From Asticcacaulis machinosus (GTDB lineage Bacteria > Pseudomonadota > Alphaproteobacteria > Caulobacterales > Caulobacteraceae), in contig NZ_JAQQKV010000003.1 of NCBI RefSeq assembly GCF_028550435.1, positions 62,001 to 126,000 of the forward strand: 64,000 nucleotides of DNA. Direction: 5' to 3'. Every line of letters starts with the position of its first letter. The stretch's first letter is position 1. A program made the position numbers and the translations under genes. Shown in pieces: positions 1-64,000 of the stretch. The notes beneath the pieces were generated by a model. That model was not told where the DNA came from. It saw only the letters and a list, made by a program, of their open reading frames with translations, and searched no databases.

Positions 1-203
1 ACGCCGCTCTCAAACCGCTTGGCGCGGATGGCGCTTTGCAGCGAGCCACGAAAGCCGGTAACGACAACTTCGGTAACATCATCTTCGGCCGCGGGTGCTG
101 CGTCCTGTGCCATGACCGGCGCGGCGCTGGCCAGCAGCAGCCCGATAAGCGATACACTCCGCAGGAGGCCGTGACGGGCCTCCCCATTCCCTGATTTCAA
201 CAT
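1..203 (-). CDS. TonB-dependent receptor, N-terminal part (partial)
   Basis: This is the first 67 codons of an outer-membrane receptor that runs off the left edge. The protein starts MLKSGNGEARHG, has a hydrophobic signal segment (SLIGLLLASAAPVMA) with likely cleavage after AQ, and then enters the plug with VTEVVVTGFRGSLQSAIRAK. That start is shared with the receptor at 15003-17666 and is typical of caulobacterial substrate receptors. The ATG at 203-201 is preceded on the minus strand by AAGGAAAG, a good ribosome binding site. The substrate cannot be read from this part. It could be co-regulated with the dct genes next to it, but nothing here proves that. Confidence 0.88.
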   Translation of the reverse strand, partial: MLKSGNGEARHGLLRSVSLIGLLLASAAPVMAQDAAPAAEDDVTEVVVTGFRGSLQSAIRAKRFESG

Positions 204-348
204 ATGGCTTTCCTTACCTGTAGAGCAGGGTGTTCGATGCGTATTTGGCATCCCTGCTATCTTGTTATGGGAGGATCATATGCCGTTTTTCAAAGGGAGC
301 GAATTCCAATCGGGCATGAATCAATGCGCGAAGCGGAATGAAGCGGGC

Positions 349-1689
349 CTATTGGCCCCGATAGGTATCGAGTGAAATGCCGTAGCGGGTGATCTTGTCG
401 TAAAAGGTTTTGCGCGGCAGTTTCAGGGCCGAGATGACCTCACGGACATTGCCTGCGTACTGGCTTAAGGTCTCACGCAGGACCGCCTCTTCGTACCTGC
501 TGACCTGCTCAGCAAGCCCCAGAGCGTTAGTGTCGGCAGGCAGATGTGCGCTATCGAGACCAAGGGCGCATAGTTCAGCAAACTGCTCCAGTTCGCGCAC
601 ATTGCCGGGCCAGTCGTGACGGCTGAGATAGGCCTGAGTGGTCTGAGTAAGCTTTGGCGGCGGCCGGTTCAGGCGCGTCGCCGCATTCAAAAGGAAATGC
701 TGAAACAAAAGCCGGATATCATCGCCGCGTTCACTCAATGGCGGTACGCGTAAGGAAACCCCGCTTAAGCGGTAACAGAGATCGGCGCGAAACTGACCGT
801 CCTTTACGCTTTGGGTCAGATCGGTGCGCGTGGCAGCCACGACGCGTATATCCAGACTGCGCGGGCTTTCAGAGCCAACCGGCCAGATTTCGCGCGTTTC
901 CAGCACCCGCAGCAGCTTGGCCTGCTGCGACAGGCTTAAACCTTCCACCTCATCCAGAAACACGGTCCCTTTGTTGGCGCGCTCAAACCGGCCAATGACC
1001 CGCGCCGCACCCGGACGGTGTCCGGCCTCAATACCGAACAGTTCCGGCTGAAAACTGTCTTCGGTGAGGGTGGCGCAGCCGATATGGACAAACGGCCGGT
1101 TCTTACGCGCACTCAAGGCGTGAAGGGCGCGCCCGACCCGTTCTTTCCCCACGCCGGTGTCGCCGGTGATCAGGGCATCGACATCGGCCTCGGCCACCCG
1201 CACCACCACCTGCTTCAGGTAGGTCATGGCGGGCGATTCGCCCAACAACAGGTTCTGGGCCGGATTTTCGCGGTCGAGCAGGGCCGCATGGGCCTGACGC
1301 AATTGCCGGTTTTCCATAACCAGGTCGCGGGTCTGAAGCGCGCGGCGGACCGACTGGATCAGGTCATCGCGGGCAAACGGCTTTGAGATAAAATCATAGG
1401 CGCCATCTTTCAGCGCCTGCACCGCCATCGGCACATCGCCGTGGCCGGTCATCAGGATCACCGGCAATTCGGGATCAATGTCGCGCACCCGTTTGAACAG
1501 GGTAAGCCCGTCCATGCGCGGCATACGCACATCGGTGACGATTACCCCATCGAAAGCTGAGGTAATGACCTTTAATGCGTCGGGCGCATTGGCAAAGCCG
1601 CGCACCGAAAACCCGTCCAGTTCCAGCGCTTGCATCTGCGCGGATAAAAGATCAGCGTCATCATCGATGAAAATGACATTGCCGGTCAT
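349..1689 (-). CDS. dctD: C4-dicarboxylate response regulator DctD with degenerate GAFTGA motif
   Basis: 446 aa NtrC-family regulator. Residues 1-120 are a receiver domain (phospho-acceptor Asp in VIVTDVRMPRMDG, conserved Lys in SKPF). Residues about 145-375 are an AAA+ domain with Walker A GDTGVGKE, Walker B GTVFLDEVEG and the WPGNVRELE sensor-2 region. The last 45 residues form a Fis-type helix-turn-helix (NVREVISALKLPRKTFYDKI). The usual ELFGHEKGAFTGA stretch reads ELFGIEAGHRPGA, so the Phe and Thr that contact sigma-54 in this family are missing. It overlaps dctB by 4 bases (ATGA), so the two are translationally coupled. Family knowledge: it activates dctA on phosphorylation by DctB. Whether this copy can still drive sigma-54 is doubtful. 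Confidence 0.9.
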   Translation of the reverse strand: MTGNVIFIDDDADLLSAQMQALELDGFSVRGFANAPDALKVITSAFDGVIVTDVRMPRMDGLTLFKRVRDIDPELPVILMTGHGDVPMAVQALKDGAYDFISKPFARDDLIQSVRRALQTRDLVMENRQLRQAHAALLDRENPAQNLLLGESPAMTYLKQVVVRVAEADVDALITGDTGVGKERVGRALHALSARKNRPFVHIGCATLTEDSFQPELFGIEAGHRPGAARVIGRFERANKGTVFLDEVEGLSLSQQAKLLRVLETREIWPVGSESPRSLDIRVVAATRTDLTQSVKDGQFRADLCYRLSGVSLRVPPLSERGDDIRLLFQHFLLNAATRLNRPPPKLTQTTQAYLSRHDWPGNVRELEQFAELCALGLDSAHLPADTNALGLAEQVSRYEEAVLRETLSQYAGNVREVISALKLPRKTFYDKITRYGISLDTYRGQ

Positions 1690-3392
1690 GTCGCGACCTT
1701 TAATCTGAGGATAAAGGTCGCCCCTGCATCCGTGCTTTCCGCGCTCAGGTCGCCGCCAAAATCGCGTAAGATATCGTGGGCGATGACGAGGCCGAGCCCC
1801 AGCCCCTTGGGCTTGGTCGTCACAAACGGCGTAAATAACTGATCCAGCACTTCGGGTTTGAGGCCGGGGCCATTGTCGATGACCTTAAGTGTCACCCAGC
1901 CGTCCGCCACCTTAACCGTCAGGCGCACGGTCGGATTGGGTGTGTTCTCCAGCGCTTCAAAGGCGTTTTGCAGCAGGTTGACCAGAACCTGTTCCAGCCG
2001 GATGCGCCCGGCCATCACCTTAAGCGCCGGATCGATCGGATCGCAGATCAGGGCCACGCGGTTTTCATGCAAACGGCTCTGGTTCAGCAGGATGGATGAC
2101 ATGACCGTATCCTGTAGCGGCACGGGCTCAACTTCGCCCGTTGCCTTACGCGAAAAGGTCCGCAGTTCGCCGGTAATATGGCCGATGCGCTCACACATGC
2201 GGATGATTTTATCCAGGTTGTCACTCAGCATCGCCCGTGCCTTGGCTACGCCGATCAGTTTCACGCTGGTGTCGGCCAGTATGCGAATAGTGGCGACCGG
2301 TTGATTGATTTCGTGGGCCACGCCGGCGGTGATCTGGCCCAGACTGGCCAGTTTATTGGCCTGAACCAGATCGGCCTGCAGGCTGCTCAGGCGGCGCTCA
2401 GCGTCGCGCCGGTCGTGAATTTCCGCCGACAACCGCGCATTAGTGATGCTGATCTCACGGGTGCGGGCCTCGACATCACCTTCAAGGCGCTGGCGGTATT
2501 CGGCTTCGCGAGCGGCGGCCACTAGCCCTTGCGCCTGCTTCAACCGCACGCGCCGCCACTGCCAGATGATGAGTATGGCAATAAGCCCCAGCGCCAGCGC
2601 CAGCATCAGGGTGGTATTGCGCGCCATATCAAGCGCCGGACGGGCAGAGCTTACGACCTGTAACCGCCAGCTATCGACCGGCACAGCCACCGCTGTTACA
2701 AACTCGTCATTGCGCACCGGCGGTTTGAGCTTAAAGCGCAGATCCTGACGGGCGGTCAGCACCACCTTATCATCAGCATCCGTGACATAGGAGGGTTGTG
2801 GTGATTGCGCCCAACTGGCTTCGATACCGTCAAACTCCATCTTGACAACCACGACCCCGATCGCCCGCCCGCCATCACTTACCCTGTGGGCCATGTAAAG
2901 GCCCGGCTTTCGGCTGACGGTGCCGAGCGCGAACTGTTCGGCCACGCCATCTTTCATGGCCTGCCGGAAATAGGGGCGAAAGCCGTAGTTTGATCCGACA
3001 AACGAGACCGGCAGGGCCCAGTTGCTGGCCGCCACGGCCACGCCTTTATCGTTGATCAGATAAATCACCGCCCCGCGGGTTTCCTGACGCAGGCGCTCCA
3101 GCTTTTGCGAAATACGCACAAAGCGGGTCGGATCGGGGCTGCGCAACGCGGCCACGACATCACTGTCGTCAGCCAGAATAACCGGCACGGCACGCTGTTT
3201 ATCCAGCTCACTTTGCAGAACCGCCACCCGCAACTGCGCCGTCACCCGCGCCTCACGTTTCAGGTCATCCAAGGCGCTGCGCCGGGTCAGGTCATAGGTC
3301 ACAAACAGCGCCACGGCGGCCAGCAGCGCACAGCCTATCCCAGCCCACAAACGCAGGGGTAACGCAGCGATATTCAGACGCGGTATATCCAT
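1686..3392 (-). CDS. dctB: C4-dicarboxylate sensor histidine kinase DctB
   Basis: 568 aa inner-membrane sensor kinase. A first transmembrane helix near residues 15-35 and a second near 262-282 (TLMLALALGLIAILIIWQW) bracket a periplasmic double-Cache-like sensor region containing VGSNYGFRPYFRQAM, the pattern of DctB and related acid sensors. The cytoplasmic part has a coiled linker, the H-box GVAHEINQPVATIRI, the N-box LLQNAFEALE, the G1 box DNGPGL and the G2 box GLGLGLVIAHDI. Phosphorylation target is DctD, encoded directly downstream with an ATGA overlap. I chose the ATG at 3392; a GTG at 3425 in the same frame would add 11 residues. Divergently transcribed from dctA. Confidence 0.9.
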   Translation of the reverse strand: MDIPRLNIAALPLRLWAGIGCALLAAVALFVTYDLTRRSALDDLKREARVTAQLRVAVLQSELDKQRAVPVILADDSDVVAALRSPDPTRFVRISQKLERLRQETRGAVIYLINDKGVAVAASNWALPVSFVGSNYGFRPYFRQAMKDGVAEQFALGTVSRKPGLYMAHRVSDGGRAIGVVVVKMEFDGIEASWAQSPQPSYVTDADDKVVLTARQDLRFKLKPPVRNDEFVTAVAVPVDSWRLQVVSSARPALDMARNTTLMLALALGLIAILIIWQWRRVRLKQAQGLVAAAREAEYRQRLEGDVEARTREISITNARLSAEIHDRRDAERRLSSLQADLVQANKLASLGQITAGVAHEINQPVATIRILADTSVKLIGVAKARAMLSDNLDKIIRMCERIGHITGELRTFSRKATGEVEPVPLQDTVMSSILLNQSRLHENRVALICDPIDPALKVMAGRIRLEQVLVNLLQNAFEALENTPNPTVRLTVKVADGWVTLKVIDNGPGLKPEVLDQLFTPFVTTKPKGLGLGLVIAHDILRDFGGDLSAESTDAGATFILRLKVAT

Positions 3393-3440
3393 ATCCCGAT
3401 CATACGCCTTGGCGGAAAATCGCACAACGAAGATTTAGGG

Positions 3441-3458
3441 TGTGCGGATTTTCGCACA
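3441..3458. promoter_or_regulatory. DctD-type upstream activator palindrome
   Basis: A perfect inverted repeat TGTGCG-6nt-CGCACA lies in the divergent dctB/dctA intergenic region about 140 bases before the dctA start. It matches the TGTGCG...CGCACA sites bound by DctD upstream of rhizobial dctA. A second, imperfect half site (TGTGC at 3498) follows. I see no convincing GG-N10-GC sigma-54 promoter; the best candidate (TTGC near 3525) lacks the -24 GG. Confidence 0.75.
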
Positions 3459-3596
3459 AATATTCACGCGTAACATGACAATATCAAGCATATTCAATGT
3501 GCTAACAAAATGCGCCCGTACAATTGCCGCCGCGCATCACAGGCATAAACTGATCCTTAACAAAAAACCGTCCCACACAGGTTGAGGAACATTGCC

Positions 3597-4976
3597 ATGC
3601 TTATGTCTACCCCCTCAGACGCCCTTACCGCGACCGAGCCCCCGAAGAAAAAGCCGTTCTATACCCACCTCTATTTTCAGGTGCTGATCGCCATTGTACT
3701 GGGCGCGGCCATCGGCCATTTTTACCCGCAAACCGGCGAAGCGCTCAAACCGCTGGGCGATGGCTTCATCAAGCTGGTCAAGATGATCATCTCCCCGGTC
3801 ATTTTCCTGACCATCGTCACCGGCATTGCCGGCATGGGCTCACTCAAAGGGGTGGGTTCGGTCACGGCCAAGGCATTTGGCTATTTCCTGACCTTTTCGA
3901 CGCTGGCCCTGATTGTCGGCCTGATCGTCGCCAATGTGGTTCAGCCCGGCCACGGCATGAATATCGACCCGGCCACCCTGCATGATGCCAAGGTCGACGA
4001 ATATGCCGCCAAGGCCCATGACTCGACCCTGATCGGGTTTGTGATGGGCATTATCCCCACCACCTTTACCTCGGCCTTTGTCGACGGCAACATCCTGCAG
4101 GTGCTGTTTATCGCCATTCTGTTCGGGATTTCTCTGATCTTTATCGGCGAAAAAGCAAAGCCTCTGGTCAACATGCTGGAAACCCTCAGCCACGCCGTTT
4201 TCCGCATGGTCCACATCCTGATGAAGGCCGCGCCGATCGGTGCGTTCGGCGCCTTTGCCTTCACCATCGGTAAGTACGGCATCGCCTCGATCGTCAATCT
4301 GGCGGCACTGGTCGGTACGTTTTATGCGACCTCAGCCCTGTTCGTCATCGTCATTCTGGGCGCGGTCTGTGCGGCCAACGGGTTCTCGATCTTTAAGCTG
4401 ATCGCCTATCTTAAGGCCGAACTGCTGCTGGTCTTAGGCACATCGTCGTCGGAATCGGCCCTGCCGAGCCTGATGGAAAAGATGGAGCAGGCGGGCTGTA
4501 AGCGCTCCGTCGTGGGTCTGGTCGTCCCCACTGGCTATTCGTTCAATCTGGATGGCACCAACATCTACATGACTCTGGCCGCCCTGTTTATCGCGCAGGC
4601 CACCAACACCCACCTGACGCTGGAGCAGCAACTGCTGCTGCTGTCGGTCGCCATGCTGTCGTCCAAGGGTGCGGCCGGTGTAACAGGTGCCGGGTTTATC
4701 ACACTGGCGGCCACCCTGTCGGTCGTCCCCACCGTGCCGATTGCCGGTATGGCCATTATCTTAGGCGTCGACCGCTTTATGTCAGAGTGCCGTTCGTTGA
4801 CCAACTTTATCGGCAATGCGGTGGCCACCGTCGTCGTGTCGAGATGGGAAAAGTCGGTCGATATGGACACCTTCCGCGCCGCTCTTAGTGGCAAGCCGGT
4901 GATCGAAGCCGAGCCGGTTCTGGCCATCCACGGTGCCCCCGCCGGTGTGCAACTGGGTGAAAAAAGCGCGGATTAA
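3597..4976 (+). CDS. dctA: C4-dicarboxylate/H+ symporter DctA
   Basis: 459 aa, the usual length for the dicarboxylate/amino acid:cation symporter (DAACS) family. It imports succinate, fumarate and malate across the inner membrane. Family marks: an N-terminal [20 protein letters not shown] helix, the re-entrant serine-rich loop [16 protein letters not shown], and the substrate-site helix [16 protein letters not shown], followed by [18 protein letters not shown]. The ATG at 3597 has GAGGAA about nine bases upstream; an in-frame TTG at 3582 would place that Shine-Dalgarno inside the gene and is unlikely. Transcribed away from its regulators dctBD, with a DctD-like palindrome between them. Confidence 0.95.
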
Positions 4977-5021
4977 TCCCGGCTTATTCTCAATCATAAC
5001 AAAGTAACTCAGGAGGAAATC

Positions 5022-5720
5022 ATGCCGGCTTCAATCAAGGCTATTGCTTTATCTGCCACCATCGCCGCGCTCACCCTGCCACTGTCCGCTCAGGCCGAAA
5101 CCGTGAAGTTTTCGGCAGAGGCCAAGGTCTTAACCGACGGCATTTACCGCGGCGTCAGCCAGACCGAGGGCCTGCCGCAATATATCGCCGGTGCGCAGGT
5201 CGCCTATGGCAAGGTCTTTATCGGCACCCTGTTTAAGTCAATGCGCGACCGCACCACTGGCGTCGATAATCAGACCCAAGCCCTGATCGGCTATAAAACT
5301 AAGGTCAAAGGCACCGATATCACCGCCCGCGCCATCTATAAGCAATATAACGGTGTGCGCCCCGGTATCGACGATGAGTTCATGGAATATGAGGTGAACT
5401 TAAGCCGCAAGCTGTCGGATAAGCTGACCGGCAAACTCAATCTGGCCTATAGTCCCGATAACTACGGCAACCGCGCCAAGCAGGCGAACTTTGTCGAGAT
5501 CGGCGTGGATTATAAACTCACCTCCCGCCTCAGCCTTCAGGCCGCCAACGGCTTTCGCCATGTTGAGCACGGCACCGACTACACCAGCTATCTGGCGGGG
5601 GCGACCTATGCGGTGACCAAGACCCTGAACGCCAGCCTGACCTATACCGAAACCGATAAGGCGGACTTAGGCGATAAATATGCGGGCTCAACCTTCATCA
5701 CCCTGTCGAAAAAATTCTAG
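5022..5720 (+). CDS. TorF-family outer-membrane protein (TIGR02001-like)
   Basis: 232 aa with a clear signal peptide (MPASIKAIALSATIAALTLPLSAQA, cut before ETVKF). The mature part is a run of alternating polar/hydrophobic beta strands (KVLTDGIYRGVSQTEG, YAPDNYG-like loops, final FITLSKKF ending in Phe), as in small 10- to 12-strand barrels of the TIGR02001/TorF family. AGGAGGAAATC directly precedes the ATG, a very strong ribosome binding site. It lies 45 bases after dctA in the same direction, so it is probably co-transcribed and may let dicarboxylates cross the outer membrane; that role is inferred from position only. Confidence 0.82.
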   Translation: MPASIKAIALSATIAALTLPLSAQAETVKFSAEAKVLTDGIYRGVSQTEGLPQYIAGAQVAYGKVFIGTLFKSMRDRTTGVDNQTQALIGYKTKVKGTDITARAIYKQYNGVRPGIDDEFMEYEVNLSRKLSDKLTGKLNLAYSPDNYGNRAKQANFVEIGVDYKLTSRLSLQAANGFRHVEHGTDYTSYLAGATYAVTKTLNASLTYTETDKADLGDKYAGSTFITLSKKF

Positions 5721-5754
5721 GGCGTGATGACAATTTAAGATTTAAAACAATCAT

Positions 5755-5876
5755 TTTCTCCTCCCTACGCCGTGGGGAGGTGGCAGCCCAAAGGGCTGAC
5801 GGAGGGGTGTTCATGGCAGAAAAGATACCCCTCCGCCTCGTAACCTCGGCACCTCCCCACTGCGTAGGGAGGAGAA
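5755..5876. repeat. Palindromic intergenic element, copy 1 (complete type A)
   Basis: Outer arms TTTCTCCTCCCTACGC and GCGTAGGGAGGAGAAA pair across the whole element. Inside are the GGGGAGGTGG and GACGGAGGGG boxes with a short hairpin (CAGCCC-AAA-GGGCTG) between them, then the mirrored CCCCTCCG and CACCTCCCC boxes. It fills most of the space after the TorF gene. The rest of 5721-5967 shows no gene. Confidence 0.9.
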
Positions 5877-5967
5877 ATATCGCGAAAGTTCTGTCACTAC
5901 AGCCTGGAGCATTTTCAACGAAGTGGACGCCAGTTCGTCGTTAAAAAATGCGGTAAAATAAAGCGCA

Positions 5968-6005
5968 TAAAAAAAGAGCGCACCCTCCGCTCAAGGAGGA
6001 TGCGC
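5968..6005 (-). terminator. Intrinsic terminator closing the nag operon
   Basis: On the minus strand an 11-bp stem (GCGCATCCTCC with GGAGGGTGCGC, one G-U/mismatch position) with a six-base loop is followed by a run of T (CTTTTTTTA). It stands about 90 bases after the nagA stop, the right place to end the operon. Confidence 0.85.
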
Positions 6006-6093
6006 CAAGGGTCTGAGGACTCGAAAACCCTGTGGGAGACGGGGTAAACGCTTCGTGAGTTCCCAGACTTGAGTTAAGTAAAGGCCTGAGCAG

Positions 6094-7242
6094 TCAGACC
6101 ATCGTGAGGGTTTTTGCCTGATGCCGGACACCGGCGCGCCACACCCCGCGCACCTGTAAATCACGATCAAGCCAGACCAGATCAGCCTTATGACCGGCTG
6201 AAATTGTACCGGTCAGGTGCGACAGCTTCATGAAAGCGGCAGGTGAGGTTGCGGCCATAACCGCGGCCTCGGTCACGGTGGTTCCGACCTCAGTGACCGC
6301 GTATCTTAACGCTGTGGCCATATCGAGATCCGATCCCGCCAAGGTTCCATCAGGCCCGACGCACACGCCGTCTTCGACATGGATGGTCTGGCCGTTCAGC
6401 ATAAAAGTCTTGGTCGTGGCGCCCACGGTGGGCATGGCGTCGGTGACCAGCATGAAGCGGTCTTTGGGGCGGGCTTTAAGGGCGACGCGCACGGCTGCCG
6501 GATGGACATGGCGGCCATCCAGTATCAGACCGGCATAGGTCGTCTGATCTTCCAGAATCGCACCGACCACGCCGGGGGCGCGGTGGGCGAACGGGGACAT
6601 GGCATTGAACAGGTGGGTAAAGCCGGTGACACCCGCCGCAATGGCGGCTTTGGTGACATCATAGGTCGCGTCCGTATGGCCGCCTGCGATGATGACCCCG
6701 GCGGCGCTTAGCTCGGCTATGTCTTCGGTGGTGCAGGTTTCCGGCGCCAGGGTCACGAGGGTTTTACCGCGTTTCAGGCTTTTGAGCAGGGCCTTGGCCG
6801 CGGGGTCAAGCGTGCGAAACAGGCTGGCGTCATGGATACCTTTGCGGGCCTCGCTGATGAACGGGCCTTCGATATGGATGCCGAGCACGCCGGGAACGCC
6901 CTCTAGGATCGCCTGCTCAACGGCGCGCATCGCCGCGTCAATCACCTCAATGCGGTCGCTGATCAGGGTCGGCAGGAAGCCGGTCGTGCCATAGGCGGCA
7001 TGGGCGTCACCGATGGCGGCGATAGTGGCGACATCGGGCGTATCGTTGAACAGCACGCCACCGCCGCCATTGACCTGAGTATCAATAAAGCCCGGCAGGA
7101 GGTAGCCGCCGTCAAGATCAATGATCTCAGCCCCTTTAAGGTCGCCGGTAGCGCTGATCAGGCCCCCTTCGACCGTGATGCCGGCATGGGTTATAAAACC
7201 ATCGGGGCCAAGGATCTGGCCGTTGGTGAAATGAATAGACAT
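6094..7242 (-). CDS. nagA: N-acetylglucosamine-6-phosphate deacetylase
   Basis: 382 aa amidohydrolase, usual length. It converts GlcNAc-6-P to glucosamine-6-P plus acetate in the cytoplasm. Seen: the metal-binding start of the barrel LLPGFIDTQVNGGGGVLFND, the catalytic-side motif GIHIEGPFIS, the histidine motif AGGHTDATYD, THLFNAMSPFAHRAPG, and the active-site aspartate region LVTDAMPTVG. The C-terminal composite beta domain returns with GHKADLVWLDRDL. Last gene of the operon; its start codon overlaps the nagB-II stop by one base (TGATG-type junction), so the two are coupled. Confidence 0.95.
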   Translation of the reverse strand: MSIHFTNGQILGPDGFITHAGITVEGGLISATGDLKGAEIIDLDGGYLLPGFIDTQVNGGGGVLFNDTPDVATIAAIGDAHAAYGTTGFLPTLISDRIEVIDAAMRAVEQAILEGVPGVLGIHIEGPFISEARKGIHDASLFRTLDPAAKALLKSLKRGKTLVTLAPETCTTEDIAELSAAGVIIAGGHTDATYDVTKAAIAAGVTGFTHLFNAMSPFAHRAPGVVGAILEDQTTYAGLILDGRHVHPAAVRVALKARPKDRFMLVTDAMPTVGATTKTFMLNGQTIHVEDGVCVGPDGTLAGSDLDMATALRYAVTEVGTTVTEAAVMAATSPAAFMKLSHLTGTISAGHKADLVWLDRDLQVRGVWRAGVRHQAKTLTMV

Positions 7243-8303
7243 CAGACAGTGCGGGTCACTTTGTTAAGATGCGGCGGGCTGTCGGGATCAAGTCCGCGCG
7301 CGATGGAGAGGGCATTGGCCAGCCGGTAAAACGACGCGACCATCAATAGCGGTTCAAGGACGGCTTCGGCGGCCAGGGCGGGCAGATTGCCCTGACCCTC
7401 ACCTTGGCCCTTAGTGTCGGCCAGCCAGACATCGGCCCCCCGGCCTGAAAATTCGGTCGCAACCGCGCGGACATCATCGCCAGCGCTATCGGACGGCGCA
7501 AAGGCGATGATGGGGAAGCCTTCACCCACAATCGCCATCGGGCCGTGCCTGACTTCGGCGGCGGAAAAGGCTTCGGCGTGCAGGGCGCAGGTTTCCTTAA
7601 GCTTCAACGCGGCTTCCTGAGCGACCGCAAAACTGTAGCCACGCCCGATGACGAACAGATTGCGGGCCTCAGTCAGGGTGGCCAAAGCGCCTGACCAGTC
7701 CAGATCAAACGCCTGCGTCAGGTGTTGCGGCAGGCGGTTTACACCGTCTTTGAGGGCGGTGTGATCGGCCCAGTGGGCGACAAGGGCGGCCAGGGCTGCC
7801 AAGGAGGTGATGTAGGATTTGGTGGCGGCGACCGACAGTTCCGGGCCTGCACATAGCGGCAGGGCTTCATCGGCCAGCTCGGCCAGCGGGGAGGTGAAAT
7901 CGTTGACGAGGGCGATCACAAACGCGCCGGAGTCTTTGTGGGCCTTAACCGAGGTCAGAAGGTCAGGGCTGCGGCCCGATTGGGAGATGGCGATGCACAG
8001 GGTATCGGCGGCAAAGACCGGAGAGTCATAAAGGGAGGACACCGACAGGGCCGCCGTTGAGGTCGGGATGCCGATCAGGGTCTCGATCAGGTACTTGCCA
8101 TAGGTCGCGGCATGGTCGGATGATCCGCGCGCGCAGGTCGTTACCGACCGCGGCGGATGGGCCTTAAGGCGCGTCACAATCCTGGCGATGGTCTCAAGAT
8201 TAGTGTCTAAAAAGCGCGCCACGGCCTCACCGCTTTCGCGGGCCTCACGGAACATCAGGGTGTCTTCGGGGCGTTTCAGCGGCTGACTAAGGGAAGCAGA
8301 CAT
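7242..8303 (-). CDS. nagB-II: Glucosamine-6-phosphate deaminase, SIS-domain type (NagB-II)
   Basis: 353 aa protein made of two SIS (sugar isomerase) domains and lacking the N-terminal glutaminase domain of GlmS. Seen: TCARGSSDHAATYGKYLIE, ISQSGRSPDLL, the VAATKSYITSL motif and the second-domain GRGYSFAVAQEAALKLKET, then AEVRHGPMAIV. Proteins of this build replace hexameric NagB in Shewanella, Xanthomonas and Caulobacter nag clusters, turning GlcN-6-P into fructose-6-P and ammonia. The position between nagA and a GntR regulator supports deamination over a biosynthetic isomerase role. Only glmS-type full-length proteins have the Cys1 active site, which is absent here. Confidence 0.9.
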   Translation of the reverse strand: MSASLSQPLKRPEDTLMFREARESGEAVARFLDTNLETIARIVTRLKAHPPRSVTTCARGSSDHAATYGKYLIETLIGIPTSTAALSVSSLYDSPVFAADTLCIAISQSGRSPDLLTSVKAHKDSGAFVIALVNDFTSPLAELADEALPLCAGPELSVAATKSYITSLAALAALVAHWADHTALKDGVNRLPQHLTQAFDLDWSGALATLTEARNLFVIGRGYSFAVAQEAALKLKETCALHAEAFSAAEVRHGPMAIVGEGFPIIAFAPSDSAGDDVRAVATEFSGRGADVWLADTKGQGEGQGNLPALAAEAVLEPLLMVASFYRLANALSIARGLDPDSPPHLNKVTRTV

Positions 8304-8343
8304 TATGATAAACTCTTTAAAAATGGCGGTATTAAATCAGGGA

Positions 8344-9144
8344 TCAGAACCCGTAGGTCAGATTGCCCAGTTCATTGACTTCGGCGATCACGTCATAGGC
8401 GTCGCCGCGGTAATAGGAGTGGTTCAGTTCGCAGGTCAGGCCATCGGCCAGAAACCCGCGCCGTTCGATAAACAGACCGGGGGTGCCGGCGGGCACCTGA
8501 AGGCGGTCGGCCTGTTCGCCGGTCAGGGCGACGGCGCGCAGACGCTGCAGGGCGCGCACCGGACGATGGCCGGTGCGGCTCAGCGCTTCATAGAGCGAAT
8601 CCCCGACCTCATCGAGGGTCGGCAGGGCAAAGGCGGGCAGGGTGGTATATTCCAGCGCCATGATCGCGGCATCGGCATAGCGCAAACGCTGAAACCGGCA
8701 AACCTGTGATCCCGGAGACAGGCCGAGCGACAGGGATTCTTCGGGGGTGACGACGCCGTGGGTCTTGCTGATCCACTCCGAATGGGGCTTGCGCCCGCGC
8801 GAAATCATGTCCTCAGAAAAGGACGACAGGCGCGACAGGCTTTTCTCAAAGCGGCTGGCGACATAGGTGCCGGAGCCCTGACGGCGAACCAGCAAGCCTT
8901 CGGACACCAGACCGTCAATGGCTTTACGCACCGTGATACGCGACACATCGAAATCATCGGCCAGATCGCGCTCAGGCGGGATGGCTTCGGACGCGGTGAT
9001 GATCTGGCTGTGGATGGCGGTGCGCAGCAGTTTCTGAAGCTGCTGATAGAGCGGGGTCGGATCGTCCTTGCTCAGCGTGCCGATCTGATGGGCGAAGGCC
9101 GGACGGGCGACCTGTAACTTGGCGGCGGGGGTGTGATGGATCAT
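8344..9144 (-). CDS. GntR-family regulator of HutC/UTRA type, probable GlcNAc regulator
   Basis: 266 aa from the ATG at 9144. Residues about 20-95 form the winged helix (PLYQQLQKLLRTAI, IPPERDLADDFDVSRITVRKAIDGLVSEG, RRQGSGTYV). The remainder is a UTRA ligand domain (SFSEDMISRGRKPHSEW, LEYTTLPAFALPTL, FIERRGFLADGLTCELNHSYYRGDAYDVIAE). NagR/YvoA-type repressors of this build sense GlcNAc-6-P or GlcN-6-P, which fits a place inside the nag operon. An in-frame start 13 codons earlier would overlap nagK by 35 bases, so I prefer 9144, four bases before the nagK stop. Confidence 0.88.
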   Translation of the reverse strand: MIHHTPAAKLQVARPAFAHQIGTLSKDDPTPLYQQLQKLLRTAIHSQIITASEAIPPERDLADDFDVSRITVRKAIDGLVSEGLLVRRQGSGTYVASRFEKSLSRLSSFSEDMISRGRKPHSEWISKTHGVVTPEESLSLGLSPGSQVCRFQRLRYADAAIMALEYTTLPAFALPTLDEVGDSLYEALSRTGHRPVRALQRLRAVALTGEQADRLQVPAGTPGLFIERRGFLADGLTCELNHSYYRGDAYDVIAEVNELGNLTYGF

Positions 9145-9148
9145 GGGA

Positions 9149-10072
9149 TTATGCCGGAACACGGGGGGAACCCAAGCCACCACTAAGCCCGGTTCCTGCC
9201 CCTTGGGCTAACAGCAACGCGCCTTCGACGGCATCGCTTTCGGGCTCACTGAGGAGGGCGGCGTCACGCCCCGACAGCCACGGCCGGATCGGCTCGGACA
9301 GGCCGCCGACGAGGGCGATCTTGGCCGCGCCCAGAGCGTGCAGGCGTTGCAGGTAAAGACCGATCTCGCTGGCCACGGTTTTGACCAGACCGACGGCGAC
9401 CGGATCGCCCTGTTCGGCATAACTCATGATCAGCGGGGCCAGAGCGCCGTAATCGCTGGGGGTCGCGGTATCGACAAAGGCGATGACATCGGCGGCATGG
9501 CCCCCGAAGGAGGCGATGATTTCCTGCGTGAATTCGGTGGACGGGGCGATCTTATCATAGCCGCGCAGAGCCGCGCGCAGGGCCTCACGACCAAGCCCAG
9601 CGGCGGATCCGTCATCGCCGACTTCAAAGCCCCAGCCGCCGATGCCGCGCCCGATGCCATTGTTAAAGATATAGCCCGCTGAGCCCGTACCGGAAATCAG
9701 GATCGCGCCGTCCTTGCCCGAAAAGGCGCCAAGGCACGCGGCATGGGCGTCGCTGGAGGCGCGGATGGCGCCGAAATTGGGGCCGGAATCGATGGTGACC
9801 TGCGCGCCAGTGGGCGACGAAATCCCCGCCAGACCCAGACCGATGTGGATGTCGGGCAGATCGGCATGGGTAAGCTGCGCCTGAGCCAGGGCTTCATCGA
9901 CCGCAGCCATGATATTGCTCCAGACCAGACCAAGGCCCAGACGGATATTGCTGGCGCCGCCATAGCCTTCGCTGAGGGTCTGGCCCGCGCGGGTCTTGAG
10001 ACGCGCCCGGCAGCGGGTGCCGCCACCGTCGATGCCGATGTAATAGAGAGGAGGGGGGGCAAGGTCTTGCAT
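9149..10072 (-). CDS. nagK: N-acetylglucosamine kinase, BadF/BadG family
   Basis: 307 aa ASKHA-fold sugar kinase. Seen: the phosphate-1 loop YIGIDGGGTRCRARL, the SGTGSAGYIFN phosphate-2 loop, GGWGFEVGDDGSAAGLGREAL and the adenosine motif LVGGLSEPIRPWL. Family members include bacterial and mammalian GlcNAc kinases. It would phosphorylate cytoplasmic GlcNAc imported by NagP, giving the substrate of NagA. The C-terminal end is Ala/Gly-rich without known function. Tightly packed with the regulator downstream. Confidence 0.9.
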   Translation of the reverse strand: MQDLAPPPLYYIGIDGGGTRCRARLKTRAGQTLSEGYGGASNIRLGLGLVWSNIMAAVDEALAQAQLTHADLPDIHIGLGLAGISSPTGAQVTIDSGPNFGAIRASSDAHAACLGAFSGKDGAILISGTGSAGYIFNNGIGRGIGGWGFEVGDDGSAAGLGREALRAALRGYDKIAPSTEFTQEIIASFGGHAADVIAFVDTATPSDYGALAPLIMSYAEQGDPVAVGLVKTVASEIGLYLQRLHALGAAKIALVGGLSEPIRPWLSGRDAALLSEPESDAVEGALLLAQGAGTGLSGGLGSPRVPA

Positions 10073-10102
10073 GAAATCTAACGCGATAAGAGGACTACGA
10101 GT

Positions 10103-10141
10103 GCATCCCGAAAAGTGTGAAGCGGTTTTCGGATAAGATGC
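10103..10141. repeat. Short hairpin repeat, family 2, copy 1
   Basis: GCATC and GATGC enclose CCGAAAA-11nt-TTTTCGG, with a GTGTGAAGCGG loop. It lies between nagK and nagP. A second copy with the same CCGAAAAGTGT/GCGGTTTTCGG core but different outer arms is at 45281-45323. Similar hairpins are widespread between alphaproteobacterial genes. Confidence 0.75.
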
Positions 10142-10150
10142 GCGGCAAAA

Positions 10151-11431
10151 TTAAACGGCGGTTTTGGCTTTGGCGCTCTGTGTGATGGCAAACAGGGCAA
10201 AGACCAGAATGTAGAGATAGGCGGGGATCATGATGACGGCAAAGACGGCCTGAAAATCAAAGCTGCCTTTGAAATGGGCGAACAGTTGCGGCAGGACGGC
10301 GCCGCCCGCAATCCCCATGATCAGGATGGCTGAGCCGGTTTCGGTGAACTTACCCAGCCCCTTGATGCCGAGCGGGAAAATCGCCGGCCACATCATAGCA
10401 TTGGCAAAGCCGAGGGCTGCCACAAAGCCGACCGAGACCAGACCGTGGGTCAGATAGGCCCCCAGGCAGAACGCAACGCCTAAGACCGCCGAGATCGCCA
10501 GATAGCGTTCCTGAGAGATAAAGCGCGGGATGATGATCAGGCCGACGACATAGCCGATCAGCATGCCGACCAGAGTGAAGGAGGTGAAGTATTTGGTGAT
10601 ATCAAGCGGGATACCAAAGGCTGCGCCATAGGTGCCGATGGCGTCACCGGCCATGACTTCGACCCCGACATAACAAAACAGGGCGATGAAGCCGAGCCAC
10701 AGTTGCGGAAAGGCGAAGATGCTCTTGCCTGTCGTGTCGGACGCCGCACTTTCATTGGCCTGATCACTGATTTCGGGCAGGGGCGATTTGGCGACGGCAA
10801 AGGCCAGTACGGCCAGCAAAGCGGCCATACCGAGATAGGGCAGGTGGATCTTTTGGGCAAAGGCATCGAGCAGGGCTTCACGGGCAGCGGGATCGGTGGC
10901 GGCTTCGACCTGGGCTGCAAATTCACCGACGCCATTGAGCACCAGACCGCCGACGACGATGGGGGCGAGGATGCCAGCGATCTTGTTACAGATGCCCATG
11001 AAGGCGATGCGTTGGGCGGCGGAGTCGATGGGACCAAGGATGGAGATATAGGGGTTAGACGCCGTTTGCAGCAGGGCCAGACCCGCGCCAATGATAAACA
11101 GGCCGGTCAGCGCCCCTTCGAATATGCGCATGGTTGCCAGTTGTCCGAAGATCGCAGCCCCTATGGCCATGACCAGAAGCCCCAGTGCCATGCCTTTTTT
11201 CATGCCGGTCTTTTTAAGGATCGCCGCGGACGGCAAGGCCAGGAAGAAGTAGGACATGTAAAAGACCGTCACCACCAGAAAGGCTTCGACATCTGACAGG
11301 GTAAAGGCCAGTTGCACAAAGGTGATCAGCGGGCCGTTCAGCCAGGTGACAAAGCCGAAGATAAAGAACATGCCGCCGATGATACTCATGGCGAGTAAAG
11401 GGGATTTCTGACTTTCAGGCGGTAGCGACAT
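10151..11431 (-). CDS. nagP: N-acetylglucosamine MFS transporter NagP
   Basis: 426 aa, about twelve transmembrane helices, fucose/glucose/galactose:H+ symporter (FGHS) branch of the major facilitator superfamily. Typical family segments: GGMFFIFGFVTWLNGPLI at residues 18-36, GMKKGMALGLLVMAIG, LLQTASNPYISILGP, and near the C-terminus NAMMWPAIFPLGIKGLGKF with GSAILIMGIAGGAVLPQL. In nag clusters of Shewanella, Xanthomonas and caulobacters this gene is the GlcNAc permease. It is the inner-membrane step between the TonB receptor/GH89 enzyme and NagK. Separated from nagX by 11 bases. Confidence 0.9.
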   Translation of the reverse strand: MSLPPESQKSPLLAMSIIGGMFFIFGFVTWLNGPLITFVQLAFTLSDVEAFLVVTVFYMSYFFLALPSAAILKKTGMKKGMALGLLVMAIGAAIFGQLATMRIFEGALTGLFIIGAGLALLQTASNPYISILGPIDSAAQRIAFMGICNKIAGILAPIVVGGLVLNGVGEFAAQVEAATDPAAREALLDAFAQKIHLPYLGMAALLAVLAFAVAKSPLPEISDQANESAASDTTGKSIFAFPQLWLGFIALFCYVGVEVMAGDAIGTYGAAFGIPLDITKYFTSFTLVGMLIGYVVGLIIIPRFISQERYLAISAVLGVAFCLGAYLTHGLVSVGFVAALGFANAMMWPAIFPLGIKGLGKFTETGSAILIMGIAGGAVLPQLFAHFKGSFDFQAVFAVIMIPAYLYILVFALFAITQSAKAKTAV

Positions 11432-11442
11432 GGATTGATCCC

Positions 11443-12564
11443 CTAAAGCTTAATGATGATGTTTTTACGATCCATCCACCAGCCGAGCAGCCAGCAGACG
11501 AGCATGTAGACTATGGCGCAGACCAGTGAGCCGATGGCGCCGGGCAGGATCACCTGAAACAGGTGGATGCCCACCCAGTCGTAAAGCTTGGTGCCACCTG
11601 ACGTGGTGAAGGTTTGCAAACTGATGACCAGCAGTTCCGAAAACAGATAGATAACGAGCGGATTCTTGCCGAAAATCTCGAAAAACTTCACGCCAAAATT
11701 GAGTTTCTGAATCTCGGTATAGGTGATCAGGGCCGCCAGTATCAGGCAGTCGATACCGACGGTCAAAAGCACGAACGATGACGTCCAGATGCGCTTGGAT
11801 AGTGGAAAGAACAGGCTCCAGATCAGGCCCGCGGCGACTATGGCCACACCCGCGACCAGCATCTTGGAGACCGCGGTTCTGTGGTCAGCGGCCTTTACGA
11901 TCACAAGGCCTGCCAGATATCCGGCCAGCACATTGACGATGGCGGGCAGGGTCGAAAACAGCCCTTCGGGTTCATAGCCCTTGGCCCCGCCGCGATACAT
12001 GTGATCAAGTCCGAGGACGGCGCGGTCGATCTGGGCGCCAATATTGCCGACCATGCTGAGTGGCTCACCGGCAGGCCCGAACGCCATCAACGCGCCCCAA
12101 TAACCGAACAAAAGCGCGGCACACAGGGCGATGATGCCCTTGACCGGCAGGTAACGGGCGGCCAGTGCTGCCGCGCCATAACAGAGCGCAATGCGTTGCA
12201 GCACGCCCATGATGCGGGTCTGGCCTATGTCATTAAACGCCCACGACCCGTCGGGCAGTTGGTGCACGAACGGGAACCAGTACATCAGGTAGCCGAGCAG
12301 AAAAATCAGGGCCGTGCGTTTGGCGACCTTAAGCAAAAACTGATCATTGGGCAGGGTACGGCGCGACGCGAACGCCATCGAATTGCCAACCGCAAACAGG
12401 AACGACGGGAACACCAGATCGGCCAGGGTAAAGCCAAACCACTGGGCATGCTGAAGCTGATAGAACGGCTCCGCGCCCGCGCCCGACGTATTGACGACGA
12501 TCATCACGCAGACGGTCAGGCCGCGAAACACATCCAGAGCGGTAAAGCGCAGCCGGTCCATCAC
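11443..12564 (-). CDS. nagX: NagX, DUF5009/heparan-glucosaminide acetyltransferase-like membrane protein
   Basis: 373 aa polytopic membrane protein with about ten helices. The start RFTALDVFRGLTVCVMIVVN, the motif QHAQWFGFTLADLVFPSFLF and VGNSMAFA are shared with eukaryotic HGSNAT and with NagX of bacterial GlcNAc clusters. Its biochemical role in bacteria is not settled: transacetylation of terminal glucosamine or transport have both been suggested. It overlaps the GH89 gene by four bases, so the two products are made together. A membrane acetyltransferase paired with alpha-N-acetylglucosaminidase repeats the human lysosomal heparan sulfate pairing of HGSNAT and NAGLU. Confidence 0.88.
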   Translation of the reverse strand: MMDRLRFTALDVFRGLTVCVMIVVNTSGAGAEPFYQLQHAQWFGFTLADLVFPSFLFAVGNSMAFASRRTLPNDQFLLKVAKRTALIFLLGYLMYWFPFVHQLPDGSWAFNDIGQTRIMGVLQRIALCYGAAALAARYLPVKGIIALCAALLFGYWGALMAFGPAGEPLSMVGNIGAQIDRAVLGLDHMYRGGAKGYEPEGLFSTLPAIVNVLAGYLAGLVIVKAADHRTAVSKMLVAGVAIVAAGLIWSLFFPLSKRIWTSSFVLLTVGIDCLILAALITYTEIQKLNFGVKFFEIFGKNPLVIYLFSELLVISLQTFTTSGGTKLYDWVGIHLFQVILPGAIGSLVCAIVYMLVCWLLGWWMDRKNIIIKL

Positions 12565-14855
12565 GCTTCACTCAGGCGGGCAAGGATCTGACGCGACAAG
12601 GCAAAGGCGTCCTTAGGGCGGCGGCGGGTAAAGGTCGCGTTGGTCTTAACCCACGCCTGCTCCCACGCGGTGATGTCGCGGGTAAAGGCCGCCTGATCGA
12701 AAGCCTTGCCGGTGACGGCACTGTGGCGGACGGCGGCCAAAAGCTTGGTCCAGCGCGGCAGGTAGAAATCCTTATACATCCCCTGCCAGGCCTTGGAGGC
12801 GTAGTCGTTGAGATTGCCAAGCCCGCCCCAAACGGTGACCTGCGCCTTGGCATTGAGGACGTAGTAATCGGATTCCGGTTTGGTATCGCCGTAAGCGCGG
12901 GCCTCATCGATCCAGCTCGACAGGGTGTCGGGCTGATCCCCCAGCAGGCTATCGACCATGACCATCAGGTCGGTGAATTTGGCGCGTTTGGCATCACCGG
13001 CGGCAAGGTCGCCCTTCTGGTAGTCGGTGATGGCCGCCATCAGGATGTAGTCGATCTCTTCCGAGGCCAGATGGCGGACGGCATCAATGACATCATGGCG
13101 ATAAAGCGGTGAGCCTTCAAAGCCTTTGAGCGACAAAAATTCGGTCACGGCCTTATGCAGCAAGGCGCGGTCGCCGGGATGGCCCTCAAAGCTGGTGATA
13201 GCGGCCTGCGGGCGTTTGAAAACCATATAGGCCCCTGCCGCCTTGTTCCACCAGCGCGGTGTCCAGTATTTGGTGGTGTAGACTGACCTGCGGTAATCAC
13301 CCCATGCGCTCAAAAGCGCAGGCGTGGTGCGGCCATAGCGTCCTTTGAGATAGGTCGCGATCCAGTCGTCGACGGAACCCTTGCCGCCGCCCCCCCCTAT
13401 GCCCCAAGCCGCATCGTAACAATACTCATAGGCGATCGAATTGTTATGCAGACCTTCGGGGAACATGCCAAAGCCCTTAAGCGCGCCGGTTTTCGGATTG
13501 CCGTTCAGCCCGCCGATATCGGACTTATAAAAATCAAGATCAGCATAGACCGGGTTCGACGCCCCGTAATTATGGACATAGCCATAGATCCACGGCTTGC
13601 CCTGAAAGGCGTCAGTCGTTTGCCACACACCCGGATAGCGGTCATTGCCGATATCCAGGATCATCAGTTTATCGTCTGGCACCTTGCTTAAGAATGCGCC
13701 GATGGCATCCGCTGACCAGAAATGCTTATCGGCCCCGAACAACCAGCCCTGCATGACCCAGACGGCTTCAGGGTTAGCGCCGCGGATAGAGTCGTAAATC
13801 GCCTGACCATAGGCGGCCAGTCGCTCAGATTTCAGCGCCGGATCGACGACGGTTTCGGTTTCCTTGGTGTTGGCCGTACCGTCGCCGTATTTGGCGTTTT
13901 TCAGGTCCGAGCCGTCTTTGGAAATCGGCGGCAACATCTCATTGAAGCTGTCGGCCAGATAGTACTGACCTTCGCCGTAAGTCGCCGTATAAAGTTCGAT
14001 AAAGCGCCTGGCGATCACGGCAAACAAAGGATCGGCCGGATCGAGCCAGTAGGTTTCATGAAAGCCTTCCCACGGCCGCATGGGATAGATGCGGGCCTCC
14101 GGGTGCTTTTGCGCAAAGGCCTTGGGGACATAGCCGCCAAAGGCCGGCAGGATCGGTGTCATGCCCAGACCGCGCATTGATTTCAGCAGCTTGACCTGAA
14201 GGGCGCGCTTCTTTTCGATCCACATTTGAGGGATAGGCGCCATATAGCCTTCGATATTGCCCATGCGGTGCCAGGGCGTAAACGCTGGCCCTGAGAAATA
14301 ATCGCCCAGTTCAGCGTCATTCAGACCCAGCTCACGCCACAGCGATTGCCAGACAAACTCCTGACCTTCCATAGCCAGCGGCATGTCGATGCCGTGCAGG
14401 GCCATCCAGTCGAGTTCTTTCTGCCAGCGCGCCCAACCCCAGAACGGGGTTGTGTAACCAAATGTACAGGTGTTCATATAGACGCGGTGGGCGAAGGGTG
14501 TCGTCACTTTGCCCGTATCGGCGGCGGGCAGGGTGGCGGGCAGAGCGACGCGCTCGCCTTCCCAGCTCACATTCGCCGCACCGATTGAGGTCAGGTAAGC
14601 ATAGGCGCCACGGGTCAGAGCCACCGGCGATGAGCCTTCGATCGCCACGGTGCCTTTGGCAGATTTAACGGAAAAATAGCTGTCTGACCCGCCGGTCAGG
14701 TTAAGTTTTATGTCCTTGGCGCGTCTGCCAATAAGTCGGTTCAGCACGGCGCGGGCAGCGGCGGTTGTGTCCTCAGCCGCAAAGGCGGGCGCCGCAGCAA
14801 AGGCGGCGACGGCCAATGATTGCATCAGGGCTTGGCGACGTGAAATACCGGACAT
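12561..14855 (-). CDS. Alpha-N-acetylglucosaminidase, GH89
   Basis: 764 aa exported enzyme that removes terminal alpha-linked GlcNAc. Signal peptide with twin arginines: MSGISRRQALMQSLAVAAF..AAPAFA, possibly a Tat substrate. It has the GH89 order: N-terminal alpha/beta domain, TIM barrel beginning HRVYMNTCTFGYTTPFWGW, DWMALHGIDMPLAMEGQE, acid/base glutamate in LADSFNEMLPP, nucleophile glutamate in GMFPEGLHNNSIAYEY, then the all-helical C-terminal domain. I use the ATG at 14855 with AAAAGG upstream; the frame is open 18 codons further but that would spoil the signal peptide. Natural substrates would be heparan-type chains or alpha-GlcNAc-capped glycans; no heparinase is nearby. Confidence 0.93.
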   Translation of the reverse strand: MSGISRRQALMQSLAVAAFAAAPAFAAEDTTAAARAVLNRLIGRRAKDIKLNLTGGSDSYFSVKSAKGTVAIEGSSPVALTRGAYAYLTSIGAANVSWEGERVALPATLPAADTGKVTTPFAHRVYMNTCTFGYTTPFWGWARWQKELDWMALHGIDMPLAMEGQEFVWQSLWRELGLNDAELGDYFSGPAFTPWHRMGNIEGYMAPIPQMWIEKKRALQVKLLKSMRGLGMTPILPAFGGYVPKAFAQKHPEARIYPMRPWEGFHETYWLDPADPLFAVIARRFIELYTATYGEGQYYLADSFNEMLPPISKDGSDLKNAKYGDGTANTKETETVVDPALKSERLAAYGQAIYDSIRGANPEAVWVMQGWLFGADKHFWSADAIGAFLSKVPDDKLMILDIGNDRYPGVWQTTDAFQGKPWIYGYVHNYGASNPVYADLDFYKSDIGGLNGNPKTGALKGFGMFPEGLHNNSIAYEYCYDAAWGIGGGGGKGSVDDWIATYLKGRYGRTTPALLSAWGDYRRSVYTTKYWTPRWWNKAAGAYMVFKRPQAAITSFEGHPGDRALLHKAVTEFLSLKGFEGSPLYRHDVIDAVRHLASEEIDYILMAAITDYQKGDLAAGDAKRAKFTDLMVMVDSLLGDQPDTLSSWIDEARAYGDTKPESDYYVLNAKAQVTVWGGLGNLNDYASKAWQGMYKDFYLPRWTKLLAAVRHSAVTGKAFDQAAFTRDITAWEQAWVKTNATFTRRRPKDAFALSRQILARLSEA

Positions 14856-14896
14856 GATAACCTTTTCGCAGTCGGAACGCTTAGATAGGAGAGAAA

Positions 14897-14988
14897 GGTG
14901 CGAGACCAAAAATCACTGTGAGGGAACAGGGTTCTGGTCTCGCACCCGTAAAGGCGGGGCACAGGGGGAGGGAGATAACCCCGCCTTT
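14897..14988 (-). promoter_or_regulatory. Two hairpins between receptor and GH89 genes
   Basis: In the 147-base gap, GGTGCGAGACCA (14897) pairs perfectly with TGGTCTCGCACC (14935), and AAAGGCGGGG (14950) pairs with CCCCGCCTTT (14979). Neither is followed by a long T run on the minus strand, so they look like a leaky terminator or an mRNA processing/stability site that lets the receptor message exceed the enzyme message. Confidence 0.6.
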
Positions 14989-15002
14989 ATATCAGTTTAA
15001 GC

Positions 15003-17666
15003 TTACATTTTATATTGGAACGACAGGTAGTAGCTGGGGCCAGTGACCGACGTCATCTGCCAGCGGTCTTTGTTCAGCAGATAGGCTTTTTCCTGCGCCT
15101 TGTTGATGTTCATAGCGGCAAACGACAGGCTCAGCTTGTCGTTGATCGTGTAGCCCAGATTGACATCGACCTGAGTGCGGGCTTCGACCGTGTGACCCAG
15201 CGGGCCTGAGAAGAAGCTTTCAACGCTGGTCTGGTCAAACTCACTGCGATAGTTGGCTGAGACGCGGGCGCTGAAGGTCGAGTTTTCCCAGTAGCCGGTG
15301 ACATTGGCGGTGTTTTCCGACAGGTTGGCCAGCTTGAAGCCCGTCTTTGAGCTTGAAGGTGTCACATGGGTATAGTTGGTCATCACCCCAAAGCCGTCGA
15401 TCGGCAGGAACATATCAAAGGACTGCTGCCAGTTGACCTCAAAGCCTTCGATGGTGACGATCGACGGATCATTAAGGGTTTGGGTGATGGTGTAGACCGC
15501 GCCATTGCTGCCGTTACAGACCCCGCTGGAGTCGCGCGACAGAGTTACCCCCTCATAGGACGCCGGGCAGACAGAGGATGAGTAGGTGCCGTTCTTGACC
15601 TTCTTCTGAAAGGCCGACAGGCTCAAACCATTGCCCGTGCCGTAATACCATTCAAGACCGATATCCAGTTGTTCGGCCGTGAGCGGATCAAGGTCGCCTT
15701 GCCCCAGGCTGATAGCGTAGTTGGTCGTGCCGGTGGAATCGACGCTGGTGCTGACGGTGGTGGCCAGCGGGTTAGAGGAGTCAAGGATCGGGCGCACCAG
15801 AACTTCGGCGGCCGCGACCCTCAGCAGCAGGTTTTCAGCCAGATCAAAGGTAAAGTTCGCCGACGGCAGGACGTTTGAGTATTTTTTCGGCGTCTCATAG
15901 GTGCCGAGCGCCAGCCTGACATTGGAGTTGATGGGGTTGTTGGCGCTGGAGGCGATATTGCCGAACACCGTCTGGTCGGTCATTTCATTGCGCAGGCCGA
16001 CATTACCGCGGAACTCACTGCCAAAGACTTCGCCCTTGAGGTTGGCCATGACATAGACTGACTTCACTTCGCGCTCGACGCGGAAGCTGCCCTGCGGATC
16101 AAAGGCTTTCGGAACGGTGACGCCCTCTGCCACCTGAGCGGCCATGTAGGCCTGCATATCCGCAGATATCCAGCCGCGCGGGATCGACATCTCGCCATCA
16201 AGGAAGCTATCGACCGTAACACTGTCATTCGCCAGATTAGAGGCGCTGGCGGCGGGCACATTGCTCATCCGGTCTATGCGGTAGACATTGCGGTACAGGG
16301 TTTCTTCGCGGCTTTTGATGCCCATATCGACCGAGGTGACGATGCCCCAGTCGAGGTAACGCTTGGCATCGAACTGATAGGCCGTTTCGTCCGTGTCTGT
16401 GGTGCGGTAGGCGCCGACCGGATAGGTGTTGCGGAACAGGGTGGCCGGATTATAAAGGGCGGCGTCATTCAGATCGTTGGAGACGGTGAAAATGATATTT
16501 TCCGGATCGCTCATGTCAAATACTGATGAGCCGATATTGACCCCCAGAATGGCGGCCGCTTCGTTAAAGATCGAACGTCCGTGCGTATAGTGCAGGGTGC
16601 CCTTCAGCAGCCAGTCTTCAAACCCGGTATATTTAAAGCTGCCGGTATAGGCTTCGGTAGTCAGTTCGCGGTTTTCGATCTGGTGGTTATTTTCAAGTCT
16701 GTAGTTTGAGACCGTAACCTTGGTCGCCGTATTGCCTGAGACCTCATTGGTCACGACATTGGCGGCGGAGGGGCTGGTGAACAGGAATACCTGCTGGTTC
16801 AGATCCTGAAAGGTATCATCCTTGGCGTAGATCGCTGAAAAATCCAGAGCCAGGCTGTCAGTCGGCTTATATTGCACACCGGCATTCAGCGTCAGGCGCT
16901 CACTCTCACGCTCGATGCGGCGAAAGCGCGGGCGGGCGGGGGTGTAAACACCGGCGCTGGTGACTGTCCAGCGGTCCATCCAGAAATAGTCACCGCGGTC
17001 TTCGAGTTCCTGATAGCTGCCGCCCAGAGACAGGCCCAGCTTGCCGCCAGCGAACTGATCAATGTAGTTGATGCCGACCTTGGGCTTGATATCCCCTTCG
17101 GCGTTTTGTGATTTTTGACCCTTGGCCGAGATGACCAGCTTGCGGCCCTTCACATCCAGCGGGCGGGTCGTATCGATATTGATGGTCCCGGCAAGACCGC
17201 CTGCGTCCATATCGGCGGTGGGGGATTTGATAACCTGAATACCGGATGCCAGTTCGGTCTGGATGACGTCATAGCGAAAGCCGTCGGTAAAGTCAGCGCT
17301 TTTGAAGGTTTGACCGTTGATGGTTGTGGCCGAATATTGCGGACCAAGCCCGCGTACGCTGATGGTCGATCCACGACCATTGATGTTGGATATCTGAACG
17401 CCGGGAATACGCTGAATGGCCTCGGCGATGTTCTCAGACGGGAACTTGCCGATGTCTTCGGACGAGATGCCATCGGTGACGCGGATGTCATTCTGCTTGG
17501 CTTTCAGGGCCGAGGCCAGGCTCTTGCGAAAGCCGGTGACAACCACTTCTTCGACCGGCGCGTCTGCGGATGAGGTGGTGGCGGTTTGGTCCTGAGCTGT
17601 GGCCACGGAGGCCATCAGTAGCCCGGTCAGGGCGGTACTCACTAAGGCATAGTGTTTGAACGTCAT
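15003..17666 (-). CDS. TonB-dependent receptor of the nag operon
   Basis: 887 aa outer-membrane receptor, first gene of the alpha-GlcNAc operon. Signal peptide MTFKHYALVSTALTGLLMASVATA, then the plug with VEEVVVTGFRKSLASALKAKQ, EDIGKFPSENIAEAIQRIPG and the GRGSTISVRGLG box, then a 22-strand barrel ending in ...SYYLSFQYKM. The plug type is that of TIGR01782 carbohydrate receptors common in Caulobacter, Xanthomonas and Sphingomonas. The ATG at 17666 has AAGGGG upstream; the frame continues open for 21 more codons. Likely ligand is a GlcNAc-containing oligosaccharide, by context. Confidence 0.92.
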   Translation of the reverse strand: MTFKHYALVSTALTGLLMASVATAQDQTATTSSADAPVEEVVVTGFRKSLASALKAKQNDIRVTDGISSEDIGKFPSENIAEAIQRIPGVQISNINGRGSTISVRGLGPQYSATTINGQTFKSADFTDGFRYDVIQTELASGIQVIKSPTADMDAGGLAGTINIDTTRPLDVKGRKLVISAKGQKSQNAEGDIKPKVGINYIDQFAGGKLGLSLGGSYQELEDRGDYFWMDRWTVTSAGVYTPARPRFRRIERESERLTLNAGVQYKPTDSLALDFSAIYAKDDTFQDLNQQVFLFTSPSAANVVTNEVSGNTATKVTVSNYRLENNHQIENRELTTEAYTGSFKYTGFEDWLLKGTLHYTHGRSIFNEAAAILGVNIGSSVFDMSDPENIIFTVSNDLNDAALYNPATLFRNTYPVGAYRTTDTDETAYQFDAKRYLDWGIVTSVDMGIKSREETLYRNVYRIDRMSNVPAASASNLANDSVTVDSFLDGEMSIPRGWISADMQAYMAAQVAEGVTVPKAFDPQGSFRVEREVKSVYVMANLKGEVFGSEFRGNVGLRNEMTDQTVFGNIASSANNPINSNVRLALGTYETPKKYSNVLPSANFTFDLAENLLLRVAAAEVLVRPILDSSNPLATTVSTSVDSTGTTNYAISLGQGDLDPLTAEQLDIGLEWYYGTGNGLSLSAFQKKVKNGTYSSSVCPASYEGVTLSRDSSGVCNGSNGAVYTITQTLNDPSIVTIEGFEVNWQQSFDMFLPIDGFGVMTNYTHVTPSSSKTGFKLANLSENTANVTGYWENSTFSARVSANYRSEFDQTSVESFFSGPLGHTVEARTQVDVNLGYTINDKLSLSFAAMNINKAQEKAYLLNKDRWQMTSVTGPSYYLSFQYKM

Positions 17667-18150
17667 AGATTTATCCCCTTTGGATGTCCGGGCATGACTG
17701 CTCACGCGGAGGCAGACCTGTCCCGTCACTCGACATCATGAATTTTGAGCTGCGCGGGCAACGGGCCGTCCATACCATTTGCGAAGATTGGAAAGCCAAT
17801 TGCTGGATTAAGACTATGGCGGCAAAAATTGGCCTGTCAATTTTTATGTCGGTATTCTGAACTTTTTTTGTCAGCCAATTTTCAGGCCTCTGGCATGTCT
17901 AAACGAGCGTATTTTTAAATTATTAAATAAAAACAATTATTTGATTGGTGGCAATCTAATTTGCGAAGAGGTGGTTCAAGGTTTAATTGGTCGGGATGTG
18001 TGCTTTTTTTGTAACTTTGCTAAGGCGCGAGCGGCGCTTTTTGTTCCGCCAATTGGCATTCGGTAAATTGGTCTACCAATTTTGGGTATGCCGAAACCGA
18101 TTTGGTATTGTTCCGGATATCTGTATTTACGCCCCTGTATGAGCTGTAAA
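17667..18150. other. 484-base leader/promoter region rich in CCAATT boxes
   Basis: No credible gene. AT-rich for this genome (a stretch near 17915-17945 is nearly pure A/T). AATTGG or CCAATT occurs at about 17797, 17827, 17875, 17988, 18051, 18067 and 18077, several arranged as palindromes: AAAATTG-6nt-CAATTTT at 17825-17844 and GCCAATTGGC at 18048-18057. The promoter of the receptor gene must lie here. Confidence 0.7.
18065..18082. promoter_or_regulatory. Perfect palindrome AAATTGGT-CT-ACCAATTT, likely GntR operator
   Basis: Eight-base perfect arms with a two-base spacer. The shape AATTGGTnnACCAATT is that of FadR-subfamily operators such as those of UxuR/ExuR. It lies between the FadR-type regulator gene and the nag receptor gene. 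Confidence 0.7.
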
Positions 18151-18912
18151 TCACAAAGAGGTATCATCGCCTGTGGCGAGTGCAGCGTTTTTGACATGCT
18201 CAAAAAGCTGCCACATGGCAAAGAAGGCGCCACCTGAATCGCGTCTTCGCAGGGCATCGACAATTTTGCGGTGATCCGGGGCGGTTTGATCGCGCCTTAC
18301 AGTGTCCGTAATCCGCGCGCTCAAAGCCCGCCACTGCGGATTATTGTCCCGCCGATGCCACAAATGGCTGACCATGCCGGTAAATTCGGCGTTCTGGGTG
18401 GCGCGGGCAATCGCCAGGTGAAAGACCATATCCAGCCGTTCACGGGCTTCACGCAGATGAGCCTGAGCATAGTCGTCATAGGCCTGCTCGATCAGGGCTA
18501 TGTCCTTATCGGTGATCTTGCTGGCGGCGATTTGCGCCATATGGCTTTCCAGCCATTGCTGAGCCTCCAGCAAATCAACCGGGTTGGCTGGCCCCAGCAG
18601 ACTGGCGGCGATTCCGGCTTCAGGAGTGGCGGCATCACTGGTTTCAACTTCGTATGCACGGCGGGTGATATAGATCCCCGACCCCTGCCGCGACTGCACC
18701 AGTCCCTTGACCTCCAGCATGACCAGAGCGTCGCGGATAACTGCCCGGCCGACGCTGTAGGCCTCGGCCAGTTCGCGTTCCGGCGGCAGTTTGCCCGCGG
18801 TGCGGAACTCACCGGCACGAATGCGCTCCAGCAAGGATTTGCCCACGACCTGATAGGCCCGCACATCCTTCTCGGCGTCGATCCAGTCAAACCCGCCATC
18901 TGAAGTCGCCAT
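18151..18912 (-). CDS. GntR-family regulator of FadR type (FCD domain)
   Basis: 253 aa from the ATG at 18912 (a TTG at 18954 would add 14 residues). N-terminal winged helix: SLLERIRAGEFRTAGKLPPERELAEAYSVGRAVIRDALVMLEVKGLV with wing SRQGSGIYI. C-terminal all-helical FCD domain with the metal/ligand residues in DMVFHLAIARATQN (Asp, His) and DHRKIVDALRRRD (His). Family members sense sugar acids or related metabolites. Same strand as and upstream of the nag operon, with AATTGG palindromes on both sides of the gene, so it probably represses itself and the receptor promoter. Its ligand is not evident. Confidence 0.88.
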   Translation of the reverse strand: MATSDGGFDWIDAEKDVRAYQVVGKSLLERIRAGEFRTAGKLPPERELAEAYSVGRAVIRDALVMLEVKGLVQSRQGSGIYITRRAYEVETSDAATPEAGIAASLLGPANPVDLLEAQQWLESHMAQIAASKITDKDIALIEQAYDDYAQAHLREARERLDMVFHLAIARATQNAEFTGMVSHLWHRRDNNPQWRALSARITDTVRRDQTAPDHRKIVDALRRRDSGGAFFAMWQLFEHVKNAALATGDDTSL

Positions 18913-18935
18913 AGTGGCTAATACCCTGTTGTGAA

Positions 18936-18956
18936 AATTGGACTTGTCATCCAATT
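18936..18956. promoter_or_regulatory. AATTGGA-7nt-TCCAATT palindrome at the regulator start
   Basis: Seven-base arms directly upstream of the ATG of the FadR-type gene and overlapping the alternative TTG start. An extra AAATTGG half site follows at 18971. The position suggests autoregulation. Confidence 0.55.
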
Positions 18957-18995
18957 AAGGGGTGTTTTGGAAATTGGTCAATAATTTAGAGGATA

Positions 18996-19125
18996 TTATG
19001 CCTTTAACGCTTCACGCATTTCCTCTAAGCCCAGCCATTCCATTTCACCGGCCTCAAGATCGCTTTTCAGGCGGTCGAGCGTGACCATAGTGGCATCGAA
19101 CTTTTTCGGGGTCTTTGCGTGTCCG
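18996..19125 (-). pseudogene. Remnant: 3' end of an ABC-F ATPase gene
   Basis: Read on the minus strand this encodes AKTPKKFDATMVTLDRLKSD and continues to a stop after REALKA. The intact ABC-F gene at 20656-22482 ends AKNPKKFDATMITLGRIKAD... REALKG. About 97 of 110 aligned bases match, and the amino acid changes are few and mild. No upstream part of the gene is present. It marks the far edge of the insert carrying the SnoaL-like and LytTR genes. Confidence 0.9.
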
Positions 19126-19261
19126 GCCCCGTTCAGGTCTTTTTGAAGACGCCGCCGACCTCGCCATAGAGGGATGGCGGGGCCGTATCTGTGCCTCTTT
19201 CAGCCGATGATCACGTCGGTGCGGAATGCTGCCTAAAGCTTTCAGACGGTAGCTGACCGGT

Positions 19262-19795
19262 TTAGCGAACATCCATGATAGCGGTATGCACGATCTGCCA
19301 GCCATCAGCGCGGTTTTCCAACACGAAGTGCATATGGGTACGCCGAAGCGTCTCGCCCGCAATGCGGGACGGGCCTCTGGGGCCTTCGGTATAGAGGTGG
19401 ATGACGGCCGCCGTTTGCCCCAGGCAACGGTAGGAAATCGGGCGGATACCGGCGGCTTCGCGTTCAGAGACGGATGTCTCAAACATTGGAAACAGCCGTG
19501 TTTGCAGGAATTTTCCCAGTTCTGCGGCATCCTGAAACTGACGCCCGTAGGCGTTGATCCATTCTGTATCCGGCGCGTGCATGGCTATAACCGCAGACGT
19601 ATCCTGAGCGCCCCAGACCTTTTTGAAATGTTCGACCGTAGTGTTCAGGCGGCTTAGGTCGTCCGGGGTGCAGGCAAAGCTGCGAAACGGCGGTATAACC
19701 TGCGGGGCGCTGGCGGACGTTTGTGCGTGCGCACTGATCACGGGCAAGGCGAGGCTCAGGGCCAAAGCGGCGATCAAAAGGGGTTTCAAGGGCAT
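19262..19795 (-). CDS. Secreted SnoaL-like/DUF4440-type protein
   Basis: 177 aa. Signal peptide MPLKPLLIAALALSLALPVISAHA, then a single compact domain: FACTPDDLSRLNTTVEHFKKVW, DTSAVIAMHAPDTEWINAYG, LGKFLQTRLF, and C-terminal strands MHFVLENRADGWQIVHTAIMDVR. This order (helices, then a curved sheet ending in W-x-I-V-H) is that of the NTF2-like SnoaL/SgcJ group, whose members are often of unknown substrate. Start at 19795 chosen for the signal peptide and the GGAGA box just upstream. It is divergent from the LytTR gene 100 bases away, and both lie inside the insert bounded by the two ABC-F 3' ends. Confidence 0.75.
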   Translation of the reverse strand: MPLKPLLIAALALSLALPVISAHAQTSASAPQVIPPFRSFACTPDDLSRLNTTVEHFKKVWGAQDTSAVIAMHAPDTEWINAYGRQFQDAAELGKFLQTRLFPMFETSVSEREAAGIRPISYRCLGQTAAVIHLYTEGPRGPSRIAGETLRRTHMHFVLENRADGWQIVHTAIMDVR

Positions 19796-19894
19796 TGTTT
19801 TCTCCGTTGTTTTGCGGTTAAGTCGGGCCGGTACATGAGGCCCGCTGGCGCCTGTGCCACGGTTGTAATGCACTGAAAACAAAAGGGTCGTCAG

Positions 19895-20659
19895 ATGTCC
19901 GCCATTGTCGCCAGTGGTCCGTTCAAGGCACCGGACTTAAAGCCAGCCCCCCTGTCGGGGCCGCACCGGACAGGGCGGTTTATAATGGTTTGTGTCTGCG
20001 TTCTGGCGGCTATCATGACCGTGAGCGGGGCCTATGGTACGCGCGATCTATGGGTGGGGCACCGGCTGTTGCTGTGGGGGACGGTGGCGAGTTTGCTGGT
20101 CGGTCAGGTCACGGGATTGATGGCCTTGGGGATACGATTTGCGCCCAGATGGCCGTTATGGCTGACAGGTTCTGTGGTGCTGATGGCGGTGGTGCCGTTG
20201 ATAGCGGCAGAACTGCATGGCCTGAAATATACGCCGCTTTTGCCGAAGGCACCTGATCCGATCTGGCCGTTCATGGGGTTTGTGGCGCCGCCGGTTTGGG
20301 TGGTGGGCGGGGTGATATTATGGCTCATGCCGCGTGGCGTGTCGCAGTCTGGACACCAGCCTTTAAAACCCGTGCCCGTCGGGACTGAAACGGCCACTGT
20401 GCGCTATGTTCGCGTCCATGACCATTATCTTGAGATCCACACAGACAGCGCAAAACGCTTTATTCGTGGCGGTTTGCGCGGCTATGTCCGTGGTCTGCGC
20501 GGCGGAGAGGTGGTGCACAGGTCGTGGTGGGTGGCGTATGACAGCGTGGAGCGGATGGAGCGACGTGGACGCGATTATGTGCTGGTGCTGACGGACGGGG
20601 TGGAAGTCCCGGTGGCGCGCGCAAAACTTGAGGCTGTGCGTAAGGCCCTGAAGGGTTAG
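19895..20659 (+). CDS. Membrane-anchored LytTR DNA-binding protein
   Basis: 254 aa. Four predicted membrane helices: about 30-48 (FIMVCVCVLAAIMTVSG), 55-78 (LLLWGTVASLLVGQVTGLM), 86-104 and 128-146 (WVVGGVILWLMP). The C-terminal 90 residues are a LytTR domain: VRYVRVHDHYLEIHT, GGLRGYVRGL, VHRSWWVAYDSVERMERRGRD and VLTDGVEVPVAR. Proteins of this build act as membrane-tethered transcription regulators, often autoregulated with a neighbour; the divergent secreted SnoaL-like gene is the obvious candidate target. The stop overlaps the stop of the convergent ABC-F gene by four bases, showing how tightly the insert abuts that gene. Confidence 0.85.
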   Translation: MSAIVASGPFKAPDLKPAPLSGPHRTGRFIMVCVCVLAAIMTVSGAYGTRDLWVGHRLLLWGTVASLLVGQVTGLMALGIRFAPRWPLWLTGSVVLMAVVPLIAAELHGLKYTPLLPKAPDPIWPFMGFVAPPVWVVGGVILWLMPRGVSQSGHQPLKPVPVGTETATVRYVRVHDHYLEIHTDSAKRFIRGGLRGYVRGLRGGEVVHRSWWVAYDSVERMERRGRDYVLVLTDGVEVPVARAKLEAVRKALKG

Positions 20660-22482
20660 CCCTTTAACGCTTCACGCATTTCCTCAAGGCCCAGCCATTC
20701 CATTTCACCGGCTTCCAGATCAGCCTTGATCCGGCCGAGCGTGATCATAGTGGCATCGAACTTTTTCGGGTTTTTGGCATAGAGGTCAGGGTCGGCCAGC
20801 ACCGCCTCAAGCGCTTTGATTTCCGCCTCCCATTTCGGCATGAAGGCGGTCAGGTCATCAAGGCGCTTTTGATCCTTATAGCTCAGTTTTTTGGTGGCCG
20901 TTTTTGCGGGGGCTACCGTCGGCGCAGGCGTAAAGGTCTTGCCCGTGGTTTTTTCACGCGATTTCGAGCTGATCTCACTAAAGAAATCCGGATTTTGTCT
21001 CAGGAAATCCTGCCAGCCGCCGGGCGTTTCAACTGCCCCGCCGCGTCCGTTGAGCGCTAAGGTCGAGGTCGCCAGCCGGTCGATGAAATCCCGGTCGTGG
21101 GACACGAGGATCAGCGTGCCGTCAAAGTCGGCCAGCATGTCCTCAAGCAGGTCGAGCGTGTCCATATCCAGATCGTTGGTCGGTTCATCGAGCACCAGCA
21201 GATTGGTCGATTTGGCCAGAGCCCGCGCCAGTTGCAGGCGGTTGCGTTCCCCGCCCGACAGGGACTTAACCGGCTGACGCAACTGATTGTCGCGGAACAG
21301 GAAATCCTTGGCGTAGGCGGCGACGTGCTTGGGCTGACCCTGCACCAAAATCTGATCCGAGCCTGAATTCGCCAGCATGTCCCACAGGGTTTCATCGCCC
21401 TTGAGCGCGTCGCGGCCCTGATCGAGATAGGCGACCTCAAGCGCGGTACCAAGTTTGATTTCGCCGCTATTGGCCGGTTCCTGTCCCAACAGTAACTTGA
21501 TCAGGGTGGACTTACCCGCGCCATTGGGGCCGACGATAGCCAGGCGGTCACCGCGCATGATGCGGGTCGAAAAATCGTTGAGCAACACCTTATCGCCAAA
21601 GGATTTAGATACCCCTTTGAGTTCGGCGACCAGCTTGCCCGATGTGCCGCCGGAATCGATCGACATTTCCATGGTCTTGGAGCGTTGCAGCAGGCGCGCA
21701 GACGCATCGGCGCGCATGGCGTTGAGGCGGGCGGCACGGCCTTCGTTGCGAGTACGGCGGGCGGTAATCGACGAATAAAAAGTCTTGGTTTCGCGCTCAA
21801 TCGCCTTTTGCAGGCGGTTGAGGGATTCTTCATCGTCCTTCATGACCTGATCGGACCAGGCTTCAAACGACGAATAGCCCGCATCAAGCTGACGCACCTT
21901 GCGGTTATAGAGCCAGTAGCAGCGCTGTGTGACGCGTTCCAAAAATGTCCGGTCGTGGCTTACCACTAAAACCGCGCCGCGGAACGACCTGATACGGTCT
22001 TCGAGGGTTTCAATCGCAAAAATATCGAGGTGGTTGGTCGGCTCATCGAGGAAGATCAGGTCGGGCTCTTCGGCAAACGCCTTGGCCAGAGCGGCGCGGC
22101 GCTTTTCGCCCCCCGAAAGTCCCGCCGTCTGCTTTTGCGGATCAAGGCCAAAGGCATAAAGCTCGGCTTCGGCGGTATAATGTTCCGCGCCGGCTGAGGT
22201 CAGCCAATCCAGCAGGGTCTCACCGACCGGCTCCGGTTCCTGAAGCACGAACGCGTACTTCATGCCGTTCATGACGATGCGCTCGCCGGAATCGGCCTCA
22301 ATCAGACCGGCCATCAGGCGCATCAGCGTGGATTTACCCGCGCCGTTTTTCCCGACCAGACAGGCGCGGACATTGCGCTCAAGTGCTATGTCAACCCCGT
22401 CAAATAACGGGTGGGAGCCATCCATCAGGCGGATGTCTTTGAGGGCGAGCAGGGGGGCTTTGGTGCTGGGTGTTTTGGCCAT
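20656..22482 (-). CDS. ABC-F family ATPase, Uup-like
   Basis: 608 aa soluble protein with two ABC domains and no membrane part. Domain 1: Walker A GKNGAGKST, signature LSGGEKRRAALAKA, Walker B LIFLDEPTNHLD. The linker is followed by domain 2: GPNGAGKSTL, LSGGERNRLQLARA, LLVLDEPTNDLD. The C-terminal part has a Lys/Ala/Pro-rich spacer and a coiled coil (KLSYKDQKRLDDLTAF...). This build matches Uup, a ribosome-associated or DNA-structure-related ABC-F. The frame is open for another 115 codons upstream, but that stretch crosses a palindromic repeat; the ATG at 22482 begins the normal first domain. Its 3' end is duplicated at 18996-19125. Confidence 0.92.
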   Translation of the reverse strand: MAKTPSTKAPLLALKDIRLMDGSHPLFDGVDIALERNVRACLVGKNGAGKSTLMRLMAGLIEADSGERIVMNGMKYAFVLQEPEPVGETLLDWLTSAGAEHYTAEAELYAFGLDPQKQTAGLSGGEKRRAALAKAFAEEPDLIFLDEPTNHLDIFAIETLEDRIRSFRGAVLVVSHDRTFLERVTQRCYWLYNRKVRQLDAGYSSFEAWSDQVMKDDEESLNRLQKAIERETKTFYSSITARRTRNEGRAARLNAMRADASARLLQRSKTMEMSIDSGGTSGKLVAELKGVSKSFGDKVLLNDFSTRIMRGDRLAIVGPNGAGKSTLIKLLLGQEPANSGEIKLGTALEVAYLDQGRDALKGDETLWDMLANSGSDQILVQGQPKHVAAYAKDFLFRDNQLRQPVKSLSGGERNRLQLARALAKSTNLLVLDEPTNDLDMDTLDLLEDMLADFDGTLILVSHDRDFIDRLATSTLALNGRGGAVETPGGWQDFLRQNPDFFSEISSKSREKTTGKTFTPAPTVAPAKTATKKLSYKDQKRLDDLTAFMPKWEAEIKALEAVLADPDLYAKNPKKFDATMITLGRIKADLEAGEMEWLGLEEMREALKG

Positions 22483-22560
22483 GCGCCAGCGTGTACTATC
22501 CCGCACCGCAAACGGCAAGGACTTGATTTTGACACGCGGCGGGCCGATAAGGCGCATTAT

Positions 22561-22695
22561 TCCTCCTCCCCTGTTTACGGGGGAGGTGGCACAGCTCAAG
22601 CTGTGACGGAGGGGGCATGTCGCCGCTCTGGGGTATGCCCCCTCCGTCTGCTCGTTTCTCTCGCATCCACCTCCCCCGTAAACAGGGGAGGAGAA
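22561..22695. repeat. Palindromic intergenic element, copy 2 (complete type A)
   Basis: Outer arms CCTCCTCCCCTGTTTACGG and CCGTAAACAGGGGAGGAG. Inner hairpin CACAGCT-CA-AGCTGTG between the GGTGG and ACGGAGGGGG boxes. It lies between the divergent ABC-F and ycgN genes, and its right arm (GGGGAGGAG, 22685-22693) stands nine bases before the ycgN ATG. Confidence 0.92.
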
Positions 22696-22702
22696 AGTAT
22701 CG

Positions 22703-23185
22703 ATGACCGCCGCCACCAAACCTTTCTGGGAAACCAAGCCCCTGTCGCAGATGAACCGCACAGAGTGGGAAAGCCTGTGCGACGGCTGTGGGCTGTGTTG
22801 TCTGGTGCGGTTTGAGGATGAGGACACCGGTGAGGTGATACCTACGCGCGTTCACTGCAAGCTGTTTAATCCCGATAGCTGTACATGTACTGACTATCCG
22901 AACCGCAAGAAATATGTACCCGACTGCATCAAGCTGACGCCGCACAATATTGAGGCGCTGGAATGGATGCCGAAATCGTGCGCTTACCGGCGGCTGCATG
23001 AGGGCAAGGATCTGCCGCGCTGGCACCCGCTGATTACCGGTGACCCCGACAGCACCCATAAGGCCGGTGTCTCTATCCGCGGCCAGACGGTGTCGGAAAC
23101 GGCCTTTGCCGACATCGAGGACGCGATTGATTTTATGGCGATGGAATGGGCTGAGGATCGATCAAACTGGGAACCGAAGGGGTAA
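22703..23185 (+). CDS. ycgN: YcgN-family cysteine-cluster protein (UPF0260)
   Basis: 160 aa, usual length for the family. Residues 24-60 hold the cysteine cluster CDGCGLCCLVRFED and CKLFNPDSCTCTDYPNR, followed by CIKLTPHNIEALEWMPKSCAYR. The motif is likely a metal or iron-sulfur site; the family function is unknown. It ends VSETAFADIEDAIDFMAMEW, also conserved. The Shine-Dalgarno sequence is supplied by the right arm of the palindromic element directly upstream. The stop codon is five bases before the left element flanking the DUF559 gene. Confidence 0.92.
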   Translation: MTAATKPFWETKPLSQMNRTEWESLCDGCGLCCLVRFEDEDTGEVIPTRVHCKLFNPDSCTCTDYPNRKKYVPDCIKLTPHNIEALEWMPKSCAYRRLHEGKDLPRWHPLITGDPDSTHKAGVSIRGQTVSETAFADIEDAIDFMAMEWAEDRSNWEPKG

Positions 23186-23189
23186 ACCA

Positions 23190-23251
23190 GAACTCCCCCT
23201 GTTGCAGGGGGAGCTTTGCGGGTATCTTGATACACGCAAAGAGGGGGTAAA
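23190..23251 (+). repeat. Type C element, left copy bracketing DUF559 gene
   Basis: Starts with ACTCCCCCTG-TTG-CAGGGGGAG and CTTT, then a variable hairpin (GCG...CGC with TATC/GATA inside), then AAAGAGGGGGTAAA. The reverse complement of 23620-23683 has the same first 28 and last 14 bases but a different inner hairpin. The ATG of the DUF559 gene is the next base after the element. Confidence 0.9.
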
Positions 23252-23617
23252 ATGACGGATGACACGCGCTCATTTGCCAAGACATTACGCGCAGATATGT
23301 CTCTGCCGGAGATGCTGGTGTGGACACGCCTGAAACATCGTCAGGCTGGAAAGCCTGTGTTTCGCAGGCAATATCCAATTGGCCCTTATGTGGCGGATTT
23401 TTACTGTTCCAAAGCTCGGCTCGCTATCGAAATCGACGGCATGGCGCATGATGTTGGTGACCGGCCTGAACGGGATATTGTTCGCGATCAAAGGCTTCGG
23501 GATAAGGGGTTTGAGGTTTACAGGATCTCTGCGAGGGACGTTTTGGCTGATCCTGATGAAGCCGTAGAGGGGATTTTAATTGTCGCCTTGGGACGTCTGA
23601 AGGTATTCGGGCGGTAA
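23252..23617 (+). CDS. DUF559 protein, Vsr/PD-(D/E)XK-like nuclease fold
   Basis: 121 aa, the full length of the family. Seen: SLPEMLVWTRLKHRQAGKPVFRRQYPIGPYVADFYC, the core acidic/hydrophobic motif LAIEIDGMAHD, ERDIVRDQRLRDKGFEVYRISARDVLADPDEA. DUF559 is related to the very-short-patch repair endonuclease and type IIS-like nuclease folds; the candidate metal ligands are E (PEM), D (ADFYC), E and D (EIDG). Function in the cell is unknown. Two inverted copies of the same palindromic element flank the gene within two bases on each side, making a compact bracketed unit of about 494 bases. Confidence 0.88.
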   Translation: MTDDTRSFAKTLRADMSLPEMLVWTRLKHRQAGKPVFRRQYPIGPYVADFYCSKARLAIEIDGMAHDVGDRPERDIVRDQRLRDKGFEVYRISARDVLADPDEAVEGILIVALGRLKVFGR

Positions 23618-23619
23618 GG

Positions 23620-23683
23620 TTTACCCCCTCTTTCATTTGAGGCGGGCCTCAAATGAAAGCTCCCCCTGCAACAGGGGGAGTTC
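23620..23683 (-). repeat. Type C element, right copy, inverted relative to left
   Basis: TTTACCCCCTCTTT, then the hairpin CATTTGAGGC...CCTCAAATG, then AAAGCTCCCCCTG and CAGGGGGAGTTC. It is the mirror image of 23190-23251 apart from the hairpin, which has different sequence but intact pairing. Confidence 0.9.
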
Positions 23684-23746
23684 TTTTCTGAGTCTAGCTA
23701 TCCCCGCGCTAATCCCCGCCATATCGGGGTGTGTCATATTCGGTGC

Positions 23747-24157
23747 ATGGAAACGACACCGGCCCTGCCTTCTAATGAAATCGCAAAGCTTAGGCGCGAC
23801 CACATCAATCGGCTGCTGATTGTTGCGGATCGGATGGTGGCGGATGCGGAAAAGCTTAAGCGGCCAACGGAACCGGCCGATCTCGAAAAACATGCCAAGG
23901 CGCTTTTGACCGTGACCAAGACCGTGGCGGAAATCCACGATCTGGCCGTGCGCACCGAAGCGTCATGCGGAGACGCGGATATGAATGACCCAGACTATGA
24001 ATCAGATAACGGGCCAGAGAACGGACCCGATGGCGGCAATACCCTTGCCGACTGGCGCAGCTTCTTTGAACGCAAACTCGATCGCCTTGCTGACGCCGCA
24101 GGCGAGGCAGGCGTGGCTGAACAGCCTGACGATCGAACAGTTCAGACGCCTCCATAA
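23747..24157 (+). CDS. GTA small terminase-like protein (gp1 position)
   Basis: 136 aa from the ATG at 23747. Seen: a helical N-terminal half (NEIAKLRRDHINRLLIVADRMVADAEKL, DLEKHAKALLTVTKTVAEIHDLAVR) and an acidic, disordered linker (DMNDPDYESDNGPENGPDG) followed by WRSFFERKLDRLADAAG. It lies immediately upstream of and overlapping terL, the position of RcGTA gp1, now understood as the small terminase. I cannot confirm homology from sequence alone; position and helix-linker-helix build are the basis. CCCCG-6nt-CGGGG at 23714-23729 lies just before it and could be part of the cluster promoter. Confidence 0.6.
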   Translation: METTPALPSNEIAKLRRDHINRLLIVADRMVADAEKLKRPTEPADLEKHAKALLTVTKTVAEIHDLAVRTEASCGDADMNDPDYESDNGPENGPDGGNTLADWRSFFERKLDRLADAAGEAGVAEQPDDRTVQTPP

Positions 24158-25352
24158 GACCTGGGCTTTCTGGGCCCGTCCCGTGCAACTGGCGCCGGAA
24201 GGCGACTGGACGACCTGGCTGTTTTTAGGCGGGCGCGGGGCGGGCAAGACGCGGGCGGGGGCGGAATGGTTGTCGGCGCTTGCGACTAAGCGGGCGCGGC
24301 TGGCCCTGATCGGGGCGACGCTGCATGATGTGCGCGAAGTGATGATCGAAGGGCCATCAGGCCTGATGGCCATCGCGGCGGACGATATGCGACCTGTCTT
24401 TGAGCCGTCGCGGCGGCGGGTGAAATGGCCCAATGGCGCCATCGCCTACACCTTTTCTGCGGAGGAGCCGGAACGGTTGCGCGGCCCGCAGTTTCACCAT
24501 GCCTGGGCCGATGAGTTCTGTGCGTGGCGTCAGCCGGCGGAGACCTTGGCCATGCTGCGGATGGGGTTGCGTCTGGGGGATGCGCCGAGATTGTGCGTCA
24601 CGACCACGCCTAAGCCGATCCGGGCGCTGAAAACTCTGATGGCCGAAGCGGGTGTCGAAGTGGCGCGGTCAGCCACGGCTGAGAATAAGGCCGGACTGTC
24701 CGAGGATTTTCTGTCGGGGTTGCTGGCTATTTACGGCGGCACACGGCTGGCGGCGCAGGAACTGGAAGGGGCGATTGTCGATAGCGATGATCACGCCCTG
24801 TGGCGGGCCGAGGATATTGCGCGTTGTTACGGGGCGAAACCGCCGCAGTTTGACAGCGTGGTGGTGGCGGTCGATCCGCCGGTCAGTGATCACGGCGACG
24901 CCTGCGGGATCGTGGTCGCGGGGCGCAGAGACGGGCGTGGTTATGTGCTTGAGGATGGCACGGTTGAAAAGCCATCGCCGCTGGGCTGGGCCCAGAAGGT
25001 GGTTGAGATGGTGGCCGAACATGGCGCCGATCGGGTGGTGGCCGAAGGCAATCAGGGCGGCGACATGGTGCGCACCCTGTTGGCGACGGCGGGCTGCGAT
25101 GTGCCGATTGAGATCGTTCATGCGCGGGTCGGAAAGCGCGCCCGCGCCGAGCCGGTGGCGGCCCTTTATGAGCAGGGGCGGGTGACCCACTGCGGGGCGG
25201 GCCGGTTCCTCAAGCTGGAGGAAGAAATGATGGCGATGGGACGGGGTGAAGGTGGTTCGGCAAAGTCTCCGGATCGGGCGGATGCACTCGTCTGGGCGCT
25301 GACAGCGCTGTTGATCACCGGACGGGCCGAGCCGAGGCTTAGTCGCCTTTAG
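24030..25352 (+). CDS. terL: GTA terminase large subunit (gp2-like)
   Basis: 440 aa packaging motor. ATPase: Walker A-type FLGGRGAGKTRAGAEW, LALIGATLHDVREVMIEGPSG, Walker B-type region HHAWADEFCAWR, and the coupling motif TTTPKP. The nuclease half starts at VVVAVDPPVSDHGDACGIVVAG with the metal Asp, then VAEGNQGGDMVRTLL and the last acidic site SPDRADALVWALTALL. It is shorter than most phage TerL but typical for RcGTA-type systems, which package host DNA by headful without sequence choice. The start is uncertain: ATG at 24030 or 23985; either overlaps the preceding gene by more than 120 bases in another frame. Confidence 0.93.
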   Translation: MAAIPLPTGAASLNANSIALLTPQARQAWLNSLTIEQFRRLHKTWAFWARPVQLAPEGDWTTWLFLGGRGAGKTRAGAEWLSALATKRARLALIGATLHDVREVMIEGPSGLMAIAADDMRPVFEPSRRRVKWPNGAIAYTFSAEEPERLRGPQFHHAWADEFCAWRQPAETLAMLRMGLRLGDAPRLCVTTTPKPIRALKTLMAEAGVEVARSATAENKAGLSEDFLSGLLAIYGGTRLAAQELEGAIVDSDDHALWRAEDIARCYGAKPPQFDSVVVAVDPPVSDHGDACGIVVAGRRDGRGYVLEDGTVEKPSPLGWAQKVVEMVAEHGADRVVAEGNQGGDMVRTLLATAGCDVPIEIVHARVGKRARAEPVAALYEQGRVTHCGAGRFLKLEEEMMAMGRGEGGSAKSPDRADALVWALTALLITGRAEPRLSRL

Positions 25353-25396
25353 TTCAGGGGTTTGGGGCCTTCCGGCCCCAAGTCTTTGGCTTGTAA

Positions 25397-25459
25397 TTTA
25401 ACCCCACCTTCCGGCCCTGTCGGGCCTCCCTCCTCCCCTGCATCAGGGGAGGTTCTTAA
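25397..25459. repeat. Palindromic intergenic element, type B, copy 3
   Basis: TTTAACCCCACC, hairpin GGCCC-TGTC-GGGCC, then CCTCCCCTG-CAT-CAGGGGAGG and TTCTTAA. It sits between terL and the portal gene. Copies with the same right half are at 32665-32690 and 39105-39138. Confidence 0.88.
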
Positions 25460-25471
25460 AAAGTGGATTAA

Positions 25472-26662
25472 ATGTCAAAATTTCTAAACCGCCTGTTCGG
25501 ACGGGTGGAAACCAAACAAAGCGAAGCGCGAACCCTGATTGCCGTGTCGCAGATGGGCAAGGCCCAATGGACCCCGCGCGATTATGCGTCGCTGGCGTCC
25601 GAAGGCTTCATGAAAAATGCCGTCGCTTATCGGTGTGTGCGCATGATTATTGAAGCCGCCGCCTCCGTGCCGTTGCGGGTTGAGCATGACGGCAAGCGGG
25701 TGACGGATCATCCGCTCTGCCGCCTGATTGAGCGGCCCAATGGCGAACAAGGCGGGGCGGACCTGCGCGAGGCGATTTATGGCTCGCTGCAAACCGCGGG
25801 CAATGCCTATGTTGAAGCCGCGGTCATCGATAATGCCCCGTTTGAGCTGTGGAATCTGCGGCCCGACCGGATGCAGGTCGTCCCCAACGCCAAGGGCTGG
25901 CCCGAAGCGTACCAGTACAGCGTCGGCGGCCAGAAGATCGCTATTGGCCGTGATGAAGCGGGCTGGCTTAAGGTCTTGCACCTTAAACTGTGGCACCCGC
26001 TTGATGACTGGTACGGGTTTTCGCCGCTGGAGGCCGCAGCGTTTTCGATTGATGTCCACAATGCGTCGGGGGCCTGGAATAAGGCGCTGCTTGATAATTC
26101 GGCGCGGCCATCGGGGGCACTGGTCTATGGCACCAAGGGCTCTCAGCGTCTGACCGAAGATCAGTTTGCGCGGCTGAAAAGCGAACTGGCTGAGGCCCAT
26201 GCGGGCGTCAATAATGCCGGTCGGCCGTTATTGTTGGAGGGCGGGCTGGACTGGAAGCCGATGTCGCTAACGCCGGCCGATATGGATTTTATCGAGGGCA
26301 AACACGCGGCGGCGCGTGATATTGCGTTGTCGTTCGGCGTGCCTGCGCAACTTTTGGGCATACCCGGCGATAATTCTTACGCCAACTATCGTGAGGCCAA
26401 TGGCGCGTTCTGGCGGCACACGATTTTGCCGCTGGTGGAAAAAACCACGCGGTCGCTGAGTGCGTGGCTTGAGCCGAAATTTTCCGGCGCGCGCATCGTG
26501 TGCGACCTTGAGGGTTTGCCCGCCCTGACGGCAGAGCGCGACGCTTTGTGGGCGCGGCTTGAGGCGGCGAGCTTCCTCAGTGATGTCGAGCGGCGGCAAC
26601 TGGCGGGGCTGGCGGACGTGAAGCGCGAGGCCAATGAATCGAGAGATTGCGACCATGACTGA
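25472..26662 (+). CDS. GTA portal protein (gp3-like), HK97 family
   Basis: 396 aa, typical portal length for RcGTA. Seen: YASLASEGFMKNAVAYRCVR, IIEAAASVPLRVEHDGKRV, HPLCRLIERPNGEQGG, the stem region LKVLHLKLWHPLDDWYGFSPLEAA, and SFGVPAQLLGIPGDNSYANY, which are the phage portal family landmarks. It forms the dodecameric DNA entry channel of the capsid. The gene ends in an eight-base overlap with the small membrane-protein gene behind it. Confidence 0.93.
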   Translation: MSKFLNRLFGRVETKQSEARTLIAVSQMGKAQWTPRDYASLASEGFMKNAVAYRCVRMIIEAAASVPLRVEHDGKRVTDHPLCRLIERPNGEQGGADLREAIYGSLQTAGNAYVEAAVIDNAPFELWNLRPDRMQVVPNAKGWPEAYQYSVGGQKIAIGRDEAGWLKVLHLKLWHPLDDWYGFSPLEAAAFSIDVHNASGAWNKALLDNSARPSGALVYGTKGSQRLTEDQFARLKSELAEAHAGVNNAGRPLLLEGGLDWKPMSLTPADMDFIEGKHAAARDIALSFGVPAQLLGIPGDNSYANYREANGAFWRHTILPLVEKTTRSLSAWLEPKFSGARIVCDLEGLPALTAERDALWARLEAASFLSDVERRQLAGLADVKREANESRDCDHD

Positions 26663-26885
26663 TGTATTCGGCGTGCCGATCACGGTCGTGGTCACAGTCA
26701 TCGTCCACACGGCGTTTGTGTTGTTGTGGGTCGGGCGGATGTCGGCGCGGATTGAAGCGACCGAAAAACGGCTGGAGCAACAGGCCGGACTGACGGAGCG
26801 GCTGGCGCGGCTGGAGGAACAGTCGCTGGCCACGCGGGCGTCGCTGGAGCGGATCGAAACCAAGCTGGATCGGGGACATTTATGA
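26655..26885 (+). CDS. Small GTA cluster membrane protein with coiled coil
   Basis: 76 aa: a membrane helix at residues 6-27 (GVPITVVVTVIVHTAFVLLWVG) and a C-terminal coiled coil (RIEATEKRLEQQAGLTERLARLEEQ, ERIETKLDRG). It occupies the gp3.5-like position between portal and protease genes of RcGTA-type clusters. It overlaps the portal stop by eight bases and the protease start by four (ATGA), which supports a real, coupled gene. Function unknown. Confidence 0.75.
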   Translation: MTDVFGVPITVVVTVIVHTAFVLLWVGRMSARIEATEKRLEQQAGLTERLARLEEQSLATRASLERIETKLDRGHL

Positions 26886-27319
26886 TCATCGAAGGCTATG
26901 CGTCTCGGTTTTTTGAGCGCGATCTGAATGACGATGTGGTGGTGCCGGGGGCATTTAAAGCGTCGCTGACCCGCACAGGGTCTGAGGGCGTGAAGATGCT
27001 CTATCAGCATGGTTCCACCACACCGGTCGGAGTGTGGGATGAGGTGTCTGAGGATGCCGCCGGATTGTTTGTGCGCGGTCGGGTGTTTGATCTGACGCCG
27101 GAGGCCCGCCTGGTGCAAGGCCTGATCCGGGCGGGGGCGCTGGATGGCCTCTCCATTGGCTTTCGCACGGTGAAATCGAGACCGGATGAGACGCGGCGGT
27201 TGCGGGTACTGACCGAAATCGACCTGTGGGAAGTGTCGTTCGTGACCTTTCCCATGCTGCCGAGTGCGCGTTTTAAGATGGTTCCGTTTCACCCTTCAGA
27301 AGCGGTTCAATATGGCTGA
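26882..27319 (+). CDS. GTA prohead protease (gp4-like), HK97 family
   Basis: 145 aa serine protease of the U35/S78 type. Seen: IEGYASRFFERDLNDDVVVPGAF, MLYQHGSTTPVGVW (catalytic His in QH), LSIGFRTVKSRP (catalytic Ser in the GLSIGF motif), and the C-terminal LTEIDLWEVSFVTFPMLPSAR (catalytic acidic residue in the E-I-D-L-W-E-V-S motif). It processes the capsid during maturation. The last few residues (KMVPFHPSEAVQYG) and the 3' 47 bases overlap the opposite-strand gene 27273-27677, which may have altered the natural end. Confidence 0.9.
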   Translation: MIIEGYASRFFERDLNDDVVVPGAFKASLTRTGSEGVKMLYQHGSTTPVGVWDEVSEDAAGLFVRGRVFDLTPEARLVQGLIRAGALDGLSIGFRTVKSRPDETRRLRVLTEIDLWEVSFVTFPMLPSARFKMVPFHPSEAVQYG

Positions 27320-27677
27320 AGCGTAATGCCGAAAGATCATACTGTTTCAGGTCAATCGTATCGCCTTTGGCATCACCATATTGAAAGGCCTCAAGGCTTT
27401 GCGGGTAACCGTTCTCGCACCAAAGTATGAAGCCCATGATCATGCCTTCACCCATGCCCAGCATGTGCGCATCCGGCCCATCTATTCGGGCCAGTTCAGG
27501 AGCTATGGCTGGCAGTGTCTTGTTGACGATTATCGTCGTGTAAAATCCATGCCCGGTGTTGTCACGTTCGCTGACTTTTGCTGACGCAAGCAGGGCCCGT
27601 AAAGTTTCACCAAAGTCGCCGTAATCAGCGCAAATGTTGTCGAGGACGGCGGTTTCAAGAGGTGTGAAATCAGACAT
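27273..27677 (-). CDS. Unknown protein encoded against the GTA head genes
   Basis: 134 aa on the minus strand between the protease and capsid genes. MSDFTPLETAVLDNICADYGDFGETLRALLASAKVSER... begins with a helical segment; the middle has THE-like strands GHGFYTTIIVNKTLP and PDAHMLGMGEGMIMGFILWCENGYPQSLEAFQYGDAKGDTID, with an alternating hydrophobic pattern typical of a folded domain. I do not recognise the family. Codon use and absence of stops over 134 codons, plus no competing plus-strand gene over most of its length, support it as real. An opposite-strand gene is not part of the standard RcGTA order, so it is an addition comparable to a phage moron. Confidence 0.7.
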   Translation of the reverse strand: MSDFTPLETAVLDNICADYGDFGETLRALLASAKVSERDNTGHGFYTTIIVNKTLPAIAPELARIDGPDAHMLGMGEGMIMGFILWCENGYPQSLEAFQYGDAKGDTIDLKQYDLSALRFSHIEPLLKGETEPS

Positions 27678-27725
27678 GGCAAGAGCATGATGACGGTTTG
27701 ATCCACGAAATCAAGTTGTTTGATT

Positions 27726-27960
27726 TCCTCCTCCCTTGCGAAGCGGGGGAGGTGGCGCGGCCAGCTTTGAGCGGGCCGTGACGGAGGGGGCAACTGGCAT
27801 AATTTTACTTTACCTCCCTGGCATGCCGGGGAGGGGGGCGCACGAAATCGCACAGCGATGAGATGCGGTGGCGGGGGTAGCGACAGTGCCGTCCCCCTCC
27901 GTCTTTTTGTCAGCAAGCTGCCAAAAATCCACCTCCCCATCGCAGAGCGATAGGGAGGAG
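27726..27960. repeat. Palindromic intergenic element, copy 4 (long, composite type A)
   Basis: 235 bases. Outer CCTCCTCCCTTGCG and CGATAGGGAGGAG arms, left variable stem CGCGGCC...GGCCGTG, right variable stem TTTTTGTCAGC-AA-GCTGCCAAAAA. The centre carries an extra CACGAAATCGCACAGCGATG module, whose mirror recurs in the copies at 41682 and 42615. It fills the gap before the capsid gene, and GGAG of AAGGAGACATGA follows as ribosome binding site. Confidence 0.9.
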
Positions 27961-27978
27961 ACATTTAAGGAGACATGA

Positions 27979-29193
27979 ATGAAAGAAGTGAAACAGGCCA
28001 CAGCTTCGCCCGAAGTGCGGGCCGCGTTGCACGAAGTTTTGAGCGCGTTTGAGGCGTTCAAGGCCACCAATGATGCGCGACTTTCGGCGATTGAGATGAA
28101 GCGCGCCGACGGGCTGATCGGCGACAAACTTGAGCGTATCGAAGGCGGCCTGCAAGCGGCTGAGGCGCGCCTGAACCGGCTGCTGAGCCTGAAATCGCGT
28201 CCGGCGGTCGAAGCCGCAGACGCGCGCGAAACTGTCACAGAGGCCAAATCGGCCTGGGATGGTTATCTGAAATCCGGTCGGGTGACGCTGGAGCTCAAGG
28301 CCGGTTTGTCGACGGCATCCGGTTCGGGCGCTATGGCGCCGGTTGAGACCGAGCGCTTCATTGAGCGCCGTCTGGCGCAGGTGTCGCCCATGCGCTCGCT
28401 GGCCACGGTGCGTACCGTCGGTGCGGCGACGTTCAAGAAGCCGATTTCGACCGTTGGCGTGGTGGCGAACTGGGTGACCGAAACTGCGGCGCGTCCTGAG
28501 ACCGATCCGTCAACCCTGAACCTGCTGGAGTTTCCGGCGGCGGAGCTTTATGCGGCACCGGCGGCGACGCAGGCCTTGCTGGATGATGCGTTCATAAACC
28601 TCGACGAATGGCTGGCGTCCGAGATTGAGGACAGTTTTGCCGCACAGGAAACCGCAGCCTTCGTCAACGGCGACGGGGTCAATAAGCCGCGCGGGTTCCT
28701 GAACTATACCACAGCGGCGGATGCGTCGGCGACCTGGGGCCAGATCGGCCATATCGCGTCGGGCGCGGCGGGTGCGTTCGCAGCCTTGTCGCCGGTCGAT
28801 GCGCTGATCGACCTGATCTACGCGCCGAAATCGCAGTACCGCAGCAATGCGCACTTTGTGATGAACCGCCGCACCGCCGCCCGTATCCGCAAGTTCAAGG
28901 ATGCCGACGGTAATTACATCTGGCATCCGGCAACCCAGGCCGGGCAATTGCCGCTGCTGCTCGGCTACCCGGTGCAGGAGATCGAGACCGTACCGGATAT
29001 CGCGGCCAATTCGTTGTCGATCGCGTTTGGTGACTTCGCCAAGGGCTATCTGATTGTCGATCGTGCGGGCCTGTCGGTGCTGCGTGATCCGTACTCGGCC
29101 AAGCCCTATGTCCTGTTCTATACCACCAAGCGTGTCGGCGGCGGGGTGCAGAATTTTGATGCGATTAAGGTCATGAAATTCGCGGTATCTTAG
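27979..29193 (+). CDS. GTA major capsid protein (gp5-like), HK97 fold
   Basis: 404 aa. The N-terminal 110 residues are a charged, helical delta/scaffold region (AALHEVLSAFEAFKATNDARLSAIEMKRAD, AEARLNRLLSLKSRP) that the prohead protease would remove. The HK97 capsid domain follows: GAMAPVETERFIERRLAQVSPMRSLATV, ETAARPETD, SEIEDSFAAQETAAFVNGDG, FVMNRRTAARIRKFKDADGNY, LLLGYPVQEIETVPDI and a C-terminal LRDPYSAKPYVLFYTTKRVGGGVQNFDAIKV. These are the RcGTA gp5 landmarks. ATG at 27979 with AAGGAG six bases upstream. Confidence 0.95.
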   Translation: MKEVKQATASPEVRAALHEVLSAFEAFKATNDARLSAIEMKRADGLIGDKLERIEGGLQAAEARLNRLLSLKSRPAVEAADARETVTEAKSAWDGYLKSGRVTLELKAGLSTASGSGAMAPVETERFIERRLAQVSPMRSLATVRTVGAATFKKPISTVGVVANWVTETAARPETDPSTLNLLEFPAAELYAAPAATQALLDDAFINLDEWLASEIEDSFAAQETAAFVNGDGVNKPRGFLNYTTAADASATWGQIGHIASGAAGAFAALSPVDALIDLIYAPKSQYRSNAHFVMNRRTAARIRKFKDADGNYIWHPATQAGQLPLLLGYPVQEIETVPDIAANSLSIAFGDFAKGYLIVDRAGLSVLRDPYSAKPYVLFYTTKRVGGGVQNFDAIKVMKFAVS

Positions 29194-29201
29194 CGAATTA
29201 G

Positions 29202-29332
29202 ATCTCCTGCCCCGTTTACGGGGAAGGTGGATTTTTGCGACAGCAAAAAGACGGAAGGGGCAGGTCGACCGTAAGGCTGCCCCTCCCACCACTTCGTGGT
29301 TCCCCCTCCCCGTAAACGGGGCGGGAGGTTGA
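29202..29332. repeat. Palindromic intergenic element, copy 5 (type A variant)
   Basis: Outer CTCCTGCCCCGTTTACGGGG and CCCCGTAAACGGGGCGGGAG arms; left variable stem TTTTTGC-GACA-GCAAAAA. It fills the gap between the capsid and adaptor genes. Confidence 0.9.
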
Positions 29333-29347
29333 TAAAGGATTCCCACC

Positions 29348-29611
29348 ATGTCCGATCCTGTTTCGCTTATCGAGGCGAAGCTGTTCCTGCGTGTGTCTCA
29401 TGACGAAGAGGACGCGCTGATTGCCACCCTGATCGCGGCGGCAAGTGCTCGGCTCAACGCGGCACTTGGGCTTGTGCTTGATGAGGCGTCACCGGCCCCT
29501 CTGCGGCTGGCCGTACTTAATCTGGTAGCCGTTGGTTATCAGTCGCGCGGGGAGATGACACTCGATTCCGTTGAGCCGTGGATCGCCCCTTATCGTCAGG
29601 TGCGGCTATGA
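29348..29611 (+). CDS. GTA head-tail adaptor (gp6-like)
   Basis: 87 aa helical protein: SLIEAKLFLRVSHDEEDALIATLIAAASARLNAALG is the HK97 gp6/DUF-type connector pattern (L-x-L-R-V-x-x-D-x-E-D-x-L-I). It forms the ring below the portal. Shorter than RcGTA gp6, which is about 200 aa, but ending with the same ...YQSRGE region found in phage connector proteins. It overlaps the next gene by four bases (ATGA). Confidence 0.82.
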   Translation: MSDPVSLIEAKLFLRVSHDEEDALIATLIAAASARLNAALGLVLDEASPAPLRLAVLNLVAVGYQSRGEMTLDSVEPWIAPYRQVRL

Positions 29612-29937
29612 CCCTATCCCCGCTCAAGGCGCTCAATCTGCAAACCCCGGCGCGCTGTTATAGCGTGGCCTCAACCGAGACGGCGCAAGGCGGGCGCTTA
29701 AAAACCCGCACCCTGACCGGCACGATCTGGGGTGATTTTCAGCCGGATGTCCCCTCACTAGTCACCGGCACCGATGGCCGCGGTTATGTTTTACAGACCG
29801 CTACCTTCATCGTCCGCACACGGGCTGGTTTGGCGCCAAAAGATGAGCTTCATCTCAAGGGCGCCGACTGGATTATCAGATCGATTGATGAGGGGGCGGA
29901 TCAGAATTTCCGCCTTCGCATCGAAAGAACTGTGTGA
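29608..29937 (+). CDS. GTA head closure protein (gp7-like)
   Basis: 109 aa, beta-rich: RCYSVASTETAQGGRLKTRTLTGTIWGDFQPD, then VLQTATFIVRTRAGLAPKDELHLKGADWIIRSIDEGADQNFRLRIERTV. The pattern W-x-x-x-x-P and the DELHL-GADWIIRSI segment match phage SPP1 gp16/HK97 gp7-type head closure proteins. It is coupled to the adaptor gene by an ATGA overlap. Start at 29608 rather than the upstream in-frame 29578. Confidence 0.82.
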   Translation: MTLSPLKALNLQTPARCYSVASTETAQGGRLKTRTLTGTIWGDFQPDVPSLVTGTDGRGYVLQTATFIVRTRAGLAPKDELHLKGADWIIRSIDEGADQNFRLRIERTV

Positions 29938-29939
29938 CC

Positions 29940-30347
29940 ATGAACCCGCTCAATGCGCTGCAACAGGCGCTGATTACCCACCTGCGTGCGCAGGATAGTC
30001 TCAAACTCTGGCTGGGGAATGCCGTCCGCGTTTATGACGAATTGCCCGAAGAGATCATCTACCCTTACGTGACGCTGAACCGCGTCGAGGCGAGGCCTTT
30101 GGCGGCTGGCGGCGATGAGATCACCGAGCAGATCGTGACCTTATCGTGCGTGTCACGCTTTTACGGCACCGAAGAAGCCAAGGCTGTGGCGGCCGAGCTG
30201 CGGGTCATTCTCGACAGTGCGCAGTTAACACTGGAGGGCAACCGGCTGGCGAACCTGCGGGTCTCTTACGTCGATGTATTCCGGGGCACCGATCAGCGCA
30301 CAATCTACGGGCTGGTACGCGTGCGGGCGGTGACCGAGGCGGTTTAA
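29940..30347 (+). CDS. GTA tail terminator (gp8-like, DUF3168)
   Basis: 135 aa. Seen: NALQQALITHLRAQDSLKLWLG, VRVYDELPEEIIYPYVTLNRVEARPL, TEQIVTLSCVSRFYGTEEAKAVAAELRVIL, then VSYVDVFRGTDQRTIYGLVRVRAVTEA. This is the DUF3168 pattern of tail completion proteins. ATG at 29940 lies two bases after the preceding stop; a GTG six bases earlier is possible. A long repeat follows. Confidence 0.88.
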   Translation: MNPLNALQQALITHLRAQDSLKLWLGNAVRVYDELPEEIIYPYVTLNRVEARPLAAGGDEITEQIVTLSCVSRFYGTEEAKAVAAELRVILDSAQLTLEGNRLANLRVSYVDVFRGTDQRTIYGLVRVRAVTEAV

Positions 30348-30353
30348 ATTTAG

Positions 30354-30486
30354 AACCTCCCCTAATTTTAGGGGAGGGGGACCATCAAGCATAGCGCAGA
30401 TGGTGGTGGGGTTAATTTTCTGAAGCCCCTTTAACCCCCTCTGTCGTTTCACGACATCTCCCCCTGAAATCAGGGGGAGGGTTTAA
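30354..30486. repeat. Palindromic intergenic elements, copy 6 (type B plus type C)
   Basis: First unit 30354-30412: AACCTCCCCTAA-TTTTAGGGGAGG, then ACCATC/GATGGT pairing and GGGGTTAA. Second unit 30430-30486: TTTAACCCCCTC, hairpin TGTCG-TTTCA-CGACA, then CTCCCCCTG...CAGGGGGAG. The pair lies between tail terminator and tail tube genes. Confidence 0.88.
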
Positions 30487-30500
30487 CATGGAGAATGCTC

Positions 30501-30908
30501 ATGGCCCTGCAAAAAGGCCGCGATATGTTGCTGAAAATAGAAGATGGTGCTGCCTTCGTTACGGTGGCGGGCCTACGGGCACGCACGATCTCACTGAATG
30601 CCCGCACGGTCGATGTGACCGATTCTGAGAGTGCCGGTGGCTGGCGTGAACTGCTGTCCGGCGCGGGCGTTAAGGCCCTGTCGGTATCGGGTTCGGGTGT
30701 GTTCCGCGATGCGGCGTCCGATGCTCTGATGCGCGAGGCGTTTTTCGCACAGGCCCAGAAAGTATGGCAACTGATCGTGCCGGACTTTGGCCGATTTGAG
30801 GGGCCGTTTTTGATCGCGGCACTCGACTATGCTGGTGATCATGACGGCGAGGCGACTTTTGCCATGACCTTGGCCTCGGCGGGAGAGATCAGTTTTGTCG
30901 CCCTTTAA
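30501..30908 (+). CDS. GTA major tail tube protein (gp9-like)
   Basis: 135 aa, usual length. MALQKGRDMLLKIEDGAAFVTVAGLRARTISLNARTVDVTDSES, then WRELLSGAGVKALSVSGSGVFRD and IVPDFGRFEGPFLIAALDYAGDHDGEATFAMTLASAGEISF. This is the RcGTA gp9/TIGR02126 tail tube pattern. ATG at 30501 is preceded by GGAGAATGCTC; an in-frame ATG six bases earlier would overlap that site. Confidence 0.93.
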   Translation: MALQKGRDMLLKIEDGAAFVTVAGLRARTISLNARTVDVTDSESAGGWRELLSGAGVKALSVSGSGVFRDAASDALMREAFFAQAQKVWQLIVPDFGRFEGPFLIAALDYAGDHDGEATFAMTLASAGEISFVAL

Positions 30909-31167
30909 TCCCATGAGGGGCGAAGTCATGGCCACGCTCGGCGGGCGTAAGGTGCGGCTGTGCGTGACTCTCCGGGCGTTGGCCGCGATGGAGCACCATT
31001 TCGGTGTGACGGGGCTGGAGGCGCTGGGTGAGCGGCTGAAAAGCTTGAGTGCTGCGGATCTGTCGGTGGTGTTGTCAGCGCTGTGCATGGAAGACATTTC
31101 CACCCTCGATATTGGCTTTCAGGAAGCGCTCGACGCCGTTGTCGCGGCCTTTGGTGCCCTGCGATGA
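30895..31167 (+). CDS. GTA tail assembly chaperone (gp10-like)
   Basis: 90 aa from a TTG with GGGAGAG upstream (ATG codons at 30913 and 30928 are alternatives). FNPMRGEVMATLGGRKVRLCVTLRALAAMEHHFGVTGLEALGERL... is the GTA gp10 pattern (N-P-x-R-G-E-V, then L-R-x-x-A-A-M-E). Helical, probably a chaperone for the tape measure like phage T gene products. Overlaps gp9 by 14 bases and the next gene by four. Confidence 0.85.
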   Translation: MSPFNPMRGEVMATLGGRKVRLCVTLRALAAMEHHFGVTGLEALGERLKSLSAADLSVVLSALCMEDISTLDIGFQEALDAVVAAFGALR

Positions 31168-31346
31168 ATGTTGGTTGGGAACAACGTCTTCGGCAGGCGG
31201 TGGTTGAGATTGGGCTGACGCCTGCGGACTTTTGGTCGTTGTCGCTGTCCGAATGGCTGGCCCTGATCACGTTGCCCACATTGCCCGTCTTGCCGAGGGA
31301 TGACTTACACACCCTGATGACATTATTTCCGGACAATAAGAAATGA
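31164..31346 (+). CDS. Second GTA tail assembly chaperone (gp10.1-like)
   Basis: 60 aa: MNVGWEQRLRQAVVEIGLTPADFWSLSLSEWLAL, the short DUF2376/TAC pattern found between gp10 and gp11 of RcGTA-type clusters. Coupled on both sides by ATGA overlaps. The larger open frame starting at 31083 is an upstream extension through gp10 and is not credible. Confidence 0.85.
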   Translation: MNVGWEQRLRQAVVEIGLTPADFWSLSLSEWLALITLPTLPVLPRDDLHTLMTLFPDNKK

Positions 31347-31846
31347 ACGGTTTCGATAATTTTACGCAAAGCGTCAATGCCGCGGCGGTGGCGCTGAAAG
31401 GGCTGGAAGGCCCCGCGCAGGAAAGCGCTGATGCCATCGATCAGGCCTTCTCAAAGGCGGGCGAGTCCCTGGCGCGATCTTTGGGGCGGGCGGCGTCGGA
31501 CGGCAAGATTTCCATGGCCGAACTGGCGTCTGCGGTCATTAGCGCCGTCAATGCGGCGGCGCGGTCTCAGGGCGGCGGTTTGGGGGATGTTCTGTCGGGG
31601 ATCAGCAGCGTCTTTTCCGGTGCGCGCGCCGATGGCGGGCCGGTGACGCGTGGCGGCGCTTACCTTGTGGGTGAGCGCGGGCCGGAGCTGTTTCGACCGG
31701 CCACGTCGGGTTCGATTGAGACGGGCGCGGGTGGGCAAAACGTCAACATCACGCTCAATGTCAGTGGCGGCGGTGAGGGGCTAATCCGCTCCGAAGCCCA
31801 GATCGCCAGCGCGCTTAATCGCGCCGCGCGGTTGGGGTTGCGGTAA
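31343..31846 (+). CDS. GTA tail tape measure protein (gp11-like)
   Basis: 167 aa. An N-terminal helical part (DNFTQSVNAAAVALKGLEGPAQESADAIDQAFSKAGESLARSL) and a Gly/Ala-rich middle (ISAVNAAARSQGGGLGDVLSGISSVFSGARADGGPVTRGGAYLVGERGPELFRP). The ADGGPV...YLVGERGPELF motif is the hallmark of phage tape-measure C-termini. It is short, in line with the short GTA tail. ATGA overlap with gp10.1. Confidence 0.9.
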   Translation: MNGFDNFTQSVNAAAVALKGLEGPAQESADAIDQAFSKAGESLARSLGRAASDGKISMAELASAVISAVNAAARSQGGGLGDVLSGISSVFSGARADGGPVTRGGAYLVGERGPELFRPATSGSIETGAGGQNVNITLNVSGGGEGLIRSEAQIASALNRAARLGLR

Positions 31847-32013
31847 ATCTCCTCCCTACGCTTGCGTGGGGAGGTGGCGTTGAGCTTGCGAAGCGACGGA
31901 GGGGTAACTTCGTCAGGGCAATCCCCCTCCGTCTGCTCATTTCATTCGCATCCACCTCCCCACGCTTTTAAGCGCGCTAACGCTTCGCTTTTTGAGCGCA
32001 GTAGGGAGGAGAA
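31847..32013. repeat. Palindromic intergenic element, copy 7, with nested module
   Basis: Outer CTCCTCCCTACG and GTAGGGAGGAG arms, left stem GCTT-GCG-AAGC. In the right arm a 40-base module containing GCGCTAACGCTTCGC and TTTTTGAGCGC has been inserted, splitting the arm; its reverse complement resembles the 28-base unit repeated in the peptidase gene at 33554 and 33593. GGGAGGAG at 32004-32011 is a possible ribosome binding site for the next gene. Confidence 0.88.
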
Positions 32014-32022
32014 AGGTTGACC

Positions 32023-32631
32023 ATGACGTTTCACGATATCCGCTTTCCGGTGCGGCTGGCCTTCGGGTCGGGTGTGTCGATTGAGCGGCGCACCGAAATC
32101 ACAACGCTGGCGTCCGGTTATGAGCGGCGCATCAGCCCGTGGGCGCAAGGGCGAAGGCATTATCTGATCGGGGCGGGTGTGCGCTCGCTGACCGATGCCG
32201 CCGAACTCCTGACCTTTTATGAGGCGAGGGAAGGGCGGTTACATGGCTTTCGTTTTAAAGACTTTGCCGACTTCAAAAGTGGGGCGCTGAATGCTGTAGT
32301 GTCGTCCACGGACCAAGTGATCGGTACCGGCGATGGCGTGCGAAAAACCTTTCAATTGACCAAGGCCTATGGTGCTGTCATGCGCCCGATTGCCAAGCCC
32401 GTCGAAGGCACGGTGACGGTGGCGGTAAACGGCGCCACGGCCACGCCGACGGTCGATTTTGTTACGGGTCAAGTGACATTCAGCACGGCTCCGGTTGCGG
32501 GTGCGGTGATATCTGCGGGGTATGAATTTGACGTGCCGGTGCGCTTTAATTCCGACCGCATAGAAATGACGCTGGAAAGCTTTGAGGCCGGTCGCGTGGC
32601 GGCCGTGGCGCTGATCGAGATTCATACTTAA
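32023..32631 (+). CDS. GTA distal tail protein (gp12-like, DUF2460)
   Basis: 202 aa. FHDIRFPVRLAFGSGVSIERRTEITTLASGYERRISPWAQGRRHYLIGAG is the TIGR02217/DUF2460 start, followed by EGRLHGFRFKDFADFKS and GDGVRKTFQLTKAYG, ending GYEFDVPVRFNSDRIEMTLESFEAGRVAAVALIEI. It forms the hexameric ring at the tail tip. ATG at 32023 preferred to a TTG six bases upstream. Confidence 0.93.
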   Translation: MTFHDIRFPVRLAFGSGVSIERRTEITTLASGYERRISPWAQGRRHYLIGAGVRSLTDAAELLTFYEAREGRLHGFRFKDFADFKSGALNAVVSSTDQVIGTGDGVRKTFQLTKAYGAVMRPIAKPVEGTVTVAVNGATATPTVDFVTGQVTFSTAPVAGAVISAGYEFDVPVRFNSDRIEMTLESFEAGRVAAVALIEIHT

Positions 32632-32690
32632 CCCCACCACCCCGCCGGTAAACCGGCGCGGTCCCCCTCCCCTGCATCAGGGGAGGTTCA
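32630..32690. repeat. Palindromic intergenic element, type B, copy 8
   Basis: AACCCCACCACCCC, stem GCCGG-TAAA-CCGGC, GGTCCCCCTCCCCTG-CAT-CAGGGGAGG. It starts at the stop codon of the distal tail gene. The same left half recurs at 46568-46600. Confidence 0.85.
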
Positions 32691-32702
32691 TGAGGATGTT
32701 TT

Positions 32703-33374
32703 ATGCGAAATGTACCTGCTGGCATAACCTCGGCGCTGGAGGCCGGGGCGGCGAGCCTGTGCCATGTCTGGCTGATCGAACGCAATGATGGCATCGTGCT
32801 GAGCTTTACCGATCATGACGCCGATATCACCTTTCAGGGCGTGGTCTGCATAGCCGCGACGGGCCTCACCAAAGGGGCAGCGGAGCAGGCGCTGGGGGCC
32901 GAAGGCTCAGGCGCGGTGTCGGGCATTTTGAGCGATGGCCGCCTCACGTCTGCGGACGTCGAGGCCGGGCTATATGACGAGGCAGGCATCCGTGAATATG
33001 TGATCGACTGGACAGCACCGGATCAGTTTGTGCTGATGTCGTCAGGCACATTGGGGCGGATTGAGGCGCGCGGCGGAACGTCTGAAGGCGCGTCGTTTGT
33101 CGCCCATGTCGAAGGGGCAGCGGCGAAGCTTAACCGCATCATTGGACGCCGGTTTACGCACCTGTGTGATGCTGTGCTTGGGGATGACCGCTGTGGCCTG
33201 AGTGCGCCTTCGGGCGTTTGCGATAAGCGCTACCGTACCTGCCGCGAAGCTTACGGTAATGCGCACAATTTCAGGGGCTTTCCTGACTTGCCGGGTGAAG
33301 ATTTCCTAACCCTTTATCCGCGGGCGGGCGATGCGTTGGATGGAGCGTCGCGTCGTCAGGGTTCAGGGAGATGA
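32703..33374 (+). CDS. GTA tail hub protein (gp13-like, DUF2163)
   Basis: 223 aa. Start RNVPAGITSALEAGAASLCHVWLIERNDG, then FTDHDADITFQGV, and the C-terminal cysteine region RRFTHLCDAVLGDDRCG...CDKRYRTCREAYGNAHNFRGFPDLPGEDFLTLYP, which is the DUF2163/phage_BR0599 pattern; RcGTA gp13 binds an iron-sulfur cluster through such cysteines. Four-base ATGA overlap with the peptidase gene. Confidence 0.93.
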   Translation: MRNVPAGITSALEAGAASLCHVWLIERNDGIVLSFTDHDADITFQGVVCIAATGLTKGAAEQALGAEGSGAVSGILSDGRLTSADVEAGLYDEAGIREYVIDWTAPDQFVLMSSGTLGRIEARGGTSEGASFVAHVEGAAAKLNRIIGRRFTHLCDAVLGDDRCGLSAPSGVCDKRYRTCREAYGNAHNFRGFPDLPGEDFLTLYPRAGDALDGASRRQGSGR

Positions 33375-34036
33375 GACTTCGTGAAACTTTTGATCTCCTC
33401 CCTGTGCGTCAGCATGGGGAGGTGGCATTGGTGAGTATAAGCTCGCCAATGACGGAGGGGGATAACGCGACGGTGATGCCCCCTCCGTCTTTAGCCGGGC
33501 CTTGCCCGTCAAAATCCACCTCCCCATTCGTGCCGAACAGGGAGGAGGTAAACGCGCTCAAGGAGCGTAGCGTTAGCGCAAGTAAAAATCCCGCGCTCAA
33601 GGAGCGTAGCGTTAGCGCAACTAACATTTCCCAAACCTGGATCGGTACGCCCTATCAGCATCAGGCCAGCCTGAAAGGGGTTGGGTGCGACTGTGTGGGG
33701 CTGATCCGCGGGGTATGGCGGGAACTTTACAGCAATGAGCCAATGGCCCTGCCGTCCTATAGTCCCGACTGGGCGGAGGTCGGCGGGCGCGAGGTTTTGC
33801 TGGAGGGCATGGCGCAGCATTTTCGCACTATCCCGCTCACGGCGGCGCAGGCCGGCGATGTGCTGGTGTTCCGCATGAAAGCGGGGGCGGTGGCGAAACA
33901 TGCTGCGATTTTGCTGCATGATTTTGGCGATCCGCGCGCGCAGATCATCCATGCCTATTGGGGCCATGCGGTGGTGGCGTCGTGGCTTAAGCCATTCTGG
34001 CAAAAACAGGCGGTGGCGGCGTTTCGGTTTTCATAA
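33371..34036 (+). CDS. GTA NlpC/P60 peptidase (gp14-like) with repeat-encoded N-terminus
   Basis: 221 aa. The catalytic domain starts only near residue 92 (ISQTWIGTPYQHQASLKGVGCDCVGLIRGVW) with the Cys in GCDC and His in VAKHAAILLHD/AYWGHAVV; it is a cell-wall peptidase at the tail tip. Residues about 9-85 are translated from an in-frame palindromic element (33394-33549) and a 13-residue tandem repeat (ALKERSVSA twice). No in-frame ATG, GTG or TTG occurs between the element and the domain, so translation must pass through the repeat. The first ATG overlaps the gp13 stop (ATGA), the normal coupling of this cluster, so I keep it. Normal family length is about 140-150 aa. Confidence 0.88.
   Translation: MRLRETFDLLPVRQHGEVALVSISSPMTEGDNATVMPPPSLAGPCPSKSTSPFVPNREEVNALKERSVSASKNPALKERSVSATNISQTWIGTPYQHQASLKGVGCDCVGLIRGVWRELYSNEPMALPSYSPDWAEVGGREVLLEGMAQHFRTIPLTAAQAGDVLVFRMKAGAVAKHAAILLHDFGDPRAQIIHAYWGHAVVASWLKPFWQKQAVAAFRFS
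33394..33549. repeat. Palindromic element inside the gp14 coding frame, copy 9
   Basis: CTCCTCCCTG and CAGGGAGGAG outer arms, left stem CATTGGTGAG...CTCGCCAATG, right stem CGGGC-CTT-GCCCG. Both type A halves are complete and the frame stays open through all of it. Confidence 0.9.
33554..33620 (+). repeat. 39-base tandem duplication with 28-base core
   Basis: The unit GCGCTCAAGGAGCGTAGCG plus TTAGCGCAA occurs at 33554-33581 and again at 33593-33620, period 39 bases (13 codons). GCGCT and AGCGC make each unit an imperfect palindrome. A similar unit on the other strand interrupts the element at 31847-32013. Confidence 0.9.
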
Positions 34037-34038
34037 AA

Positions 34039-34164
34039 CCTCCTCCCTACGCAGTGGGGAGGTGCCGAGCTTGCGAGGCGGAGGGGTATTAAGCTGCCTC
34101 TGGCCCCTCCGTCTTTCGTGAGCTTCGCTCACAAAATCCACCTCCCCATGTAATGGGGAGGAGA
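34039..34164. repeat. Palindromic intergenic element, copy 10 (type A)
   Basis: CCTCCTCCCTACGCAGTGGGG and CCCCATGTAATGGGGAGGAG ends; right stem TTTCGTGAGC-TTC-GCTCACAAAA. The right arm ends 12 bases before the gp15-like ATG. Confidence 0.9.
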
Positions 34165-34175
34165 GAAAGGTCTTA

Positions 34176-37100
34176 ATGGCACAGGTTATTTTAAGCGCGG
34201 TCGGCACCTATTTGGGCGGGCCGGTCGGCGGGTTTATCGGGTCTCAGATCGGCGCGGCCATCGACAAAACCATCGTCAATTCATTGGCCCCCACACGCAC
34301 GGTCGGGCCGCGCCTTAGTGGTGTGCGCCTGAACGCCAGTGCTCAGGGCGAGCCGGTCAAGCAGGTGTTTGGGCGGGCGCGGGTAGCGGGCACCGTCATC
34401 TGGGCGGCGGGGTTGAAGGAAAACCGCACTACGACCCGCGCCAGTAAATCATCGCCCAAGACCGAGAGCTTTACCTACAGCCTGTCGATGGCGGTGGGGT
34501 TATGCGAAGGGCCGATTGACGGCATCGGGCGCATCTGGGCCGATGGGCAGTTGCTGGACCAGTCGAAGTACAGTTACCGGCTTTATCTGGGTGACGATGA
34601 CCAGATGCCTGACGCGGCCATTGAGGCGATTGAGGGCCATGCGCCGGCCTATCGCGGGCTGGCCTATATGGTGTTTGAAGACCTGCCCCTGACCGAATTT
34701 GGCAATCGTCCGCCCAATCTGTCGGTTGAGGTGTTCCGCCGCCCCAAGGGTGAGTATGACGATCTGGAAAGCCTGATCGACGGGGTGTGCCTTATCCCTG
34801 GGGCGGGGGAGTTTATCTATGCGACGCAGCCCAATGCCGTCCGCGAAGGGCTGACCGGCGCGCGCTATGAAACGCAAAATACACAGGATGGCCGCACCGA
34901 TTTTTTGGTGTCGCTGGCGCAGTTGAAAGCGCATCTGCCCAATGTAAAGCGCGTTAATCTGGTCATTAGCTGGTTCGGCAATGACCTTCGCGTGGGTGAG
35001 TGTCAGATCAAACCGGGCGTCGAGCAGGCCGTGAAAGTGACTACGCCATTGACATGGTCCGTGGACGGAGTATCGCGCCAAGACGCCTATCTGATCAGCA
35101 CGATTGACGGTAGGCCGGTTTACGGCGGAACGCCGTCTGATCAGACGGTGGTGGCGGCGATTGAGGCCCTGAAAGCCGAGGGTTATGAGGTCACACTGAT
35201 CCCATTTATCCTGATGGATGTACCGGCGGATAATGACCTGCCTGACCCGTACGGAGGCGCGCAACAGGCGGCTTTTCCCTGGCGCGGGCGGATCACTTCG
35301 GCGGAAGATGGTACGGCGGCGGTGACGACGCAGGTCGATCAGTTCTTTGACGGCGACTGGGGCTTTAAGCGCTTTGTGCGCCATGTGGCGACGCTTGGCG
35401 TGCAGGCGGGCGGTGTTGACGCCATTGTGCTGGGGTCTGAGATGCGCGGGGTGACGACGCTGCATAGTGCTGCGGGTGTCTATCCGGCAGTGGGGCATCT
35501 ACGGATGCTGGCCGCCGAGGTGCGCAGCCTTGTGGGGGCAGACACGCAGATCTCCTACGGGGCCGACTGGAGCGAATATTTCGGTCACCAGACCGGCGGG
35601 AATGCGGTCTTTCACCTCGATCCTCTGTGGGCGGACGATCATATCGATTTCGTCGGCATCGACTGGTATGCGCCGCTCACCGATTGGCGTGAGGGCGCGC
35701 ATCTGGATGCGGATGTGGCCGCCGATATCTATGACCCTGCCTACCTCAAAAGCCGGGTGCGCGGCGGCGAAGGCTTTGACTGGTACTATGCCTCAGACGC
35801 GGATCGAACGGCGCAGATGCGCACGCCGATCACCGATGGCGCCTTCGGCGAGCCGTGGGTTTACCGGCCCAAGGATATCTTAAGCTGGTGGTCGATGCCG
35901 CACCATGACCGCATCGGCGGCGTGCGTTCCGTGACCCCGACCGCGTGGGTGCCGCAATCGAAACCGATCCGCTTTATCGAATATGGCTGCGGCGCGATTG
36001 ATAAAGGGCCCAATGCGCCGAACCTGTTTCTTGATCCCAAAAGCTCGGAAAGCCATGTGCCGCCGTTTTCCAATGGTGCGCGCGATGACCGCGCGCAAAG
36101 GGCTTACCTGATGGCGCTGGCGTCCTATTATGGGGAGGCCGCCAACAATCCGCTCAGTCCGGTCTATGGTGGGCGGATGATCAGTGGCATGGAAGTCTGG
36201 TGCTGGGACGCCCGGCCATACCCGTATTTTCCGCAGAAGGTCGATCTGTGGGGCGATGCCGGCAACTGGCGTACTGGCCACTGGCTCAATGGCCGGGTCG
36301 GGGCCGGTGAGGTGCGCAACCTGATCGCCGATATTGCGCAGCAAGCCGGTTTGACCGACCTTGATCTGAGCGAAGTCGAAGGCACCATCGATGGCTATGT
36401 GATCGAGCAGCCGATGTCAGCGTTTGAGGCCCTGTCGCCGGTGCTGTCCTATCTGGGGCTGGAGGTGGCCGAGCGCGGCGGGGGCGTGGCGCTACTGTCG
36501 TCTCGGCATGGGGTGGATAGGAATATGCTGCGGGCCGAACTGGCCTATCAGGATCGTAATCCCGTCATGGCGCGGCGTGATCTGATTGAGGTGCCGGGGC
36601 TGTTGACCCTGCGGGCCTATGACCTTGACCGCGACTATCAGCTTCAGGCCGTGACGATGCGCCATGATGAGGTTGCGGGGGCTGATCGGATCAGCATCGA
36701 TCTGCCGTTATCGCTGACCACCGGTCAGGCGGCTGACCATGCCGATTATCTTTTGTCGGCCCTGCAACGGGTGCGCCATACGGTGACCCTCGATATCGAC
36801 CCGCTCGATTTGCTGCGGCTGGAGATCGGCGACGGGCTTATGCTGGAGGGTGATGTCTGCGCTTATCGGGTGACGGCGATTGAGGCCGGTGAGCAACCAA
36901 GCGCGACCTTGGTGCCTGCTCCTATGGTGCGTGCCTGGCCAAATGCGGAACCGGACGGGGCGACGGGCGGGGCGATCACCCAGCCGATTATGACGGGCCT
37001 GCGTCTGATGGATCTGCCGCCGTTCACCGCTGAGGACAGGGCGACACCGGTGTTGATTCCCTCGGCCTCACCCTGGCAGGGGGCCGATATCTATGTGGGG

Positions 37101-37910
37101 GCGGGTGCAGGCAGTTTACGTCTGCGCGGTCGGGTGCAGGTGACGGGCGGGGTCGGTTATACGCTGATGGCTTTGCCACCACAGCGGGCCCATTGTTTGC
37201 ATGATGGGGCGTTTCTCGATGTTTACCTTGAAAGCGATGCACCGGTCAGTGTGGCGGAATCCGAGCTTCTGGCCGGGCGCAACCGGCTGTGCGTGAGGGC
37301 GCAAAACGGCGAATGGGAGATCATTCAGTACCGGACGGCCCAAATGCTGTCGGCGCGGCACTATCGCCTGAGTGGGCTGATGCGCGGTCAGGGGGGGACG
37401 TTGCATGCCCTGAACGCGGGCGTTGCGAATGGGGCTGAGGTCATCACCCTTCCCGATGAGATGGCCCGCGCCGATATGAGCGCTGATGAAATCGGCCTGC
37501 CACGCCTGTGGCGGGCGGGGCCGATCGGCTTTGGCGGGGCGGCGGCGGGAGCGGTGGATATCACGGCGACATGGCAGGGTTTAAGTCTTCGTCCCCGTGC
37601 GCCGGTGCATGGGCGGGTACGCTGGTCGGGAGATGATCTGCGCATTACATGGCATCGCTGCGCCCGCTTTGGCGGTGATGGCTGGGAAGGTGAGCCGCCC
37701 TTGTGCGAGGAGATAGAGCGCTATCGTTTGCGCTTTTATCAGGGCGATGATCTGCGGCGCGAAATCGAGGTGGGCACGGAAAGCTTCACCTATCCGGCGG
37801 CGTGGCGAGAGGCTGATTTTCCGAGCGGGTTTGATAGCGACAGTCACCTTGATATCGCGCAAAAGTCACAAATCTATGGATGGGGTTTGCGGCTCAAGTT
37901 GACCTTATGA
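34176..37910 (+). CDS. GTA large tail fibre/hub protein (gp15-like)
   Basis: 1244 aa, the largest GTA protein. Residues 1-60 are Gly/Ala-rich (VGTYLGGPVGGFIGSQIGAAIDKT). A TIM-barrel domain homologous to glycoside hydrolases follows (GDWGFKRFVRHVATLGVQAGGVDAIVLGSEMRGVT, ISYGADWSEYFGH, IDFVGIDWYAPLTDWR, IRFIEYGCGAIDKGPNAPNLF, MEVWCWDARPYPYFP). The C-terminal half contains the phage-tail putative domain with LRAYDLDRDYQLQAV and RHYRLSGLMRGQGGT. This is the RcGTA gp15 'megatron' order; it penetrates the recipient envelope. Start ATG with AAAGG upstream. It ends the cluster; no terminator is obvious in the 54 bases to the next gene. Confidence 0.95.
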   Translation: MAQVILSAVGTYLGGPVGGFIGSQIGAAIDKTIVNSLAPTRTVGPRLSGVRLNASAQGEPVKQVFGRARVAGTVIWAAGLKENRTTTRASKSSPKTESFTYSLSMAVGLCEGPIDGIGRIWADGQLLDQSKYSYRLYLGDDDQMPDAAIEAIEGHAPAYRGLAYMVFEDLPLTEFGNRPPNLSVEVFRRPKGEYDDLESLIDGVCLIPGAGEFIYATQPNAVREGLTGARYETQNTQDGRTDFLVSLAQLKAHLPNVKRVNLVISWFGNDLRVGECQIKPGVEQAVKVTTPLTWSVDGVSRQDAYLISTIDGRPVYGGTPSDQTVVAAIEALKAEGYEVTLIPFILMDVPADNDLPDPYGGAQQAAFPWRGRITSAEDGTAAVTTQVDQFFDGDWGFKRFVRHVATLGVQAGGVDAIVLGSEMRGVTTLHSAAGVYPAVGHLRMLAAEVRSLVGADTQISYGADWSEYFGHQTGGNAVFHLDPLWADDHIDFVGIDWYAPLTDWREGAHLDADVAADIYDPAYLKSRVRGGEGFDWYYASDADRTAQMRTPITDGAFGEPWVYRPKDILSWWSMPHHDRIGGVRSVTPTAWVPQSKPIRFIEYGCGAIDKGPNAPNLFLDPKSSESHVPPFSNGARDDRAQRAYLMALASYYGEAANNPLSPVYGGRMISGMEVWCWDARPYPYFPQKVDLWGDAGNWRTGHWLNGRVGAGEVRNLIADIAQQAGLTDLDLSEVEGTIDGYVIEQPMSAFEALSPVLSYLGLEVAERGGGVALLSSRHGVDRNMLRAELAYQDRNPVMARRDLIEVPGLLTLRAYDLDRDYQLQAVTMRHDEVAGADRISIDLPLSLTTGQAADHADYLLSALQRVRHTVTLDIDPLDLLRLEIGDGLMLEGDVCAYRVTAIEAGEQPSATLVPAPMVRAWPNAEPDGATGGAITQPIMTGLRLMDLPPFTAEDRATPVLIPSASPWQGADIYVGAGAGSLRLRGRVQVTGGVGYTLMALPPQRAHCLHDGAFLDVYLESDAPVSVAESELLAGRNRLCVRAQNGEWEIIQYRTAQMLSARHYRLSGLMRGQGGTLHALNAGVANGAEVITLPDEMARADMSADEIGLPRLWRAGPIGFGGAAAGAVDITATWQGLSLRPRAPVHGRVRWSGDDLRITWHRCARFGGDGWEGEPPLCEEIERYRLRFYQGDDLRREIEVGTESFTYPAAWREADFPSGFDSDSHLDIAQKSQIYGWGLRLKLTL

Positions 37911-37964
37911 CCTAAAGCGCCTAGCACACCCCTCGCAATAGTGTTTTTAGTGTCCGGAGGCGGT

Positions 37965-38930
37965 GTGGCCACAGATCCTTATTCTGAATTGGGCGTCAAG
38001 CGTGACGCCAGTGCCGATGATATCCAGAAGGCGTTTCGCAAGCTGGCTAAGGAACTGCACCCTGACCGCAACCCCGGCAACAAGGTCGCCGAGGAGCGCT
38101 TTAAGCGCGTCAGTGGCGCCTTTGATTTCCTGAAAGACCCGGAAAAACGCAAGAAGTTCGACCGCGGGGAAATTGACGCCGATGGCCGCGAGACCTTCCG
38201 TCGGGCAGGCGGAGGCTTTGGCGGGGGTACGGGCGGGGCGTCCGGTGCCTATGGCCCCGGTGGCGCGCGCGGCAGCTTTGACGGCGTTGATCTGAACGAT
38301 ATTTTCGATATGTTCGGTGGCGGCAGCCGCGGTAGCGCAGGCGCAGGTTTTGGCGGGTTTGGCGGCGGTCAAACGCAACCCACCAAGGGCGCTGACCTCA
38401 AAGTCCGGCTCGATGTCGATCTGATGGACACGATTGTTGGCAATACCCGCCGGGTGCTGTTTTCCGATGGCCGCACGGTCGATGTTAACATCCCAAAGGG
38501 CACCAAGGATGGCGCGACCCTGCGTCTGAAAGGCCAGGGGGCACCATCACCCACGGGGCGCGGGCCTTCGGGCGATGCGCTGGTCGAAATCCGCGTCAAT
38601 GCCCACCCGATTTTCCGTCCCGATGGCTCTGACCTGCATATGGATTTGTTTGTCTCCATCCCGGATGCCGTGCTGGGTGGTAAGGTGCAGGCCAATACCC
38701 CTGACGGGCCGGTTAATGTCAGTCTGGCTAAGGGCAGTAATTCCGGCGGCGTATTGCGCCTGAAAGGTCGCGGCGGGCTGGATGCCAAGACCGGTCAGCG
38801 CGGTGATCTGTTTGCGCATATAGTGGTCGCTTTACCGGATGCGATCGACGATGATCTGGTCAAATTCTGTGAGGACTGGCGCAAAGACGGCGGCTATGTG
38901 CCGTCGGTTACCGCGTTTAAGCGAAAATAA
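37965..38930 (+). CDS. DnaJ-class chaperone, CbpA-like
   Basis: 321 aa. J domain at the start (YSELGVKRDASADDIQKAFRKLAKELHPDRNPGN with HPD motif), Gly/Phe-rich linker (GGGFGGGTGGASG...GGGSRGSAGAGFGGFGGG), then two C-terminal beta domains (LKVRLDVDLMDTIVGNTRRVLF, PSPTGRGPSGDALVEIRVNAHPIFRPDGSDLHMDL). There is no CxxCxGxG zinc finger, so it is of the CbpA type. Start GTG at 37965 has GGAGG four bases upstream; a GTG at 37941 in frame is less likely. Same direction as the GTA genes but probably not part of them. Confidence 0.9.
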   Translation: MATDPYSELGVKRDASADDIQKAFRKLAKELHPDRNPGNKVAEERFKRVSGAFDFLKDPEKRKKFDRGEIDADGRETFRRAGGGFGGGTGGASGAYGPGGARGSFDGVDLNDIFDMFGGGSRGSAGAGFGGFGGGQTQPTKGADLKVRLDVDLMDTIVGNTRRVLFSDGRTVDVNIPKGTKDGATLRLKGQGAPSPTGRGPSGDALVEIRVNAHPIFRPDGSDLHMDLFVSIPDAVLGGKVQANTPDGPVNVSLAKGSNSGGVLRLKGRGGLDAKTGQRGDLFAHIVVALPDAIDDDLVKFCEDWRKDGGYVPSVTAFKRK

Positions 38931-38980
38931 TGTAAAGAACTCCTCCTATTGGAGGCATAGCTATTTTTTACGCGCTAAAC

Positions 38981-39138
38981 CCCTCCCCTAATTTTAGGGG
39001 AGGATGTCACGGAGTGACAGGTGGGGTTATATAGCGGCGGTTTTAACCCCACCTTCCGGTCTGACATAATGATGCTCTATCGCTTCGCTACTTGAGAGCT
39101 TCAGACCTCCCTCCTCCCCTGCAACAGGGGAGGTTCTA
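38981..39138. repeat. Two palindromic elements, copy 11 (type B tail to tail)
   Basis: 38981-39030: CCCCTCCCCTAA-TTTTAGGGGAGG, stem TGTCA-CGGAG-TGACA, then GGTGGGGTTA. 39052-39138: TTAACCCCACC, stem GGTCTGA...TCAGACC enclosing an extra hairpin region, then CCTCCCCTG-CAA-CAGGGGAGG. Together with flanking sequence they fill the 285 bases between the DnaJ-like and PepSY genes; no other feature seen. Confidence 0.87.
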
Positions 39139-39215
39139 AGGGTATACCGTAAATAAAGCTTTTATGCTTGTCTCGTTCAGATAAGGTTCAGGTGTTCGGG
39201 GGTATCAATGACGCT

Positions 39216-39572
39216 ATGAAACAGGCAGTTACCATCTTGTGTGCGGTTTTGGCCATTGGCTTGCCCTCTGCGGGACAGGCGCAATCGGTGCGTCTTGAGG
39301 TGTCCGCCGCCGCGCCGTTTCTGCTGGCCCAGAACAATGACCGCCGTGACCGCGATCGTGGCCGCGATGAACGCAGCCGCGACAATAAGGACAATGAACC
39401 GCGCCGCGATGACCGTCTGAACCGCGCTATCGCCATCGCCCAGTCTCGTGGCCGCGTGCTTGATGCCGGGCCTGAAAAAGGTGCCATTTTCTGGGTACGG
39501 GTGGCGACTGAGCGGGGCCGCGTGGATTTTCTGGTCGATACCAATTCCGGCCGTATAGTGGGTGAACGATAA
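39216..39572 (+). CDS. Secreted PepSY-domain protein
   Basis: 118 aa. Signal peptide MKQAVTILCAVLAIGLPSAGQA, a highly charged Arg/Asp spacer (NNDRRDRDRGRDERSRDNKDNEPRRDD), then a single PepSY-like module: LNRAIAIAQSRGRVLDAGPEKGAIFWVRVATERGRVDFLVDTNSGRIV. Such proteins are often encoded with PhoP/PhoQ-type pairs and restrain proteases or the sensor. Its stop overlaps the response regulator ATG by one base (TAATG), so it shares an operon with the pair that follows. I start at 39216 because it gives the signal peptide. Confidence 0.85.
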   Translation: MKQAVTILCAVLAIGLPSAGQAQSVRLEVSAAAPFLLAQNNDRRDRDRGRDERSRDNKDNEPRRDDRLNRAIAIAQSRGRVLDAGPEKGAIFWVRVATERGRVDFLVDTNSGRIVGER

Positions 39573-40252
39573 TGCGCATACTTCTGGCCGAAGACGATCC
39601 CGACCTGTCACGTCAGCTTAAAACCTCATTGCAGGACGCGGGCTATGTGGTCGATCACGCCCCGGACGGCGAAGAAGCGCATTTTCTGGGCGATACTGAG
39701 CCCTATGACTGCGTGATCCTGGATCTGGGCCTGCCCAAGATTGACGGCGTGTCGGTGCTGGAGAAATGGCGCCGCGACGGCAAGACCACGCCGGTGCTGA
39801 TCCTGACGGCGCGCGGGGCGTGGAGCGATAAGGTGTCGGGCTTTGATGCCGGCGCCGATGATTATCTGACTAAGCCGTTCCATACCGAAGAACTGCTGGC
39901 GCGCTTGCGGGCGCTGGTGCGCCGCGCCGCCGGTCATGCCCAGCCGCTGCTGATCTGCGGTGGCGTGCGGCTGGATCCACGGGCGGCGCGGGCGTCGGTC
40001 AATGGTGAGCCGCTGCGGCTGACGTCATTGGAATACCGGCTTTTGCATTATCTGATGATGCACCAGAACCGGGTCATTTCGCGCACCGAGCTGGTCGAGC
40101 ACCTCTATGATCAGGATTTCGACCGCGACTCCAACACCATCGAAGTGTTCATGGGCCGCCTGCGCAAGAAAATCGGCACTGACCGGATCGAGACCGTGCG
40201 CGGCTTAGGCTACCGGCTGAAACCGCTGGCCGATGAGGTCGCCGACCTGTGA
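39572..40252 (+). CDS. OmpR/PhoP-family response regulator
   Basis: 226 aa. Receiver: MRILLAEDDPDLSRQL, phospho-acceptor Asp in YDCVILDLGLPKIDG, Thr in LILTARGAWSDKV and Lys in DDYLTKPFH. Winged helix of OmpR type: LTSLEYRLLHYLMMHQNRVISRTELVEHLYDQDFDRDSNTIEVFMGRLRKKIG, RTVRGLGYRLK-like ending. Couples to the kinase by a GTGA overlap. Confidence 0.94.
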   Translation: MRILLAEDDPDLSRQLKTSLQDAGYVVDHAPDGEEAHFLGDTEPYDCVILDLGLPKIDGVSVLEKWRRDGKTTPVLILTARGAWSDKVSGFDAGADDYLTKPFHTEELLARLRALVRRAAGHAQPLLICGGVRLDPRAARASVNGEPLRLTSLEYRLLHYLMMHQNRVISRTELVEHLYDQDFDRDSNTIEVFMGRLRKKIGTDRIETVRGLGYRLKPLADEVADL

Positions 40253-41676
40253 GCAATGCTGGCTGGTTATGGCTGAAGCGCAAGGTGTTCTGGGCAGACC
40301 GGAACGCAGCGCCGGGGTCTCTGGTCGGGCATCTGATCCGGTTGGCCAGCGTGTGGTTTATTCTGGCGCTGGTCGTCACCTCCGTCACCCTGACCGGCTT
40401 TTTCCATCAGGCCCAGCTTGAGCGCTTTCAGCAGAATGTCGGGCAGTTAGCCGACAATCTATATTCCGATACCGACCTTGATATGGACGGCAAAATCGTG
40501 CCGCCAAGCTTTTTCGATACCCGCACCCAGCGCGTCTATTCCGGTCTTTACTGGCAGGTCAGCGAAGTGGGCGCAAACGGTGAGGTGACTGTGCAATCGC
40601 GCTCGCGCTCGCTGTGGAACGATGACATTGCTGTGCCGGCCAATGTGTTGTCGGATATTCGCGCCAGTTCTGGTGCGGCGTCATTTTACGATGTGACGGG
40701 GCCGCAAGGCGCACCGCTGCGGGCCGCCGCCATCTATACCCTGATCAAGGGGCGGGCCTTTGTGTTTGTGGCCGCCGAAGACCGTACACCGATGGATGCC
40801 GGGGTGCGCCGGTTCGGGTTTTTGATTGCCATAGCTATGGTCATTCTGGCGCTGGGGTCGCTGGCGGCGATCTTCCTTCAGGTGCGGATTGGTTTGCGTC
40901 CACTGTTTAAGCTGACTGGCGAAATCCATGATGTGCGCGAAGGGCGCAAGGTGCGCCTCGATGGCCGGTATCCGACGGAAATCATGCCGGTTGCTAATCA
41001 GATCAACGGCTTTCTGGATAGCAATCAGGAGGTGCTGGAGCGGCAGCGCACCCATGTCGGCAATCTGGCCCACGCGCTTAAAACGCCGCTGTCGGTGCTG
41101 TTGAGTTCGTCGCAGGACGCCGATGAAAATCTGCCCGATATTGTCCGCCGTCAGACCGAGACCATGCGGGGTCAGGTCGATCATCACCTCAGACGGGCGC
41201 GGGCGGCGGCACGGTCTCAGACGATGGGGGAGCGCACACCGATTGAGCCGGTGCTGGATGAACTGGCGGTGACGCTGGAGCAGGTGTTCCGCGACAAGGA
41301 TGTGGTCATCGACTGGCGCGCGCCGGAGGATCTGGCGTTTCGCGGTGAGAAACAGGATTTTCAGGAAATTATCGGCAATCTGATTGAGAACGCCTGCATC
41401 TGGTGCCGCAAAAATATCCGCGTGACGGCGGTGGCTGAGGCGGACGTGCCGTTTATGACAGTCACCGTTGAGGACGACGGCCCCGGCATGCCGGAGGGGC
41501 GTTATGATGAGGTTCTGAAACGCGGCGCGCGGCTGGACGAAAGCGCACCGGGATCGGGTCTGGGGTTGAGCATTGTCGATGAACTGGTGCGAGCTTACGG
41601 CGGGGAATTGACGTTTGATCGCGCCACGATCGGCGGGCTTAAGGTAACGCTGAAACTGCCGTTGGGGCGGGTTTAG
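40249..41676 (+). CDS. Sensor histidine kinase, PhoQ-like
   Basis: 475 aa from a GTG that overlaps the regulator stop. Two membrane helices (about 27-50, LIRLASVWFILALVVTSVTLTG; and 172-195, FGFLIAIAMVILALGSLAAIF) around a periplasmic region, then HAMP-like linker, H-box GNLAHALKTPLSVLLSS, N-box IIGNLIENACIWCRK, G1 VEDDGPGMPEGR, G2 APGSGLGLSIVDELVRAYGG. The HALKTPLSVL box is the PhoQ-type variant. With the PepSY protein it forms an envelope-stress-like or cation-sensing operon; the signal is unknown. Confidence 0.93.
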   Translation: MSNAGWLWLKRKVFWADRNAAPGSLVGHLIRLASVWFILALVVTSVTLTGFFHQAQLERFQQNVGQLADNLYSDTDLDMDGKIVPPSFFDTRTQRVYSGLYWQVSEVGANGEVTVQSRSRSLWNDDIAVPANVLSDIRASSGAASFYDVTGPQGAPLRAAAIYTLIKGRAFVFVAAEDRTPMDAGVRRFGFLIAIAMVILALGSLAAIFLQVRIGLRPLFKLTGEIHDVREGRKVRLDGRYPTEIMPVANQINGFLDSNQEVLERQRTHVGNLAHALKTPLSVLLSSSQDADENLPDIVRRQTETMRGQVDHHLRRARAAARSQTMGERTPIEPVLDELAVTLEQVFRDKDVVIDWRAPEDLAFRGEKQDFQEIIGNLIENACIWCRKNIRVTAVAEADVPFMTVTVEDDGPGMPEGRYDEVLKRGARLDESAPGSGLGLSIVDELVRAYGGELTFDRATIGGLKVTLKLPLGRV

Positions 41677-41681
41677 ACTTA

Positions 41682-41820
41682 TACTCCCCCAACTTGTTGG
41701 GGGAGGTGGATCGGTGCGCAGCGACGAGACGGAGGGGGGCGCCGCCGTTGGCCCCCACCACAACATCTCATCGCTACGCGATTTCGTGTGGTCCCCCTCC
41801 CCAACAAGTTGGGGAGGTAT
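41682..41820. repeat. Palindromic intergenic element, copy 12
   Basis: ACTCCCCCAACTTGTTGGGGGAGG at the left and CCTCCCCAACAAGTTGGGGAGG at the right, with GGATCGG...CGACGAGACGG between. The right 73 bases are nearly identical to 42690-42764, so the gene 41855-42511 is flanked by direct copies. Confidence 0.9.
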
Positions 41821-41854
41821 GATAGGGTAGGCTTAGAGATTCGGAGGGGGAAGT

Positions 41855-42511
41855 ATGTCAGACGCGGTTCGGTGCCATAAGCGATGGGGTTTTATCGCGG
41901 TAATTTTTGGCTTAAATGCGCTTATGGGGCTGATGTTTATAGCCACGCTTCTACTTAATAATCCGCTGCCAGACCCATTTTTCCGTATTTTTGCGCCTAC
42001 GGTAGGTTTTGCGCTCATATTGATGTGTGTATATGGCACTAAAAAAATCAAAGATATGAAGCTTTATGTTTTAGCCGATGGCGTTGGCGTACAGTATAAA
42101 CGCGGCCCTATTAAAAAGATTAAATGGGATAATATTGATAATCTCGGACAGGGTAATGACAGCCTGTCCGTTGTTGCTTTTCGGCTTAAATCCTATGAGG
42201 TGTGGTTTAGTCAGTTTAGCGATAAAGAGCTGCGTGAGCGTGTAGCCGATGGGGCTATTCTGTTTTTCCTTATGGGGTGGTCTTACCTCAAACGCAGGCC
42301 CATAGCTGATAGCATTTCTCAGGAAATCGAGCGTATGCCCAAAGGAAGTCCAAAGCGGATCTTGGCCAATCGTATGGTGAAGGCGAGAGGCGAACAAGGT
42401 GTTGATCTGGTGTTCGGTGCTGGCCTGCGTTCAAATCGTGATCTGGAACGGTTTGAAGCTTCATATCTTCGTTGGAAGGCCGGTCTGGAACCTAATACGG
42501 CGGTTTTGTAG
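41855..42511 (+). CDS. Unknown protein with two membrane helices
   Basis: 218 aa. Membrane helices at about 12-34 (GFIAVIFGLNALMGLMFIATLLL) and 44-61 (FRIFAPTVGFALILMCVYG), then a soluble domain with beta strands (MKLYVLADGVGVQYKRGPIKKIKWDNIDNLGQG) resembling a bacterial PH-like/YdbS-type domain; the rest is basic and helical. I do not recognise it. Clearly lower GC and different codon choice (many A/T third bases) than the genes around it, and it is bounded by direct repeats, so it was probably acquired. Confidence 0.7.
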   Translation: MSDAVRCHKRWGFIAVIFGLNALMGLMFIATLLLNNPLPDPFFRIFAPTVGFALILMCVYGTKKIKDMKLYVLADGVGVQYKRGPIKKIKWDNIDNLGQGNDSLSVVAFRLKSYEVWFSQFSDKELRERVADGAILFFLMGWSYLKRRPIADSISQEIERMPKGSPKRILANRMVKARGEQGVDLVFGAGLRSNRDLERFEASYLRWKAGLEPNTAVL

Positions 42512-42549
42512 TTAAATATCCCTGACATGCTGGGTGGACACTATGACTG

Positions 42550-42762
42550 GCGCTGCCCCCTCCGTCTTTTGCTAACGCAAAATCCACCTCCCCACTTCGT
42601 AGGGAGGAGGGTGTTATTTCTCCTCCCTGTTGCGTAGCAATGGGGAGGTGGATGCGAACATAGTGAGCAGACGGAGGGGGGCGTCGTCGTTGGCCCCCAC
42701 CACCACATCTCATCGCTGTGCGATTTCGTGCGGTCCCCCTCCCCAACGAGTTGGGGAGGTAT
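42550..42762. repeat. Palindromic intergenic elements, copy 13 (half plus full)
   Basis: 42550-42609 is a right half only (CCCCCTCCGTC, stem TTTTGC-TAAC-GCAAAA, CCACCTCCCCAC, GGGAGGAG). 42615-42762 begins CTCCTCCCTG and ends with the CCTCCCCAACGAGTTGGGG arm shared with copy 12. Confidence 0.9.
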
Positions 42763-42764
42763 GA

Positions 42765-43442
42765 CTATTTAGGAGATTTAGCCGCCAAAAGTTCTTTTAC
42801 ATGATCCTCATCAATACCTAAAAGCCATGCTATTTCGGGGATGCTGATGTCCGGCCGGTTTTGTTTCAGATCCTGGGCCGTCCAGACAAGCGACGGAGGT
42901 AATCTGTCAAAAAACCGGCAGGGTTGGCTGCGTTCCCGCCCGACTTTGAGAACCGCCTCATAAGTTAAGTACATGTCCGGCCAACGGTTCTGTGTAAGGA
43001 TCAGGTTTGCAATTTCCGGGGCAATTCGCTCAATGAAATAATCATCAAAAATGCGCTCTTCCTGCGCTATGATCCAATTCTGATGGCAGACTTTGCAAGT
43101 GTTCAGAGACAGCCACCATCTGTCATCACTTTGCCAGTGACGGTTTACCGTCTCGAAAAAGCGTTGATCGCGGTCATCACATCCCATTGGAATGACATCC
43201 TTGTCCCTCAAGGAGATACATTCGCATTTCAAGGTGGAGCGCACCAATTTTTCGAGTTTCTGTTTTACTTCAAACACGCCATTACGATCTGAATAATCTA
43301 GCGAGATCATGTCAAAGTGAAGCGTTTCTCCCAGATCATGTTTTAGGGCTTCTTCCTGTGCGTAAAACCATGTTTCAAACTCTTGAGTGCCCACATCACC
43401 ACGTATGAATTTCCAGACGGTTTCATGTTGAAGCGGTGTCAT
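42765..43442 (-). CDS. Unknown protein with CxxC and C-terminal helix-turn-helix-like end
   Basis: 225 aa. N-terminus MTPLQHETVWKFIRGDVGTQEFETWFYAQEE resembles the short helical start found in several SMI1-like and immunity-type proteins (W-x-x-x-x-G-x-x-x-x-x-x-F-E-x-W). The middle has WWLSLNTCKVCHQNWIIAQEERIFDDYF with a CxxC pair, and the C-terminus (ISIPEIAWLLGIDEDHVKELLAAK) reads like a helix-turn-helix. I cannot name the family. It has an unusual codon profile and lies between two repeat clusters; likely accessory. Confidence 0.65.
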   Translation of the reverse strand: MTPLQHETVWKFIRGDVGTQEFETWFYAQEEALKHDLGETLHFDMISLDYSDRNGVFEVKQKLEKLVRSTLKCECISLRDKDVIPMGCDDRDQRFFETVNRHWQSDDRWWLSLNTCKVCHQNWIIAQEERIFDDYFIERIAPEIANLILTQNRWPDMYLTYEAVLKVGRERSQPCRFFDRLPPSLVWTAQDLKQNRPDISIPEIAWLLGIDEDHVKELLAAKSPK

Positions 43443-43510
43443 AATATTCCTCTTTGAGACCAGGTATTTACTGGCAGGGTTGTTTTATTCTTTCAAGTCG
43501 CTTGTTCAGC

Positions 43511-43776
43511 TACCCCTCCGTCATCTCGCCAAGGCTCGATGCCACCTCCCCACTTCGTAGGGAGGTGGGTGTTATTTCTCCTCCCTATTGCGTAGCAATG
43601 GGGAGGTGGCCGCGCAGCGGACGGAGGGGGATAGCGCGACCCTTAGCCCCCGCTACCACGCTGGGTAACGATGATAAGCGGTATACGTCTTTTGCTATTG
43701 CATATATCCGCGCTGCCCCCTCCGTCATCTCGCCAAGGCTCGATGCCACCTCCCCACGCAAGCGTAGGGAGGAGAA
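43511..43776. repeat. Palindromic intergenic elements, copy 14 (half plus full)
   Basis: 43511-43563 is a right half (CCCCTCCGTC, ATCTCGCCAAGGCTCGAT, CCACCTCCCCAC). 43577-43776 is a complete element ending GTAGGGAGGAG; its right half repeats the same ATCTCGCCAAGGCTCGAT stretch at 43726. The 456-base gap 43443-43898 holds nothing else recognisable. Confidence 0.88.
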
Positions 43777-43898
43777 GCGCCGCCGCCCCGACCCGCGCCC
43801 AGTTCCGGGTCAAGGGTGCTAGCACCCTTGATTATCGCCCTGTTAACCCTGTACGGGGCATAGTTAGGCCATAAAGTATCAGCCGAGTAACTAACAAT

Positions 43899-45266
43899 AT
43901 GTCCGACATCCCGCCCCAGAAGCTTAGTCTGGTCAAAGGCCTGGTGAAAACCATGCCTATTGGGGCTTTGCGCACGCTGGATAAGGCGCTGGCTTTGTCG
44001 CGTGATGCCAAGATGAAGCAGGTGCGCGGGCTGGTGCTGCTGGAGATGGAATCGCGTCATGTCCGCGATCTGGTGTTCGCGCCGTACCTGCCGCTGTTTC
44101 AGGCGCGCGAAGACGGGCTGGATGCCGAGGTGTTCCCAACCTGGCTGCTGAATAATCTGTGGCGGGAACTGCAAACCGCTGAGGTGCAGTTGTGCGCGGA
44201 GGCGGGTATGGCGGCGCGCAGCCTGAGGGACGATGATCCGACACCGGTGCCGTTTTTCCGGCTGGTGACGGCGGGGGCGCGGATACTGCGCGATGACCCC
44301 TTAAGTGTGGTAGCCAAAGGCCATGATCAGCGCGACCTGCGCGAAGTTTCGGAATTTGCCCACTACCTCGACCTGCACCGGCTGCTGCGGCAGTATCTGA
44401 ACCGGCTGCCCGACTGGATGGGGCGGATCGATGCCGAAAAGGCCGCGACCTTACGGCTATGGTACAAGGACGCCTGCGCGTTCTCTGAGGACGCCGGCGT
44501 GCGCTTCATTGAGGCGATCTTTGCCAATATGGAAGACGGAGCGATGATTATCAAGATTATCGCCGTTGTGGCTGACCGACCTAATGACCGCTTTCTGGCT
44601 GAGTCCGAACTGGCCGATTTCGGGGAGCGCATACTGCTGCTGGCCGAAGAACGCACCGATACTTTCAAACGCCTGATGAGCAGTAAATCCAAAGACTTAA
44701 GCTTTATGGCCACGGCCGGGGCGGACATTTCACGGTGTCTGATGGCGCTCAGCGGACTTGAACAATATATCGAACTGGCGCGCGACGGGCCGTGGGGCAA
44801 ACGGGTCGCGGCCGCGCATAAGACCATTGCCGAACTGGTCGAAGGGCGCCTGAAAACGGCGGCAAGGCTCATTCAAGGGGCCCTGCCGATGAAGGCCGAA
44901 AAGGTCAGCGGACGGATGCGTAAGGACTATCCCGATGTGCGCACGCCGATGGATGCGGCGGCGACCACCAATGCCAAAGCCATTCTGACCTTCCTGAAAG
45001 ACATTAAGCACACGGCTTCAAACGGCGGTTACGCGTCGCTGCTGACCAAAACGGTTCAGGAAGTTGAGATGGTTCTTGATGGCTATATGGATGACCTGAT
45101 CGGGATTGCCAATCACGATGCGGGGCTTGATACGGATGCGGTCATGGCCTTGTTTGAAGGGGTGATCGATCTGATCGACGCCTTGTTTGGCGAAGAGCGG
45201 GCGGCGCTGGCGCGGCGTCGTGTCGCATCGTCCGATTTGCTCAACCCGTCAAAATCGGTTGCCTGA
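43899..45266 (+). CDS. Conserved hypothetical, all-helical protein
   Basis: 455 aa with no signal peptide or membrane helix. The sequence is almost entirely amphipathic helix (LSLVKGLVKTMPIGALRTLDKALALSR, EMESRHVRDLVFAPYLPLFQARED, FAHYLDLHRLLRQYLNRLPDWMG, GVRFIEAIFANMEDGAMIIKIIAVVADRPNDRFLAESELADFGERILLLAEER). I do not recognise the fold family. It lies upstream of the cytochrome c maturation genes in the same direction, with a hairpin in between, so it is probably a separate unit. GC and codon use match the core genes. Confidence 0.78.
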   Translation: MSDIPPQKLSLVKGLVKTMPIGALRTLDKALALSRDAKMKQVRGLVLLEMESRHVRDLVFAPYLPLFQAREDGLDAEVFPTWLLNNLWRELQTAEVQLCAEAGMAARSLRDDDPTPVPFFRLVTAGARILRDDPLSVVAKGHDQRDLREVSEFAHYLDLHRLLRQYLNRLPDWMGRIDAEKAATLRLWYKDACAFSEDAGVRFIEAIFANMEDGAMIIKIIAVVADRPNDRFLAESELADFGERILLLAEERTDTFKRLMSSKSKDLSFMATAGADISRCLMALSGLEQYIELARDGPWGKRVAAAHKTIAELVEGRLKTAARLIQGALPMKAEKVSGRMRKDYPDVRTPMDAAATTNAKAILTFLKDIKHTASNGGYASLLTKTVQEVEMVLDGYMDDLIGIANHDAGLDTDAVMALFEGVIDLIDALFGEERAALARRRVASSDLLNPSKSVA

Positions 45267-45280
45267 GAGAGCGATATGAG

Positions 45281-45323
45281 CAATATGCCGAAAAGTGTAT
45301 AGCGGTTTTCGGCTATAATATTG
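45281..45323. repeat. Short hairpin repeat, family 2, copy 2
   Basis: CAATAT and ATATTG enclose CCGAAAA-GTGTATAGCGG-TTTTCGG. The core matches 10108-10132; the outer arms differ but pair. It may act as a terminator-like or processing hairpin before ccmI. Confidence 0.75.
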
Positions 45324-45387
45324 CGACAACAAAAAAACTCTCCTGTTAAAGCCAAGGTTTTAACGCAATGCCGGAATATCAGCGGGC

Positions 45388-46461
45388 ATGATCCTGTTTT
45401 CAGTTATTGCCGCGATTTTGAGCGCGACTGTGTTTGCGGTGGCCGTGCTGTGGCTGAAAGGCCGTATGCCAGTGTCTGATCTGGCGCGTGAAAAGGCGCT
45501 CTATGCCCGCTTTGTGGACGATGTCGACCGCAGGCTTGCGCGCGGGCAGATCGAGGCTGATCTGGCGCTGGAGGAAAAGGCCGAGGCGGGGCGGGCCCTG
45601 CTGAAAGCCGCCCGCGATCACAACGAATCGTCGGCACCGCTTAAGCCCGCGGTCGTCATGACCGGTGCGGCGCTGGTGGCAGCGATAAGCTTTGGGCTTT
45701 ATGTTTTTGTGGGGATGCCGGGCTATCCCGATCAGCCGTATGCGCAGCGGCTTGAAGCGTGGACGAAAGCGGCGCAAGCGAACCCCGATGCCCTGCCGCC
45801 CAAACCGATGGCCGAAGTGCTGAAAGCCCGCGCCGGCGATCACAAAAACGATGCCGGCTACTGGCAGCAACTGGGCCGCCATCAGGTCATGGCCGGTGAC
45901 TATTTCGACGGTGCGCGCTCCCTTGAAATCTCGGTCAGGCTTGACCCTGCGCGCGCCGAGGGCTGGTCTGATTTTGGTGAGGCGCTGGTGCTGGCGGCGG
46001 ATGGCGTGGCCGATGACAGTGCGCGTAACGCCTTTGCTGAGGCGTTAAAGCGCGATCCAAATGATATTTCAGGTCTCTATTATACGGCGAAAATCCTGCG
46101 CGATGATGGCCGCTTTGATGCGGCAAAAGCGGCCTTTGATAAGGTGCTGAGCCAACTGCCCGCCGGTGATCCGCGCCGGGAAACGATTGCGGCTGACCTG
46201 ACCGCGCTCAATGAGGCCCGCACGGCGCAGGCGCAGGTGAGCGCGCAGATTCAAGGCATGGTGGGTAACCTGACCGCACGACTGAAAACCACGCCTGATG
46301 ATCCTGATGGCTGGGCGCGGCTGCTGCGGGCGCACCGGGTGCTGAAAGATCAGGCGGCGGAGGCGGCCACGATAGCGGCGATCCGTGCACAGTATAGACA
46401 TAATCCCGATCAGGTGGCGGCGATTCTGAACAAGGCTACGCGACCGGTAGGGAGTGAGTAA
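45388..46461 (+). CDS. ccmI: Cytochrome c maturation protein CcmI (CycH)
   Basis: 357 aa. N-terminal membrane helix (ILFSVIAAILSATVFAVAVLWL), a cytoplasmic leucine-zipper-like loop (REKALYARFVDDVDRRLARGQIEADLALEEKAEAGRALL), a second helix (VVMTGAALVAAISFGLYVFVGMPGYPDQPYAQR), then periplasmic TPR repeats (WQQLGRHQVMAGDYFDGARSLEISVRLDP, GLYYTAKILRDDGRFDAAKAAFDKVL). CcmI presents apocytochrome c to the heme ligation complex CcmF/H. First gene of the ccm block. Confidence 0.93.
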   Translation: MILFSVIAAILSATVFAVAVLWLKGRMPVSDLAREKALYARFVDDVDRRLARGQIEADLALEEKAEAGRALLKAARDHNESSAPLKPAVVMTGAALVAAISFGLYVFVGMPGYPDQPYAQRLEAWTKAAQANPDALPPKPMAEVLKARAGDHKNDAGYWQQLGRHQVMAGDYFDGARSLEISVRLDPARAEGWSDFGEALVLAADGVADDSARNAFAEALKRDPNDISGLYYTAKILRDDGRFDAAKAAFDKVLSQLPAGDPRRETIAADLTALNEARTAQAQVSAQIQGMVGNLTARLKTTPDDPDGWARLLRAHRVLKDQAAEAATIAAIRAQYRHNPDQVAAILNKATRPVGSE

Positions 46462-46479
46462 TGTATGATGACGCTTTCT

Positions 46480-46620
46480 TTTCTCCTCCCTACGCAGTGG
46501 GGAGGTGGCTTTTGAGCCGCACTGAGCGGGGCAAAAGACGGAGGGGTAGGGTTTGCCTCATACCCCTCCACCCCGCCGGTAAACCGGCGCGGTCCCCCTC
46601 CCCACAAAGTGGGGCGGAGA
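46480..46620. repeat. Palindromic intergenic element, copy 15
   Basis: TTCTCCTCCCTACGCAGTGGGG at the left; left stem GCTTTTG...CAAAAG; the right half carries CCACCCC, stem GCCGG-TAAA-CCGGC and CCTCCCCACAAAGTGGGGCGGAG. It separates ccmI from ccmE. Confidence 0.9.
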
Positions 46621-46651
46621 GTTTGGGCTGGATGAATATGTGGACGGGCTC

Positions 46652-47146
46652 ATGAATTTCTGGCCAAAATCAATCAAGGCGCGGCGCAGGCTTGTGCTAT
46701 TTTTGTGGGTGGCCCCGATCTTGGCGGGCGCTGTGGGGCTGACGCTCTTTGCCCTGCGCGATTCCGTGGTCTATTTCTACACGCCGGGTCAGGCGGTGGC
46801 GGCCAATGCGCCGCTTAATACTACCATGCGTCTGGGTGGGCTGGTCGCCCCCGGATCGGTGGTCAAAAACTCCGATGGGTCGGTGACGTTTGAGGTCATG
46901 GATAATCTGGATGCCATGACCGTGACCTATCAGGGCGATCTGCCCGACCTGTTCCGCGAAGGCCAGGGCGTAGTATGCGAAGGCCAATTGACGGGCGCCA
47001 AGGCGTTTAAGGCATCTACCGTGCTGGCCAAACATGACGAAACCTATATGCCCAAGGAAGTGACCAAGGCGCTGAAAGAACAGGGCGAGTGGCGACCGGA
47101 ATCAGGGGCGTCAGATGGACGAGGGTTGCCACTTGAAAAACTGTAA
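46652..47146 (+). CDS. ccmE: Heme chaperone CcmE
   Basis: 164 aa. Membrane anchor at residues 11-34 (RLVLFLWVAPILAGAVGLTLFAL) and an OB-fold periplasmic domain (YFYTPGQ, MRLGGLVAPGSVVKNSDGSVTFEVMD, VTYQGDLPDLFREGQGVVCEG). The covalent heme histidine is in VLAKHDETYMPKEV, with the following Tyr. It hands heme to CcmF. Start ATG at 46652; a GTG four codons upstream is possible. Confidence 0.95.
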   Translation: MNFWPKSIKARRRLVLFLWVAPILAGAVGLTLFALRDSVVYFYTPGQAVAANAPLNTTMRLGGLVAPGSVVKNSDGSVTFEVMDNLDAMTVTYQGDLPDLFREGQGVVCEGQLTGAKAFKASTVLAKHDETYMPKEVTKALKEQGEWRPESGASDGRGLPLEKL

Positions 47147-47218
47147 AGTGCTAAACTCCCTATACCTGCATGAGGTGGGGCCGAGGTCTATGACGTCTAT
47201 ACGTTTTAGACTTCAAAA

Positions 47219-47347
47219 ACTCCCCCCTGATTTCAGGGGGGATACCGGCTTTAGCCGGAGGGGGGTTAAAACCGCTGCTATTAACCCCACCCGTCATCCG
47301 ATCCTAACGGATCGCCTGCCACCCTCCCCTGAAATCAGGGGAGGTTC
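47219..47347. repeat. Palindromic intergenic elements, copy 16 (type C plus type B)
   Basis: 47219-47270: ACTCCCCCCTG..TTTCAGGGGGG, stem CCGGCT-TTA-GCCGG, then GGGGGGTTAAA. 47281-47347: TTAACCCCACC, stem GATCC-TAAC-GGATC, CCTCCCCTG...CAGGGGAGG. They lie between ccmE and ccmF. Confidence 0.88.
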
Positions 47348-47400
47348 CAAGAAAATGAGTTTGCCTGCGTTAGTGATTTCGCAGAGTAGGACAAACCCCT

Positions 47401-49404
47401 ATGATCGCTGAACTGGGGACGTTTTGTCTGACGCTGGCCTTTGTGTTGTCGGTGGCGCAGGCGCTGGTGGTGCCAGCCTCTAAACTGAAAATTTTCGCCG
47501 GATTTGCGCGGTTGTCTGAGGGCTTAAGTCTTTCGGGCGCGGTGGCCGCCGCTCTGGCGTTTGCGGCCCTGCTATACGCCTTTCTGACCTCTGATTTTTC
47601 GGTCGCTAATGTCGCCGCCAATTCCCACACCTTAAAGCCGCTGCTCTATAAAATCTCCGGCGCGTGGGGCAGCCACGAAGGCTCTATGCTGCTGTGGTGC
47701 CTGATTTTGCTGAGTTTCAGCGCGATGGTCACCCTTCTGGGGGCGGGCCTGCCCGACAGTTTGAAACATAAGGTGCTGACAGTGCAGGGCGTGCTGGGGG
47801 CGATGTTCACCGGCTTTACCCTGTTTAGTTCCAACCCTCTGGCGCGGGTCTATCCGGCGCCGTTTGAGGGCAAGTCGCTCAATCCGATGCTGCAAGACCC
47901 GGCCTTGGCGTTTCATCCGCCGCTGCTGTATCTCGGCTATGTCGGGTTTTCGGTGGTGTTTTCATTTGCGGTCGCGGCGCTGATCGAAGGCAGGATCGAT
48001 CGGGCCTGGGCGCGCTATGTCAGGCCGTGGACCTTGCTGGCGTGGAGTTTCCTCACGGTTGGGATCACGCTGGGGTCATTCTGGGCCTATTATGAGCTGG
48101 GCTGGGGCGGCTGGTGGTTCTGGGACCCGGTCGAGAACGCCTCGCTCATGCCGTGGCTGGCCGGAACCGCGCTTTTGCACGCCGCCATTGTCATGGAAAA
48201 GCGCGATGCGCTTAAGGCCTGGACGGTGTTTCTGGCCTTGCTTGCTTTTACCTTTTCGATGATGGGGGCCTTTCTGGTGCGCTCTGGCGTACTCACGTCC
48301 GTCCATGCCTTTGCGGTCGACCCTAAACGCGGGATATTGTTGCTGATCATCCTGTTTGTCACGGCCGGGTTCGGGTTTACGCTCTATGCGCTTAGGTCAC
48401 GGAGCTTAAGTTCATCGGGCATCTTTGCGCCGGTTAGCCGTGAATCGGCGCTGGTGGTCAATAATCTGCTGCTGTTTGCGGCCCTGTCATCGGTATGTCT
48501 GGGCACGCTCTATCCGCTTCTGATGGAAGCGACGACCGGAAAGACCATTTCGGTCGGTGAGCCCTATTATCTGCTGACGTTCGGGCCGATCATCGGCGCG
48601 GCCTTGCTGCTGGCGCCGCTGGCCATGCTGCTGTCGTGGAAGCGGGCTGATCTTAAGGGCGTGCTGCAACGACTGGCGACCGCGTTTGGGGTGAGCGTGA
48701 TCTGTGCCGTCGTGGCTACGCTTGGGATCAAGGGTATCGATATCGGCGGGCGGGTCGTGTTTATCCTTGGCCTGCTGTTAGGTTTCTGGCTGATTTTCGG
48801 CTCGTTTAAAATGCTGGCCGAGCGGGTGGGCTTGTTCAAAGGCACAATGGGTGAGAGCCGCCGTCGGTTTATGGGGCTTAGCCTTGGCATCCACGGCATG
48901 ATTCTGGCTCATGTGGGCTTAGGCGTGTTTGTGCTGGGAGCGACCTTTGAAGGTCATGCCCGCCTGAGCACGGCAGCGTCCCTGAGCGCTGGCGCAGGCC
49001 TTAAGGTCGGCGGCTATGAAGTCATATTTGACGGTATCCGCCGCTATGATGGGCCAAATTACCTGGCCGAAGCGGCCGATCTGACTGTGCGTCGCACAGA
49101 TGGTAAGCTGGTGTGTGGTGCCGCCCCGGAGCGGCGCTTTTATCCGGCCTCGCGCCAGACCATGAGTGAAGTGGCGATCTGTTTTACCCCGCTCAATGAC
49201 CTCTATTTCGTACTGGGAGAGTCCAGTCTTGATGCCGCCGGTCAGCCGCAATGGCAGGTCAGGGCGCTCTATAATCCGTGGGTGCGGCTGATCTTTGTCG
49301 GGCCGCTGCTGATGGCGCTGGGCGGGTTATTGTCGCTGCTGGATCGCCGTTTGCGTCTGGGCGTGGCGACGTCTTCCAAAGCGCTTAAGCAGGAGGCATC
49401 ATGA
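47401..49404 (+). CDS. ccmF: Heme lyase component CcmF (CycK)
   Basis: 667 aa, about fifteen membrane helices. The heme-handling WWD motif is in GWGGWWFWDPVENASLMPWL. Other landmarks: KISGAWGSHEGSMLLW, FHPPLLYLGYVGF (P1 histidine), MGAFLVRSGVLTSVHAFA, GEPYYLLTFGP and the periplasmic C-terminal loop before the last helix. It ligates heme to apocytochrome c with CcmH and CcmI. Four-base overlap with ccmH. Confidence 0.96.
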   Translation: MIAELGTFCLTLAFVLSVAQALVVPASKLKIFAGFARLSEGLSLSGAVAAALAFAALLYAFLTSDFSVANVAANSHTLKPLLYKISGAWGSHEGSMLLWCLILLSFSAMVTLLGAGLPDSLKHKVLTVQGVLGAMFTGFTLFSSNPLARVYPAPFEGKSLNPMLQDPALAFHPPLLYLGYVGFSVVFSFAVAALIEGRIDRAWARYVRPWTLLAWSFLTVGITLGSFWAYYELGWGGWWFWDPVENASLMPWLAGTALLHAAIVMEKRDALKAWTVFLALLAFTFSMMGAFLVRSGVLTSVHAFAVDPKRGILLLIILFVTAGFGFTLYALRSRSLSSSGIFAPVSRESALVVNNLLLFAALSSVCLGTLYPLLMEATTGKTISVGEPYYLLTFGPIIGAALLLAPLAMLLSWKRADLKGVLQRLATAFGVSVICAVVATLGIKGIDIGGRVVFILGLLLGFWLIFGSFKMLAERVGLFKGTMGESRRRFMGLSLGIHGMILAHVGLGVFVLGATFEGHARLSTAASLSAGAGLKVGGYEVIFDGIRRYDGPNYLAEAADLTVRRTDGKLVCGAAPERRFYPASRQTMSEVAICFTPLNDLYFVLGESSLDAAGQPQWQVRALYNPWVRLIFVGPLLMALGGLLSLLDRRLRLGVATSSKALKQEAS

Positions 49405-49859
49405 GGAGAGTCCTGACCGCCGTAGCCATTGTCATTCTTGGCCTGTCGCAGATGGCGACCGCTGTGACCTCCTCCGAGATCATGCTTGATCCGCGTCAGG
49501 ATCAACGGGCACGGGCGTTGTACGGCGAAGTGCGCTGCGTGGTCTGCCAGAATGAGGCCATTGGCGACTCACAGGCCGATATCGCCGCCGACATGCGCCG
49601 GGAAATCCGCACTGAAATCCTGTCCGGCAAGACCGACACAGATATCCGTGAGGGGCTGACCGCCCGCTACGGCGATTATGTTCTTTTTCGGCCCAGGTTT
49701 TCAGCCGGCAATCTGATTTTGTGGCTTTTGCCGCTGGCTCTGGTGCTGGCGGGCGTATCAACTCTGGCGGTTATGGCGAAAACAAAAAGAAAAACAAAAT
49801 CTTATGGTCTTGATGAGGGTGAGCAAAAAGCGCTGGATGACCTGATCAATAAACCCTGA
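49401..49859 (+). CDS. ccmH: Cytochrome c maturation thiol protein CcmH (CycL)
   Basis: 152 aa. Signal/anchor at the start (VLTAVAIVILGLSQMATAV), periplasmic domain with the redox pair in RCVVCQNEAIGDSQADIAADMRREIR, DGYVLFRP-like GDYVLFRPRFSAGN, and one C-terminal helix (LILWLLPLALVLAGVSTLAVMA). It keeps the apocytochrome cysteines reduced for CcmF. No ccmG is present between ccmF and ccmH, in contrast to enterobacterial order. 153 bases without a clear promoter follow. Confidence 0.93.
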   Translation: MRRVLTAVAIVILGLSQMATAVTSSEIMLDPRQDQRARALYGEVRCVVCQNEAIGDSQADIAADMRREIRTEILSGKTDTDIREGLTARYGDYVLFRPRFSAGNLILWLLPLALVLAGVSTLAVMAKTKRKTKSYGLDEGEQKALDDLINKP

Positions 49860-50012
49860 ACACCGTCACGATTTTGCCTCACGCTTAAGTTTATATGGCT
49901 TCCTGACAAATAGACTTGAAAAACCTCGTAAGCGCGGTTCACAATCGCCATATGTCACTTGATCCAACTTAAGGGTTCGGCGATTACGCTTTGAACCGCA
50001 AAGGTAAATATT

Positions 50013-51548
50013 ATGGGGAAACTCGATTTGAAGTCGCTTCTGAAGAACAAGACCAGCCTGGTCGGCGGCATTGTCGGTCTGGCGCTGGGCGCCACCGTGG
50101 CCGCCGGGGCCATGACGGGTATCGCCAACCTCGATAACCTCACGGGTGGTTATGACGGCGCCAAGCTTATCAAAACCCAAGATCTGACGCCGGTTAAGCC
50201 GCCCGCAGGCGCGCCAATGTCGTTTGCCGACATCATTGATCGCGTGTCACCTGCGGTCGTGTCGATCGAGACCAAGGGTAAGGTCAAGGTGCCGCAAGGC
50301 ATGCCGATGATCCCCGGTTTCAACTTCCCCGGCCAGCCTCAGCCCGGTCAGGAAGCGCCTGAACAAGAAGTGCGCGGCGCAGGCTCAGGCTTCTTCATTT
50401 CCGGTGATGGTTACATCGTCACCAACAACCACGTTATTGCCGAAGCCGATGAAATCACCGTCAAGCTGACCAATGACCAAAAGCTGAAAGCCACCGTGGT
50501 CGGGCGCGATCCAAACACCGATCTGGCCGTGCTCAAAGTCGAGGGCAAGAACTTTCCGTTCGTCAATTTCGAGCTGGAAACCAAGCCGAGGGTCGGTGAC
50601 TGGGTCATCGCGGTCGGCAATCCGTTCGGCTTTTCGGGTACGGCCACCGCCGGTATCGTCTCGGCCTATGGTCGTGACATCGGTGAGCAATATGTCGATT
50701 ACCTGCAAATCGATGCGCCGATCAACCGCGGTAACTCCGGCGGGCCGACCTTTGACCTTTATGGCCGTGTGATCGGTGTCAACACCGCTATCATCACGCC
50801 GTCGGGCGCGTCGGCAGGGGTTGGTTTTGCCATTCCGGCTGAGATCGCCCATTCGATCACCCAAAAGCTGATCAAGGGCGGTAAGATTGAGCGCGGCTAT
50901 ATCGGCGTCACGGTCAGCGGCATTACCGAGGAAATCGGCGAAAGCTTAGGCACGACCGATCTGGATGGTGCCTTCATCAGCGATGTCACCAAGGGCGGGC
51001 CTTCGGATAAGGCCGGGGTTCAGCCGGGCGATATTGTCCGCGCCGTCAACGGCGAAAAGATCAAGTCGAACACCGACCTGACCCGCCGGGTGGGCGCGGT
51101 GCGCGTCGGTGATAAGGTAACGCTTGATGTCATCCGTTCGGGTAAGCCGATTAAGCTGACGATCACGGCAGCCCTGCGTCCGACCGATGAGGAACTGAAC
51201 AAGGGTCTGCCCGGTGGTTCGGATCCGTCTTCGCCTGACGCGCCGGCCAATGCGCCGGGGGTTCTGGGCCTCAGCCTCAAGCCGGTATCGCCCGAAACCC
51301 GTAAGAGCTATGGCATCGAAGAGGGTGTTGCCGGTCTGGTCATCACCTCGGTGACGCCGGACTCGGATGCAGGCAAAAAAGGCGTTAAGCCCGGCATGGT
51401 CGTGGTGCGGATCGATAACCGTCCGGTCACGACGGTGGCGGACTTTAACCGTATTGTCGATGAACTGAAAAAGGCTGGCCGCCCCAGTGTTCTGCTGATG
51501 GTCAATGCCGATGGCCGCAATGTCCCGCTGCCGCTGAGTTTGAAGTAG
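50013..51548 (+). CDS. degP: Periplasmic serine protease DegP/HtrA
   Basis: 511 aa. N-terminal membrane segment (TSLVGGIVGLALGATVAAGAM) with no obvious cleavage site, so probably anchored. Protease domain: His in YIVTNNHVIAEADE, Asp in NTDLAVLKVEG, Ser in RGNSGGPTFDLYGRVIGVN. Two PDZ domains follow (GAFISDVTKGGPSDKAGVQPGDIVRAVNG and GLVITSVTPDSDAGKKGVKPGMVVVRIDN). It degrades or refolds damaged envelope proteins. Upstream of a two-component pair, as in related Caulobacterales. Confidence 0.94.
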   Translation: MGKLDLKSLLKNKTSLVGGIVGLALGATVAAGAMTGIANLDNLTGGYDGAKLIKTQDLTPVKPPAGAPMSFADIIDRVSPAVVSIETKGKVKVPQGMPMIPGFNFPGQPQPGQEAPEQEVRGAGSGFFISGDGYIVTNNHVIAEADEITVKLTNDQKLKATVVGRDPNTDLAVLKVEGKNFPFVNFELETKPRVGDWVIAVGNPFGFSGTATAGIVSAYGRDIGEQYVDYLQIDAPINRGNSGGPTFDLYGRVIGVNTAIITPSGASAGVGFAIPAEIAHSITQKLIKGGKIERGYIGVTVSGITEEIGESLGTTDLDGAFISDVTKGGPSDKAGVQPGDIVRAVNGEKIKSNTDLTRRVGAVRVGDKVTLDVIRSGKPIKLTITAALRPTDEELNKGLPGGSDPSSPDAPANAPGVLGLSLKPVSPETRKSYGIEEGVAGLVITSVTPDSDAGKKGVKPGMVVVRIDNRPVTTVADFNRIVDELKKAGRPSVLLMVNADGRNVPLPLSLK

Positions 51549-51558
51549 TTTAGCCGTC

Positions 51559-51682
51559 TTTCTCCTCCCCATTTTATGGGGAGGTGGCTGTGAGCATTGC
51601 GAACAGACGGAGGGGTATGGCTGGCGAAGATACCCCTCCGTCTCGTAAAACTCGACACCTCCCCACAATGTGGGGAGGAGAG
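51559..51682. repeat. Palindromic intergenic element, copy 17 (complete type A)
   Basis: TTCTCCTCCCCATTTTATGGGG and CCCCACAATGTGGGGAGGAG ends, left stem CTGT...ACAG, GACGGAGGGG and CCCCTCCGTC boxes. It follows degP and precedes its terminator. Confidence 0.9.
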
Positions 51683-51709
51683 TCTATTACGGTTATTTCA
51701 TTTGTAATC

Positions 51710-51751
51710 AGGGTTCTGAATCATTTAGGTTCAGAACCCTGAGCCTTTTTT
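51710..51751 (+). terminator. Intrinsic terminator after degP
   Basis: AGGGTTCTGAA and TTCAGAACCCT pair over 11 bases around a nine-base loop, followed by GAGCC and six T. It separates degP from the response regulator. Confidence 0.88.
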
Positions 51752-51766
51752 ACGCATGGACTTACC

Positions 51767-52444
51767 GTGACCCACGTTCTGATCGTCGAAGATGACACCG
51801 AAGCGGCCTTAAGCCTTCAGCGCGGGCTAAAAGAGGCCGGCATGACGGCCACGGTTACCCATGACGGGGAGGCGGGGCTTGCGGCCCTGCGCGGGGACGC
51901 TGAATTTGATGTGGTGGTGCTTGACCGCATGATGCCGGGACTGGATGGGGTGTCGATGCTGGAAATCGCAAGGTCCGAGGGTATCGACGTGCCGGTGCTG
52001 TTTTTAAGTGCGCTCGGTGACCTCGAAAACCGCGTCTATGGCCTGAAAGCCGGGGCCGATGATTATCTGGTCAAACCCTATGCTTTGGTTGAATTGCTGG
52101 CTCGCGTCGAAGCTCTGGCGCGCCGTAAGGACAAAGATCCGGTCGAGACGGTGCTTAAGGTCGGTGAGCTGGAGATGAACCTGATCAACCGTCAGGTTAA
52201 GCGGGCCGGGACCCTGATTGACCTGCAACCGCGTGAGTTTCAGTTGCTGGAATTCCTGATCCGCCATGTCGGGCAAAATGTCACTCGCACCATGTTGCTG
52301 GAAAAGGTCTGGGCCTATCATTTCGACCCGCAAACCAATGTCATCGATGTGCATATTTCACGCCTGCGCTCAAAGCTGGATAAGGGTTTCGATAAGCCTA
52401 TGCTGCATACGGTGCGTGGCGAAGGTTATCAGTTAAAGGCGTAA
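51767..52444 (+). CDS. OmpR-family response regulator
   Basis: 225 aa from a GTG at 51767. Receiver: HVLIVEDDTEAALSL, Asp in FDVVVLDRMMPGLDGV, LFLSALGDLENRV, Lys in DDYLVKPYA. Winged helix: LQPREFQLLEFLIRHVGQNVTRTMLLEKVWAYHFDPQTNVIDVHISRLRSKLD, TVRGEGYQLKA. Partner is the kinase at 52602. A palindromic element sits between the two genes. Confidence 0.93.
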   Translation: MTHVLIVEDDTEAALSLQRGLKEAGMTATVTHDGEAGLAALRGDAEFDVVVLDRMMPGLDGVSMLEIARSEGIDVPVLFLSALGDLENRVYGLKAGADDYLVKPYALVELLARVEALARRKDKDPVETVLKVGELEMNLINRQVKRAGTLIDLQPREFQLLEFLIRHVGQNVTRTMLLEKVWAYHFDPQTNVIDVHISRLRSKLDKGFDKPMLHTVRGEGYQLKA

Positions 52445-52460
52445 GCCGTGATCGTAAGAG

Positions 52461-52575
52461 ACCCCTCCACCGCTTCGCGGTCCCCCTCCCCATCTTCGAT
52501 GGGGCGGAGAAAAGGGGGCTTCCCTCTCCTCCCTACGCTTGCGTGGGGAGGGGGACCGCGAAGCGGTGGAGGGGT
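52461..52575. repeat. Palindromic intergenic element, copy 18 (inside-out order)
   Basis: Here the outer arms are ACCCCTCCACCGCTTCGCGG and CCGCGAAGCGGTGGAGGGGT, with the CTCCTCCCTACG and GGGGCGGAG boxes in the centre. The usual half-element order is reversed, as if two half elements had joined back to back. Confidence 0.87.
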
Positions 52576-52601
52576 AAATCTATGGAACGCCTGATCTGAC
52601 C

Positions 52602-54149
52602 ATGTCCAAACCGCCCACCCCGAAAAAAAACTTCAACCCCCTAAACGCCCTCGGGGCGTTTCTGGCCTGGGCGGGCGGATTATTCCGGCCGACCTATTTC
52701 AGGCAGACGCCGTTCCGGCTGACGCTGGTGTTCATCACCGTCTATTCATTCGTGGCGGTGCTGATCTTTGCCTATGTCTATGTGGCGACGTCGGCGGAAA
52801 ACCGGGCGGTGACGGATGCGCAGGTCTCGGCCCGCCTTGATGGTCTGCAACAGCTTTACCGTGAACGGGGTGAGGCCGAGGTCAAGGCCCGCCTGCGTCA
52901 GGACGACATCACCGAATGGTTCTTCATCAAGGGCATTTATAACTCGAACGGCGAGATGGTCGCCCAGAATAAACGCGCCTCGCTTGAGATGTCGACTGAG
53001 GTGTTAAGCCGTATCCGCGCACAGGTCGATACGCCCCAGATCGAAGGCCGGATGCTGGGCGAAGCGCCGGGCCGCAGCGATTTTGTCATCAATTTCCGCA
53101 GCTATAATAATGACGGTTCCATGCGTAAATACCGCTATCGCGGGCAGGGACTGCGCATCGATCCGGATCGTTACCTGTTTGTGGCGATGGATATGTCGTG
53201 GACGGACGAAGGCTTTGACAAGGGCTTTACCGCCTTGTGGGGCGGCGCGATTCTGGTGGTGTTCATGGGGCTATTTGCCGGCATGATCATCAATCAGGAA
53301 GTGTCGCGCTCGGTACAGGGCCTGATGAGCGTGCTCAGAAGCGCCGAGCAGGGCGATCTTAAGGTGCGGGTGCCGCTGCGCCATTCGGGGGATGAATTTG
53401 ATGCCCTGGCCACTCAGGTCAATCAGGTGCTCGACCGCGTTGAAAAAAATGTCGGCAGCCTGAAATATGCCGGTGACGCCATCGCCCATGATCTGCGCAC
53501 GCCCTTGTCGCGGTTGCGGTCTAACCTTGAACTGTCACTGTATGATGTCGAAAAAGACCCCTCAAAGGCTGAGGACGCCTTGTCGCGGGCATTGACCGAA
53601 ACCGATCAGTTGCTGCGCACGTTCCAGACGGTGTTTGCCATTTCGCGCCTTCAGGCGGCGGGGCAGGCGCCTGATCCGAAACTGTTTGATGCCACAGCGC
53701 TGGCGGCTGATATGGCCGAACTTTATGAACTGTCGGCCGCGGATAAGGGCCTTGAGTTCGAGGCGGAGATAGAGCCGAACGTGTGGGTTATGGGTAACCG
53801 TGATTTTCTGGCGCAATCACTGGCCAACCTGCTCGATAACGCTATCAAATATACGGCGGTGGGCGGGATCACCTTCCGGTTGCGTAAGACCTCACGCGGG
53901 GAGATCGAGTTCTCGATCACCGACACCGGCATGGGCGTGCCCGAAGCCGACCGCGCCCGCATTGTTGAGCGTTTTGTGCGGCTGGAACAGAGCCGCTCCC
54001 TGCCCGGTGTGGGGTTGGGTCTGTCTATGGTGGCGGCGGTGGCCGAGGCTCACAAAGGCCGTCTGGTCATCGACGAAGGGCCGGGCCGGTTCAATGATCA
54101 GGGGCCGGGATTGCGTACGGCCTTGGTTCTGCCGCCCACTCAAGGCTGA
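52602..54149 (+). CDS. Sensor histidine kinase, 3' end matched by a second copy
   Basis: 515 aa. Membrane helices about 41-64 (FRLTLVFITVYSFVAVLIFAYVYV) and 212-232 (ALWGGAILVVFMGLFAGMIIN), periplasmic sensor between them, HAMP domain (QGLMSVLRSAEQGDLKVRVPLRHSGDEFDALATQVNQVLDR), H-box DAIAHDLRTPLSRLRSNLE, N-box LANLLDNAIKY, G1 ITDTGMGVPE, G2 PGVGLGLSMVAAVAEAHKG. The last 138 bases (54012-54149) have a diverged twin at 60794-60931. It is the last core gene before the galactonate-type island. Confidence 0.93.
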   Translation: MSKPPTPKKNFNPLNALGAFLAWAGGLFRPTYFRQTPFRLTLVFITVYSFVAVLIFAYVYVATSAENRAVTDAQVSARLDGLQQLYRERGEAEVKARLRQDDITEWFFIKGIYNSNGEMVAQNKRASLEMSTEVLSRIRAQVDTPQIEGRMLGEAPGRSDFVINFRSYNNDGSMRKYRYRGQGLRIDPDRYLFVAMDMSWTDEGFDKGFTALWGGAILVVFMGLFAGMIINQEVSRSVQGLMSVLRSAEQGDLKVRVPLRHSGDEFDALATQVNQVLDRVEKNVGSLKYAGDAIAHDLRTPLSRLRSNLELSLYDVEKDPSKAEDALSRALTETDQLLRTFQTVFAISRLQAAGQAPDPKLFDATALAADMAELYELSAADKGLEFEAEIEPNVWVMGNRDFLAQSLANLLDNAIKYTAVGGITFRLRKTSRGEIEFSITDTGMGVPEADRARIVERFVRLEQSRSLPGVGLGLSMVAAVAEAHKGRLVIDEGPGRFNDQGPGLRTALVLPPTQG

Positions 54150-54346
54150 GTGCCGGGCGGCAGGACGCAATTGCCGAAAACGTGGTTTCCACCAAAGCGA
54201 AATAAATTAATTTTGGCGGCTGCGACCTGTGAACCGAGAGAAAATTTCTTTAAGCATATATATAATACAAATGTTGATTTTAGCCTGATCTTTGTTAATA
54301 GTCGCAGCACGCCCCGTCAGAGCGGCGACTTTTACAGGAGAGCGAC
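54150..54346. promoter_or_regulatory. AT-rich promoter region of the galactonate-type island
   Basis: Much lower GC than the flanks (TTTAAGCATATATATAATAC near 54250). It carries the island's leader with AGGAG seven bases before the transporter ATG. A GntR operator is likely here, but I could not define one. Confidence 0.45.
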
Positions 54347-55786
54347 ATGGCTGTAATTATGGGCGGCTCAGGTGGCGGCGATCCGGTGACACCGGGCAGA
54401 CTGAATATCGGATATATCTGGGTTATTTCCGCCATAGCGGCGCTGGGCGGCTTGCTGTTCGGCTATGACTGGGTCGTCGTCGGTGGTGCCAAGCCGTTTT
54501 ACGAAGCCTATTTCGGACTGACGTCGGAAGTTCTGGTCGGCTGGGCCAACAGTTGCGCATTGCTGGGCTGTCTGGCCGGATCGATACTGGCAGGGTTTAT
54601 GTCCGACCGGTTCGGGCGCAAGCCGCTTTTGATCCTATCGGCCATACTTTTTGCGTCATCGTCGATCCTGACCGGATGGGCGACTTCGTTCGATGCGTTT
54701 ATCATCTGGCGCATAGTCGGTGGAGTGGCCATCGGCGTGGTGTCCAATGTATCCCCGACCTATATTGCCGAAATCAGCCCGCCGGCCTGGCGCGGGCGGC
54801 TGGTGACGCTTAATCAGCTAACCCTCGTGGTCGGCATACTGGCGGCGCAGATCGTCAATCTGCTGATTGCCGGTTCCGGCACGGAGGCTACCAGCCATGA
54901 AGCCATTCGCGCCACCTGGGCCGGAGAATATGGCTGGCGCTGGATGTTTACAGCCGTGGCGGTGCCTTCGATTGTGTTTCTGGTCTGCGCGTTATTTGTG
55001 CCGGAGAGCCCGCGTTGGTTGGTCAAGGCGGGAGCGATAGATAAGGCAAAGGCCGTCTTTGCGCGTATCGGTGATGACACCTATGCGCAGGCGCAGGTCA
55101 ACGATGCCGTCCACAATTTAAGCCAGAACAGCGCCCGCGTCAGTTGGCGTGAACTGTTCCGTCCCGCCCTGTTGGCGGTTCTGATGATGGGTATAGGCCT
55201 TGCCGTGCTTCAGCAATGGAGCGGCACCAATGTCATCTTCAACTATGCCGAAGAAATCTATCGCGGAGCGGGCTATGACCTGAGCGGCATCATGTTCAAC
55301 ATCGTTATTACCGGTGCGATCAATCTGATCTTTACGCTGGTCGCCACCGCCTTTGTGGACCGGGCCGGGCGCAGAGCGCTGATGCTGTGGGGGGCAGGCG
55401 GCATGGCGCTCATTCATGGCTGTCTGGGGCTGGCGTTTTTCATGAACATCACCGGCGTAGTCGTGCTGGGCCTGACCTTGGCGGTCATTGCGCTTTATGC
55501 CATGTCGCTGGCGCCAATTACCTGGGTGCTGCTGTCGGAAATTTTCCCGACCCGCATACGAGGATTGGCCATGTCGATTTCCGTCTCAGCCCTGTGGATT
55601 GCCTGCTTTGCGGTCACCTTTACCTTCCCGATCATGAACGCCGCGTTGGGCGCGTCAGGGACATTCTGGTGTTACGGTCTGATCTGCCTGTTTGGGTTTT
55701 TCCTGATCCGCAAGTTTGTGCCCGAAACCAAGGGCCGGTCGCTGGAAGAGATCGAAGCCCAGCTTGGCGTGTCTAAGGGCGCATAG
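54347..55786 (+). CDS. Sugar porter MFS transporter
   Basis: 479 aa, twelve helices, sugar porter (SP) branch. Seen: ALGGLLFGYDWVVVGGAK (helix 1), SDRFGRKPLL and the loop-8 counterpart VDRAGRRALML, PESPRWLVKAG at the end of helix 6, QQWSGTNVIFNYAEEIY (helix 7 sugar site QQ-x-S-G-x-N), and PETKGRSLEEIE near the C-terminus. In this context it probably imports galactose, arabinose-like sugars or a derivative feeding the galactonate route. First gene of the island operon. Confidence 0.9.
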   Translation: MAVIMGGSGGGDPVTPGRLNIGYIWVISAIAALGGLLFGYDWVVVGGAKPFYEAYFGLTSEVLVGWANSCALLGCLAGSILAGFMSDRFGRKPLLILSAILFASSSILTGWATSFDAFIIWRIVGGVAIGVVSNVSPTYIAEISPPAWRGRLVTLNQLTLVVGILAAQIVNLLIAGSGTEATSHEAIRATWAGEYGWRWMFTAVAVPSIVFLVCALFVPESPRWLVKAGAIDKAKAVFARIGDDTYAQAQVNDAVHNLSQNSARVSWRELFRPALLAVLMMGIGLAVLQQWSGTNVIFNYAEEIYRGAGYDLSGIMFNIVITGAINLIFTLVATAFVDRAGRRALMLWGAGGMALIHGCLGLAFFMNITGVVVLGLTLAVIALYAMSLAPITWVLLSEIFPTRIRGLAMSISVSALWIACFAVTFTFPIMNAALGASGTFWCYGLICLFGFFLIRKFVPETKGRSLEEIEAQLGVSKGA

Positions 55787-55789
55787 GTG

Positions 55790-56515
55790 ATGGCCGTGGT
55801 ATCGCGCATGGGTTCGGCTATGGGTAACGCCACTCAGGCCATTGTCCAGACTCTGGGGACGGCCATCGTGACCGGTCAGTATGACGGCCAGCCGTTTCCG
55901 TCGGAAAAGGCGCTATGTGAGCAGTTTGCCGCGGCCCGCACCATAGTGCGCGAAGCGGTCAAGATGCTGGCCGCCAAGGGGCTGATCACCTCCCGCCCGC
56001 GTCAGGGCATCCGCATTGCGTCTGAGGATGACTGGAACCTGTTTGATACGGATGTACTCAGTTGGCTGCTGGAGCGGCGGTTTTCGCCGGAACTATTGCT
56101 CGATTTTATGGAAATGCGGCTGGCGGTCGAGCCTTCGGCCGCGGCACTGGCCGCCACACACGCCAGCGATGCCCAGAAAGCGGCGATCCGCGAGGCGGTT
56201 GAGCGCATGTATGCGGCGTCGCGCGGCGAAGAGGATGACCTGCGCGCCGATGTGGCTTTTCATGTGGCGGTGCTGGAGGCCAGCGGTAACCGCTTTTTCA
56301 AGCAAACCCGCGTCATGATCGCTACGGCCCTGACCATCAGCATCCGCTACACCAACCGCGTTAAGGGCGTCGCCCACGCCAGCGCGCAGGATCACGATAC
56401 GGTGGCGCGGGCCATACTGCGTGGCGAGCCTGTCCTTGCCCGCACCGCCATGCACAACCTGCTCGAAGGGGCGTTTGATCTGGTCAAAAGCCAGATCACG
56501 CCTGCCAAACCCTAA
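55790..56515 (+). CDS. GntR/FadR-type regulator, DgoR-like
   Basis: 241 aa. Winged helix: IVQTLGTAIVTGQYDGQPFPSEKALCEQFAAARTIVREAVKMLAAKGLITSRPRQGIRI. FCD domain: LLDFMEMRLAVEPSAAALAA, DVAFHVAVLEASGNRFF (Asp, His), AQDHDTVARAILRGEPVLARTAMHNLLEGAF. DgoR of E. coli has this build and sits beside dgoD. A GTG one codon earlier is an alternative start. It lies four bases after the transporter and 17 before dgoD, so all are one transcript. Confidence 0.87.
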   Translation: MAVVSRMGSAMGNATQAIVQTLGTAIVTGQYDGQPFPSEKALCEQFAAARTIVREAVKMLAAKGLITSRPRQGIRIASEDDWNLFDTDVLSWLLERRFSPELLLDFMEMRLAVEPSAAALAATHASDAQKAAIREAVERMYAASRGEEDDLRADVAFHVAVLEASGNRFFKQTRVMIATALTISIRYTNRVKGVAHASAQDHDTVARAILRGEPVLARTAMHNLLEGAFDLVKSQITPAKP

Positions 56516-56532
56516 CCCTCTGGAAAATCCGA

Positions 56533-57687
56533 ATGACGCTCTCATCGCCTATTATCAAGATCGAAACTCTGCCCGTGCCGCCGCGCTGGCTGTTTGTGCG
56601 GGTGGAAACCGAAGATGGTCGCGTCGGCTGGGGCGAAGCGTCGCTGGAAGGCCATACCGAAGCGGTTGACGGGGCGTTTGCCTCCCTGCGCGACCGCTTT
56701 ATCGGTGCTGATCCGTCCCGCATCGAAGATATGTGGCAGACGGCCTATCGTCTGGGGTTCTACCGCGGCGGGCCGGTGCTGATGTCGGCTCTGTCGGGGC
56801 TTGATCAGGCGCTGTGGGACCTTAAGGGCAAGGCGCTGAATGTGCCGGTCTGGCAGATGCTGGGCGGTGCGGTGCGTGACCAGATCCCGGTCTATGCCTG
56901 GATTGGCGGCGACCGTCCGTCTGATGTGGTCGAGGCCGCCCGCGTGCGCAAAAGCCAAGGGTTTAACTGCGTCAAGATGAACGGCACTGAGGATCTGGGT
57001 TGGCTCGATTCCCCCAAGGCGCTGGATGCGACGGTTGAGCGGCTTGAGGCGGTCAAGGCCGAGGGCATGGATGCCGGCCTTGATTTTCATGGCCGGGTCC
57101 ATAAGCCGATGGTGCGGCAACTGGCGCGCGCCCTTGAGCCCCTTCGGCCTTTGTTTATCGAGGAACCGCTGCTGAGTGAGCACCCGGAAGGCATCAAGCA
57201 GTTGTCCCTGCAAACCACCATCCCGATCGCGCTGGGGGAGCGGCTCTACAGCCGTTGGGACATCAAACCGTTCCTTGAGGCGGCCTCAATCGACATCCTG
57301 CAACCCGACCTGAGCCACGCCGGTGGTATCTCTGAGGTCAGGCGTATGGCCGCGATGGCCGAAGCCTATGACGTGGCCCTGGCACCCCATTGTCCGCTCG
57401 GGCCGATTGCGCTGGCGGCCTGTATGCAGGTGGCCGCGTCGACGCCGAATTTTGTCATTCAGGAAATGTCGCTGGGCATCCACTACAACACGGGCGGCCA
57501 TGACCTGTTGAGCTATATGACCAATCCCGAAGTGTTCGACGTGAACGACGGCATGGTGGCGGTGCTGACCGGGCCGGGGCTGGGGGTCGAGATTGATGAA
57601 GACAAGGTCCGCCGCTTAAGCCGCGACTGTCCCCCGTGGCGCAACCCGGTCTGGCGCGGGCCGGACGGCTATGTGAGGGAATGGTGA
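56533..57687 (+). CDS. dgoD: D-galactonate dehydratase
   Basis: 384 aa enolase-superfamily enzyme, close in length and pattern to E. coli DgoD: PPRWLFVRVETEDGRVGWGE, DPSRIEDMWQTAYRLGFYRGGPVLMSA, DQALWDLKGKALNVPVWQMLGG, metal ligands in GLDFHGRVHKP, LFIEEPLL and IALGERLYSRWD, then LQPDLSHAGGISE and the catalytic His in LAPHCPLGPIALAA. It converts D-galactonate to 2-keto-3-deoxygalactonate. The kinase and aldolase of the pathway are not in this window. Confidence 0.93.
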   Translation: MTLSSPIIKIETLPVPPRWLFVRVETEDGRVGWGEASLEGHTEAVDGAFASLRDRFIGADPSRIEDMWQTAYRLGFYRGGPVLMSALSGLDQALWDLKGKALNVPVWQMLGGAVRDQIPVYAWIGGDRPSDVVEAARVRKSQGFNCVKMNGTEDLGWLDSPKALDATVERLEAVKAEGMDAGLDFHGRVHKPMVRQLARALEPLRPLFIEEPLLSEHPEGIKQLSLQTTIPIALGERLYSRWDIKPFLEAASIDILQPDLSHAGGISEVRRMAAMAEAYDVALAPHCPLGPIALAACMQVAASTPNFVIQEMSLGIHYNTGGHDLLSYMTNPEVFDVNDGMVAVLTGPGLGVEIDEDKVRRLSRDCPPWRNPVWRGPDGYVREW

Positions 57688-58406
57688 TGCGCTTTGCTGG
57701 CAAAACATTTTTGATCACCGGTGCCGCCAGCGGGATCGGTCTTGCGGCGGCGCAGCGTCTGGCGGGTGAGGGGGCGAACCTTGCCCTGATCGACCGTAAT
57801 GCCGGGGCTATTGATGCCGTGGCGGCGGAACTGGGCGCGCTGGCGCTACCTTGCGATGTCGCTGATGAGGTGGCGCTTAAGGCCGCTTATGATCAGGCAT
57901 TGGTCCATTTCGGCTATATCGACGGGTTGGTCAATGTCGCCGGCGTCATGATCTATAAAGGTTTGGGCGAGCTTTCTGGCGATGACTGGCACCGGCTGAT
58001 GAGCATCAATTTCTATGCCGCCGCTAACCTGACCCAAAGGGCGTTTGCCACCATGACCCGCGGCGGCAGTCTGGTCTTTGTCGGCAGTATCCATAATGTG
58101 CAGACCTCGCCTCTGGTTGGGCCTTATGCGGCGGCCAAGGCGGCTCTGTCGTCTCTGGCGCGCACCGCTTCGATTGAAGGTAAGGCGTTGAATATCCGCG
58201 CCAATGCCGTCCTGCCGGGGGCGGTCGATACGCCGCTGTTGCGCGAAAGCCCAAATATCAAATCCGGCGCCGAAGTGCTCGACCCCGCCGATATCGGCAG
58301 ACCCGAAGACATCGCGGCGGCCATTGCCTTCTTGCTCAGTGATGATGCGGCGTTTGTGACCGGTGCGTCGATAGTGGTTGATGGCGGGCGCCTGGCCAAA
58401 CTTTAA
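57687..58406 (+). CDS. Short-chain dehydrogenase/reductase
   Basis: 239 aa classical SDR. Cofactor site TGAASGIGLAAAQRL with Asp after strand 2 (LALIDRN), so NAD is likely; NVAGVM, the catalytic Ser in VFVGSIHNVQ and Y-x-x-x-K in YAAAKAAL; C-terminal ITGASIVVDGGRL-like end (VTGASIVVDGG). Located one base after dgoD (TGATG), so it probably oxidises a sugar to the lactone or acid that DgoD uses, for example galactose; this is inference. An upstream in-frame start would overlap dgoD. Confidence 0.87.
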   Translation: MRFAGKTFLITGAASGIGLAAAQRLAGEGANLALIDRNAGAIDAVAAELGALALPCDVADEVALKAAYDQALVHFGYIDGLVNVAGVMIYKGLGELSGDDWHRLMSINFYAAANLTQRAFATMTRGGSLVFVGSIHNVQTSPLVGPYAAAKAALSSLARTASIEGKALNIRANAVLPGAVDTPLLRESPNIKSGAEVLDPADIGRPEDIAAAIAFLLSDDAAFVTGASIVVDGGRLAKL

Positions 58407-58563
58407 CTGTGGCTGCCGGGGTATTGCAGATAGTCCGATCCGGATATTGATGCAGGCAATTCGGCACGAATGGTGACGCATGGCCCCCATGTCTGGTGAT
58501 AAAAAATTCCACAACACGCAACGGCGTTCCTCCGGTTAATGGCCCATTAAGGCAGATCGAATA

Positions 58564-58582
58564 ACCTTATAATTCATAAGGT
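58564..58582. promoter_or_regulatory. ACCTTAT-5nt-ATAAGGT palindrome
   Basis: Perfect seven-base arms about 23 bases before the ATG of the small membrane protein, in an AT-rich promoter-like stretch. Likely a repressor site; no regulator can be assigned. Confidence 0.55.
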
Positions 58583-58604
58583 AATTATATACTGTTGGGC
58601 AGGC

Positions 58605-58937
58605 ATGGCAGGGCATTTTACATCCACATCGGAAGCGATTGATTTCCGCTGGGTCGGGGCCGTGTTTGCGCTGTTTCTGGTGATGGGGCTGATGGTCTAT
58701 GCGTCCCCGCGTCCGGGCGGCAGTGTCGCGGTCATCGCATCACCATTTGCCAAAAACCTGACCGCCGCCGCGGTTGTTGTGCGGGCGGAGGGAATGTTTG
58801 AGGACAGTGCCTTGCGCGGGCAGATCATTATCGCCCAATCGGACAATCCCCGTTTCATCAGCGCCCTGTACGCCAGTGGCGCGCTTTTCGTATTCAATCC
58901 GCGCCTGCTGGCCGGATGTCGCCCACTAAAGGACTAA
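58605..58937 (+). CDS. Small membrane protein of unknown function
   Basis: 110 aa with one membrane helix (residues 14-33, FRWVGAVFALFLVMGLMVYA) and a short soluble domain (GGSVAVIASPFAKNLTAAAVVVRAEGMFEDSALRGQIIIAQSDNPRFISALYASGALFVFNPRLLAGC). I do not recognise a family. It precedes the chemoreceptor by 21 bases. Its last codons and stop lie in an 8-base tandem repeat, so changes in copy number would alter the last residues. Confidence 0.65.
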   Translation: MAGHFTSTSEAIDFRWVGAVFALFLVMGLMVYASPRPGGSVAVIASPFAKNLTAAAVVVRAEGMFEDSALRGQIIIAQSDNPRFISALYASGALFVFNPRLLAGCRPLKD

Positions 58938-58955
58938 AGGACTAAAGGACTAAAG
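58925..58955 (+). repeat. 8-base tandem repeat ACTAAAGG, about four units
   Basis: Three exact units plus ACTAAAG and a partial ACT. It contains the stop codon of the small membrane protein and the AAAGG-type ribosome binding region of the chemoreceptor at 58959. Confidence 0.9.
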
Positions 58956-58958
58956 ACT

Positions 58959-60422
58959 ATGGATGCACTGATTGGCCTGAGGCAGCGCTTTGGTATCGCG
59001 TTGATCGTCTTTCTATGGGCGAACCTGCTGGTGTTGGGGGTGATGCCGCTGGTGTTTCGCACCGGCGTAGACCTCATGGTGCCGCTGGGGGCGGGGGCGG
59101 TCATTTGCGCGCTGTCGAGCTTTGTGTGGATGAAGGATAAGATCGGCGCCACCACCCGTCTGATCACCTCTATGGCGCTGGCGGCGATGGTGTCGCTGAT
59201 GGTCTATGTGTTCGACGGCCATGCGTTTCAGATCGACATGCACATGTATTTCTTTGCCGCTCTGGCGCTGATTGCCGGCTGGTGCGACTGGCGCGCCCTG
59301 ATTGCCTATGCCGGGCTGGTGGCCGTGCATCACCTGTCGCTGAACTATATCATGCCGGCGGCCGTTTTTCCTGAAAGCCAGCCCGATCTGATCCGTGTTG
59401 TGCTGCATGCGGTGATCCTTGTGCTGCAAACCACGCTCCTGACCTGGCTGGTGCAGACGCTGGAGCATAGTTTTGCCGAAGGTGACAAGGCCCTGATGGC
59501 CGCCCATGCGGCTGAGGCCGAAGCCCGCGCCCTGTCCGTGCGTCAGGCTGAGATTCAGGAAGAGGAAATGCTGCGCATCCGCGCCCGCGACCAGATGGCT
59601 GGGCAACTGATTGAGCGGGTGCAGAGCCTGACGACCGGCTTTAACCAGACCTCCCATGAGATCGCTCAGGCGGCCCGCAGCCTGACCAGCGCCGTCAATG
59701 AAACCACGGTAACCGCGCAAAGGGTTACTGACTCCGCCGAAGCCGCGTCGGGCAGCGTCCAGACCGCCGCCTCCGGGGCCGAAGAACTGTCGCACTCGAT
59801 TCAGGAAATCAACGCCCAGGTAAGCCATTCGGCGGCGGTGGCGGTATCGGCTGCAGAAGAAGCCTCCAGCACGACCGAAAACATCGCCATCCTCAGTTCC
59901 GCGGCGGGCAAGATCGGCGATGTGATTGAGTTGATCCGTGCCATCGCGTCCCAGACCAATCTTTTGGCGCTCAACGCAACCATCGAGGCGGCGCGCGCGG
60001 GTGAAGCCGGTAAGGGCTTTGCCGTTGTGGCGACTGAGGTCAAATCGCTGGCCAACCAGACGGCGCGGGCGACCGATGAAATCGCCACCAAGGTCAATGA
60101 AATCCAGTCCGCCACCGAAGTCACAGTGCAGTCGATTGAGCGCATTGTGGCCACGATTGAGATGATCCGCTCCTCCACGACCGCGATTGCCGGCGCGGTG
60201 GATCAGCAGGGCGCGGCCACTCAGGACATTGCCGCTAATACGGCGCGGGCCGCCTCAGGCACCTCAGACGTCAGCGGTCAGATCACGACCGTGACGGCGG
60301 CGGCTCAGGAAACCGGCGTGGCGGCGGAGCAATTACGCGGACTGTCGGATGCTCTGGCCGATCAGGCGGGCGCACTGGAAACGGAAATCGCCGCCTTTGT
60401 GGATCGCCTTAAGGCCGCGTGA
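58959..60422 (+). CDS. Methyl-accepting chemotaxis protein with six-helix membrane domain
   Basis: 487 aa. The N-terminal 170 residues contain about six membrane helices ([71 protein letters not shown] with a conserved HH pair) and no large periplasmic loop. After a coiled linker comes the signalling domain: [32 protein letters not shown] and the hairpin tip [26 protein letters not shown]. No HAMP domain seen. Within the galactonate-type island it may report on a membrane-soluble or redox-linked cue rather than on the sugar itself. Confidence 0.9.
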
Positions 60423-60787
60423 TGACTCCTGCGGGCCTTATGCGTCCACATCTTCCTGCCGCGCTTCATGGGGGTAAAGTCTTCCCCCGGCGCATTGGCA
60501 CTGGCTCGCTCCAGCCAGCGCAAGTCCTCTTTCAGGTCGCGCGGTACGTCTGCGCCGGCGATGTAGATTTGCGCCAGCATCATGGCCGCCTCAGCGCGCG
60601 GGCTCATGGTGTCAGGGTTTTGAGGATCGAAATGTTCCTGCTGATGGATCGGCTTTTCGGCGATCTTGCGGTACCAGATGATGGCCGTTTTGGCATTTTT
60701 GGGTGTCCCCATGCCTTTTAAGTACATGTCACCGATCATCAGGGCAGCCGTTTCGTGCCCTATCTTGCCGTAAGCGCTCTGGAACAT
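60362..60787 (-). pseudogene. Truncated Sel1/TPR-repeat gene at the island edge
   Basis: On the minus strand HETAALMIGDMYLKGMGTPKNAKTAIIWYRKIAEK and AEAAMMLAQIYIAGADVPRDLKEDLRWLERA are two Sel1-type repeats. The frame begins abruptly at 60787, six bases from the start of the kinase 3' copy, with no upstream start region or signal peptide, so the 5' part is missing. The tail overlaps the chemoreceptor 3' end. Confidence 0.65.
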
Positions 60788-60793
60788 GGCGAG

Positions 60794-60931
60794 GGCTTAG
60801 GTCTGTCGATGGTGGCGGCGGTGGCCGAAGCCCACAAAGGCCGTCTGGTCATCGACGAAGGGCCGGGCCGGTTTAACGATCAGGGGCCGGGTCTGCGCAC
60901 CGCGCTGGTTTTGCCCCCGACACAGGGGTGA
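60794..60931 (+). pseudogene. Remnant: 3' end of the histidine kinase gene
   Basis: Encodes GLGLSMVAAVAEAHKG... to ALVLPPTQG and stop, identical in all 45 residues to the end of the kinase at 54012-54149. 119 of 138 bases match and all 19 differences are synonymous. It has no start and stands directly before the glnE side of the locus, which suggests this was the original neighbour. Confidence 0.93.
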
Positions 60932-60944
60932 GGGAGGACTGAAG

Positions 60945-61041
60945 AAGCCCCCACCACCATATCTCGCCTTTCGGCTCGTATGGTTCCCCTCCCCGCCAAG
61001 CCTGGGGAGGTCTGATTTATCAGACCGGAAGGTGGGGGCTT
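60945..61041. repeat. Palindromic intergenic element, copy 19
   Basis: AAGCCCCCACC and GGTGGGGGCTT outer arms; CCTCCCC...GGGGAGG and TCTGAT-TT-ATCAGA inner stems. It follows the kinase remnant. Confidence 0.88.
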
Positions 61042-61063
61042 TTGAGGTTGTGAGATGAAATTC

Positions 61064-61480
61064 CTATGACGGAAAGGATTTGTCATCCGCAATTATGACC
61101 GACATATCGTTGGCTGTATTGCTTGGTTGAACTTTCTCGCCATTTATCATGACGATGCAGCTATCAAACTCCTGCAAGTAAATTTGTATAGAACCCTCAT
61201 AGACAAAGGTCGATAGGCCAAGGCCCATCCAGTTCGGGTCTTGATCGTAAATTATCGTAAGTTCATCATCAGGGTTTAGAATATAAAGATCCGGATTCAT
61301 CTCTACCCAGATTTCCATTGATTTTCCAGTTTTATTGGTAAACTGCTGAATGTGTCTGCCGGGTGCGTAAGAGAAATCTTGACTATAAGAGAATTCCTTA
61401 GTTGCAACTACCGAGCTATTGGTTTCAGGCACGGCAGCACTGATCTTGAGCCATTTTTTTATCTTTTTAAATAATGACAT
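61064..61480 (-). CDS. Unknown small protein, low GC
   Basis: 138 aa. Basic N-terminus (MSLFKKIKKWLKISAAVPE) and a beta-rich remainder (APGRHIQQFTNKTGKSMEIWVEMNPDLYILNPDDELTIIYDQDPNWMGLG, TFVYEGSIQIYLQEFDSCIVMING). No family recognised. The base composition is far more AT-rich than its neighbours, and it lies in the gap between the island edge and glnE, so it looks acquired. An open frame of this length with coherent strands supports a real gene. Confidence 0.6.
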   Translation of the reverse strand: MSLFKKIKKWLKISAAVPETNSSVVATKEFSYSQDFSYAPGRHIQQFTNKTGKSMEIWVEMNPDLYILNPDDELTIIYDQDPNWMGLGLSTFVYEGSIQIYLQEFDSCIVMINGEKVQPSNTANDMSVIIADDKSFPS

Positions 61481-61619
61481 AATTTCCCCTATACCTTCTG
61501 CATTACCGTTATACAGGCAGGTTTTGAGCTGTAGCGCTAACTGTAATCTTAAAGATAGTTTTAGAGAAGCTCAGCTCCCAACAAAACTGGTTTTTTTTGA
61601 CCTGCGGGGAAAATCGCCT

Positions 61620-61669
61620 TATCCGTTGATGGGACTGTCGTTGGGCATAACGATATGTACAAACGGATA
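61620..61669 (+). promoter_or_regulatory. Stem-loop before glnE
   Basis: TATCCGTT pairs with AACGGATA, and TCGTT-GGGCA-TAACGA forms an inner stem. It ends nine bases before the glnE ATG, so it would sit in the 5' leader; a regulatory role is only inferred. Confidence 0.4.
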
Positions 61670-61678
61670 GAGTAAATT

Positions 61679-64000
61679 ATGACCGACCTGTTGTTTTCGC
61701 CTCTGGCCGACCTGATGACACCGTGCGGGCCGGTGCTGGAAGAGGCCGCCGCCGGTTTCACGTTTGAAACCCTGGCTGAAGCGGCGCAGATCGAGGACTG
61801 GACGGATCTGCTTGAGACGGCGCGTCCGGCCCTTGAGCCCATTGTGGCGGCATCGCCTTATCTTTCCGGTTTGATGCGCCGCAGCCCGCACCGCCTTTAT
61901 GAAACCCTGTCCGCCGCCCCCGAAGCCCGCCTGAAAGCTATATTACAGGCCACTGACGCTATCACGGAACAGGCCCTGACAGCGCCGGCGATCGATGCCG
62001 AGGCTGCCAAGCGCACCTTGCGCCAGCTCAAGGCCGACACCCATCTTTTGACCGCTCTGGCCGATCTGGGTGAGGTGTGGAAACTGGATCATGTGACCGC
62101 GGCGCTTACCCGCTTTGCCGATGCGGTGACCCAGGCCGCGCTTGCCGTAGCGGTGCGCGAAGAACGCGATAAAAAGCGGTTGTTGCCCACCGCTGCCGAT
62201 GATGAGCGCGGCATTCTGCCCGGCCTGTTTGTGCTGGCTATGGGCAAGCACGGGGCGGGAGAACTGAACTATTCGTCGGATATCGACATCACCTTTTTCT
62301 GTGAGATGGCGCAGTTGCCGCTGGCCGATGGGGTGGAGCCGCAAGGCCTAACCGACCGGATTGCGCGTCGGGTGTCTAATATCCTCAGCGACCGCACAGC
62401 CGACGGTTATGTCTTTCGGGTTGATCTGCGCCTGCGGCCTGATCCGTCGTCGACCCCGACCGTGGTGTCGGTGCCGTTTGCGCTCAATTACTATGAGACC
62501 GTGGGGCAAAACTGGGAACGGGCGGCCTTCATCAAGGCGCGCGCCTGCGCAGGCGATATGGTTGAGGCGAAGGACTTCATGCAGGCCTTGTCGCCGTTCA
62601 TCTGGCGGCGCAGTCTTGATTACCCCGCCATTGCCGACGTCCAGTCAATCAAGCGCCAGATCCATGTCCATAAGGCCGATGAGCGGCTCTATGCGGCAGG
62701 GGCGAACCTGAAACTGGGCGCGGGTGGTATTCGGGAAATTGAGTTTTTCGCCCAGACCCAGCAGTTGATCCTCGGCGGACGCGATCCATCCCTGCGGTCG
62801 CGGCGGACCACGGATGCGCTCGATGCCCTGCGCAAGGCCGGGCATCTGGCCCCGGCGGTGTCCAAGGAACTTAAGCAGTGTTACGGCCGTCTACGCGACT
62901 GGGAACACCGCGTTCAGATGCTCAATGATGAGCAGACCCACAACCTGCCCGAAAACGATACCGACCGGCTCAAGGTCGGGGTGATGGCGGGGTTTTCCAA
63001 CCTCAGCCGGTTTGATCTGGCGGTGTCGCGCACTCTGCGCACGGTGAACAGCCACTATGGTGAGCTGTTTTCGGACGGTGAAAACCTGTCGTCGTCGTTC
63101 GGGTCGCTGGTCTTTACGGGTGTAGAGGATGATCCGGAAACCCTTAAAACCCTTGAGCGCATGGGCTTTGATGACCCGCACGGCGTGGCAGCGACGGTGC
63201 GGTCATGGCATCATGGCCGCATCCCGGCGACACGGACCGAGCGCGGGCGCGAACTGTTTACCCGCCTGGTGCCACGCCTGCTTGAGGCGCTGAATGAGAC
63301 CGGCACGCCACAGGTTGCCTTTAAGCGCTTTGCGGCGTTTTTCTCAGGGCTGACCGCCGGTGTGCAGATTCAGTCGCTGTTTCTGGCCAATCACCGCCTG
63401 TTTAAGATGGTGGTCGAAATCATGGGCTTTTCGCCGCGGCTGGCGATTTTGCTGGCGCGCCACCCGACCGTGTTTGACGCTATGCTGGATGCCGGATTCT
63501 TTGACCCATTGGGCGAAGAACTGGACGCGATTGTTCAGGACGAAGTCGACCGGGTTCCTGACGATCTGGAATCGGTGATGAACGCCTTGCGCCGAGTTGG
63601 GCGTGAGCAGCAGTTCCGCATCGGGATGCAGATCATCAATGCGCGCCTGACCACGGAGGCGGCGGGGGCGGCCTATGCGCGGCTGGCCGATGCCTGCATC
63701 ACCCATCTGGCGCCCTTGAGCCTTGCCGATGTGGCCCGTCAGGCCGGTCATTTAAGCGGTCATGTGGCGGTGGTGGCGCTGGGGAAACTGGGCTCGCAGG
63801 AGATGACGGCGCGCTCTGATCTCGACCTGATGACGATCTATCTGCCCGATGATCCGTCCGAGGTTTCAACCGTTAAGGGCTGGGCGGCGGAGACCTATTT
63901 TGCGCGCTTTACCCAACGCCTGATTTCGGCCCTGTCCGCCCCGACCCATGAGGGGTTGTTGTACGAAATCGATATGAAACTGCGGCCAACCGGCGCCAAG
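61679..64000 (+). CDS. glnE: Glutamine synthetase adenylyltransferase/deadenylylase (partial)
   Basis: 774 codons are present and the frame is open at the window edge; the family is usually about 950-1000 aa. Start ATG at 61679 (MTDLLFSPLADLM). First nucleotidyltransferase domain (deadenylylation): LAMGKHGAGELNYSSDIDITFF, FRVDLRLRPDPSSTPTV. Middle helical regulatory region: AGGIREIEFFAQTQQLILGG, RDWEHRVQMLNDEQTHNLP. Second domain (adenylylation): VALGKLGSQEMTARSDLDLMTIY, YEIDMKLRPTGAK at the edge. It adjusts glutamine synthetase activity with PII. Confidence 0.97.
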   Translation, partial: MTDLLFSPLADLMTPCGPVLEEAAAGFTFETLAEAAQIEDWTDLLETARPALEPIVAASPYLSGLMRRSPHRLYETLSAAPEARLKAILQATDAITEQALTAPAIDAEAAKRTLRQLKADTHLLTALADLGEVWKLDHVTAALTRFADAVTQAALAVAVREERDKKRLLPTAADDERGILPGLFVLAMGKHGAGELNYSSDIDITFFCEMAQLPLADGVEPQGLTDRIARRVSNILSDRTADGYVFRVDLRLRPDPSSTPTVVSVPFALNYYETVGQNWERAAFIKARACAGDMVEAKDFMQALSPFIWRRSLDYPAIADVQSIKRQIHVHKADERLYAAGANLKLGAGGIREIEFFAQTQQLILGGRDPSLRSRRTTDALDALRKAGHLAPAVSKELKQCYGRLRDWEHRVQMLNDEQTHNLPENDTDRLKVGVMAGFSNLSRFDLAVSRTLRTVNSHYGELFSDGENLSSSFGSLVFTGVEDDPETLKTLERMGFDDPHGVAATVRSWHHGRIPATRTERGRELFTRLVPRLLEALNETGTPQVAFKRFAAFFSGLTAGVQIQSLFLANHRLFKMVVEIMGFSPRLAILLARHPTVFDAMLDAGFFDPLGEELDAIVQDEVDRVPDDLESVMNALRRVGREQQFRIGMQIINARLTTEAAGAAYARLADACITHLAPLSLADVARQAGHLSGHVAVVALGKLGSQEMTARSDLDLMTIYLPDDPSEVSTVKGWAAETYFARFTQRLISALSAPTHEGLLYEIDMKLRPTGAK

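Follow-up and report, generated by a model that had tools for sequence, protein, structure and literature searches.

How did an island of sugar-use and chemotaxis genes in Asticcacaulis machinosus come to lie between a sensor histidine kinase gene and glnE, bounded on both sides by the same kinase gene end in two silently different versions? We studied this locus in a window of 64,000 nucleotides, the whole stretch of DNA that was analysed (assembly GCF_028550435.1, contig NZ_JAQQKV010000003.1, positions 62,001–126,000 of the forward strand), whose own numbering is used throughout.

Two kinase ends and the insert between them

The intact kinase gene (52602..54149, + strand) encodes 515 residues with HAMP, HisKA and HATPase_c domains, and its product is 96–97% identical to its counterparts in G020, G017, G013 and G005 (relatives' genomes are labelled G001–G024 etc.). 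Its 3′ end, copy A (54012..54149, +), recurs downstream as copy B (60794..60931, +), and a search of the organism's own genome with the tail returned only these two matches. An earlier sequence-only reading had claimed that 45 identical residues are encoded by the two copies, whose 19 base differences are all synonymous; alignment and translation confirmed this over the 138 bp of each copy, both of which close with TGA. Sixteen of the differences are at third positions and three at first positions of leucine codons, the expected synonymous share of random single changes in the tail being ~28%. To within one base, the aligned region starts at 54012/60794 and finishes at the stop codons. Along the tail, five differences fall in the first 39 bp, none in the next 41 and 14 in the last 58; the identical stretch (54051..54091, +) comprises 13 whole codons, a run with a permutation P of ~0.004, and is variable among relatives. 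We found no explanation for these 41 identical bases, and counted them against the one-anchor reading given below.

The kinase adjoins glnE in 19 of 24 other Asticcacaulis genomes (G024 being judged from match coordinates), as had been expected of strains without the island, so the two genes are far from never being neighbours in relatives. They lie apart in G001, G012 and G013; contig ends interrupt the comparison in G005, and G019 is without a close kinase (best match 32% identity). In the 18 genomes where the gap was measured, it spans 89–2223 bp with differing contents, and none of these 18 gaps holds a second kinase tail, the sign looked for of repeated use of the site in relatives. Sequence shared with the relatives restarts in the window at 61589, 90 bp before glnE (61679..64000, +, running off the window; GlnE domains, with matches in 25 of 25 genus genomes), and the 657 bp between B and this flank contain repeats and orf138 and are mostly missing in relatives, a point against the one-anchor reading given below.

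Downstream of A lie genes for a sugar porter family MFS transporter (54347..55786, +; TIGR00879 at 356 bits against a cut-off of 237.8, and Pfam Sugar_tr), a GntR/FCD family regulator (55787..56515, +; Pfam), the galactonate dehydratase DgoD (56533..57687, +; NF010624 equivalog, 564 bits against a cut-off of 311) and an SDR oxidoreductase (57684..58406, +; Pfam, with the top NCBIfam match at 175 bits, below its cut-off of 215), which may act as a sugar dehydrogenase. This galactonate-type operon is 76–77% identical to that of four relatives and is present at the same identity on two A. excentricus replicons. The block that follows, made up of orf110 and a chemoreceptor (58520..60423, +; genes at 58605–58937 and 58959–60422), matches DNA of G020 at 90% identity; there it sits beside prfC, at a site that is empty in G005 and G013. 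Next comes a Sel1-repeat gene fragment (60494..60793, −; Pfam Sel1, DNA match 60537–60784 and protein match), which had been described as cut and proved to be cut at both ends, being the middle of a 509-residue homologue (residues 184–295 matched at 60494–60829). The protein match runs 36 bp past the junction into B, and the stop in that match (60797–60799) sits in this overrun. At the join between Sel1 and the kinase tail (60793/60794), GGGC is found at the matching place in both the Sel1 homologue of G001 and the kinase of G017, taken as stand-ins for the parents.

Judged by these matches, the insert combines three or more parts. The idea that the island had been joined to a related strain's kinase end thus keeps the backing of the tails and the adjacency, and loses the single arriving island. 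Its lack of an integrase held: Pfam at E 0.001 identified neither an integrase nor a recombinase or transposase among the ten ORFs scanned, of which seven belong to the island and one is its neighbour. Island genes have a G+C of 0.58–0.63, compared with 0.57–0.62 in degP, the regulator, the kinase and glnE, and so carry no foreign signature in this measure.

The probable native end, the proposed event and its rivals

At sites where one copy alone matches any of the four near relatives, B is the matching copy 11 times and A twice (one-sided binomial p 0.011), and because of this pattern B is probably the native end and the end of A imported. Compared with the same relatives, A has 10 private bases in 58 at 54092–54149 and B 3 in 58, so that A looks most foreign beyond ~54087–54092; with three relatives, private bases number 17/138 in tail A, 10/138 in tail B, 65/1260 in the kinase body and 128/2321 in glnE. 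A tree built from 135 aligned bases of the tails rejects none of the three groupings (AU p 0.247 for A+B, then 0.759 and 0.247), and five bases common to A and B are missing from all four near relatives. The site pattern therefore agrees with the sequence-only reading that the native end is nearest to B, a point on which the tree allows every grouping, including the one that had been named as refuting that reading, A together with B. Among 299 family genomes searched, the genus included, no donor tail was closer than the four known relatives, and none of the genomes searched showed the donor arrangement.

The density of private substitutions shifts along the kinase gene (p 0.005 by permutation, sites taken as independent), in line with the break predicted inside it, whose location is loose: the optimum, 54087, lies inside the duplicated stretch and inside its 41-bp identical part, the support set extends to 53672, plus two bases at 52686, and moving the change point to 54012 costs 0.4 to 3.4 log units, depending on the assumed rate. 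Two further kinase stretches, 52632–52700 and 53736–53804, are likewise rich in private bases. Upstream, degP has 137 private bases in 1533 (0.089), above both glnE and the kinase body, so density varies without any tail. No resident DNA is visibly missing at the join, and any replaceable part would be limited to the stretch between the crossover and 54012.

As the best reading of the kinase–glnE insert we favour, with about even confidence, a one-anchor event with DNA of a related Asticcacaulis lineage. Incoming DNA from such a lineage would have carried its own kinase end and downstream accessory genes. On the kinase side a homologous crossover with the resident gene would have taken place at ~53.7–54.09 kb. 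On the far side, within the Sel1 gene, the incoming DNA may have been attached, with no extended homology, to a point 46 codons (counting the stop) short of the resident kinase's end. This would leave a hybrid, intact kinase that ends in donor tail A and is followed by the island, with resident tail B stranded beyond it near glnE; the end of the kinase protein would be unchanged, the two tails being identical in translation. Since the window also contains gene transfer agent genes, and Caulobacter gene transfer agent particles are described as carrying ~8.3 kb (PMC9632790), such particles are a candidate vehicle.

The main rival, which we hold to be possible although unlikely, is a circle (a plasmid or a self-closed linear piece) that bore a donor kinase tail and entered by one crossover within the tail, making the intact kinase native up to the crossover and donor thereafter, and B donor before it and native after. 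A single crossover better fits the change point at 54087 within the 41-bp identical stretch; in the E. coli test reported in PMC3240628, the majority of the 60 recombinants carried partial gene-end duplications ascribed to a single crossover and 4 of 60 were one-anchor events, and circles are the explanation that Jackson et al. put forward for displaced rhs tips (PMC2935791). Left of the identical stretch, however, B matches relatives at three sites (2, 14, 38) and A at one (35), the opposite of what a circle predicts. No plasmid-type family was detected by Pfam in the seven island ORFs scanned, and a plasmid search gave 1338 records with a match, none covering 80% of the island.

It is improbable that the kinase end was duplicated locally in this lineage, its copies diverging later. 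Such a history would account for the five bases confined to A and B and for the unrejected A+B grouping, but a stranded fragment should decay everywhere, yet none of the 19 differences alters a residue, and it is the working copy that has changed more (11 one-sided sites, against 2 in the stranded copy). Finally, a site-specific element that restored the kinase 3′ end with silent recoding and then lost its integrase has very little likelihood, for although the architecture is that described for e14 at icd (PMC6379469) and the 41-bp identical stretch could serve as core, no integrase family occurs in the ORFs scanned and no second tail in the 18 gaps, homology runs 39 bp left of the core, and the insert is a patchwork.

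Tails of the ABC-F gene and a scan for gene-end remnants

An ABC-F ATPase gene in the same window (20656..22554, −, for the stretch common to relatives) appears to have had its end displaced in a similar way, a case that looks alike and is weaker alone. Its last 41 codons, stop included, form the foreign-looking tail C (20656–20778, −), and the displaced tail D (18996..19118, −) is native-like at most one-sided sites; between them, at 19119..20655, lie genes for a LytTR regulator and a DUF4440-like protein (a weak match, under the cut-off) and a scrap of the gene that relatives carry just after ABC-F. Tail C has 13 private bases in 123, against 2–3 per relative, and tail D has 9. Density in the gene changes near its 3′ end (p 0.0025), with 0.023–0.034 private bases per site in five bins of the body; in the stretch before the tail, private bases are raised in G013 and G017 too. 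Where the intact gene reads I, G, I and A, tail D reads V, D, L and S, as do all four near relatives; where N and G stand in both the intact gene and the relatives, it has T and A, which are private to it. One-sided sites favour the displaced copy as native by 8 to 4 (p 0.19), and by 19 to 6 when kinase and ABC-F are pooled (p 0.007). The DNA after tail D is other than the native flank, and a 73-kb stretch lies between tail D and genes found after ABC-F in relatives.

We also considered a single swap of the 41.7-kb block between the stranded tails (19119–60793), since the two remnants are both external to the ABC-F-to-kinase block. This is disfavoured, as most of the ABC-F and kinase bodies looks as native as glnE (0.052 private bases per site in the kinase body, with three relatives, and 0.055 in glnE), unlike tails A and C. 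Values that would fit a block swap are seen in degP (0.089), at 53736–53804 (0.145) and at 20999–20850 (0.087).

Across a scan of 1.15 Mb, kinase and ABC-F were the only two gene-end remnants downstream of their own gene. A first rule gave five 3′-end pairs, two of them with a downstream remnant, compared with 3, 0 and 3 pairs in a loose 5′ control. Under a matched rule on both strands there were three 3′-end pairs (2, 1 and 0 by sample) and seven 5′-end pairs (6, 0 and 1), five of these seven tracing to one dispersed repeat copy at 51559–51681. In the matched control 3′-end remnants were thus in no excess over 5′-end remnants within the 1.15 Mb, which shows no preference for 3′ ends.

Relation to known systems and meaning

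One-anchor recombination at the kinase would be a clean example of a known process. In homology-facilitated illegitimate recombination (HFIR), as described from transformation and conjugation experiments, foreign DNA enters by one homologous end and one non-homologous join without an integrase, the illegitimate join mostly using 3–10 bp of microhomology and a deletion of similar size generally being found (PMC3240628). The proposed event would share the single homologous end and the non-homologous join, and shares the absence of an integrase in the ORFs scanned, but no deletion is visible at the kinase locus, and it is read from a natural genome rather than from experiments. In rhs loci and Vibrio T6SS immunity arrays, a resident 3′ end or gene is reported to be shunted downstream of a newcomer (PMC2935791, PMC5361080). 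Here too an old end is kept downstream of a new one, although the tree does not prove which is old; their tips are non-homologous and belong to toxin loci, whereas both ends of this sensor kinase encode the same residues, so the swap is silent, unlike that of rhs tips. At icd in E. coli, e14 is described as supplying a new gene end, with a displaced end of 163 bp (PMC6379469). Translation of the tails and the intact kinase reveal the same combination of displaced end and restored gene, but e14 is a prophage with site-specific integration, and the ORFs scanned at the kinase locus include no integrase.

Recombination hotspots between core genes are said to be places where genes turn over, and the kinase–glnE gap resembles them in its variable length and contents among relatives; a two-flank homology exchange, by contrast, would be expected to leave no duplicated gene end. 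A literature search on Asticcacaulis islands gave no title on displaced gene tails.

Many integrase-free islands leave no trace of their entry route. A silently differing displaced tail, in contrast, shows the anchored side, the resident copy and the rough recency of the event. Since such tails can be searched for automatically, integrase-free gene gain would become countable across genomes. We suggest, tentatively and with considerable doubt, which the matched control has increased, that gene 3′ ends may be landing places for integrase-free islands in Asticcacaulis. DNA from outside, perhaps delivered by gene transfer agent particles, would land close to the end of a gene through a single homologous anchor; it would be tolerated because the protein still works with the imported tail, and the resident tail would be left as a dateable, orientable fossil. 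If this is true, the two fossils would mark two separate imports ~40 kb apart, flanking the gene transfer agent genes.

Duplicate kinase ends at the glnE locus

The intact sensor histidine kinase gene (52602–54149, plus strand) ends in a stretch (tail A, 54012–54149) that recurs as tail B (60794–60931) near glnE (61679–64000, plus strand), and the earlier claim that these copies differ only synonymously was exact: each spans 138 bp and encodes the same 45 residues and stop, with 19 differences and 0 residue changes. Searching the window's own genome with the kinase tail matched tails A and B only. The differences number 5 in the first 39 bp, 0 in the next 41 bp and 14 in the last 58 bp; the 13 consecutive identical codons had a shuffling P of ~0.004, and the comparable runs in six pairs of relatives were 7 to 11 codons long.

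Across 25 Asticcacaulis genomes, the window's own included, the kinase adjoins glnE in 19 of the 24 others (18 with measured gaps, and G024 from search coordinates), the arrangement that the sequence-only reading had proposed to look for. The 18 measured gaps range from 89 to 2223 bp, and none holds a second kinase tail. The two genes lie apart in three genomes (G001, G012, G013), the locus is broken at contig ends in G005, and G019 has no close kinase; at the G013 locus (G013:C85, L087), the kinase is followed not by glnE but by a gene that, from its sequence, we take to be trmD-like. Among the named matches to the kinase are A. endophyticus and Asticcacaulis sp. UBA2476. In four near relatives (G020, G017, G013 and G005), the kinase protein is 96–97% identical to that of the window, and the surrounding DNA mostly 81–91%.

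When each tail was compared with these four, only B matched at least one relative at 11 sites and only A at 2 (one-sided p 0.011). Private bases, absent from the compared relatives, number 10 in the last 58 bp of A and 3 in B against four relatives, or 10 and 5 against three; measured against three relatives, the fraction of bases that are private is 0.055 in glnE, 0.052 in the kinase body, 0.072 in tail B and 0.123 in tail A. From these one-sided sites, the private bases and the common glnE flank beyond B, tail B looks, on sequence comparison, like the resident end and the end of tail A like an import. The expectation that the native end would be closest to the B copy is thus borne out by the site pattern but not by a tree of 135 aligned bases, which rejects none of three groupings.

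Between tail B and the common glnE flank, which resumes at 61589, lie 657 bp that are mostly absent from relatives and hold repeats and one ORF; G013 aligns with 27 bp beyond the stop, and in G017 two of the repeat pieces keep their order. The ORF (61064–61480, minus strand, 138 aa) has a G+C content of 0.40 vs 0.59 for the window and no Pfam or NCBIfam match. Dispersed repeats, some palindromic, occur at 41700–41822, 42642–42764, 51559–51681, 60942–61011 and elsewhere; partial copies are numerous in this genome and in related ones.

Contents of the insert

The single arriving island of the sequence-only reading stands as an insert between the tails, but that insert is composite. One ~4 kb run (54413–58402) matches G015, G012, G007 and G006 at 76–77%; two of these matches are named A. 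excentricus replicons, whose records list the same four gene kinds there. Because the run encodes a sugar porter, a GntR/FCD regulator, a galactonate dehydratase and an SDR dehydrogenase, this operon likely serves a galactose or galactonate route. A second block (58520–60423), comprising a 110-residue protein (orf110) and a chemoreceptor, has a counterpart of 90% identity next to prfC in G020; the prfC place lacks it in G005 and G013, with 5 bp between the flanks, and also in G017. The block is sharply bounded at two unrelated locations (the window and 7780–9667 of locus L103), and no terminal repeats were seen by eye at its edges. The cut Sel1 gene described earlier is indeed present as a middle part lacking both ends, and runs directly into tail B.

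A second displaced end and the frequency of remnants

Self-comparison of the window revealed a further gene-end pair (20661–20778 and 19001–19118, 86% identical), within the region 18996–22827. At full length, tail C (20656–20778), the end of an intact ABC-F ATPase gene (20656–22554, minus strand; ABC_tran and ABC_tran_CTD), and the displaced tail D (18996–19118) span 41 codons with stop and show 18 differences and six residue changes. At four residues, D has V, D, L and S like all four relatives, whereas the intact gene has I, G, I and A; at the other two, D is the odd one out, with T in place of N and A in place of G. Of the one-sided sites, eight point to D as the native copy and four to C, which is weak alone (p 0.19); pooling both cases gives 19 vs 6 in favour of the displaced copy (p 0.007). 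Private bases per 123 are 13 in C, 9 in D and 2 or 3 in each relative. Their density shifts along the ABC-F gene (p 0.0025); the best place, 21046, precedes the duplicated stretch, and the supported range (21085 to 20735) extends into that stretch. G013 and G017 are likewise raised just before the tail. Within the ~1.5-kb insert separating C from D lie genes for a LytTR regulator and for a protein that matches DUF4440 weakly, along with a piece of the gene found next after ABC-F in relatives. Unlike in the kinase case, the native flank is absent after D, and its genes lie ~73 kb further on. This ~73 kb (~7.6–81 kb of contig G000:C3; window 1–18990 and before), parting D from genes within a few kb of ABC-F in relatives, may be a large insertion or rearrangement. 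The ABC-F case is the more rearranged and, because D has residue changes, perhaps older.

We scanned contig G000:C3 (390 kb), 381 kb of G000:C1 (same genome) and 381 kb of G017 for same-strand repeats with one copy at an ORF end and the other without a gene. By this first rule, five pairs at 3' ends were found (3, 1 and 1 by sample). The remnant lies downstream of its gene in two, the kinase and ABC-F cases, which stand out in these samples; in the other three it lies upstream, and the pairs either are short (66 and 73 bp) or match at just 71%. Under a matched rule covering the two gene ends on either strand, there were three pairs at 3' ends (2, 1, 0) and seven at 5' ends (6, 0, 1); one dispersed repeat copy (51559–51681) takes part in five of the seven. 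No general preference of remnants for 3' ends thus emerged from the three samples.

Possible routes of entry

In the reading that we hold with about even confidence, one homologous anchor in the kinase would have brought in the donor kinase end (A) with accessory genes, and an illegitimate join at the other end would have left the resident end (B) behind. The predicted break inside the kinase finds a counterpart in a shift of private-base density (p 0.005, assuming independent sites), although its place is loose: the best is 54087, the support set also holds 53672–53738, 53936–53996 and two bases near 52686, and other kinase stretches and degP upstream are likewise rich in private bases. With the native rate taken from two upstream genes, starts from 54012 to 54092 score within 0.0 to 3.6 log units, which leaves a one-anchor event (crossover at or before 54012) unseparated from a circular molecule entering by a single crossover inside the tail. 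We consider the circle possible though clearly less probable; to the left of the 41 bp that do not differ between the tails, three one-sided sites tie B to relatives and one ties A to them, which favours one anchor. Local duplication of the kinase end seems improbable to us. Against tail B as the resident end and A as an import, the tree does not reject the grouping of A with B, named earlier as the contrary outcome (AU p 0.247, against 0.759 for B with relatives and 0.247 for A with relatives), and A and B have five bases in common absent from all four near relatives; in one joint reading, donor and recipient were, in part of the tail, nearer each other than to these four. An element that lost its integrase is very improbable; as reported earlier, no recombinase was found, here among ten ORFs scanned in the island and neighbourhood.

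The terminase (23985–25352), portal (25472–26662), capsid (27979–29193) and GTA TIM-barrel (34176–37910) genes at 23.9–37.9 kb can be read as a putative gene transfer agent cluster. Caulobacter gene transfer agent particles are described as carrying ~8.3 kb of cargo and as able to deliver DNA that recombines (PMC9632790), and such particles are a possible vehicle, into which a donor piece of ~7 kb would fit. On the reading that we favour, the process in the kinase case would be grouped with homology-facilitated illegitimate recombination, and also with the end displacement known from rhs and T6SS loci. Two features are unusual here: the swapped kinase ends leave the protein unchanged, and two displaced-end cases lie within one window.
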